Shown here piece after piece: positions 1 through 23,743 of a stretch of DNA of 23,743 nt. Below the pieces are notes generated by a model, which did not search any database, was not told the DNA's origin, and saw only the letters and a list, made by a program, of their open reading frames with translations. This stretch comes from a virus. The stretch's first letter is position 1. Every line of letters starts with the position of its first letter. The stretch lies in the IMG/VR virus record IMGVR_UViG_3300031673_000484, positions 1 to 23,743 of that record; one strand, written 5' to 3'. Made by a program: the position numbers and the translations under genes.

Positions 1-1662
1 AGCAGAAGGTGTTAAAACTAAATCTTCTGATTGTCCTAATAATTGAATACTTAAAACATCATCCGATCCAATTACTACACCAGAAGCTCCATCGACATCA
101 TATACATCTGAAAGCATTGTAGCTGCAACGATTGTATCTGTAGTAAGTATTTTCCCATCAGAAGTAATATCGCCTAATCCTGTGGCAATTCCAGTCACCC
201 CAATATCCCAATCGCTCGTATTTATTGCCACCGTCTCAGTTCCTGCACCAATAGCAATTGCTGAACCATCAGCTTTAATTGAATCTAATTCAATATTTCC
301 TACATTAGTAATATTTCCATCAGATAAATCAATTGAAGTTGTAAATGTCGGGGATGTAGAGAAAACCAAATTAGTTGATGTAGTTCCAGTAGCACCAGAA
401 GCCGTATATCCAGTAATATTATTAAAAGATGTTATTGAAGCTGTTAAAGCATTAGTGCCTCCGTTTGCAACTGGTAATACACCTGTTACACCTGTTGTCA
501 TAGGTAAACCAGAGCAGCTTGTCAATATACCTGCTGATGGAGTTCCAAGTGTGGGGGTTACTAAAGTTGGAGATGTAGCCCTCACGGGTGCGCCTGTTCC
601 TGTTGCTGTTGTCCAAACTGGTGCGCTTCCTGCGCCACCACCGACTAATATTTCAGTAGTAGCTCCGTTATCTAATGTTAATAATTCTGCATCAGTTATT
701 GAACCATCACTACCATAAGTTGCTGCGCTTACTGTGCCGCTTGCTTTAATAGCTCCGGTAACATCAAGTTCAACTGTTGGAACGGCTGTTTTAATACCTA
801 CCAAACCATCTGGATTTAAATTAATGTCCCCCTCCGCTGCTGCCGCATCTACTGTAGCAATTGTTAATGCTCCATCGGCTGCAACCGTTGCAGTTGCGTA
901 ATTAGTTGCATCATAATTTAACCTTAATTGTTCTGTAGTGGCAGTCGTGCTAATTTTACCTGTGCCTGTAATTGTTGTTCCACTTATTGCGCCTGTTGAT
1001 GTAATAGCTCCTATCCCGGTCATTGCTCCAGTTGCATCAATAGCCCAATCACTTGATGTAATTGCGGTTGTACTTCCTGCATCTCCTAAAGTTAAAGCTC
1101 CAGTTCCCCCAGCCGCAATCGTTAAAGCTGCATCGGCATTATTATCAGCACTTGTTATCGTTACAGTTCCGGCGGTTGCCCTTGATACTGTTAATGTACC
1201 TGAATTAGCAGGTATATCATAAGCGTTACTAGTTTTAACCTCGAAAACATCAATTAAAGTTTGTTGAGTTGCTCCACTTGCTACAAATTCAACTTTCAAA
1301 TAATTATAATTAATTGGCGATGTACTTGTAATTGATCCGTCATCACTATCGGAGGTCCAAGTTATAGCCGAACCGATTGCAACCCATGAGCTAGTTGATG
1401 TTACTTTTCCATAAGCTGTAATAGTTACTGAAGGGGTTCCTGAAACATCTTCTAATCCAATTGTGAAAACTTGGTTTTGTGCGTATTTCTGCCTATTTTC
1501 TATCGTGAAAGTAGTTGTTTCGCTAGTATTTGTCGTGTCGCTTGCATCTAAAGATACTGGCCTTAATTCTGTGTAACCAGTCCTAATACTTAATGTTCTA
1601 TCTGCTGCATTACTGATTAATGCTGCAAAAATCAGTAATATTAATATAGTATATTTTTTCAT
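1..1662 (-). CDS. repetitive structural (fibre/tail-type) protein with signal peptide, partial
   Basis: Open for 554 codons to the left edge, so the C-terminus is missing. The ATG at 1662 lies four bases after the capsid stop. Residues 1-20 look like a cleavable signal peptide (MKKYTILILLIFAALISNAA), which is unusual for a virion protein. The rest is Gly/Thr/Ser/Ala-rich and beta-prone. Residues 198-226 (TTAITSSDWAIDATGAMTG and following) are repeated in diverged form at about 476-505 (TVAINTSDWDIGVTGIATG). Residues 364-402 carry the phage-fibre style passage SPTLVTPTLGTPSAG, then GVTGVLPVANGGT. This pattern is common in uncharacterised phage fibre or virion-surface proteins. Position directly after the capsid gene supports a structural role. 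The exact role (fibre, decoration or adhesin) is inference. Confidence 0.8.
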   Translation of the reverse strand, partial: MKKYTILILLIFAALISNAADRTLSIRTGYTELRPVSLDASDTTNTSETTTFTIENRQKYAQNQVFTIGLEDVSGTPSVTITAYGKVTSTSSWVAIGSAITWTSDSDDGSITSTSPINYNYLKVEFVASGATQQTLIDVFEVKTSNAYDIPANSGTLTVSRATAGTVTITSADNNADAALTIAAGGTGALTLGDAGSTTAITSSDWAIDATGAMTGIGAITSTGAISGTTITGTGKISTTATTEQLRLNYDATNYATATVAADGALTIATVDAAAAEGDINLNPDGLVGIKTAVPTVELDVTGAIKASGTVSAATYGSDGSITDAELLTLDNGATTEILVGGGAGSAPVWTTATGTGAPVRATSPTLVTPTLGTPSAGILTSCSGLPMTTGVTGVLPVANGGTNALTASITSFNNITGYTASGATGTTSTNLVFSTSPTFTTSIDLSDGNITNVGNIELDSIKADGSAIAIGAGTETVAINTSDWDIGVTGIATGLGDITSDGKILTTDTIVAATMLSDVYDVDGASGVVIGSDDVLSIQLLGQSEDLVLTPSA

Positions 1663-1666
1663 ATTA

Positions 1667-3043
1667 CTATACATATATAAGTGCATTCCAATCAGTATCT
1701 ACAGAATCAGAATATATTACAGCCGCCTTGTCACGTACTGCAAATGCTATTCTAACTTTTACAATAACAGTTTTTTGTCCTTCAGTGGCATCGGTTCCAT
1801 TATAAAGAATCTCTAATGTCATTTCTTTACGTTTACCAATTATCAATTGTTTAGTATCGACAACTGCCATTGTGTCGGCTGTAATCCCGGTTGATTCAAA
1901 AATCCTTAATCCGTTTACAAAAACAGGTCTACCTATATTATCAAAAGACACTCTTCTATCACTAACTGAGTTATTTAATAGGTCTTTCAATTGACTGAGA
2001 ATAGTCACTTCCTGGGGATTCATAATTATTGCATTCGGAATATATTTATTTGCCTTGCATTCATCCGCCATAATACCAATAAGATCAATAATATTTGCTC
2101 CAGGTATAGCTGCTGCATAAGCAGTACCAGAATAATCAGTATGCTTATTTGCCGTAAACAAACCAGCCAACGCCGTTGAATCATCTCCGGCAGTTCCTAA
2201 AATCTGACCATCAATATTGTCAAGAATTTTATCAGGAAATACAATTGCAATTTCATCTAATGCTTCAGGAAGATCATCTAATGTTTCATCAGATAAAGTA
2301 CCATATGTTGAAATATAAAACGCTTTAAATTCAACGGTTTTAAGTAAGAAGCTTGATTGACTTGGTGCTGATCCTTCTGTTTTTGTACCAGCTCCATCAG
2401 AATAACTATACGCAACCATCACAGACATATATGCTTTAGATATTCCTTTTGATGGCATCCATTCCATTACATGAGGATAAATTGTAAGAGGTATTCCAAC
2501 TCTTGTAGGGTCAAGTTCAGTTAAGCGAACAGTAGCTACATTTGATTGGACAATATTACTCTCTAACATATCAACCGCTTTCATTGTGAAAACAGGAGAG
2601 GTGTTATTGCCTTTTTCGGTAAAATAATCTTTTAAAGATAGCCTGTGACCGTTATCGTCATTTTTTTCTGTAAGGACATCTTTCTTTTCCATTATTGCTT
2701 CTTCTAAGGCTTTCCTAAAAGTTCTTGGAGCTTTATTAGTATTGCCGTTTTCTTGCATTCCTTTTACAGCTAATCCAATTTCCTCAATTGATTTTTCAGC
2801 TTTTGCCTGTGCTTCAATCATTTTGGCTACTGAATCATTTAGTTTTTTCATGCCTTCGTTGTCAAGATTATCAGCAATTTGCTTATTAATCTCATCAACT
2901 TTTTTATTCAATTGCTTTTCTGTTATTGATTCTTTTTTCGAATCATCTAACATTTTTTGCACCTTACTTTCTATATCGGAAAGCAAAGCCGCTTTTTCTT
3001 GCTCGTCTTTTACTTTTTGAGCTTCAATCTCTTCTTTTGTCAT
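1667..3043 (-). CDS. major capsid protein, HK97 fold, with N-terminal delta/scaffold domain
   Basis: A 458-residue protein. Residues 1 to about 110 are highly charged and heptad-like (Lys/Glu-rich coiled coil), as in the delta domain that acts as internal scaffold in HK97-type capsid proteins and is removed by the prohead protease. From about residue 150 the protein looks like a capsid shell domain, with an N-arm, a long beta/alpha body (AFYISTYGTLSDETLDDLP) and a C-terminal beta section (VRIAFAVRDKAAVIYSD). The start overlaps the protease stop by 4 bases (ATGA), a sign of translational coupling. The order portal, protease, capsid is the classic HK97 morphogenesis order. Family membership is inferred from architecture and context. 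Confidence 0.88.
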   Translation of the reverse strand: MTKEEIEAQKVKDEQEKAALLSDIESKVQKMLDDSKKESITEKQLNKKVDEINKQIADNLDNEGMKKLNDSVAKMIEAQAKAEKSIEEIGLAVKGMQENGNTNKAPRTFRKALEEAIMEKKDVLTEKNDDNGHRLSLKDYFTEKGNNTSPVFTMKAVDMLESNIVQSNVATVRLTELDPTRVGIPLTIYPHVMEWMPSKGISKAYMSVMVAYSYSDGAGTKTEGSAPSQSSFLLKTVEFKAFYISTYGTLSDETLDDLPEALDEIAIVFPDKILDNIDGQILGTAGDDSTALAGLFTANKHTDYSGTAYAAAIPGANIIDLIGIMADECKANKYIPNAIIMNPQEVTILSQLKDLLNNSVSDRRVSFDNIGRPVFVNGLRIFESTGITADTMAVVDTKQLIIGKRKEMTLEILYNGTDATEGQKTVIVKVRIAFAVRDKAAVIYSDSVDTDWNALIYV

Positions 3044-3897
3044 TTTTTAAAATTTAAATTGTTTCTTAAAAATTCATATTTGCTTTGAGTGCTTTCATTT
3101 AGCGGCTCTATTTTTTCTTGAGTGGATTGCTCCGGCTCATTATATAATTTTTGAGTGTCTTTTAAAGACGGCTCATAATTTTTTACCCATAAAGTAGGCG
3201 TTACGCTATTACTTCCGAATACAACTGCACTGCCCTCTCTCTTTTTAGCTTCGTAAACAACCCAGAAATAACCATATTCATCAGCTACATCTGGATTAAC
3301 AGCTTTCTTTTTCATTTCTTCAAAAAATGCCATTTGCTTTTCGCTTTGTTCATCATAATATGCCAAATCTATATTTACATAAATCATCCCTATAGAATGT
3401 TGCTTCACATCACCATTTATATAAGTATCAAACATAAATGGCATTTTAGATTTTTCGAGTATAAATTCGTTTATATTTATTGTCGTTTTAAAATCAATAT
3501 CTAATCCTATTTTATTAAAATTTGTTTTTTCATTATAACTTTTTGCTTTACTTGATATTACATTTTCAAATTCAGCTTTATGTTGTTTTAAATGGTAAGA
3601 ATAAGGATTATCACTAACCGTTTTATTCCATATTTCTGGCATGTGTAAATCTAAATGACTATCAATAATATTTGTTGAGTTTATTACAGATTTCACATGT
3701 ATTATATCAGATGTTATATTCTCAATTACTGGTTCATATTCTTTTGTGGTTATATTATCAATAAGTGCTGATGAATTAGTTTTATATTCAGACATTTTGA
3801 TTTGTCTCATTTCATCAAAATTATTTTTAATAAAACGTGTTTGATCCATTTTAGTCTCAAACTTTTTGTCTGGAAATTGTTTTATGATATAATTCAT
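3040..3897 (-). CDS. prohead maturation protease
   Basis: A 285-residue protein between portal and capsid, the usual place for the capsid maturation protease. The central part contains STNIIDSHLDLHMPEIW (about 73-89), a His-containing segment KQHSIGMIYVNID (about 165-177), and a Ser-containing strand GSAVVFGSNSVTPT (about 222-235). The last resembles the ending of prohead protease domains, where a serine strand is followed by a G(S/A)N turn. A His/Ser catalytic pair is therefore plausible, though I cannot fix the residues without an alignment. The C-terminal 45 residues are polar and probably disordered. Expected role: cut the capsid delta domain during head maturation. Confidence 0.72.
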   Translation of the reverse strand: MNYIIKQFPDKKFETKMDQTRFIKNNFDEMRQIKMSEYKTNSSALIDNITTKEYEPVIENITSDIIHVKSVINSTNIIDSHLDLHMPEIWNKTVSDNPYSYHLKQHKAEFENVISSKAKSYNEKTNFNKIGLDIDFKTTININEFILEKSKMPFMFDTYINGDVKQHSIGMIYVNIDLAYYDEQSEKQMAFFEEMKKKAVNPDVADEYGYFWVVYEAKKREGSAVVFGSNSVTPTLWVKNYEPSLKDTQKLYNEPEQSTQEKIEPLNESTQSKYEFLRNNLNFKK

Positions 3898-3901
3898 AGC
3901 T

Positions 3902-4000
3902 TTATTTTTTAATTATTTTACCCTCATTTAAAGCTTTTTTCTTTTTCTTATCAAGCTTTTTAATTTTTTCAATTTCTTCTTTTGTCAATTTAGTTTTCAT
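3902..4000 (-). CDS. very small Lys-rich protein between portal and protease
   Basis: A 32-residue reading frame (MKTKLTKEEIEKIKKLDKKK, then KKALNEGKIIKK). It overlaps the portal C-terminus by 11 bases and ends five bases before the protease ATG, so it fills an otherwise empty gap in a tightly packed operon. It is strongly basic and predicted to be one helix. Such Lys/Glu-rich minigenes, often ending in KIIKK, recur in Bacteroidetes phages, but I know no function. The tight fit at both ends is the main reason to call it real. Confidence 0.55.
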   Translation of the reverse strand: MKTKLTKEEIEKIKKLDKKKKKALNEGKIIKK

Positions 4001-5288
4001 TGTTATTTTCTTTTGATTTTAATCCTCGACCTGTTGGTTTTAAACCTTGGGATATTAAAACGTCATCTCCGGTAACTAACCCTTCGTTATATAAAGCCAA
4101 CATCCTATTATTTTGCTTTGTTAATATATCTTCTTTGGTACTTAAATTTTCTTGTAATACTTCTATTTTACTATAATCAGGAACTATCCATTTATTATTT
4201 TCAGCTAATCCGAAATCAATAGATTGCGTTTCTCTATAATCTTCAACCATCGGCTGAATTATAGAGTTATATAATTGCTTAAGCGTTTCAGCTCCATTCC
4301 TTAACAAGGCAACTCGGTTATCCATTAATAAAGAAGGGGGAAAACCTCCTATTGCTTTACATATTGCCCTAAAATCTGCTTCGTTATTTTCATTTATATT
4401 AAGGCTTCCAAAATCAGGTGATATATTCTGATAAGTCATATTATGATTCATAAATTTAAAAAGGCTTCCTCCTTTTTTTGCACCATAATTATATTTAAAA
4501 TCATCTATTACTCTTTGCTTTTCTTTAGGGTCCAATATAGCACCATCAGGATCGTTATTAATAAACATGCCCCAAGCTCCACGATTTATATAAAAATGAT
4601 ATTTAGTCTCATAACCTTCTTTGATTGTCTTTGTAGCCATGATAGCCGAGTAAGCCCTCGACTGCCCATAAGCATAGGCTCCATCATCAAAATTAAGTTG
4701 AGAATCTTTAAAATGACTTATATCTTTAGGGGCTATATTTTTAACGTTATTTATCCCATATTTAAGTTGGTAATATTTTATATAATTATCTCGAAAATCC
4801 ACATTAGGATCAACTTTATCATATAACATCTTATCAAAAATAATATTAACATACTTAACAGGTAATAAATAAAGGTGATTTGCAAACTTCATACTTCCAA
4901 TGCCTCTATGCATGTTCGTATAATTATCGCCAAATAATAAATAATTTATAAATGTCGTTCGTAAAAAATTTGTTGAACTTTGATAAGGGTTTGGTTTATC
5001 CAATATCTTATCTATCTCAGGTAGTTTTATTGGTATTTCTTCACCTTTAGTATTATAACTTACTGTTTTATATGGTATTTTTGCAGCTAAATTAGCGCAA
5101 TACTTAATTGGTGATGATAATTCCGGAACTGAATTAAACATATCAAGTAATACCGTATCGCTTTTTGTTATTGATGTTTGATTACTTAATAAATTTAATT
5201 GAGATGAATTTGGAGTCCAACTTATATTTCTTTCTTGAAATGATTTTGTGGTAATATTATCTATCTTATCAAATAATTTTATTTCCAT
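3990..5288 (-). CDS. portal protein, HK97/phage_portal type
   Basis: A 432-residue protein of normal length for an HK97-type portal, the dodecameric ring at the head-tail vertex through which DNA is packaged. Features typical of the family are an early helix leading to VPELSSPIKYCANLAAKIPY (about 54-73), the LLFGDNY segment (about 117-123), a wing with LYLLPVKYVNI, and the stem region DFRAICKAIGGFPPSLLMD (about 305-323), which resembles the common 'I....VP..LLG' portal motif. The C-terminal tail includes MLALYNEGLVTGDDVL. It sits downstream of a small membrane-protein gene whose end overlaps this start, and directly upstream of the protease and capsid genes. Confidence 0.9.
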   Translation of the reverse strand: MEIKLFDKIDNITTKSFQERNISWTPNSSQLNLLSNQTSITKSDTVLLDMFNSVPELSSPIKYCANLAAKIPYKTVSYNTKGEEIPIKLPEIDKILDKPNPYQSSTNFLRTTFINYLLFGDNYTNMHRGIGSMKFANHLYLLPVKYVNIIFDKMLYDKVDPNVDFRDNYIKYYQLKYGINNVKNIAPKDISHFKDSQLNFDDGAYAYGQSRAYSAIMATKTIKEGYETKYHFYINRGAWGMFINNDPDGAILDPKEKQRVIDDFKYNYGAKKGGSLFKFMNHNMTYQNISPDFGSLNINENNEADFRAICKAIGGFPPSLLMDNRVALLRNGAETLKQLYNSIIQPMVEDYRETQSIDFGLAENNKWIVPDYSKIEVLQENLSTKEDILTKQNNRMLALYNEGLVTGDDVLISQGLKPTGRGLKSKENNNEN

Positions 5289-5446
5289 TCTGTTATTTTA
5301 TTAGGTAAATAACAAAATATAGTAATAGTTAATAAGGTCCCAATGATTTGAAAACCTAAATAAACATCATACCAAATAGATATAAGTATAGCAGGAAGTA
5401 TAAGGATAATAGATATATACGCAATAACCTCTAGTATTTTACGCAT
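5279..5446 (-). CDS. small membrane protein overlapping portal start
   Basis: A 55-residue frame beginning MRKILEVIAYISIILILPAI and ending CYLPNKITEWK. It contains two hydrophobic segments (about residues 7-25 and 31-47) separated by a short polar turn (WYDVYLG), so it should be a two-span inner-membrane protein. Its stop overlaps the portal ATG by 10 bases, which makes it the first gene of the structural operon after the terminator at 5490-5528. It could be a holin-like protein or another small phage membrane protein. Nothing in the sequence proves a lysis role. Confidence 0.6.
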   Translation of the reverse strand: MRKILEVIAYISIILILPAILISIWYDVYLGFQIIGTLLTITIFCYLPNKITEWK

Positions 5447-5489
5447 TTAATAATGCTTATTTTAATTTAGACTAAATAAATATAAGCAA

Positions 5490-5528
5490 AACTAAAACAA
5501 AAAAAACGAAATAGCAAATTATTTCGTT
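5490..5528 (-). terminator. rho-independent terminator before the structural operon
   Basis: Read on the minus strand, a 9-base-pair perfect stem (AACGAAATA / TATTTCGTT, loop of 6, at 5505-5528) is followed by an unbroken run of eight T residues and further T-rich sequence. It lies between cassette array A and the portal operon, so leftward transcription from the array should largely stop here. Confidence 0.75.
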
Positions 5529-5533
5529 AATTT

Positions 5534-5552
5534 ATTTAGAATTGTTCTAAAT
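5534..5552. repeat. second short hairpin beside the terminator
   Basis: ATTTAGAA / TTCTAAAT, 8-base arms with a 3-base loop, immediately upstream (in transcription) of the main terminator. On the plus strand it is followed by AATTTTTG, so it may be the plus-facing half of a bidirectional terminator. Confidence 0.45.
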
Positions 5553-5640
5553 AATTTTTGTCTTCTGTTTTTTTTTCATAGTATTATTTTATTTTTCTAA
5601 GTTTCATATTTAGTATTTTTACAGATTCATATTATTACCG

Positions 5641-5883
5641 TCATGGCAAATATTTACCCACTACACGTATTTGAGTTAAAGAGTATCCTTCTTCATGTTT
5701 ATTTGTTTTTACAAAAAAACCATAAGCCCCAGCCCATTCATGCGCCCCAGTTGGGAAATATGCGTCAAACTCGCCAAAACAGACAATTCCATATTCTGAA
5801 TCATCCCAACTCGCAAATTCTCCCTTTACCTTGTCGCCTATCCTATATTTTATTCCATCTATTTCACAATAAATACTTGCCAT
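5641..5883 (-). CDS. cassette A1: hypothetical protein, 80 aa
   Basis: The ATG at 5883 is preferred over an upstream in-frame one (5940). It falls directly inside the left core of the next palindrome (minus strand GTTATGG), and the upstream extension is palindrome sequence. Visible features are a small beta-rich start (CEIDGIKYRIGDKVKGEF), then SEYGIVCFGEFDAYFPTGAH with several aromatics, ending QIRVVGKYLP. It is slightly reminiscent of YopX-type phage proteins, but too weakly to name. It is the last cassette before the terminator and structural operon. The sequence at its stop (CCGTCATGG) looks like a mutated core site. Confidence 0.6.
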   Translation of the reverse strand: MASIYCEIDGIKYRIGDKVKGEFASWDDSEYGIVCFGEFDAYFPTGAHEWAGAYGFFVKTNKHEEGYSLTQIRVVGKYLP

Positions 5884-6008
5884 AACAATAGATAAAATCC
5901 ATTGCTTAAATTGTGCTAATTTGTTACGTAAGTATTTCATATTAAGTTTATTTTGTATTTGAACATTTGTTTTCTAAATCGCAACGTATCTTATCTGAAC
6001 CGCCAATT
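5881..6008. other. attC-like site a0 (right core decayed)
   Basis: Left core CATAAC plus arm AATAGATAAAATCCATTGC. The reverse complement of the right arm contains AGATAAGATACGTTGC. Arm differences are mostly A against G, as in the other sites. The right core has decayed from GTTA to GCCA. Site length is about 128 bp. Confidence 0.5.
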
Positions 6009-6231
6009 AAGACGTACGGATAAACATTTCACACATTGTGCATCCGTATTGTGATTTTTTAAATATTGAGCATTTACGAAAATCGTTTTTCTCTTTGCAG
6101 TAATTTTCACTATCAACTACATTTGACAAATCCTCAATTCTATCACATTGCGATTTTAATCTTTCAGAAGTTCGGTTTTCCTCTTTGATACATCTTGCAA
6201 TTAGGATAATTTCTTGTAATTCAGTTTTCAT
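6007..6231 (-). CDS. cassette A2: Cys-rich hypothetical protein, 74 aa
   Basis: I start at the ATG at 6231 (MKTELQEIILIARCIKEEN). A longer GTG-initiated form reaches 6261 but would run into the neighbouring palindrome. The N-terminal half is helical and charged. The C-terminal half holds seven-odd Cys residues, including YCKEKNDFRKCSIFKKS and YGCTMCEMF, a likely metal-binding or disulphide-rich tail. The arrangement resembles other small Cys-rich phage proteins in this window (18663-18902). Function unknown. It is flanked on both sides by attC-like sites, so it should be one single-gene cassette. Confidence 0.6.
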   Translation of the reverse strand: MKTELQEIILIARCIKEENRTSERLKSQCDRIEDLSNVVDSENYCKEKNDFRKCSIFKKSQYGCTMCEMFIRTS

Positions 6232-6252
6232 TTTGATTAAAATATTAACTGG

Positions 6253-6381
6253 CGGTAACACACAATAAAAAATATATGGGTGTTTGTGCCAAATTGTGCA
6301 GCTGTACCTTTAATTTGATTCAATGTATGCGGATAGGCTACTGCTTTAAATCCCATACATTTCTTATTGCCAACATTATAC
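6253..6381. other. attC-like site a1
   Basis: Left arm after TAAC: ACACAATAAAAAATATATGGG. The reverse complement of the right arm is TGTTGGCAATAAGAAATGTATGGG. Two mismatches are A against G, which become G-T wobbles on the minus strand. The right core is AACATTATAC. The site is about 129 bp and lies between cassettes A2 and A3. Confidence 0.7.
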
Positions 6382-6448
6382 ACAAGCGTAAGAAAGTTTC
6401 GTTCATTTAATCAACACCTGTGCAAACTTGCCATAATTATTTTTGCCC
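6370..6448. repeat. repeat 1, copy 1 (cassette 3' end)
   Basis: About 79 bp nearly identical to 19031-19110. It covers the right core of site a1, a shared untranslated stretch (with TTCGTTCATTTAATCAACAC) and the last codons and stop of the cassette gene. It marks the gene-3' end of two cassettes that carry different genes. Confidence 0.9.
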
Positions 6449-6571
6449 TCGCACATGTTCTACAAGTAAGTCCTGTATATAATTTTTAAGGTCTTTTTTT
6501 GCCTTTACTGCAAGTATTTGAAGCTTTTCAAGTACTTTGTTTTCTTCTGGTATATCTATTAGTTTTCGCAT
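6437..6571 (-). CDS. ribbon-helix-helix antitoxin-like protein, 44 aa
   Basis: A short frame (MRKLIDIPEENKVLEKLQIL, then AVKAKKDLKNYIQDLLVEHV). A beta strand with alternating residues (KLIDIP) is followed by two helices and the K-x-L-K-x-Y-I-x-x-L-L pattern, as in CopG/Arc-type ribbon-helix-helix DNA-binding proteins and many antitoxins. It overlaps the upstream gene by 13 bases and is the third gene of a three-gene cassette that has its own promoter. It could autoregulate that promoter, where GTATATG half-sites occur. No recognisable toxin fold is seen in the partners, so a toxin-antitoxin role is only a possibility. Confidence 0.65.
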   Translation of the reverse strand: MRKLIDIPEENKVLEKLQILAVKAKKDLKNYIQDLLVEHVRGQK

Positions 6572-6711
6572 TTCCACATTTTTTCAATTTCACTTCCAGT
6601 TAGCGCATGTGCTTTTCTATTTTCATAGTATTTATCACACAATTCTTGTTGCTCAAATTTTGCAAGGTCATAGTTCCACCACGCCATTGCACTTTGTCTA
6701 TATTTGCTCAT
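6559..6711 (-). CDS. small WW-containing phage protein, 50 aa
   Basis: Starts at the ATG at 6711, four bases after the stop of the upstream gene. A longer frame from 6747 lies inside that gene and is rejected. The sequence has the pattern AMAWWNYDLAKFEQQ, then KYYENRKAHALTGSEIEKMW. The combination of WWN near the start and LTG.EI..(I/M) at the end is one I recognise from small uncharacterised Bacteroidetes phage proteins. It is helical and soluble. Function unknown. It is the middle gene of cassette A3. Confidence 0.6.
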   Translation of the reverse strand: MSKYRQSAMAWWNYDLAKFEQQELCDKYYENRKAHALTGSEIEKMWKCEN

Positions 6712-6715
6712 GTTA

Positions 6716-6916
6716 TTAAAAATTATCCCATTCAGAAATACTTCCACTATTGTTTTTCAATCTCAATCTTAGGTTTACAATTCCTTTTATATCATAAGTG
6801 CTTCTTACGTACTTGATAGCCGATTCCATTTTGTGAAATCCTAAACCAAAAACCTCTAATCTATTCCAAATATCACTATGTCCTAGCGCATATTCAACTT
6901 CAAAAATATCTTCCAT
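6716..6916 (-). CDS. hypothetical protein, 66 aa (first gene of cassette A3)
   Basis: I choose the ATG at 6916 (MEDIFEVEYALGHSDIWNRL); the longer frame to 6955 runs into the promoter region. It looks like a small alpha/beta protein (FGLGFHKMESAIKYVRSTYD, then IVNLRLRLKNNSGSISEWDN). It is preceded by a Bacteroidetes-type promoter (6941-6973) and followed at 4-base spacing by the WW protein and then the RHH protein. As first gene of a short operon ending in an RHH protein it is a candidate toxin, but nothing in its sequence identifies one. Confidence 0.6.
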   Translation of the reverse strand: MEDIFEVEYALGHSDIWNRLEVFGLGFHKMESAIKYVRSTYDIKGIVNLRLRLKNNSGSISEWDNF

Positions 6917-6940
6917 AATCTTAGTATTAAATTTGTTTCT

Positions 6941-6973
6941 GTAAATATATAACATATATACGACATATACAAA
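6941..6973 (-). promoter_or_regulatory. promoter of cassette A3 with GTATATG half-sites
   Basis: Minus strand: TTTG, exactly 20 bases, TATATTTAC. This fits the Bacteroidetes pattern TTTG / TAnnTTTG except for the last G. The spacer contains GTATATG TC GTATATATG, two similar half-sites that could bind the RHH protein encoded downstream. The ATG follows about 25 bases after the -7 box. Confidence 0.6.
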
Positions 6974-6990
6974 TAAAAATTATAGAAAAT

Positions 6991-7149
6991 AACCCCTCCC
7001 TAAGAAAATAATTATTACTTTCGTGTTCCAAATGTAGGTAAGTGATTAAACGCCAGTGTATAACAACGCATAAAAATAAAAGCCTTTGGAAGCTTATTAT
7101 TTCAAATTAACGTTGTAGTGTCGGCTTCAATTCTTATGCAAACCGTTAT
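6991..7149. repeat. repeat 2, copy 1 (cassette 5' end plus attC)
   Basis: About 158 bp nearly identical to 19734-19890. It holds the non-coding stretch upstream of the cassette promoter and the whole attC-like site a2. Together with repeat 1 it frames two unrelated gene modules. Confidence 0.92.
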
Positions 7150-7151
7150 GG
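7058..7151. other. attC-like site a2
   Basis: Left GTATAAC then AACGCATAAAAATAAAAGCC. Reverse complement of the right arm: TAACGGTTTGCATAAGAATTGAAGCC (read in two pieces). Arms pair over about 18 bases with A-versus-G differences. The right core is GTTATGG. Length is 94 bp. The stop of gene 7127-7438 lies inside the right arm. Confidence 0.78.
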
Positions 7152-7438
7152 GCATTAACCACTTGTCGTAATCTATCAAATTCTTTATTGTCAAATAAAT
7201 CATCGTCTGGATAAATTTCAAACTCATAAAGCTTTATTTGCTTATATTCTGGATACATATTTTCATACATCCAATTTTCAATCCAAGAGCTATTTTCAAA
7301 TTCAGTTCTAATAGTATCTCCTTGGCATAAATTTATATAGCATAACAATTGCTGTTTATCTTCAAAATCTCCATAAAGCTTTTTGGTGTCAACAACTTGT
7401 TTTTTTGTTTCGTTTATAAAGTACATTTGAATACTCAT
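7127..7438 (-). CDS. cassette A4: acidic hypothetical protein, 103 aa
   Basis: ATG at 7438 (MSIQMYFINETKKQVVDTKK). A GTG five codons upstream (7453) is possible but lies in the neighbouring core. The protein is rich in Tyr, Asp, Glu and Trp (FENSSWIENWMYENMYPEYK, LYEFEIYPDDDLFDN) and looks like a small globular alpha/beta protein. The last five residues and the stop (GLHKN) are encoded inside attC-like site a2, as happens in integron cassettes whose ORFs end in the recombination site. No family recognised. Confidence 0.65.
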   Translation of the reverse strand: MSIQMYFINETKKQVVDTKKLYGDFEDKQQLLCYINLCQGDTIRTEFENSSWIENWMYENMYPEYKQIKLYEFEIYPDDDLFDNKEFDRLRQVVNAHNGLHKN

Positions 7439-7451
7439 ATCACACAATGCC

Positions 7452-7580
7452 ACATAACAATTTGTAAAAATAATAGCCTGCTATGTGGTCTTTTTAGAGC
7501 TATTATCGATTATTAAACTATTGTATTTCAATCAATATTTCTGCGTATTTACGGCTACTATTCTTATACCAACGTTATAT
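7452..7580. other. attC-like site a3
   Basis: Left ACATAAC AATTTGTAAAAATAATAGCC. Reverse complement of the right arm: CATATAACGTTGGTATAAGAATAGTAGCC in order. The inner arm TAAAAATAATAGCC pairs with TAAGAATAGTAGCC, with two A/G differences. The right core is GTTATAT. Length is 129 bp. Confidence 0.75.
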
Positions 7581-7586
7581 GCAAGG

Positions 7587-7838
7587 CTACACCCGTTTAA
7601 ATTCATAAGTTATATCCTTGTTTTCGTGCTGCGTAAAAATTACGTCATACTGTGGCACAGCATCGCCCTCTTTTAGTTTATCAAACATTTTTGAAACTCC
7701 ATACATATACCAAGTATCATTTTCCCAATGCCTAAACTCTATATGCGTTGGGCGAAAATCTTTCATAAAAATACATAATCGTTCCCAATCATTTACATAT
7801 AATTCATTGCTAATTTTTACTAATCCTTTATTCATCAT
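7587..7838 (-). CDS. cassette A5: hypothetical protein, 83 aa
   Basis: Starts MMNKGLVKISNELYVNDWER. Two adjacent ATG codons leave the start uncertain by one residue. Several aromatic-rich strands follow (HIEFRHWENDTWYMYGVSKM), then FDKLKEGDAVPQYDVIFTQH. It resembles small uncharacterised Bacteroidetes phage proteins, but I cannot name the family. The stop lies 7 bases before the right core of site a3. On its other side there is no complete attC, only the stub of another reading frame (7846-7902) and the exonuclease gene, so this cassette seems to have lost its own recombination site. Confidence 0.6.
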   Translation of the reverse strand: MMNKGLVKISNELYVNDWERLCIFMKDFRPTHIEFRHWENDTWYMYGVSKMFDKLKEGDAVPQYDVIFTQHENKDITYEFKRV

Positions 7839-7845
7839 TCAATCT

Positions 7846-7902
7846 TTATCTATCAATAGTTTCGCCAGCGCTAAATTCAATTTCTCTGTAATTTGTTTTC
7901 AT
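7846..7902 (-). pseudogene. remnant of a truncated gene, 18 codons
   Basis: A clean start (MKTNYREIEFSAGETIDR) followed at once by a stop, lying two bases after the exonuclease stop and eight bases before the next gene. The opening words look like the N-terminus of a longer phage protein, so I read it as a gene beheaded when the cassette boundary moved. A functional leader peptide is an alternative. Confidence 0.35.
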
Positions 7903-7903
7903 T

Positions 7904-8485
7904 TTATATTATTTTAAGTTTTACAAGTTCATTAAAACAACGCTCAGTAGCTATCACATCATTAGCAGCATTATGAGCCTCAAATGTTTCACTAAATAGT
8001 TTAAAATATAGCTCTTCAAGTGTTGGAAACTTTGGTTTATTACTATTTTTTTGTTTAAGGCCGCAAAACTTAATAGTCTTCATCATTGTGTCTATTCGTT
8101 TATTTTTGTGTAGAGCAAAAATAAGACTATCAACATTACTATTATTATATAATCTTAAATAATTTGCCTTAATTATTGAAGTATCGAAATAAATGTTATG
8201 ACCAATTATCTTATCAGCTATTAAACAATTTTTAATAAATTCTAAAAAAACTAATCCAAAATCAACACCCGTTTTATTAGCTATTTCATTTGTTATACCA
8301 TGTATTTTAGTTGATTCAATTGGTATTTCGTAGCCTTCAGACTTAATAATATAATCATTTACATTAAGTTCATCTGATCTTTTCCAGGCAATCTGCACTA
8401 TATAAGGAAATTGCATGTAATCAGTTTTCCAATGCAATCCTTTAGGAACTAATCCGGTTGTTTCTATATCAAATGTTATATTCAT
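7904..8485 (-). CDS. DEDDh 3'-5' exonuclease (DnaQ/epsilon-like)
   Basis: A 193-residue protein with the full DEDDh set: Exo I FDIETTGL (Asp6, Glu8), Exo II GHNIYFDTS (Asp101) and Exo III EAHNAANDVIAT (His171, Asp176). The fold is that of the proofreading subunit of DNA polymerase III and of free-standing phage exonucleases. It cuts single-stranded 3' ends with two metal ions. Likely roles are DNA repair, recombination or nucleotide recycling during phage replication. No polymerase domain is attached. The gene is as A+T-rich as the phage core and unlike the cassette genes around it. It seems to be a native phage gene between cassettes. Confidence 0.88.
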   Translation of the reverse strand: MNITFDIETTGLVPKGLHWKTDYMQFPYIVQIAWKRSDELNVNDYIIKSEGYEIPIESTKIHGITNEIANKTGVDFGLVFLEFIKNCLIADKIIGHNIYFDTSIIKANYLRLYNNSNVDSLIFALHKNKRIDTMMKTIKFCGLKQKNSNKPKFPTLEELYFKLFSETFEAHNAANDVIATERCFNELVKLKII

Positions 8486-8533
8486 TCTAATTATTTTAAA
8501 GTTTTTTTAATTGATCTTCTAAATATTCATTGT

Positions 8534-8554
8534 GAGTTTACTCCACTGTTATAA
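8534..8554. other. solo attC-like right half with GTTTACTCCACT
   Basis: GTTTACTCCACTGTTATAA ends in a core-like GTTATAA beside the stop of gene 8559-8765. No matching left arm is found to its left. GTTTACTCCACT is the exact reverse complement of 13050-13061, where it forms one arm of a different palindrome. Confidence 0.4.
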
Positions 8555-8558
8555 ACAA

Positions 8559-8765
8559 TTAGCCCTCGCACCGCTCTTTCAAGCATACTTTTGAAGAACA
8601 TCTTTTGAGGTACTTATTGCAGAAATAAACCTGCTTAACCTCCATGCTTTCTATTCCCTTAGTGTTAGGTCTAAATTCTACTTTTTCAGTTTCTTTCGTA
8701 TTCATTAATTCCGCAGTTTTGTTCTGCAAACACTCGCTGAATTGTATTCTAAATGATTTTGCCAT
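8559..8765 (-). CDS. cassette A6: small Cys-rich protein, 68 aa
   Basis: Begins MAKSFRIQFSECLQNKTAEL. The C-terminus is FCNKYLKRCSSKVCLKERCE, with four Cys residues at spacings of 6, 4 and 4, which could bind a metal. The first half is polar and may be helical. No family recognised. The start lies 13 bases from the left core of site a4. The stop lies beside the solo half-site at 8534-8554, so the 3' boundary of this cassette is degraded. Confidence 0.55.
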   Translation of the reverse strand: MAKSFRIQFSECLQNKTAELMNTKETEKVEFRPNTKGIESMEVKQVYFCNKYLKRCSSKVCLKERCEG

Positions 8766-8778
8766 CGCTAATAAAAGT

Positions 8779-8875
8779 TTATAACAATATGTATATGTAA
8801 TACAGCCAATTAAGTTTAGTTTTAAGTTGAAAATATGTGCAAGGCTGTACTACACATACATTCAACGGTGTACAT
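8779..8875. other. attC-like site a4
   Basis: Left TTATAAC AATATGTATATGTAATACAGCC. Reverse complement of the right arm: GTTGAATGTATGTGTAGTACAGCC. Arms match over about 20 bases with A/G differences. The right core has drifted (CAACGGTGTAC instead of GTTRRRY). Length is 97 bp. Confidence 0.68.
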
Positions 8876-9057
8876 AAGGTAATTGTGCAATCTGGGCAAG
8901 TCCCATTAGTCATTAAGATATGTTCGTTGCAAATTTCGCAAACCGCCACTTCGTTATTTCTAACAATAGATAAACGCAATATTTCGTTTTGCATTTTACC
9001 TTTTGTTAGTTCTCCTTTATTGTATCTGTCTACAATTTTTTGTATTTCTAATCTCAT
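8779..9057 (-). CDS. cassette A7: zinc-ribbon-like protein reading through an attC
   Basis: A 92-codon frame (MRLEIQKIVDRYNKGELTKG). The proper domain seems to end near residue 66 and contains VCEICNEHILMTNGTCPDC, a CxxC...CxxC zinc ribbon. The remaining 25 or so residues, including NWLYYIYILL, are a translation of attC-like site a4. The core mutation at 8864-8875 appears to have removed the usual stop codon, and the ORF now ends in the far core. The N-terminus is helical. It could be a small regulator or nucleic-acid-binding protein. It is the right-most cassette of array A, and no complete attC lies upstream of it. Confidence 0.55.
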   Translation of the reverse strand: MRLEIQKIVDRYNKGELTKGKMQNEILRLSIVRNNEVAVCEICNEHILMTNGTCPDCTITLCTPLNVCVVQPCTYFQLKTKLNWLYYIYILL

Positions 9058-9113
9058 AATACTGCGTTTATCATTAACATTAGCTAATTACTTTCATAAT
9101 ATTTTAGTTTAAG

Positions 9114-9305
9114 TTATTTTTTTAATAATCTTATTTCATATCCAAGATAGTTGGCATATTTTACTAATAAATCATGTGGCATTTTTCTTTTTTTAGCTTC
9201 ATATCGACTCATTGTATCATCATTAACTTCTAAATGTTTTGCTGCTATTTTTTGTTTTATTTTTTGCTGCTTTCTTAATTCTACTAAACTATCTAATATA
9301 TTCAT
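9114..9305 (-). CDS. XRE-family HTH regulator, 63 aa
   Basis: A compact helix-turn-helix domain. The recognition part is KQKIAAKHLEVNDDTMSRYE followed by AKKRKMPHDLLVKYANYLGY, the normal XRE pattern (helices 2-3 with an S-R-Y-E turn, then helices 4-5). It is a DNA-binding domain only, with no sensor. It has its own good promoter (9335-9366), and a TAGTTT-5-AAACTA palindrome lies in its leader (9315-9331), suggesting autoregulation. It sits between array A and the terminase block and is likely a phage regulator of neighbouring genes. Confidence 0.82.
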   Translation of the reverse strand: MNILDSLVELRKQQKIKQKIAAKHLEVNDDTMSRYEAKKRKMPHDLLVKYANYLGYEIRLLKK

Positions 9306-9314
9306 TTTGTCAAT

Positions 9315-9331
9315 TAGTTTTAGATAAACTA
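9315..9331. promoter_or_regulatory. candidate operator, TAGTTT-n5-AAACTA
   Basis: A perfect 6-base inverted repeat with a 5-base centre between the promoter and the ATG of the XRE gene. It is a fitting position for self-repression. Confidence 0.45.
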
Positions 9332-9334
9332 GTA

Positions 9335-9366
9335 CAAATTTACAATTAAATAATTAGAATAACAAA
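9335..9366 (-). promoter_or_regulatory. Bacteroidetes-type promoter for the XRE gene
   Basis: Minus strand TTTG (9363-9366), 20 bases, TAAATTTG (9335-9342). This is a complete match to the Bacteroidetes consensus TTTG / TAnnTTTG. It is the strongest promoter seen in the window and the best sequence clue to the host phylum. Confidence 0.75.
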
Positions 9367-9380
9367 ACTTTATACACATT

Positions 9381-9872
9381 TTATCCCATTCCCTTTAGAA
9401 CTGCAAAGAATCTATAAGAAAGTAAATCTACTAAATCAATATCCCGGCCTAAAGATTCAATTATCTGTTTACGTAAAATGATTTCAAGTTTATTATTCTC
9501 TGAATATTTATTTTGCTTAACATGCTGTAATTCCTGTTTTAATTCATCATTAGGAAACTTACATTCAACAGATAAAGTACCGTTATTGATTGATTTAATG
9601 AAATAAAAATAAAGCTGATGTTTAAAATTTTTATAATTTTCTCTGCCTATTGGTTGTTTATCTGGTTTAATTCGTAAAGCTCCATAAAAATATTTATTAA
9701 ATTCACCGGTTGTATCGAAATAAACAACATCATTCATTGACTGTTTTAGCTTCATTACAGCAAGTGTTATCTTCTTTACATACTCGTTACTGTATTTCTT
9801 AAACTTAATCAATTTAAGGCCATCCCATACAGCAATTAATATATGTTTATCGGTTACTTTAATCGTTATCAT
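9381..9872 (-). CDS. stand-alone terminase-type RNase H-fold nuclease domain
   Basis: A 163-residue protein whose start overlaps the end of the large terminase by 14 bases. Its plan matches the C-terminal nuclease domain of terminase large subunits: a first strand (ITIKVTDKHILIAVWDG), then YFDTTG (51-56) with an acidic residue ending a strand, then NYKNFKHQLYFYFIKSINNG as in the usual 'N.R...Y..L...I..G' helix, P-N-D-E-L-K-Q-E-L, then K..I.E.LGRDIDLVDLLSY (135-153), like the terminal K......GrSpDlaDAl helix. The first-strand catalytic Asp is not obvious, so it may be inactive or serve as a partner domain. The large terminase next door already has its own nuclease domain. The assignment is pattern-based inference. 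Confidence 0.55.
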   Translation of the reverse strand: MITIKVTDKHILIAVWDGLKLIKFKKYSNEYVKKITLAVMKLKQSMNDVVYFDTTGEFNKYFYGALRIKPDKQPIGRENYKNFKHQLYFYFIKSINNGTLSVECKFPNDELKQELQHVKQNKYSENNKLEIILRKQIIESLGRDIDLVDLLSYRFFAVLKGMG

Positions 9873-11154
9873 TTTTAAATATATTGTTTAGATTGTTTTC
9901 ATTTATTAAATCACTTGGTGAAATTAAAGGATATTCATAATAAATAAAATATCCACCAGCCTCAGTTATATGATCAAATCCACTAGACTTATCAGGTATC
10001 CCATTCTTATCATTTGGCATTCTTTCTAATGCTTCCGTATATTCTGGGCAAGTACGAGTATTTACAAAATAGTTTTTATCTCCATTGCCATTGCAAAACA
10101 TCCTATTCATATTTTTTATCCGGTCTGTAACAACCGGGTTAGTTGACCTATATTTTACAATGAAACCAGCTTGTTTCAATTGCTCAATATCGGTAGTATC
10201 TGCATTAGTTGACCTATTCTTACCACTTGAATCTGGATATATTATAATTTTATTGTTTTTATAACGTTCTTTAATTACATTTATCATTGATTCAGTATCA
10301 TATACTTTGGTAATTTCATCAACTGCAATAGGTTGTGATCTTATAACATGAGTAACAGCGTGCATATTTCCTATATTAAAATCCATTCCAATATACAACG
10401 TATCATTTTCTTTAAAATACTCATCTGAATGATTTTCTTTCCGGTTAAATTTATAATATACCGTTCCTGATGTTAGGTTAACAAATTCACCGTGTAAATA
10501 AGCTTTTAATTGTATATCATCGTATAACTCCCGTAAGCCGTCAATATATCCATCACCTAAATTATCAGCATTATCTAAGGTATCTAATTGATATAACTTT
10601 TTATTGATATTAGCTTGTTTAACAAAAAAATTATACATATAAGCATAACCCTCCGGGGTGCTAACAAAGTCAATACAGTTCTTTGTTGACTTTTTAAATG
10701 AGTTCCGGCTGCTTATCCTTTTAATTGCATCAATCCTCTTATTAGGGTGAACAACATCAACCTCATCTATTAACGAATATCCGACTGAATAAGAAACAAT
10801 CCTGTCAGGTGTATCCATTGATCTCATCCATATCTCACCGTAAGGTGTTATTAACTTACTCTCTGCTTTATTGTGCTTATGTACGGTTTTTATGCTTTCA
10901 AATATATTATCAAATTTAGGAATTAACATATCTTCTATCAAACCATAGGTAGGTAAGTAATAAGCTATTGGAACTCCTGGGGCTTGCAGTAATTTAGTTA
11001 CAACTTTAACCGATGCGGCTAAACTCTTCCCACTCTGGTATCCTCCAACTATTCCTGAATGTAAATGTTTTGATTTTATAAAGTCCTTTTGAGTTTGATG
11101 TAAACGACTTAAATTTAACTTATTGTTTTTGTCGATATATATAATATCATTCAT
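9859..11154 (-). CDS. terminase large subunit (packaging ATPase-nuclease)
   Basis: A 431-residue protein. The ATPase domain has Walker A GGYQSGKS (37-44), Walker B SLIDEVD (127-133) and coupling motif STPEG (165-169). The nuclease domain follows from about residue 250 with acidic residues at MDFN (Asp258), YPDSSG (Asp308) and FDHITEAGGYF (Asp394), the usual three-Asp RNase H-like site. It pumps DNA into the prohead through the portal and cuts the concatemer. It overlaps the small subunit by 8 bases and the detached nuclease-like gene by 14 bases, forming one transcript. Length and motif order are typical. Confidence 0.95.
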   Translation of the reverse strand: MNDIIYIDKNNKLNLSRLHQTQKDFIKSKHLHSGIVGGYQSGKSLAASVKVVTKLLQAPGVPIAYYLPTYGLIEDMLIPKFDNIFESIKTVHKHNKAESKLITPYGEIWMRSMDTPDRIVSYSVGYSLIDEVDVVHPNKRIDAIKRISSRNSFKKSTKNCIDFVSTPEGYAYMYNFFVKQANINKKLYQLDTLDNADNLGDGYIDGLRELYDDIQLKAYLHGEFVNLTSGTVYYKFNRKENHSDEYFKENDTLYIGMDFNIGNMHAVTHVIRSQPIAVDEITKVYDTESMINVIKERYKNNKIIIYPDSSGKNRSTNADTTDIEQLKQAGFIVKYRSTNPVVTDRIKNMNRMFCNGNGDKNYFVNTRTCPEYTEALERMPNDKNGIPDKSSGFDHITEAGGYFIYYEYPLISPSDLINENNLNNIFKNDND

Positions 11155-11461
11155 CGAATGTTATCCCTTTTATATCTATGCTTTTAGTCTCAACCTTTTC
11201 GGCTATTTTTCCATACAAAGTATCTTTTATTTCTTTATATGCTGCAACATCTCCTTTTAATGCTTTTAATATTATGGCCAATTCAATCTTATCTTCAAAT
11301 GTTCCTTTAATTTCTTTTCCACTTGTAGGGTCTTTAACTTTAGTATTAGCCTCAATCCATTGTCGTAATAATGTAGCCCTATTTTTAGTTCCTTTTGGTT
11401 TCCCTTTTGGATTTCTTATTTCTCCTTTAACAGGAGGTTTTATATTTTGAGGATTTGGCAT
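11147..11461 (-). CDS. terminase small subunit-like protein
   Basis: I use the ATG at 11461 (MPNPQNIKPPVKGEIRNPKG); a TTG nine bases upstream is possible. The N-terminus has the characteristic basic NPKGKPKGTKNRAT stretch that opens many phage small-terminase/DUF5681-type proteins, followed by a helical domain (LRQWIEANTK, then FEDKIELAIILKALKGDVAA). The small subunit recognises phage DNA and loads the large subunit. Its stop overlaps the large-subunit start by 8 bases, which strongly supports the assignment. I cannot tell how it chooses its packaging site. Confidence 0.75.
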   Translation of the reverse strand: MPNPQNIKPPVKGEIRNPKGKPKGTKNRATLLRQWIEANTKVKDPTSGKEIKGTFEDKIELAIILKALKGDVAAYKEIKDTLYGKIAEKVETKSIDIKGITFDE

Positions 11462-11523
11462 ATTTATCAAATCAATTTCAAATCAATTAAACAAAATTAT
11501 AAATTATTTATATCATTTCAAAA

Positions 11524-12306
11524 TTATAAATTCAAATAATCTTCATTTGTCTCATTTCCAGATAAATAAACTCCTTTGTTATGAATTAACAAATCTTTTT
11601 TAATATAAAATTTATCATTCATATTTGATTGTCTTAATATTCTAACTGATTCAAATATAAATTTTGACCAATCAATTGATTTATCAATTCCTTTATAATT
11701 ATTTATTTTACCTATTTTAACATGATCAATAAACTCAACTACTTTTGATAGTAAATTTAATGACTGTTCTGGAAATATAACAGGCTCAAAACTTGCCCAG
11801 GTTTTTATCCCATTATTTGCTAATATTTCTAATATATTAATTCTTTCAATTGGTAAGGCTGCCCCAGATTCCCAATATAAAGAATCTTTATTATTGTCAA
11901 ATGTTAATGTAGCACCTATTTTAATTCTACTACCAAATAATTTAATAAGTTCTAAATCTTTTAATATATTTTTACCCCCCTTAGTAAGGATTGCCACTTT
12001 GTGATTATACTTATTTAAAATTGTTAATACCTTAGTAGTTATTTCAGGATTAATACCACAATAAGGGTCTCCGGTAAATGAAAGTAATATCTGATGACAT
12101 CCTTTATTTTTTTGTGCAGATTTTTCAAGTTCTTTAAATCCTTTTTCATCTGGAATAAAAATAATTTTATGATTATAATTACTATTAAATCGTCCTAACA
12201 TGTTGGGAACATAACAATACTTACAATTATGAGGACATCCTTTGTAATAATTCAGTGCTAATGGGCTATATTCTCTTGCCCTACCTGTTGGTTCATAAAT
12301 TTTCAT
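11524..12306 (-). CDS. radical SAM enzyme, SPL/SplB-like
   Basis: A 260-residue protein with the radical SAM cluster motif CPHNCKYC (Cys24, Cys28, Cys31; CX3CX2C) after the opening EPTGRAREYSPLALNYYKGC, typical of the COG1533 'DNA repair photolyase/SPL-like' group. SFTGDPY (76-82) is the expected strand-2 motif of that group. Further down are ILTKGG and WASFEPVI. The enzyme should bind a 4Fe-4S cluster and make a 5'-deoxyadenosyl radical. The substrate is unknown: repair of a DNA lesion or modification of a base, tRNA or phage protein are all possible. It lies just upstream of the terminase genes, with a gene-free leader of 181 bases (12307-12487) in which I see no clear promoter or RNA. Confidence 0.85.
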   Translation of the reverse strand: MKIYEPTGRAREYSPLALNYYKGCPHNCKYCYVPNMLGRFNSNYNHKIIFIPDEKGFKELEKSAQKNKGCHQILLSFTGDPYCGINPEITTKVLTILNKYNHKVAILTKGGKNILKDLELIKLFGSRIKIGATLTFDNNKDSLYWESGAALPIERINILEILANNGIKTWASFEPVIFPEQSLNLLSKVVEFIDHVKIGKINNYKGIDKSIDWSKFIFESVRILRQSNMNDKFYIKKDLLIHNKGVYLSGNETNEDYLNL

Positions 12307-12487
12307 ATATTTATATATTAAGTTTGAAAATAAAAATAATTTTTTCTGTCAATAAAATATCCCTATCCTCTGAGTATTATTTTGTAAAACACCGTCTATA
12401 TAAATATGATTTAGTAATAAGTTTTTTGTTTTTTCACTTACGTTTTTTTGTTTATTCCTTCTTTTATTTCTTTTCTTTAGTTCCTAT

Positions 12488-12718
12488 TTAGATATTATGT
12501 TCCCCGTCATCAATCCACTCAAACCCGGCGGATTCTATTTTAGCATATTTTTTAGGCATTCCCATATTTTCTGCAAATACATTAGAAAAATCTTGTAAAA
12601 AATGAGCTGTTTTAATTACGTTTTTTAGATCAATCAGAAAATTATCTAAATTATTTTTATTAGTACACTTTATCATATCTTGTACTGTATTTATTTGGTG
12701 TTTTTTATTTTTTTTCAT
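12488..12718 (-). CDS. hypothetical protein, 76 aa
   Basis: Starts MKKNKKHQINTVQDMIKCTN and contains a helical middle (NFLIDLKNVIKTAHFLQDFS) and the ending SAGFEWIDDGEHNI. It is soluble, with no obvious metal site or membrane segment. It is the last of a series of A+T-rich small genes (14587-12488) that appear to form one phage operon leading toward the radical SAM and terminase genes. The A+T-rich codon use matches the phage core rather than the cassettes. Function unknown. Confidence 0.6.
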   Translation of the reverse strand: MKKNKKHQINTVQDMIKCTNKNNLDNFLIDLKNVIKTAHFLQDFSNVFAENMGMPKKYAKIESAGFEWIDDGEHNI

Positions 12719-12750
12719 GTAATTTTATAAATATTAATTTTTCATATTAT

Positions 12751-13035
12751 TTAAGTAAATAACCAAATTATTAAACCTATAATAATTAATGCACATCCAA
12801 ATATTAAATATCCTAATTTTTGATCTTCATTTACATTGTTTAAAGGTATAATTTTTTTAATGAAAAAACTATTTAACACATCGTCTTCATGCCCAGCTGG
12901 TAAATTATATTCCTTTATTCTTTTTTTGCTTTTTATAAAAAACAACTCTCTAACATATTCTTTTGATATTCCACACATACGCTCAACGCCTTGCTGGCCT
13001 CCTATTTCATAATATATGTCGTAATAGTTATTCAT
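12751..13035 (-). CDS. hypothetical protein with C-terminal membrane anchor, 94 aa
   Basis: The N-terminal 70 residues are soluble and charged (MNNYYDIYYEIGGQQGVERM, YVRELFFIKSKKRIKEYN). Residues 73-93 are a single hydrophobic span (KLGYLIFGCALIIIGLIIWL), so this is a tail-anchored membrane protein with its N-terminus probably inside the cell. It is preceded by the 62-bp palindrome at 13048-13109. Possible roles include superinfection exclusion or membrane attachment of replication, but nothing specific is visible. Confidence 0.6.
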   Translation of the reverse strand: MNNYYDIYYEIGGQQGVERMCGISKEYVRELFFIKSKKRIKEYNLPAGHEDDVLNSFFIKKIIPLNNVNEDQKLGYLIFGCALIIIGLIIWLFT

Positions 13036-13047
13036 AATTTTTAAAAT

Positions 13048-13109
13048 AAAGTGGAGTAAACGATAATCTCTATTGCTTACGATTGTAAATTATTTGGTTT
13101 CTCCACTTT
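13048..13109. repeat. palindromic element with AAAGTGGAG arms
   Basis: AAAGTGGAGTAAAC (13048-13061) faces GTTTCTCCACTTT (13097-13109) across 35 bases, with one extra T in the left arm. It lies between two small phage genes. It lacks the TAAC/GTTA cores of the attC-like sites. As an RNA hairpin it could separate transcripts, but no T-run follows. Confidence 0.55.
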
Positions 13110-13112
13110 TAT

Positions 13113-13304
13113 TTAATTTATTTGTGATTCATCAAAATGCGTTTCAATTGCTTTAATACAATTTTTCGCATCAATGTTGAGGCTTAATCTTTCATTATTC
13201 AATCTTACAGCGTCTTTAGTACTCAGCTCTTCAATTGCTTTTAAAACAACTTTAATTTCTTTCTTAAATTGTTTTTTCTCTTTATCATTAAATTGTTGTG
13301 CCAT
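13113..13304 (-). CDS. small charged helical protein, 63 aa
   Basis: Sequence starts MAQQFNDKEKKQFKKEIKVV and continues with LKAIEELSTKDAVRLNNERL. It is highly charged, almost wholly helical and likely a coiled coil or helical hairpin. It lies 2 bases from the stop of its upstream neighbour, so the two are probably translated together. The A+T-rich codons fit the phage operon. No family recognised. Confidence 0.6.
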   Translation of the reverse strand: MAQQFNDKEKKQFKKEIKVVLKAIEELSTKDAVRLNNERLSLNIDAKNCIKAIETHFDESQIN

Positions 13305-13306
13305 AA

Positions 13307-13600
13307 TTAATTAATTTTTAAGTTTTGGTAATGTAAATTTTTTATTTCTGCTAATTCCAAATCTTTTTCTAATTCCTCAATATCTAAATTTCCAAATGTA
13401 GGTATTGGAGGCTCAATTAAAATCGAATTTTTTAAATATCCAGATAATTCAAAATAATATTGAATCCTTTCTAAATGCCAATCATAACCACATCCACTCA
13501 ATGCTTTGTTATTTTTTTGATAACATGCCCAGTCTATATGATAATCTATAAGTGATTGGGTTGTCTTTATTAAATACTGCTGTTTTTTAGTATATTGCAT
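13307..13600 (-). CDS. hypothetical protein, 97 aa
   Basis: Starts MQYTKKQQYLIKTTQSLIDY. Residues around DWACYQKNNKALSGCGYDWH include two Cys and several aromatic residues. The rest (RIQYYFELSGYLKNSILIEP, then a Glu-rich helix) is alpha-helical. The start overlaps the previous stop by 1 base (TAATG-type junction at 13600), a sign of coupling. It resembles no family I can name. It belongs to the A+T-rich early-type gene run. Confidence 0.6.
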   Translation of the reverse strand: MQYTKKQQYLIKTTQSLIDYHIDWACYQKNNKALSGCGYDWHLERIQYYFELSGYLKNSILIEPPIPTFGNLDIEELEKDLELAEIKNLHYQNLKIN

Positions 13601-13785
13601 TAATTTAAATAAATTATTTCAATTTCTCCTTTTTTTAATATATCAGTTTTTAAAAATACATTACCATCTTCATTAGTTATTGGTATTATATATTTTACCA
13701 TTAATGGCTTTTTATCATCACCTATTATTATTTCCCTTAAATCATAAACTTTTTTATTCTTTAAATTTCTAACCTGTATTTGCAT
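13600..13785 (-). CDS. small beta-rich protein, 61 aa
   Basis: Starts MQIQVRNLKNKKVYDLREII and ends LKKGEIEIIYLN. It has alternating hydrophobic strands (MVKYIIPITNEDGNVFLKTD), suggesting a small beta barrel or sandwich. It overlaps the upstream gene by 17 bases and the downstream gene by 1 base, so it is embedded in a coupled operon. Function unknown. Confidence 0.58.
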   Translation of the reverse strand: MQIQVRNLKNKKVYDLREIIIGDDKKPLMVKYIIPITNEDGNVFLKTDILKKGEIEIIYLN

Positions 13786-13954
13786 GGTGAATTTTTTTTA
13801 TATCAAAAATATATTTATGCCTGTTATTATTATAAAATCTGTAAATTAAATTATCACCATAAAGCTCGGTTATTAAATCCATTAATAACTTGCTATTTTG
13901 GAAATTATCTATTAGCCTTATTAAAGCTTCCTGTTCTTCTAGGTTTTTAATCAT
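13769..13954 (-). CDS. small helical protein, 61 aa
   Basis: Starts MIKNLEEQEALIRLIDNFQN. The first 35 residues are amphipathic helix (SKLLMDLITELYGDNLIYRF), then a basic, aromatic tail (NNNRHKYIFDIKKIHHA). The start overlaps the stop of the upstream membrane-anchored gene by 1 base. No family recognised. The tight packing supports it as a real gene. Confidence 0.55.
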   Translation of the reverse strand: MIKNLEEQEALIRLIDNFQNSKLLMDLITELYGDNLIYRFYNNNRHKYIFDIKKIHHANTG

Positions 13955-14319
13955 TATTTTATAATGAAAGTATCAGGTTTTGCAATATATAATTCTCCGC
14001 ATCTTAAACATTTACGTCTAAATGGCCTGCAATTAGGTTTTATTAAATAAGTTTTTCTTAATGTTGCTATTCCGGTAGTAAACTCATCTACATATACGCA
14101 TTTACATGAATCATAAGGATATTTTTTTGTGTAAATAATATCTCTTAAATAAAAAATTCTGGAAGGAATATGATTTTTACAAATTTCTTTCTTGCCTATT
14201 GTATCACCTTCAAATATATAAATTTGTTGAGAATACATTTTATTAGCCAATAAAAGCCATAAAATTATTACAAATAGGACTATTGCTAAAATTTTATATG
14301 TATTTATTCTAAATTGCAT
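13954..14319 (-). CDS. membrane-anchored Cys-containing protein, 121 aa
   Basis: An N-terminal hydrophobic span at about residues 8-26 (YKILAIVLFVIILWLLLANK) looks like a signal anchor, placing the rest outside the inner membrane. The outer part has paired Cys residues (DSCKCVYVD and CRPFRRKCLRCGEL), which could form disulphides in the periplasm or bind zinc. It is a candidate for a cell-envelope function such as lysis accessory or exclusion, but there is no recognisable domain. It lies in the A+T-rich phage operon between a small helical protein and an HTH-like gene. Confidence 0.6.
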   Translation of the reverse strand: MQFRINTYKILAIVLFVIILWLLLANKMYSQQIYIFEGDTIGKKEICKNHIPSRIFYLRDIIYTKKYPYDSCKCVYVDEFTTGIATLRKTYLIKPNCRPFRRKCLRCGELYIAKPDTFIIK

Positions 14320-14356
14320 AGTTCAAAAATATAAAATATTAATTAGAATTGCAAAT

Positions 14357-14587
14357 TTAATAATTATCGGTTACAAGTTTTAAACCATTAAATTTATAAA
14401 TTTTTAATTTTCGTTTTATTGCCCCCTGATAGCTTATATTTTCATCTTTGGCATATTGTGATAATGTTTTAATATTTAAAATAATAGCAACGTGTTCAAA
14501 AATTTGAACCAAATCATCATTATTTAGCTCTCCCTTATGAATACATGCAAATAATCTATCTTTTATAATAAGCGATCTATCAGACAT
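14357..14587 (-). CDS. HTH-like small protein, 76 aa
   Basis: The C-terminal half reads TLSQYAKDENISYQGAIKRK followed by LKIYKFNGLKLVTDNY. SQYAKDENISYQGAIKR looks like a helix-turn-helix (alanine before the turn, S-Y-Q-G at the start of the recognition helix) of the excisionase/transposon-regulator type. The N-terminal half is helical (LNNDDLVQIFEHVAIILNIK). It is the first A+T-rich phage gene downstream of cassette array B, whose left-most core lies 41 bases upstream of the ATG. Confidence 0.6.
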   Translation of the reverse strand: MSDRSLIIKDRLFACIHKGELNNDDLVQIFEHVAIILNIKTLSQYAKDENISYQGAIKRKLKIYKFNGLKLVTDNY

Positions 14588-14627
14588 TTATGTTAAGTTT
14601 AAAATTTTGAACTGACTTTATACAATT

Positions 14628-14634
14628 GTTAGCG
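14628..14634. other. solo core site GTTAGCG at the left end of array B
   Basis: GTTAGCG containing the stop of the first cassette gene. The preceding ACTGACTTTATACAATT has no visible complementary left arm, so this is either a truncated attC or an attI-like landing site. Confidence 0.4.
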
Positions 14635-14901
14635 GCAAGCGAAGAAAGGCTTCGGCATTGGCTTCCAATATATTATTTTATTACTTGGTGGTGGACTGCT
14701 TTTATATCTATTTTCCCACTTCTCACTACCATCGGTAAATTTAAAGTGCATTAAATGGTGTATTGTTCTGTTTTCAAGCATTACAATATATTCTGCTGTC
14801 ATATCTGTTTGCGGTGGATAAAAAATATATGAACGCCAGCCGCTAACAAGCAATATAAAAAATGCCTTAAAGTGTGCTAAAATTGAAGTTCTTGTTTTCA
14901 T
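14629..14901 (-). CDS. cassette B1: DUF551-like protein
   Basis: I choose the ATG at 14901 (MKTRTSILAHFKAFFILLVS). A later in-frame ATG (MTAEYIVMLE) would avoid attC sequence, and a longer frame to 14976 is attC-derived and rejected. After SGW the body has strands (EYIVMLENRTIHHLMHFKFT) and ends IIYWKPMPKPFFACR. The W(K/M)P(M/L)P.P ending with a C-terminal CR matches the shape of DUF551-type small phage proteins. The stop TAA lies in the solo core at 14628. If the ATG at 14901 is used, the first 18 or so codons lie in the loop and left arm of the cassette's own attC (b1). Confidence 0.55.
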   Translation of the reverse strand: MKTRTSILAHFKAFFILLVSGWRSYIFYPPQTDMTAEYIVMLENRTIHHLMHFKFTDGSEKWENRYKSSPPPSNKIIYWKPMPKPFFACR

Positions 14902-14971
14902 ATTTACTTTATTTTTAATTGATAAATTAGTTCTTTGTAGTCGGCACTTTTCATATTGCCGACCATTAGGC
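14841..14971. other. attC-like site b1
   Basis: Left CGCTAAC AAGCAATATAAAAAATGCC. Reverse complement of the right arm: TAATGGTCGGCAATATGAAAAGTGCC in order. Arms GCAATATAAAAAATGCC and GCAATATGAAAAGTGCC differ only by two A/G changes. The right core is ATTAGGC. Length is 131 bp. Confidence 0.8.
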
Positions 14972-15304
14972 AACATAATGCGCTACTGCTGCCATCCAAA
15001 GTATATGTATAACGTTATCAACTATCACATGCCCCCAAAATTTGCTAAAATCATTCTGGAATTTACCAGTCACCCTGCAAAACCAAGCTACAAAATGTGT
15101 TCGGTCTTGTATGTAATGTTGTACTGCAATAAGCAATAGTTGTATTAAACTTAGTTCTGTAAATATAAACGGTATCATGTACGTTAAAATGTGTACACTA
15201 CACGCAAAGTCGCTTTTCTTTTTGTTACCTGCCATCCAATCATTTTGTAGCAAGTAGTCACCTATTAAGTGGGCTAATATCCAAGGCAAATTTAGTCCTA
15301 TCAT
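14966..15304 (-). CDS. cassette B2: DUF3307-family membrane protein
   Basis: The ATG at 15304 (MIGLNLPWILAHLIGDYLLQ) lies 10 bases from the core of site b2; longer forms enter the attC. The opening LAHLIGDYLLQNDWMAGNKK is the signature of DUF3307, small membrane proteins with H...D..LQ..W and K. It is followed by VHILTYMIPFIF and LLLIAVQHYIQDRTHF, then a last span HVIVDNVIHILWMAAVAH. Expect about four membrane segments in the inner membrane, with conserved His and Asp residues within them. The biochemical role is unknown. The stop TAA overlaps the ATTAGGC core of b1. Confidence 0.8.
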   Translation of the reverse strand: MIGLNLPWILAHLIGDYLLQNDWMAGNKKKSDFACSVHILTYMIPFIFTELSLIQLLLIAVQHYIQDRTHFVAWFCRVTGKFQNDFSKFWGHVIVDNVIHILWMAAVAHYVA

Positions 15305-15311
15305 AATTACG

Positions 15312-15444
15312 TTGCCTAACAATAAATATAGCAAATAGCCAAGTTAGGCGTGCATTTGTCACTATCTGCGTGTTTATAATCATTTTACTGTATTCAAAGT
15401 TTGTGCTATTTATGGCTACTTGCCATATTCTCAACGTTAGCAAA
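15312..15444. repeat. repeat 3, copy 1 (attC b2)
   Basis: About 130 bp nearly identical to 18223-18352. The repeat is the attC-like site itself, with little beyond it, so two cassettes share one recombination-site lineage while carrying unrelated genes. Confidence 0.9.
15314..15442. other. attC-like site b2
   Basis: Left GCCTAAC (a perfect RYYYAAC) then AATAAATATAGCAAATAGCCA. Reverse complement of the right arm: GCTAACGTTGAGAATATGGCAAGTAGCC in order. TATAGCAAATAGCCA pairs with TATGGCAAGTAGCCA. The right core is GTTAGCA. Length is 129 bp. Confidence 0.82.
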
Positions 15445-15464
15445 CATTAAAACGATTTGCTAAC
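15436..15464. other. empty cassette B3, a deleted relative of B17
   Basis: Between the two cores only about 15 bases remain: GTTAGCAAACATT joined to AAAACGATTTGCTAAC. Exactly these two end sequences flank the gene of the last cassette (21847-21859 and 22066-22081). This cassette therefore looks like a copy of B17 with the gene removed. Confidence 0.6.
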
Positions 15465-15558
15465 ACGGTATATAACCAATGCTTACCGTGTAGCTTCGTA
15501 TTAAGTTTCTGCAAGTGCTTTAAAAATTTTGCCAACGCTCTTTAATTTTTTTCAAAAA

Positions 15559-15990
15559 TTATTTTTTAGTTTCATCACAAATATTATATTTTGGACAATA
15601 AGTACATGGCTGTGGAGGTTTTAAAAAATCATCATTTTTTACAGTAAAAAATTCATATAAGTCTTTGCATAAATATCTATCACACTTTAAAGGCATTCTT
15701 TCACCTCCATTTTTAATTATTGATTTTATTCTTAATTTACCATAACGCCAAGGTGATTCTAATTTATATGAATACATTTGTATATTTTTTACTTTACAAT
15801 AAAAATCTATACTTAAATACTCACCATCTTCAGATGTTTCAGTTTCTTTTATTAAATGTTTACAAAAATTAAAACACGAATGTTTATTATTAGGATTTTC
15901 TTTACATGCTTTTTCGTGTTTTATGCAATCATTTGACCTTTTATAAATTTTATTACAGTAATCGCATTTAAAAGCTTCTATTTTTTCCAT
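15559..15990 (-). CDS. zinc-finger protein, 143 aa, inside an attC loop
   Basis: The N-terminus FKCDYCNKIYKRSNDCIKHE has a C2H2-type finger (C-x2-C-x12-H or C-x8-C-x3-H spacing). More Cys pairs follow (SCFNFCKHL, LKCDRYLCKDL) and the C-terminal CTYCPKYNICDETKK, giving over twelve Cys residues, so the protein likely binds two or more zinc ions. It may bind nucleic acid. Codon use is as A+T-rich as the phage core and unlike adjoining cassettes. It lies wholly between the arms of attC-like site b3. Its upstream region contains an AACAGGA/TCCTGTT palindrome (16037-16052). Confidence 0.68.
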   Translation of the reverse strand: MEKIEAFKCDYCNKIYKRSNDCIKHEKACKENPNNKHSCFNFCKHLIKETETSEDGEYLSIDFYCKVKNIQMYSYKLESPWRYGKLRIKSIIKNGGERMPLKCDRYLCKDLYEFFTVKNDDFLKPPQPCTYCPKYNICDETKK

Positions 15991-16036
15991 AATTTATTTA
16001 TATTAATGTTAAAAAATGCCCCCTAAAAATTTTTAA

Positions 16037-16052
16037 AACAGGAACTCCTGTT
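16037..16052. promoter_or_regulatory. palindrome AACAGGA-n2-TCCTGTT
   Basis: Perfect 7-base arms around two bases, about 47 bases upstream of the zinc-finger ORF start. It is shaped like an operator. As RNA the loop would be too tight for a good terminator, although T-rich sequence follows on the minus strand. Confidence 0.4.
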
Positions 16053-16154
16053 CTCGTATCGAAATTTGTAGGTTTATTCGCACTGGTCATATACCCACCG
16101 TTATGTACAAGCGCAAAGCAGTACATCTAATAAAGTTCAGTGGGAGTAATTTTA

Positions 16155-16343
16155 TTATTTTTTCTTCCTACCTCCTCTTTTAACATCAAGTTTTCTAACT
16201 TCTAATTGCCAATCTAAATGTATCGGAAATTTTTTACCTTTTAAAGTATGATAATTATAACCTAATTCATCACACATAATTTTTAAATTACCAAACGGCA
16301 TAATTTGCTTTTTATACCAATCAATATATAGTATTGTTTTCAT
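16155..16343 (-). CDS. hypothetical basic protein, 62 aa
   Basis: Starts MKTILYIDWYKKQIMPFGNL and continues KIMCDELGYNYHTLKGKKFP, ending in the very basic RKLDVKRGGRKKK. CDELGYNYHTLKGKKFP resembles a helix-turn-helix without wings, so DNA binding is possible. It overlaps the upstream zinc-ribbon minigene by 23 bases. The A+T-rich codon use matches the phage core, although it lies in cassette array B. It is the last of three coupled genes driven by the promoter at 16688-16720. Confidence 0.55.
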   Translation of the reverse strand: MKTILYIDWYKKQIMPFGNLKIMCDELGYNYHTLKGKKFPIHLDWQLEVRKLDVKRGGRKKK

Positions 16344-16473
16344 TTTTATTTTCCCAAAATATTATTGATGATTCAAATGGATATATAACTCTTGCTTGAT
16401 GTTTTCCACATTTAATACATTTTCTTTCAGAAGGAGTTATCATAATCCATTTATGTCTATGTAATAATTTCAT
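16321..16473 (-). CDS. minigene with CxxC knuckle, 50 aa
   Basis: A frame of 50 codons: MKLLHRHKWIMITPSERKCI followed by KCGKHQARVIYPFESSIIFW. The segment RKCIKCGKHQ carries one CxxC pair, with HRH upstream that could complete a zinc site. Its ATG overlaps the stop of the upstream gene (ATGA at 16470-16473), and its end overlaps the next gene by 23 bases. That packing is the reason to accept it. Function unknown. Confidence 0.55.
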   Translation of the reverse strand: MKLLHRHKWIMITPSERKCIKCGKHQARVIYPFESSIIFWENKNENNTIY

Positions 16474-16661
16474 ATTTGTGTAGCTTTTAAATTACTTAAA
16501 TCTGGAAAATTTATTAAACAATTGAGTTTATTAATCGCTCTGTGTTTTGCATTATCTTTAGTTGTGGCATCAATAAACATTGTTTTTCCTTCTGGAAATA
16601 ATTTTTGAGCAAGTTTACAATTTCGCCCCTTACTACTTAATTCTACTGCAAATGTTTTCAT
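16470..16661 (-). CDS. hypothetical protein, 63 aa
   Basis: Starts MKTFAVELSSKGRNCKLAQK and contains FPEGKTMFIDATTKDNAKHR followed by AINKLNCLINFPDLSNLKAT. It looks like a small alpha/beta domain (strand, TTKDNAKHRAINKL helix). The start lies 27 bases after the -7 box of a Bacteroidetes-type promoter (16688-16720), making it the first gene of a three-gene A+T-rich operon within the array. No family recognised. Confidence 0.58.
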   Translation of the reverse strand: MKTFAVELSSKGRNCKLAQKLFPEGKTMFIDATTKDNAKHRAINKLNCLINFPDLSNLKATQI

Positions 16662-16687
16662 ATATTATGTGATTTTTTTAATTATAC

Positions 16688-16720
16688 GTAAATATAGTTA
16701 TTATGTTTCTAATAAACAAG
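16688..16720 (-). promoter_or_regulatory. promoter of the A+T-rich operon in cassette B4
   Basis: Minus strand CTTG, 20 bases, TATATTTAC: the same spacing and -7 box as the promoter at 6941-6973, one base off the Bacteroidetes consensus at each end. It drives 16661-16155. Confidence 0.55.
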
Positions 16721-16829
16721 AATTATAGTGTTTATTTTTCTATTTTAATTAAAATATTTTTGCCATCACACAAAAAATAATAAAATTACCTTTCTTCGTA
16801 GCGTGCTAAGTGGCTGATAATGCGCCAGT

Positions 16830-16883
16830 ACATAACACGCAATAAAGCACATTAAAACGATGCCTTATTGCTGTCCGTTGTAC
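16830..16883. other. attC-like site b4 (shortest, 54 bp)
   Basis: Left ACATAAC ACGCAATAAAGC. Reverse complement of the right arm: GTACAACGGACAGCAATAAGGC in order. The right core is GTTGTAC. The size is close to the classic short attC. Confidence 0.72.
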
Positions 16884-16893
16884 GCAATAAAAA

Positions 16894-17100
16894 TTACTTA
16901 CGTACTAGTATATTTAATGGTTCTTTGCCTTTTCCTATCAAATATTTATCTACCGCAATTGCAGCTTCTCTTTCTGTATCATAAGTTTTTCTGCAAACAT
17001 TTGGCAGTGTTATCATCCAGTAATTTTTATCAGTAGTTTGAGCACACTGCTGTACATATTTGTATTTACTTTTTCCGTATTTTGTTGTCTGTTGTGCCAT
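16894..17100 (-). CDS. cassette B5: AP2-like DNA-binding protein, 68 aa
   Basis: The ATG at 17100 (MAQQTTKYGKSKYKYVQQCA) is used; the longer frame to 17235 is translated attC. After the first strand (KYKYVQQ), NYWMITLPNVCRKTYDTERE leads to AAIAVDKYLIGKGKEPLNIL. The helix pattern eAAiAvDk..i...gkep.lN is that of AP2/ERF-type domains, three-strand DNA binders found in plants and also in phage and homing-endonuclease proteins. Here it stands alone, without nuclease. It is a complete single-gene cassette between sites b4 and b5. Confidence 0.7.
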   Translation of the reverse strand: MAQQTTKYGKSKYKYVQQCAQTTDKNYWMITLPNVCRKTYDTEREAAIAVDKYLIGKGKEPLNILVRK

Positions 17101-17119
17101 AAGTCGTAATTTTAAAAGC

Positions 17120-17215
17120 GTACAACACGCTGTATAGTTAATAAGCCGGATAGTTTTGTGCGTTGATTTGGGGCTGTGTGGTCGGCTTACATAACCATAC
17201 AGCCATCCATTATAA
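17120..17215. other. attC-like site b5
   Basis: Left GTACAAC ACGCTGTATAGTTAATAAGCCG. Reverse complement of the right arm: TATAATGGATGGCTGTATGG then TTATGTAAGCCG. Arms match over about 19 bases with A/G differences. The right core is CATTATA. The stop of 17210-17503 is within it. Confidence 0.75.
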
Positions 17216-17503
17216 ACAAGCGTAAATAAGCACACCTAAGATTAAACCAACTACAAAACCTACAATTCTGTTATTTATTGGATCGTTCCAAAAACGCCAG
17301 TTTATAACATTTTGTAAATGCAAGCCGTTTGCGCTCGCATCAGCTTTCACAGCCGCACTATCTAAACTATCAAATACGGTGTCTTTAATCTCATCCCATA
17401 TTTCAGGTTCGTGTTTTTTAATCAACCTTAATAATTTAAAGTAAGTTTCTCCATTCATTGAAACTCCGCTAATTGTCACTTTTACATCTTTAATATCTGC
17501 CAT
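17210..17503 (-). CDS. cassette B6: tail-anchored membrane protein, mostly inside its own attC
   Basis: A 97-residue protein. Residues 1-55 are soluble (MADIKDVKVTISGVSMNGET, LLRLIKKHEPEIWDEIKDTV), and residues 79-96 are a membrane span (NRIVGFVVGLILGVLIYACL). The left core of site b6 (17302-17308) falls at codons for NVIN (about 65-68), so roughly two thirds of the gene lies in the loop between the arms of the site. The stop overlaps the core of b5. Such an arrangement keeps the gene whole only if the attC at its 5' end belongs to the same cassette. Function unknown. Confidence 0.68.
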   Translation of the reverse strand: MADIKDVKVTISGVSMNGETYFKLLRLIKKHEPEIWDEIKDTVFDSLDSAAVKADASANGLHLQNVINWRFWNDPINNRIVGFVVGLILGVLIYACL

Positions 17504-17588
17504 CGCTCGGTTATTTATAATTTATATTCACGTTCATAATTTTGTGCTATTTTCAACAACGGCCAGCACTTACAAGTTGCCGTTAGCG
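17302..17588. other. attC-like site b6 with coding loop (about 287 bp)
   Basis: Left TTATAAC ATTTTGTAAATGCAAGCCG. Reverse complement of the right arm: CTAACGGCAACTTGTAAGTG then CTGGCCGTTG. The right core is GTTAGCG. The loop encodes the N-terminus of gene 17210-17503. TTGCCGTTAGCGGCAA at the right end is itself a perfect hairpin. Confidence 0.68.
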
Positions 17589-17888
17589 GCAAGCTGGCCT
17601 CCACAATTCAAATTTATCCATTAATCCGTCATCCCTCATCACCTTACCTACTCCTATATATTCAGCTTCTACCCAATCTATATTTCCTTTATATCTAATT
17701 CTATCACCTATTTCTGGCTTTTCATCTTCAATATTCAGCCAGCCGCTAACATGCGGTATAGGTAATTTGCCGTCCTCCGATTTAAGTTTGTGCAAATCTG
17801 CCAAAAAATTATCAACTAATTCTTTTGTTTCAAATCCTTCCAATGCTTTAGAAAGATTTTCATACTTTGTTATTAATTTCTGTATCAT
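17583..17888 (-). CDS. cassette B7: DUF551-domain protein
   Basis: A 101-residue protein. Residues 1-45 are a helical lead-in (MIQKLITKYENLSKALEGFE). From HVSGWLNIEDEKPEIGDRIR the typical DUF551 opening GW(I/L)...D..P..G is seen, and the end FELWRPACR closes it in the family's W.P style. DUF551 proteins are small, of unknown function and common in phages. The codons for VS are the left core of site b7 (GTTAGCGGCTGG on the minus strand), and the N-terminal 48 or so residues lie in its loop. The stop TAA is inside the core of b6. Confidence 0.72.
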   Translation of the reverse strand: MIQKLITKYENLSKALEGFETKELVDNFLADLHKLKSEDGKLPIPHVSGWLNIEDEKPEIGDRIRYKGNIDWVEAEYIGVGKVMRDDGLMDKFELWRPACR

Positions 17889-17968
17889 AATTTTTTTAAG
17901 TTAAGTATTTCAATTCAAGTCTGGTGCGGTGCGTGGGGCAAACATACCCATACCGCCAGCCGTTAGGC
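17744..17968. other. attC-like site b7 with coding loop (225 bp)
   Basis: Left CGCTAAC ATGCGGTATAGGTAATTTGCC. Reverse complement of the right arm: TAACGGCTGGCGGTATGGGT then ATGTTTGCC. The right core GTTAGGC is a perfect GTTRRRY. The loop holds the start of gene 17583-17888. Confidence 0.75.
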
Positions 17969-18214
17969 ACAATGGTAAGTTGCACCTTTCTTCCATTCCT
18001 CCACACGCTTTTGTGCTGCCTCTAATGTTTTAAAGCTTTTACTAAATGGTTGTAGTATCGGCCAAGTTTGTATCACACCACCCCACGCATTTGTTCTGTA
18101 CCAACTCCATTCTTTGCGTTTCCACCAAAGCATTCCTTTTTCTTCATATCCTCGTATTTGTATCTCAAATGCTCCGCAATATTCTCTAATTCTATATTCT
18201 ACTTCTTTTTTCAT
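17963..18214 (-). CDS. cassette B8: Trp-rich hypothetical protein, 83 aa
   Basis: Starts MKKEVEYRIREYCGAFEIQI, then KGMLWWKRKEWSWYRTNAWG and PFSKSFKTLEAAQKRVEEWK. It is a small beta-sheet plus C-terminal helix protein rich in Trp and basic residues. The layout (strand, WW...W, sheet, A...V..W helix) is that of small phage proteins that resemble DUF-type KTSC or WGR-like folds, but I cannot assign one. The stop is in the perfect core GTTAGGC of b7, and the ATG lies 11 bases before the left core of b8. Confidence 0.65.
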   Translation of the reverse strand: MKKEVEYRIREYCGAFEIQIRGYEEKGMLWWKRKEWSWYRTNAWGGVIQTWPILQPFSKSFKTLEAAQKRVEEWKKGATYHCA

Positions 18215-18222
18215 AAACCACT

Positions 18223-18352
18223 GTGCCTAACAATAAATATAGCAAATAGCCAAGTTAGGCTTGTATTTGTCACTATTTGCATGTTTATAATCATTTTACT
18301 GTATTCAAAGTTTTGTGCTATTTATGGCTACTTGCCATATTATCAACATTAG
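18223..18352. repeat. repeat 3, copy 2 (attC b8)
   Basis: Near-identical to 15312-15444 over about 130 bp. Scattered single-base differences show that the copies are not very recent. Confidence 0.9.
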
Positions 18353-18354
18353 CA
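18225..18354. other. attC-like site b8
   Basis: Left GCCTAAC (perfect RYYYAAC) then AATAAATATAGCAAATAGCCA. The right arm is close to that of b2, and the right core is ATTAGCA (one base off). Length is 130 bp. Confidence 0.8.
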
Positions 18355-18355
18355 A

Positions 18356-18607
18356 CTATAAATTGCCTTCAATAAATCTATCTACGTGTCTTTCTGGTAT
18401 GTACAGGTGCATTTCCTCGTCCTCATTAATCCATTCACGAAAGGCAATTAACAGTTCCCTTCGGTTGCTAACAACGGGTATAGCAAATAATTTTACTATC
18501 TTTTCTGTGTAATTGTTAATACTTTCTTGTATTTCACCAATTGTATTATCTCTCTCGGTAATCTGATTCTCAAATTCAATTAATAATTTTTTTACTTCTT
18601 TTTTCAT
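18356..18607 (-). CDS. cassette B9: hypothetical protein, 83 aa, start inside attC
   Basis: Residues 1-45 are coiled-coil-like (MKKEVKKLLIEFENQITERD). The C-terminal part NRRELLIAFREWINEDEEMH followed by LYIPERHVDRFIEGNL matches a motif I know from Bacteroidetes phage small proteins ('F..W...E...hIPE..V..F'). The left core of site b9 encodes the VS before NRRE, so the N-terminal 45-50 residues lie in that site's loop. The stop is next to the core of b8. Function unknown; DNA binding or complex assembly are possible. Confidence 0.65.
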   Translation of the reverse strand: MKKEVKKLLIEFENQITERDNTIGEIQESINNYTEKIVKLFAIPVVSNRRELLIAFREWINEDEEMHLYIPERHVDRFIEGNL

Positions 18608-18668
18608 AATATAGTTTTTTAGTGTTTCAAATCCGTAAAATTACATTGCCATACCCAAAACGTTATAA
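18466..18668. other. attC-like site b9 with coding loop (203 bp)
   Basis: Left TGCTAAC AACGGGTATAGCAAATAATTTTAC. Reverse complement of the right arm: TATAACGTTTTGGGTATGGC then AATGTAATTTTAC. The right core is GTTATAA. The loop holds the start of gene 18356-18607. Confidence 0.72.
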
Positions 18669-18902
18669 AACATTTGCCAACCGCACTATTGTTGTCAATT
18701 TAATTTCTTCTTTTTTCAGTGGACATTCATTTGGGATATTTCCGTCACGGCTATTCTCGTGTGTTATTATCATACACTTGTATGGGTCTTTAAGCTTTTC
18801 AAAATATGGATGACCACATTTCATAGCATTTCCTGATGTCGTGTAGAATGGACATTCATTCCAACATCCTTTTACTTTTTTGGTTTTCTTTATAATTTCC
18901 AT
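18663..18902 (-). CDS. cassette B10: Cys-rich protein, 79 aa
   Basis: Starts MEIIKKTKKVKGCWNECPFY, then MKCGHPYFEKLKDPYKCMII and ENSRDGNIPNECPLKKEEIK. The motifs CxxxCPFY, MKCGHP and IPxECPL recur in small phage and bacterial proteins of unknown function. Five to six Cys and a His suggest a metal site. The stop TAA is part of the right core of b9. The cassette ends form an extended inverted repeat (GTTATAAAAC at 18662 and GTTTTATAAC at 18913). Confidence 0.65.
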   Translation of the reverse strand: MEIIKKTKKVKGCWNECPFYTTSGNAMKCGHPYFEKLKDPYKCMIITHENSRDGNIPNECPLKKEEIKLTTIVRLANVL

Positions 18903-18915
18903 CGTTAAAAACGTT

Positions 18916-19042
18916 TTATAACAACGTATAAAATTAATTGCTACGTTATTGGGTTATTTAATGTATTTACTTTTAATCAATTTTTAGTAGTTTGCGAAAG
19001 TCGTGCATCTAACACGCAACTAATCTTATACCAACGTTATAC
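18916..19042. other. attC-like site b10
   Basis: Left TTATAAC AACGTATAAAATTAATTGC. Reverse complement of the right arm: TATAACGTTGGTATAAGATT then AGTTGC. Two A/G differences. The right core is GTTATAC. Length is 127 bp. Confidence 0.78.
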
Positions 19043-19110
19043 ACAAGCGTAAGAAAGTTTCGTTCATTTAATCAACACCTGTGCAACCTTGCCATAATTA
19101 TTTTTTGCCT
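19031..19110. repeat. repeat 1, copy 2 (cassette 3' end)
   Basis: Near-identical to 6370-6448. It covers the right core of b10, the shared untranslated 3' segment, and the stop of gene 19098-19286. Confidence 0.9.
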
Positions 19111-19286
19111 TCGCTCTTACAATTTTTCAAATTGTTTAGGAATTGGTTTAATGGTTCTTCCCAATGTTTAGCAAGTTTTTGAGAGCCGTTAACAGCTTTT
19201 ACTAAAGTAGTGTCGGGCATCTTTAATTGTCGTTCTATTCCTCTAAGGCTTAACGAGTCTTTATTTTTTCTTAGCCATTCTAACAT
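19098..19286 (-). CDS. cassette B11: HTH-like protein, 62 aa
   Basis: Starts MLEWLRKNKDSLSLRGIERQ and continues LKMPDTTLVKAVNGSQKLAK, then HWEEPLNQFLNNL. SLRGIERQLKMPDTTLVKAVNGSQKL has the rhythm of a helix-turn-helix, with a 'P.(T)TL..A(V/I).G' recognition helix. It overlaps the upstream gene's stop (ATGTTAG at 19280-19286), so the two are coupled. It is a likely autoregulator, because 21-bp direct repeats lie over the promoter upstream of the operon (19679-19727). Confidence 0.7.
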   Translation of the reverse strand: MLEWLRKNKDSLSLRGIERQLKMPDTTLVKAVNGSQKLAKHWEEPLNQFLNNLKNCKSEGKK

Positions 19287-19657
19287 GAAGCTCCGCTTAA
19301 ATAGTTAGCCATATTGCATGTATCAAATAATGATGCAGGTTTTTTAATCCTTTCATTATTTTCTTCTAATCCTTTTAGGATCCATTCTAATTTTTGAATG
19401 TCTTGTATTTGCTCCATTATCGTAATTCTGCCTTTACTTTCTCCTTCGCTACCAGTTTTATGAACTAAACACACAACACCACCAACCGAAACATAAGCAC
19501 CTATTATTTCATATTGGATTAAATCATCTTCAATATAATCAACCCAACCGCAACTACAATAAGCGTTTGTTTTTATACTATTATTAATAATACGCTCAGC
19601 CTCATTACACATTAGCTTGATAAGGGCTTGTTTTGCTTCTTTAATTTCAGTTTTCAT
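19280..19657 (-). CDS. cassette B11: hypothetical protein, 125 aa
   Basis: Starts MKTEIKEAKQALIKLMCNEA. A Cys cluster (NAYCSCGWVDYIEDD), strands (GAYVSVGGVVCLVHKTGSEG) and a C-terminal helix (IQDIQKLEWILKGLEENNER) are visible. It is the first gene of a two-gene cassette with its own promoter. With an HTH protein downstream this could be a toxin-antitoxin-like pair or a phage-type regulatory pair, but no toxin fold is recognised. It takes the place occupied by an unrelated three-gene module in the matching cassette frame of array A. Confidence 0.6.
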   Translation of the reverse strand: MKTEIKEAKQALIKLMCNEAERIINNSIKTNAYCSCGWVDYIEDDLIQYEIIGAYVSVGGVVCLVHKTGSEGESKGRITIMEQIQDIQKLEWILKGLEENNERIKKPASLFDTCNMANYLSGASC

Positions 19658-19678
19658 AATCTTAGTTTTTCGTTAAAC

Positions 19679-19727
19679 AATATCCAAATATAAGGGTAAT
19701 ATATTTAATATCCTAATATAAAGGTAA
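19679..19727 (-). promoter_or_regulatory. promoter with two 21-bp direct repeats (operator)
   Basis: Two direct repeats, 19679-19699 and 19707-19727, 28 bases apart (about 18 of 21 identical: AATATCCAAATATAAGGGTAA and a variant). On the minus strand the first contains TATATTTG, a complete -7 box. The -33 position is TTAG. The ATG lies 28 bases from the box. The repeats overlap the promoter, as expected for a repressor operator. Confidence 0.6.
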
Positions 19728-19733
19728 AAAAAG

Positions 19734-19890
19734 AACCCCTCCCTAAAAAATAATTATTACTTCCGTGTTTCAAATGTAGGTAAGTGATTAAACGCCAGTG
19801 TATAACAACGCATAAAAATAAAAGCCTTTGGAAGCTTATTATTTCAAATTAACGTTGTAGTGTCGGCTTCAATTCTTATGCAAACCGTTA
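19734..19890. repeat. repeat 2, copy 2 (cassette 5' end plus attC)
   Basis: Near-identical to 6991-7149, including the attC-like site b11 and the non-coding segment before the operon promoter. Confidence 0.92.
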
Positions 19891-19893
19891 GGT
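19800..19893. other. attC-like site b11
   Basis: Same arms as site a2 (GTATAAC AACGCATAAAAATAAAAGCC), but the right core here is GTTAGGT, a perfect GTTRRRY. Length is 94 bp. It contains the stop of the Lar-like gene. Confidence 0.82.
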
Positions 19894-20103
19894 TTCATTT
19901 GCCACCGCCACACGGTTATCAGACTCCCACGCCTCAATTGCAAAATGCTGTGACCGTATGTAGTTTTCATGACTACGATAGCCACATTTAGAACATTCAA
20001 GCCTAAAAGCAACACCGTTAAACGAACTGCCATTGTCTCCACATTCTTTGTCTATTTCTGCTTCTCCTCCGCATTTTTTACATGGTATTTTTTCTGTACT
20101 CAT
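19888..20103 (-). CDS. cassette B12: Lar-like restriction-alleviation family protein
   Basis: The ATG at 20103 (MSTEKIPCKKCGGEAEIDKE) is used; the longer form to 20145 runs into attC. CKKCGG (8-13), ECSKCGY (about 39-45) and HFAIEAWESDNR match the Lar-type layout: PC..CGg, a central segment, C..Cg, and eAi.aW..r. Lar proteins of Rac and phages protect DNA from type I restriction, and most family members are uncharacterised zinc ribbons. The stop TAA is inside the perfect core GTTAGGT. Of all cassette genes this is the clearest link to host-phage conflict, by family inference. Confidence 0.78.
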   Translation of the reverse strand: MSTEKIPCKKCGGEAEIDKECGDNGSSFNGVAFRLECSKCGYRSHENYIRSQHFAIEAWESDNRVAVANET

Positions 20104-20136
20104 AATCTTGTTTTTACCCCACCGCACAAAACGAAA

Positions 20137-20266
20137 ACCTAACAATTTATATATTGCAAATTTTTTAGTAATTGTAGGTGAGTGGTTATTAATTTATTTT
20201 ATCTCTAATTGTTAATTTATCTCATTCTGGTTGCAAAATTCGACAACATATAAGTTGCCGTTAGCA
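20137..20266. other. attC-like site b12
   Basis: Left ACCTAAC (perfect RYYYAAC) AATTTATATATTGCAAATTTT. Reverse complement of the right arm: CTAACGGCAACTTATATGTT then GTCGAATTTT. The right core is GTTAGCA. Length is 130 bp. Confidence 0.8.
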
Positions 20267-20277
20267 GCCATACAAGG

Positions 20278-20454
20278 CTACTTTTCATATCTTATTGCTC
20301 TGTCTTTCATTATGTGCCCACACTCAATGCATGGCTTTTCAAACCACACTTTACCATCATGCTTACATCCTTTACATACAGTTATTTCAACCTTAGTAGT
20401 ACGGCTGCTAACAATATGTTTAGGTAATTGGGATTTTGTGTTATCTTGTTTCAT
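20278..20454 (-). CDS. cassette B13: zinc-ribbon minigene, 58 aa
   Basis: A 58-codon frame starting MKQDNTKSQLPKHIVSSRTT and continuing KVEITVCKGCKHDGKVWFEK, then PCIECGHIMKDRAIRYEK. Two CxxC pairs (CKGC and CIEC) 14 residues apart form a zinc ribbon. The left core of site b13 encodes VSS (residues 15-17), so the first 14 residues lie in that site's loop. The stop lies 12 bases after the core of b12. It may be a small nucleic-acid-binding or protein-binding adaptor. Confidence 0.68.
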   Translation of the reverse strand: MKQDNTKSQLPKHIVSSRTTKVEITVCKGCKHDGKVWFEKPCIECGHIMKDRAIRYEK

Positions 20455-20533
20455 TGCATTTCAATTTTAAGTTTATCAATATTTGGTAGGGTAGTGCAAG
20501 TAATCCCAACTACCCAAACACTCAACATTAGGG
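20406..20533. other. attC-like site b13 with coding loop
   Basis: Left TGCTAAC AATATGTTTAGGTAATTGGGATT. Reverse complement of the right arm: TAATGTTGAGTGTTTGGGTA then GTTGGGATT. Three A/G differences in a row. The right core is ATTAGGG. Length is 128 bp. The loop holds the start of gene 20278-20454. Confidence 0.78.
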
Positions 20534-20537
20534 CGAA

Positions 20538-20858
20538 TTAAGCCGACTTAATAAGTTTAAGGCTATCTTCACCAAAACCCGAAAAAGAATTGAAATTATA
20601 GCAGGTGTTTGCTTTTACAAATGCTTTCTGCCAAAGTTCCATCCCTTTGCTTCCAAGTACATATAATGGAGTTCCGTCACAATCTCTAACGCATCCAATT
20701 ATATACAGTCTCATTCCTGCATATTCACAATCTTCATCCCAAGCTATAATTTCAACCAAGTCATCTACTTTATACTTGTGCTGTTTAGCGTTATTTTCTT
20801 CTCTATAAGTTTTCCCAGTTTTCGGGTTTTTAAGGTCTGCAATATTTATAAGTTCCAT
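20538..20858 (-). CDS. cassette B14: hypothetical protein, 106 aa
   Basis: Starts MELINIADLKNPKTGKTYRE. The middle segment KVDDLVEIIAWDEDCEYAGM, then LYIIGCVRDCDGTPLYVLGS looks like a small SH3-like beta barrel (a V.D.Ve i...). The end is SGFGEDSLKLIKSA. The layout resembles phage proteins of unknown function with a KOW/SH3-like core, which is only an impression. It is a complete single-gene cassette between b13 and b14. Confidence 0.62.
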   Translation of the reverse strand: MELINIADLKNPKTGKTYREENNAKQHKYKVDDLVEIIAWDEDCEYAGMRLYIIGCVRDCDGTPLYVLGSKGMELWQKAFVKANTCYNFNSFSGFGEDSLKLIKSA

Positions 20859-20875
20859 ATCTAAAAATTAACTCG

Positions 20876-20972
20876 CCCTAACAATAAATAAACCCAATAT
20901 GGCAGGGGCAAGGTTCTGCCATTGTTTAAAGTTCGGTAGGCTGCCAAACTGTGTTTATTAAAACCGTTGTGT
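20876..20972. other. attC-like site b14
   Basis: Left CCCTAAC AATAAATAAACCCAATATGGCAG. Reverse complement of the right arm: AACGGTTTTAATAAACACAG then TTTGGCAG. The right core is GTTGTGT. Length is 97 bp. Confidence 0.75.
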
Positions 20973-20978
20973 GTAATA

Positions 20979-21272
20979 CTACTTACTAAGCTCAATTAAG
21001 CAATTCTTTAGTATTTCAAACGCATCCTCTTGCGCTGCTTCTGTTGTGGAAAATCCAGCCCCACGCTCACTCGGTTCATGCAAGCTTTCTTCTAACACTT
21101 GCAATGCTTTTTCGGCAGCATCTTCTATTGCGTTATCCACACGCTCACGCTCTTCAATTTCTTCCATAGCTATTCCATAACCTTCCCAGTTATCTACTCC
21201 AGCGCATTCCAACGCACGCATTTTAGCTTCAATCAACTCTAATTCTTTTAATCTACTTTTTGAAATTTCCAT
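20979..21272 (-). CDS. cassette B15: acidic helical protein, 97 aa
   Basis: Starts MEISKSRLKELELIEAKMRA. It is very acidic and helical throughout (MEEIEERERVDNAIEDAAEK, ALQVLEESLHEPSERGAGFS, AAQEDAFEILKNCLIELSK). Acidic helical phage proteins include DNA mimics that block restriction or CRISPR enzymes, but composition alone does not establish such a role. Higher G+C content than phage core genes is evident in its codons. It sits cleanly between b14 and b15. Confidence 0.62.
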   Translation of the reverse strand: MEISKSRLKELELIEAKMRALECAGVDNWEGYGIAMEEIEERERVDNAIEDAAEKALQVLEESLHEPSERGAGFSTTEAAQEDAFEILKNCLIELSK

Positions 21273-21303
21273 TTTATTTAAGTTTTGCGGCTTAAAGTAC
21301 TAC

Positions 21304-21397
21304 ACACAACAACGTATATAGTTAAAAAGCCATGTTAATATTCGTTCATTTAATCAGCGTTTGCAGTTGGCTTTCAAACCATATACCAACGTTAGCG
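21304..21397. other. attC-like site b15
   Basis: Left ACACAAC AACGTATATAGTTAAAAAGCC. Reverse complement of the right arm: CTAACGTTGGTATATGGTTT then GAAAGCC. The right core is GTTAGCG. Length is 94 bp. The loop contains TTCGTTCATTTAATCA, also found in repeat 1. Confidence 0.8.
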
Positions 21398-21404
21398 GTA
21401 ATTG

Positions 21405-21785
21405 CTACACCACTATCGGCTCTTCGCAAAATGGACATTCGCCAATCTGTATTACTTTTGTTTTGTAGAAGCTCCACGCACTAGCCCTATCAATTTCACT
21501 TTCGGTTATTGGTGTATACCAGTTTCCAGAAACTTCGCCTGTAATATCATAATATCGTCCATTGTATTTAGTTATTACGTGGTCTTTTTCTTTGCTTATA
21601 AAAGCCTCACTTTCTGGGAAGAATGTTTTTAGCAACAAGTGAAATTGATAACACGCACCATTCATATAAATCATTTCAATATACCTATCTGTTTGGCGAA
21701 GTGCGTTAATAAACCGCAACATACCGCTAACAATACCTATATTTAATTGGGCGTTTACTGCCTCTTCAAACTCTTTTGCTTCCAT
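21405..21785 (-). CDS. cassette B16: conserved phage-type protein, 126 aa
   Basis: Starts MEAKEFEEAVNAQLNIGIVS. The body (GMLRFINALRQTDRYIEMIY, MNGACYQFHLLLKTFFPESE, YNGRYYDITGEVSGNWYTPI) is a pattern I recognise from conserved but uncharacterised phage proteins ('MNGGCY.FH..LK..FP.A.aY....HV.T.i.g.YYDI.G'). It ends with a zinc-knuckle-like GECPFCEEPIVV. The HV.T...GRYYDI core hints at a peptidase-like or nuclease-like fold, but catalysis is unproven. The left core of b16 encodes VSG (19-21), so the first 18 residues lie in the site's loop. Confidence 0.72.
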   Translation of the reverse strand: MEAKEFEEAVNAQLNIGIVSGMLRFINALRQTDRYIEMIYMNGACYQFHLLLKTFFPESEAFISKEKDHVITKYNGRYYDITGEVSGNWYTPITESEIDRASAWSFYKTKVIQIGECPFCEEPIVV

Positions 21786-21853
21786 TTTGCTTTACTTTAT
21801 ATTGATAATTTAGTGCTATTAATGCCCAACTAAACATAGCCGAGCCGTTAGCA
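21725..21853. other. attC-like site b16 with coding loop
   Basis: Left CGCTAAC AATACCTATATTTAATTGGGC. Reverse complement of the right arm: GCTAACGGCTCGGCTATGTT then TAGTTGGGC. Arms match over about 18 bases with A/G differences. The right core is GTTAGCA. Length is 129 bp. The loop holds the start of gene 21405-21785. Confidence 0.8.
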
Positions 21854-21858
21854 AACAT

Positions 21859-22062
21859 TTATAAACCGAATCGTTCAGGTTTATAAATTTCGTGCTTCCA
21901 ATCTTTTAAATGAGTTTCAGTACTCTTTTTAATTTTTGCGTGTGCAGGTATTTTTTGGTCAGTAAGCAAACATTCGAATATCAAGCCAGTAAATACCTTA
22001 GGAGCTGTATAGTCTTCTAACCAGTAAACTATTCCTATTTCTAAATTTTGTGTGTAGTGCAT
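21859..22062 (-). CDS. cassette B17: hypothetical protein, 67 aa
   Basis: The ATG at 22062 (MHYTQNLEIGIVYWLEDYTA) is preferred; the GTG at 22083 lies in the core. Visible features are a small beta-rich region (KVFTGLIFECLLTDQKIPAH) and a charged tail (KIKKSTETHLKDWKHEIYKP). No family recognised. It is the right-most cassette and the first to be transcribed after the DnaB gene and its small neighbour. Its ends are the same as those of the empty cassette B3 at 15436-15464. Confidence 0.6.
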   Translation of the reverse strand: MHYTQNLEIGIVYWLEDYTAPKVFTGLIFECLLTDQKIPAHAKIKKSTETHLKDWKHEIYKPERFGL

Positions 22063-22074
22063 AATAAAACGATT

Positions 22075-22081
22075 TGCTAAC
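22075..22081. other. half attC-like site at the right end of array B
   Basis: TGCTAAC followed by ACAACCTATACACC has no complementary right arm before the phage gene at 22172. The array is therefore truncated here, at its phage boundary. Confidence 0.5.
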
Positions 22082-22171
22082 ACAACCTATACACCATAAA
22101 GCGATATAGTATTGTATTAAGATTAAACATTGTGCTCTTTTTGCTATGTCTATTTTTGGCATGAGTATTTT

Positions 22172-22312
22172 TTAATTTTTATTTATTAATAAGATATTAT
22201 TTTTACCGGCTTCTTTACCTGCATAATAAAATTCTAAAAATTTAGTAAAAAATAACATATCAAATTCTTTTCGTGTAAATTTATTACTTATAGTTTCATA
22301 AACTTCGTCCAT
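22172..22312 (-). CDS. small hypothetical protein after DnaB, 46 aa
   Basis: A 46-codon frame starting MDEVYETISNKFTRKEFDML and ending YAGKEAGKNNILLINKN. It is A+T-rich like the helicase gene. The ATG is about 40 bases downstream of the helicase stop. It is helical and aromatic (FFTKFLEFYY). It fills an otherwise empty gap between the helicase and array B. Function unknown. Acceptance is based on frame, start context and base composition. Confidence 0.5.
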   Translation of the reverse strand: MDEVYETISNKFTRKEFDMLFFTKFLEFYYAGKEAGKNNILLINKN

Positions 22313-22352
22313 AAATTTAGTTATATCAAAACATTATTTTTCTTCAAAAAAA

Positions 22353-23741
22353 TTAAAACATGTCATTTTCGAATTCTTTATTTACTTCTAAATAATTATC
22401 AAATATTACAATATCTTCAACATCCCATTTTGTAAGACTATTATCATTAACCTTTACTATTATATCATCTAACATTCCATTCCTATGTTTAGATATTATA
22501 ATTTCGACAATATTAACAAGCGAATTACCCTCATCATCTTGAAAAATTCCATATTTTTCAGGCCTATGTAAAAACATTACAATATCTGCATCTTGCTCAA
22601 TAGCTCCTGATTCTCTTAAATCAGAAAGCTGAGGTCTTTTACTACTTCTGTTTTCAACACCTCTGTTCATTTGGCTTAATGCAATAATAGGTATATCTAA
22701 TTCTTTTGCCAAAACCTTTAGCCCCCTGGATATACTTGATATTTCTTGTTCTCTACTTTTTTTATTTTGTTCATTCGAATTTGTCATTAATTGAATATAA
22801 TCAATTATTATCAATTGAATATCATATTTCATTTTTAATCTTCTTGCTTTAGCCCTTAATTCCATTAAAGATAATGCCGCCGTATCATCTAAATATATAG
22901 GCAAATCGACTATTTTGTTTAAATGATTATCCAATATTTCCCATTCTATATTACCATCTCTTAAATTAGTTGGTGTATATTCTGAATCAATACACATTAA
23001 TCGCCCTGTTAATTGATTTGTTGACATCTCTAATGAAAATAAAGCAGTTGGCACATTTGAATTTTTAGCACAATTAAGCGCATAAGCAGTTTTTCCCATT
23101 GATGGCCGAGCTGCTATAATTATTAAATCAGTTTTTTGCCATCCTGAAATAATTCTATCCACCCTTGTTATACCAGAAGGAATACCAGTTAATTTATTTT
23201 TTTGCTTTTGTATTATTTCGATTTCTTTAATCTTATCTCTTATAGCTTCTTTTAAAATAACGGCATCTTTTTTAATATTAAAATCAGTCACTTGATATAA
23301 TTCATTTTCAGAATAATCTATTAAATCTTCTAATTCAATTGATTCATCAAAGGCCATATTTTGTATGGCCGATGAAACCCTTATTAATTCCCTTTGTATA
23401 AATTTCTGATAAATAATTCTAGAATGAAACTCTATATTTGATGCAGAAGCAATACTATTAGTAAGTTGTATAATATAAAAAGGGCCACCAATTTGATCTA
23501 ATTTGCCTGATAATCTTAATTGTTCTGTTATTGTTAATATATCAATAGGATTTGACTTTGTATTTAATTCTATTGCAGCTTTATATATTATTTGATGAGC
23601 TTCTTTATAAAAGCTATCTGGTTTTAAAAAATCACATATTTCATAAATAGCATCTTGTTCTAACATTAAAGCTCCTAATACAGCTTCTTCCATATCCACA
23701 GCTTGCGGAGGTATTTTACCTGATTCAAAATAATTATTCAT
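22353..23741 (-). CDS. dnaB: replicative DNA helicase, DnaB type
   Basis: A complete 462-residue DnaB-family helicase; its ATG is two bases from the window end. The N-terminal helical domain begins PPQAVDMEEAVLGALMLEQD. The RecA-like motor has Walker A ARPSMGKT (211-218), LFSLEMS (234-240), Walker B LIIIDYIQLM (310-319), sensor ALSQMNRGVENR (354-365), DLRESGAIEQDADIVMFLHR (374-393) and the arginine-finger region ISKHRNG (416-422). It unwinds the phage replication fork as a hexamer with 5'-3' polarity, powered by NTP hydrolysis. No inteins or insertions. Other replication genes presumably lie beyond the right edge. Confidence 0.96.
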   Translation of the reverse strand: MNNYFESGKIPPQAVDMEEAVLGALMLEQDAIYEICDFLKPDSFYKEAHQIIYKAAIELNTKSNPIDILTITEQLRLSGKLDQIGGPFYIIQLTNSIASASNIEFHSRIIYQKFIQRELIRVSSAIQNMAFDESIELEDLIDYSENELYQVTDFNIKKDAVILKEAIRDKIKEIEIIQKQKNKLTGIPSGITRVDRIISGWQKTDLIIIAARPSMGKTAYALNCAKNSNVPTALFSLEMSTNQLTGRLMCIDSEYTPTNLRDGNIEWEILDNHLNKIVDLPIYLDDTAALSLMELRAKARRLKMKYDIQLIIIDYIQLMTNSNEQNKKSREQEISSISRGLKVLAKELDIPIIALSQMNRGVENRSSKRPQLSDLRESGAIEQDADIVMFLHRPEKYGIFQDDEGNSLVNIVEIIISKHRNGMLDDIIVKVNDNSLTKWDVEDIVIFDNYLEVNKEFENDMF

Positions 23742-23743
23742 TT

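Follow-up and report, generated by a model that had tools for sequence, protein, structure and literature searches.

The 23,743-nucleotide stretch of phage DNA analysed here (the window) carries at positions 14628-22081 a long array of gene cassettes which, as inferred from sequence alone, is likely to be a CALIN belonging to a lineage of integrons resident in the chromosomes of Bacteroidota. A chain search, in which gene units with ends complementary across the gene alternate with hairpins with complementary arms, yielded 17 gene units and 16 attC-like hairpins that follow each other without a gap. This chain scored 167.7, compared with at most 9.5 among 8 shuffles of the stretch, and in all 17 units the ends next to the core match at 8 of 8 positions. 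Under stricter settings, the identical chain of 17 units and 16 hairpins was recovered in locus L003, and no chain of four or more links was found in 3 shuffles of L003 or on the antisense strands of L003, L030 and L033. We infer, again without experiment, that a cassette consists of a gene unit and the hairpin to its right (R'-gene-R''-hairpin on the + strand). The array comprises the following features:

14566-14628, +, docking (attI-like) element ending at G|TT; the phage genome (G001) has three further copies, at L003:17070, L004:2869 and L004:5123 (positions of the G of the core)
14628-14847, -, gene unit 1, ORF 14629-14901 or shorter, start possibly within hairpin 1
14845-14967, +, hairpin 1, copies in phages G2/G3 (78% identity) and G5 (74%)
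14965-15320, -, gene unit 2, DUF3307 protein 14966-15304 (PF11750, 6.2e-10)
15318-15438, +, hairpin 2, a near copy of hairpin 8
15436-15464, no strand, unit 3, empty, 29 nt, without a gene
15462-16102, +, hairpin 3, 641 nt, loop ORF 15559-15990 (-)
16100-16836, -, gene unit 4, ORFs 16155-16343, 16321-16473 and 16470-16661
16834-16879, +, hairpin 4, 46 nt
16877-17126, -, gene unit 5, ORF 16894-17100, no match in Pfam
17124-17211, +, hairpin 5
17209-17308 and 17306-17584, -, gene unit 6 and hairpin 6, ORF 17210-17503 starting in the hairpin
17582-17750 and 17748-17964, -, gene unit 7 and hairpin 7, ORF 17583-17888 starting in the hairpin
17962-18231 and 18229-18350, -, gene unit 8 (ORF 17963-18214) and hairpin 8
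18348-18472 and 18470-18664, -, gene unit 9 and hairpin 9, ORF 18356-18607 starting in the hairpin
18662-18922 and 18920-19038, -, gene unit 10 (ORF 18663-18902) and hairpin 10
from 19036, -, gene unit 11, ORFs 19098-19286 and 19280-19657, followed by hairpin 11 (19804-19889)
19887-20143 and 20141-20262, -, gene unit 12 and hairpin 12, Lar-like zinc-ribbon protein 19888-20109 (PF14354, 1.7e-4, under the cut-off; phrog_599, 6.2e-6)
20260-20412 and 20410-20529, -, gene unit 13 and hairpin 13, ORF 20278-20454 starting in the hairpin
20527-20882 and 20880-20968, -, gene unit 14 (ORF 20538-20858) and hairpin 14
20966-21310, -, gene unit 15, T7 Gp5.9-like RecBCD inhibitor 20979-21272 (PF25708, 2.8e-14)
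21308-21393, +, hairpin 15
21391-21731 and 21729-21849, -, gene unit 16 and hairpin 16, YunG-like ORF 21405-21785 (PF24591, 4e-20) starting within hairpin 16
21847-22081, -, gene unit 17, ORF from 21859

The earlier note had described this region as attC-like palindromes alternating with small co-oriented genes, and this description held, the array genes all being on the - strand. Its account of the palindromes was also borne out: their boxes read YAAC-A[AC] at R'' and (C)GTTA at the R' end, with YAAC/GTTR cores and outer bases that frequently deviate from RYYYAAC/GTTRRRY, and the arms are self-complementary and, apart from hairpins 2 and 8, mostly unrelated from site to site. As to its statement that each site carries the stop of the neighbouring gene in or next to its core, the nearest stop of the 16 non-empty units falls within the core in seven, at a distance of 8-18 nt in another seven, and at 55 and 62 nt in the other two. 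Several corrections are necessary: the majority of hairpins measure about 130 or 94 nt, but three have longer loops (279, 217 and 195 nt from core to core), one (15462-16102) contains a complete ORF in its loop, and one spans only 46 nt; furthermore, the AAC-AA end lies on the + strand, that is, antisense to the genes.

Complementarity across the gene was found in 19 of 35 adjacent pairs compared with 1.15% of 3911 control pairs, and R''/R' complementarity within one palindrome in 1 of 64. Pairing inside a palindrome was the model of our first scanner, which found little, and the exact pattern GTTRRRY-N18-RYYYAAC has no match in the record. Covariation of the arms reached 0.625 versus 0.135 in shuffled sequences, and the arms contain a conserved A.C mispair that reads G.T on the opposite strand. 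Folding is only slightly stronger than in shuffles (mean z about -1.4 for the top and -1.7 for the bottom strand), and the bottom strand folds better in 26 of 36 hairpins, not in all.

We trained a covariance model, R1, on 36 hairpins, 9 of which come from the window. At E<=0.05 it reported 16 window sites, all on the + strand; 10 of them lie inside 14628-22081, so that 6 of the 16 chain hairpins went unreported. The model also misses L003:17779-17908, itself a training row, and its E-values are rough. Further sites are located outside the array at about 5880-9085, where no chain of four links was found. At the same threshold R1 detected nothing in L004, L120 (M16-3), G4 and G6, or in L006 (P12002L) and L007 (TJE1), the latter two being phages from an earlier study (PMC9892861); in P12002L, the scanner gave three rows at 16.5 with about one expected.

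The window belongs to a phage genome of 53.9 kb (G001), and the near-identical contig, likewise 53.9 kb, has overlapping ends; PHROGs matches include the terminase large subunit, portal, major head protein and DnaB. Against annotated phages, the helicase and terminase gave distant matches only, and in IMG/VR the helicase matched a single locus, namely the near-identical contig. A genome scan with the protein encoded at 19280-19657 gave no match, and a methyltransferase alignment was used instead to find loci; a scanner row was present at 17 of the 80 loci so obtained, one of which (L085) is a simple repeat.

The hairpins match a family found in Bacteroidota chromosomes. There, they make up long arrays, with an IntI-like tyrosine recombinase and an attI-like motif located upstream. 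Within the Bacteroidota class to which Marixanthotalea marina belongs, R1 detected sites in 115 of 149 genomes; among 13 control genomes, one had R1 sites. They were present in 81 of 84 genomes with the recombinase versus 34 of 65 without it, a comparison whose p-value is too small given that the genomes are related by descent. With 150 or 23 candidates scored, the per-genome numbers of sites are minimum values. The 149-genome sample is the fair one; thirteen other genomes had been chosen for scanner matches, and among these, 3 sites were present in G009, a MAG with the label Clostridiales, and no site in a MAG of the Saprospiraceae.

An attI-like motif ending in AG|TT lies downstream of the recombinase in 24 of 30 loci, with 0.8 expected, although the pattern was written after inspection of the same 30 loci. 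The first cassette behind the motif matches at 8 of 8 positions in all 8 cases, and the sites lie downstream, on the strand of the recombinase, in 10 of 16 loci with a full flank. In the first recombinase set, 11 of 17 loci had no site within 5 kb, 5 of these ending within about 320 nt downstream. The IntI-specific insert is absent from all 17 aligned chromosomal recombinases. Five chromosomal recombinases scored 199-218 bits against TIGR02249 (cut-off 265; true IntI, 394), and the best family match was the XerA-type NF040815 (209-235 bits, cut-off 220). In the PDB ranking, 4a8e came first, IntI4 (2a3v) second and 5hxy third.

Comparison between phages points to exchange of single units. In all four docking copies in G001, the same base marks the junction with a cassette, and the cassette differs from copy to copy; none has an integrase beside it. 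The Gp5.9-like unit 15 is 94% identical in phage G5, which is otherwise different from G001 in its other proteins; homology around the unit breaks at the cores. Positions 6375-7148 of the window have both ends and hairpin 11 in common with unit 11, with different genes in between. Conversely, some hairpins are common to phages without the neighbouring genes (G1 5233-5361 with G2/G3 and G5; G1 50360-50477 with G2 and G3). In G2, the YunG-like gene does not sit within a recognisable cassette. Exchange at cores between phages with different core genes is seen in sequence comparison, with no recombination observed. Exchange has occurred at R'' as well, given that the Gp5.9 unit is shared with neither of its hairpins and that hairpins are shared without genes. 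This counts against our reading because a one-site integron mechanism would not predict it; so do the YunG-like gene of G2, the slight folding signal, the chain hairpins and L004 missed by R1, the recombinase loci with no site nearby and the sites in the Clostridiales-labelled MAG.

The phage cassettes also differ from chromosomal ones in orientation: genes are antisense to the site in 32 of 33 phage cassettes, whereas 60 of 70 chromosomal genes are sense to it. The phage counts used 41 of 44 R1 rows outside the window, with 3 scanner sites added; the chromosomal counts used 112 of 125 rows, 13 being left out for odd length, truncation or isolation, at loci chosen because they are rich in sites. 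Given this difference in orientation, simple copying of a chromosomal array does not account for the phage one.

Set against the definition of a CALIN, namely two or more attC-type sites with cassettes and no integrase, the array qualifies, with the proviso that the sites have not been called by published attC tools. Among the hallmarks of classical integrons, cassettes that end in folded sites carrying R''/R' boxes are present, the G|TT cut itself being inferred from the junctions, and an attI next to the integrase is present in the chromosomes, subject to the choice of the pattern on the same loci. An IntI with the additional domain is found neither in the phage nor among the 17 aligned chromosomal recombinases, and genes on the strand of the site are not the rule in the phage (1/33). 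The proposal of the earlier note that an integron-type array resides in a phage genome is supported. Of the checks it suggested, exchange at the core was seen; an integrase was not found anywhere in G001 (no TIGR02249 or PF00589 match); and the attC covariance search was carried out only with our own R1, not with the IntegronFinder or HattCI models. To that note we add the Bacteroidota family with its own recombinase, the reversed gene orientation and the fact that phage attC clusters without an integrase have already been published (PMC9892861).

We propose that the phage array is probably served by an enzyme of the host, an inference made with the phage host unknown and no recombination observed. 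In this scheme, R' and R'' would pair across the gene when the cassette is circular, and the host recombinase would cut G|TT in folded single-stranded sites. During infection it could insert, shuffle or remove phage cassettes, and the phage may use the array to keep small accessory genes, some of them anti-defence. A bolder reading is that there exists a whole integron lineage with a minimal integrase lacking the IntI domain, found in the majority of the genomes sampled from one Bacteroidota class yet overlooked by programs that require this domain. Phages of these hosts would use the lineage as a bank into which small genes, partly anti-defence, are plugged; they would have docking sites of their own and a pool of reversed-gene cassettes specific to phages, moved by the host enzyme. 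Taken jointly, these propositions seem to us to have the balance slightly in their favour.

An alternative is that the array is a dead relic, with pieces acquired from a chromosome by chance or homologous recombination and cassettes that no longer move. The lack of an integrase in the phage and the degenerate and long-loop hairpins are compatible with this view, and Qi et al. propose off-target or illegitimate recombination as the route of attC sites into phages (PMC9892861). Nevertheless, the single units common to different phages with breaks at the cores, the four docking copies with different cassettes and a gene orientation unlike that of chromosomal arrays render it unlikely.

Still less plausible, in our estimate, are two explanations that dispense with cassettes. 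The hairpins could be RNA elements (terminators, attenuators or leader promoters), with the matching ends a by-product; several ORFs start within a hairpin, and the mRNA strand carries G.T instead of A.C pairs. However, an Rfam search gave no match, the ends match across genes, homology breaks at GTT/AAC, the chromosomal sites mostly lie on the gene's own strand, and the sites are associated with a recombinase, all of which make this very improbable. The same grade applies to small mobile palindromes of the REP or MITE type, moved by another transposase independently of genes. Hairpins shared between phages without adjacent genes would fit, but the arms differ at most sites and yet covary, ends are matched unit by unit, and the chromosomal arrays track one recombinase type and an attI-like motif.

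The integron-type reading has close precedents. Qi et al. (2023) described phage CALINs and showed that IntI1 recombined 5 of 6 tested phage attCs (PMC9892861). Those share with the present array attC clusters without an integrase and methyltransferase cassettes; here, 16 hairpins in one array are accompanied by further clusters and docking copies, the genes are antisense to the site, and the site family is tied to Bacteroidota. Chromosomal IntI integrons (PMC9024848; archaeal, PMC9668308) likewise have a tyrosine recombinase beside an attI-like site and a long array with folded sites with TAAC/GTTA cores, but the Bacteroidota recombinases lack the IntI-specific insert and fall under the TIGR02249 cut-off, and their sites have longer outer arms and the kept A.C mispair. 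In Treponema integrons (PMC3607928), the integrase is similarly transcribed towards attI and the array; these were called by IntI genes, in contrast to the insert-less Bacteroidota enzyme. Xer enzymes act on dif-like sites, whereas the Bacteroidota recombinases, despite their XerA-type affinity (NF040815; 4a8e, 5hxy), sit at arrays of hairpin-ended cassettes.

Reviews count Bacteroidota among the integron-bearing phyla (PMC8618304), and IntegronFinder 2.0 names one complete integron for Bacteroidetes proper, in Salinibacter ruber (PMC9024848); our literature search found no paper on the present lineage. If our reading is correct, the presence in many genomes of long arrays together with a matching recombinase and an attI-like motif would change the picture of integrons in Bacteroidota, which would possess a widespread and apparently overlooked gene-collecting system. 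Furthermore, the need for the IntI-specific domain would be put in question, and phages would exchange single accessory genes by a site-specific route. Given that the junctions are exact, these predictions are directly testable.

The array at 14628-22081 is best read as a CALIN, a cluster of attC sites without an integrase, belonging to an integron lineage of Bacteroidota whose integrase is minimal; this reading is likely, and is inferred from sequence. The outer boxes of its hairpins (R'', roughly YAAC, and R', roughly GTTA) find their partners on the far side of each gene: the R' box of a hairpin pairs with the R'' box of the following one. A scanner requiring R''/R' pairing inside each palindrome found few sites and was rejected, since these boxes pair across the gene instead; a second scanner, with paired inner arms as its sole requirement, detected the array. 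A chain model with across-gene and within-hairpin links yields 17 gene units, the stretches between hairpins, and 16 hairpins, with unit ends matching 8/8 in 17/17 units and a chain score of 167.7 versus at most 9.5 in 8 shuffles. Its coordinates are identical to the bounds proposed in the earlier note, 14628-22081, which thus held. Stricter settings recovered the identical 17+16 chain from L003, the corresponding locus of a near-identical phage contig; under them, neither 3 shuffled versions of L003 nor the antisense strands of L003, L030 and L033 gave any chain of four or more links. At 15462-16102, a hairpin carries an entire ORF (15559-15990) in its loop and adjoins an empty 29-nt unit.

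Alignment of 36 hairpins (21 phage and 15 chromosomal) supplied a covariance model, R1. Across the 17 base pairs proposed for this alignment, 90.8% of cells hold a standard pair; doubly changed cells number 159 versus 50.7 in shuffles, and covariation is 0.625 versus 0.135. Because the aligned rows were preselected by the paired-arm scanner, these statistics describe the family and are not independent proof of pairing. An A.C mispair at columns 23/118 is kept in 35/36 hairpins and a second, at columns 18/124, in 25/35; both are G.T on the opposite strand. Folding is better for the bottom strand in 26/36 hairpins, with a mean z of only about -1.7. A second, looser set of similar hairpins lies at 5880-9085, flanked by the portal side and the terminase, with six R1 sites and no 4-link chain in the chain model.

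Few cassette proteins could be identified, the majority of those tested being without a match.

Recognisable products of cassette genes
Gp5.9-like cassette protein, PF25708 (2.8e-14)
Lar-like cassette protein, weak match
YunG-like cassette protein, role unknown
DUF3307 cassette protein, one of the few with a recognisable match
N6/N4 methyltransferase of another cluster, L003 17914-18624, between two hairpins

Both another phage and Bacteroidota genomes have relatives of the methyltransferase (38-60%) next to similar hairpins. According to the ORF list and the chain, several cassette genes start inside the upstream hairpin, from which we infer that expression is probably unlike that of classical cassettes.

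When genomes were scanned with the phage methyltransferase, loci with similar hairpins emerged, chiefly in Bacteroidota. R1 sites were present in 115 of the 149 genomes sampled from the class to which Marixanthotalea marina belongs, and in 1/13 genomes of other phyla. Among genomes picked for scanner hits, Flavobacterium croceum has at least 83 sites, Winogradskyella marina at least 53, Marixanthotalea marina at least 32 and a MAG labelled Clostridiales 3, and R1 reported none in one Saprospiraceae MAG. For 112 chromosomal sites, ends match in 61/72 adjacent units and the gene is on the site's strand in 60/70 cases; for 44 phage sites the counts are 21/38 and 1/33, the end-match threshold being reached by about 3% of random pairs.

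IntI-like recombinases matching TIGR02249, all below the cut-off, occur in 13/13 picked genomes; since all 14 control genomes match as well, their presence alone is little informative. A site lies within 5 kb in 6/17 recombinase loci (L134, L135, L136, L137, L139, L146) and in none of the other 11 examined, five of which end within ~320 nt downstream. Relatives of the Marixanthotalea enzyme (E<=1e-40) were found in 84/149 genomes, and sites in 81/84 genomes with such a relative versus 34/65 without (Fisher p=7.6e-11, kinship uncorrected). All of the 30 best loci (L182-L211) have a full upstream flank; in 14 the contig ends within 1.4 kb downstream of the recombinase (seven within 130 nt), and 10 of the remaining 16 have a downstream site on the recombinase's strand. 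An attI-like motif resembling TATAAACAAG|TTA follows the recombinase gene in 24/30 loci versus 0.8 expected; the search pattern was itself composed on the same loci. In 8/8 loci with both this motif and a first hairpin, the ends of the first cassette match 8/8. Four contigs end 2-3 nt past the G of the motif, as would be caused, we infer, by a first cassette varying between cells. Five chromosomal recombinases that were tested reach 199-218 bits with TIGR02249 (cut-off 265), the match falling in two stretches, and 209-235 bits with NF040815 (cut-off 220); a true IntI reaches 394 bits with TIGR02249 in one stretch. The IntI insert is absent in 17/17 aligned recombinases.

The phage itself is represented by IMGVR_UViG_3300031578_000046 (G001 or G1, 53,888 bases), which shows 6 base differences over two compared stretches spanning the whole window. 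Its ends overlap by 177 bases at 99.4%, and it is therefore probably complete. PHROGs calls include terminase large subunit, portal, major head protein, DnaB, exonucleases and a virion structural protein, with 2/10 proteins searched lacking a match. The earlier note had named a search for an IntI-type recombinase beforehand; none was found in the whole of G001 with TIGR02249 or PF00589, nor was there a PF00589 match in five related records, some of them fragments. Phages of Cellulophaga and Riemerella are among those with a related helicase, suggesting a likely Bacteroidota host, whose recombinase, in the proposed mechanism, would serve the phage array; recombination is inferred, without activity data. 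The terminase large subunit (9859-11154) is closest (~40%) to those of Gammaproteobacteria and Caulobacter phages, whereas the helicase points to Bacteroidota phages. On reading only, an ORF adjoining the packaging genes (11524-12306), with a CxxxCxxC stretch, has a radical-SAM look.

Most proteins differ between the phages G1, G2, G5, G6, G4 and P12002L; blastp matches within the set involve seven G1 ORFs, three in units of 14628-22081 and one the methyltransferase of another cluster. DNA blocks are nonetheless common to these phages. The Gp5.9-like unit is 94% identical between G1 and G5, the homology beginning at GTT and stopping a few bases past AAC, with different hairpins on both sides. 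Two G1 units (19036-19889 and 6375-7148) have both ends and the right-hand hairpin in common, and differ in intervening genes and left-hand hairpins. G5 has a 92% identical counterpart of the empty unit 15436-15464 plus the left portion of the hairpin on its right, and further hairpins are common to phages without their genes. In G2 the YunG-like gene (77%) is outside any evident cassette, and its homology with G1 ends at the R'' box of G1. Comparison of these sequences shows that two cases match the cassette form R'-gene-R''-hairpin and that the remaining cases break at R'' also. The earlier note had proposed comparing related phages for changes of gene content at the cores: homology does break there, and at R'' too. 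A docking element, attI-like and ending G|TT, has four copies in G1, each joined at the same base to a different cassette, with an 8/8 match at its far end; at 3/4 copies a chain of at least four links begins.

CALINs in phages have already been described (Qi et al. 2023, PMC9892861). Reviews list Bacteroidota among integron-bearing phyla (PMC8618304, PMC9668308), and intI genes carrying the additional domain have been reported from the Bacteroidetes/Chlorobi group (PMC2426708). IntegronFinder 2.0 reports one complete integron in Bacteroidetes proper (PMC9024848), a Tenacibaculum genome was integron-free by IntegronFinder (PMC10013915), and the integrase step of that program requires the IntI-specific domain (PMC9668308). 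We found no paper on this Bacteroidota lineage in the open-access literature searched; most subscription papers and all bioRxiv preprints were outside its scope, so that one may exist in print. In Treponema integrons the integrase is directed towards attI (PMC3607928), as in the lineage described here.

Phage G005 (L033, L034-L035), whose ends also overlap (126 bases, identical), carries several cassette chains; its core proteins are unlike those of G001. An attC of the Polaribacter phage P12002L has been shown by others to be active; in this phage (L006), similar-looking hairpins that R1 did not report lie at 38876-38939 and 39119-39248, beside genes on the - strand.
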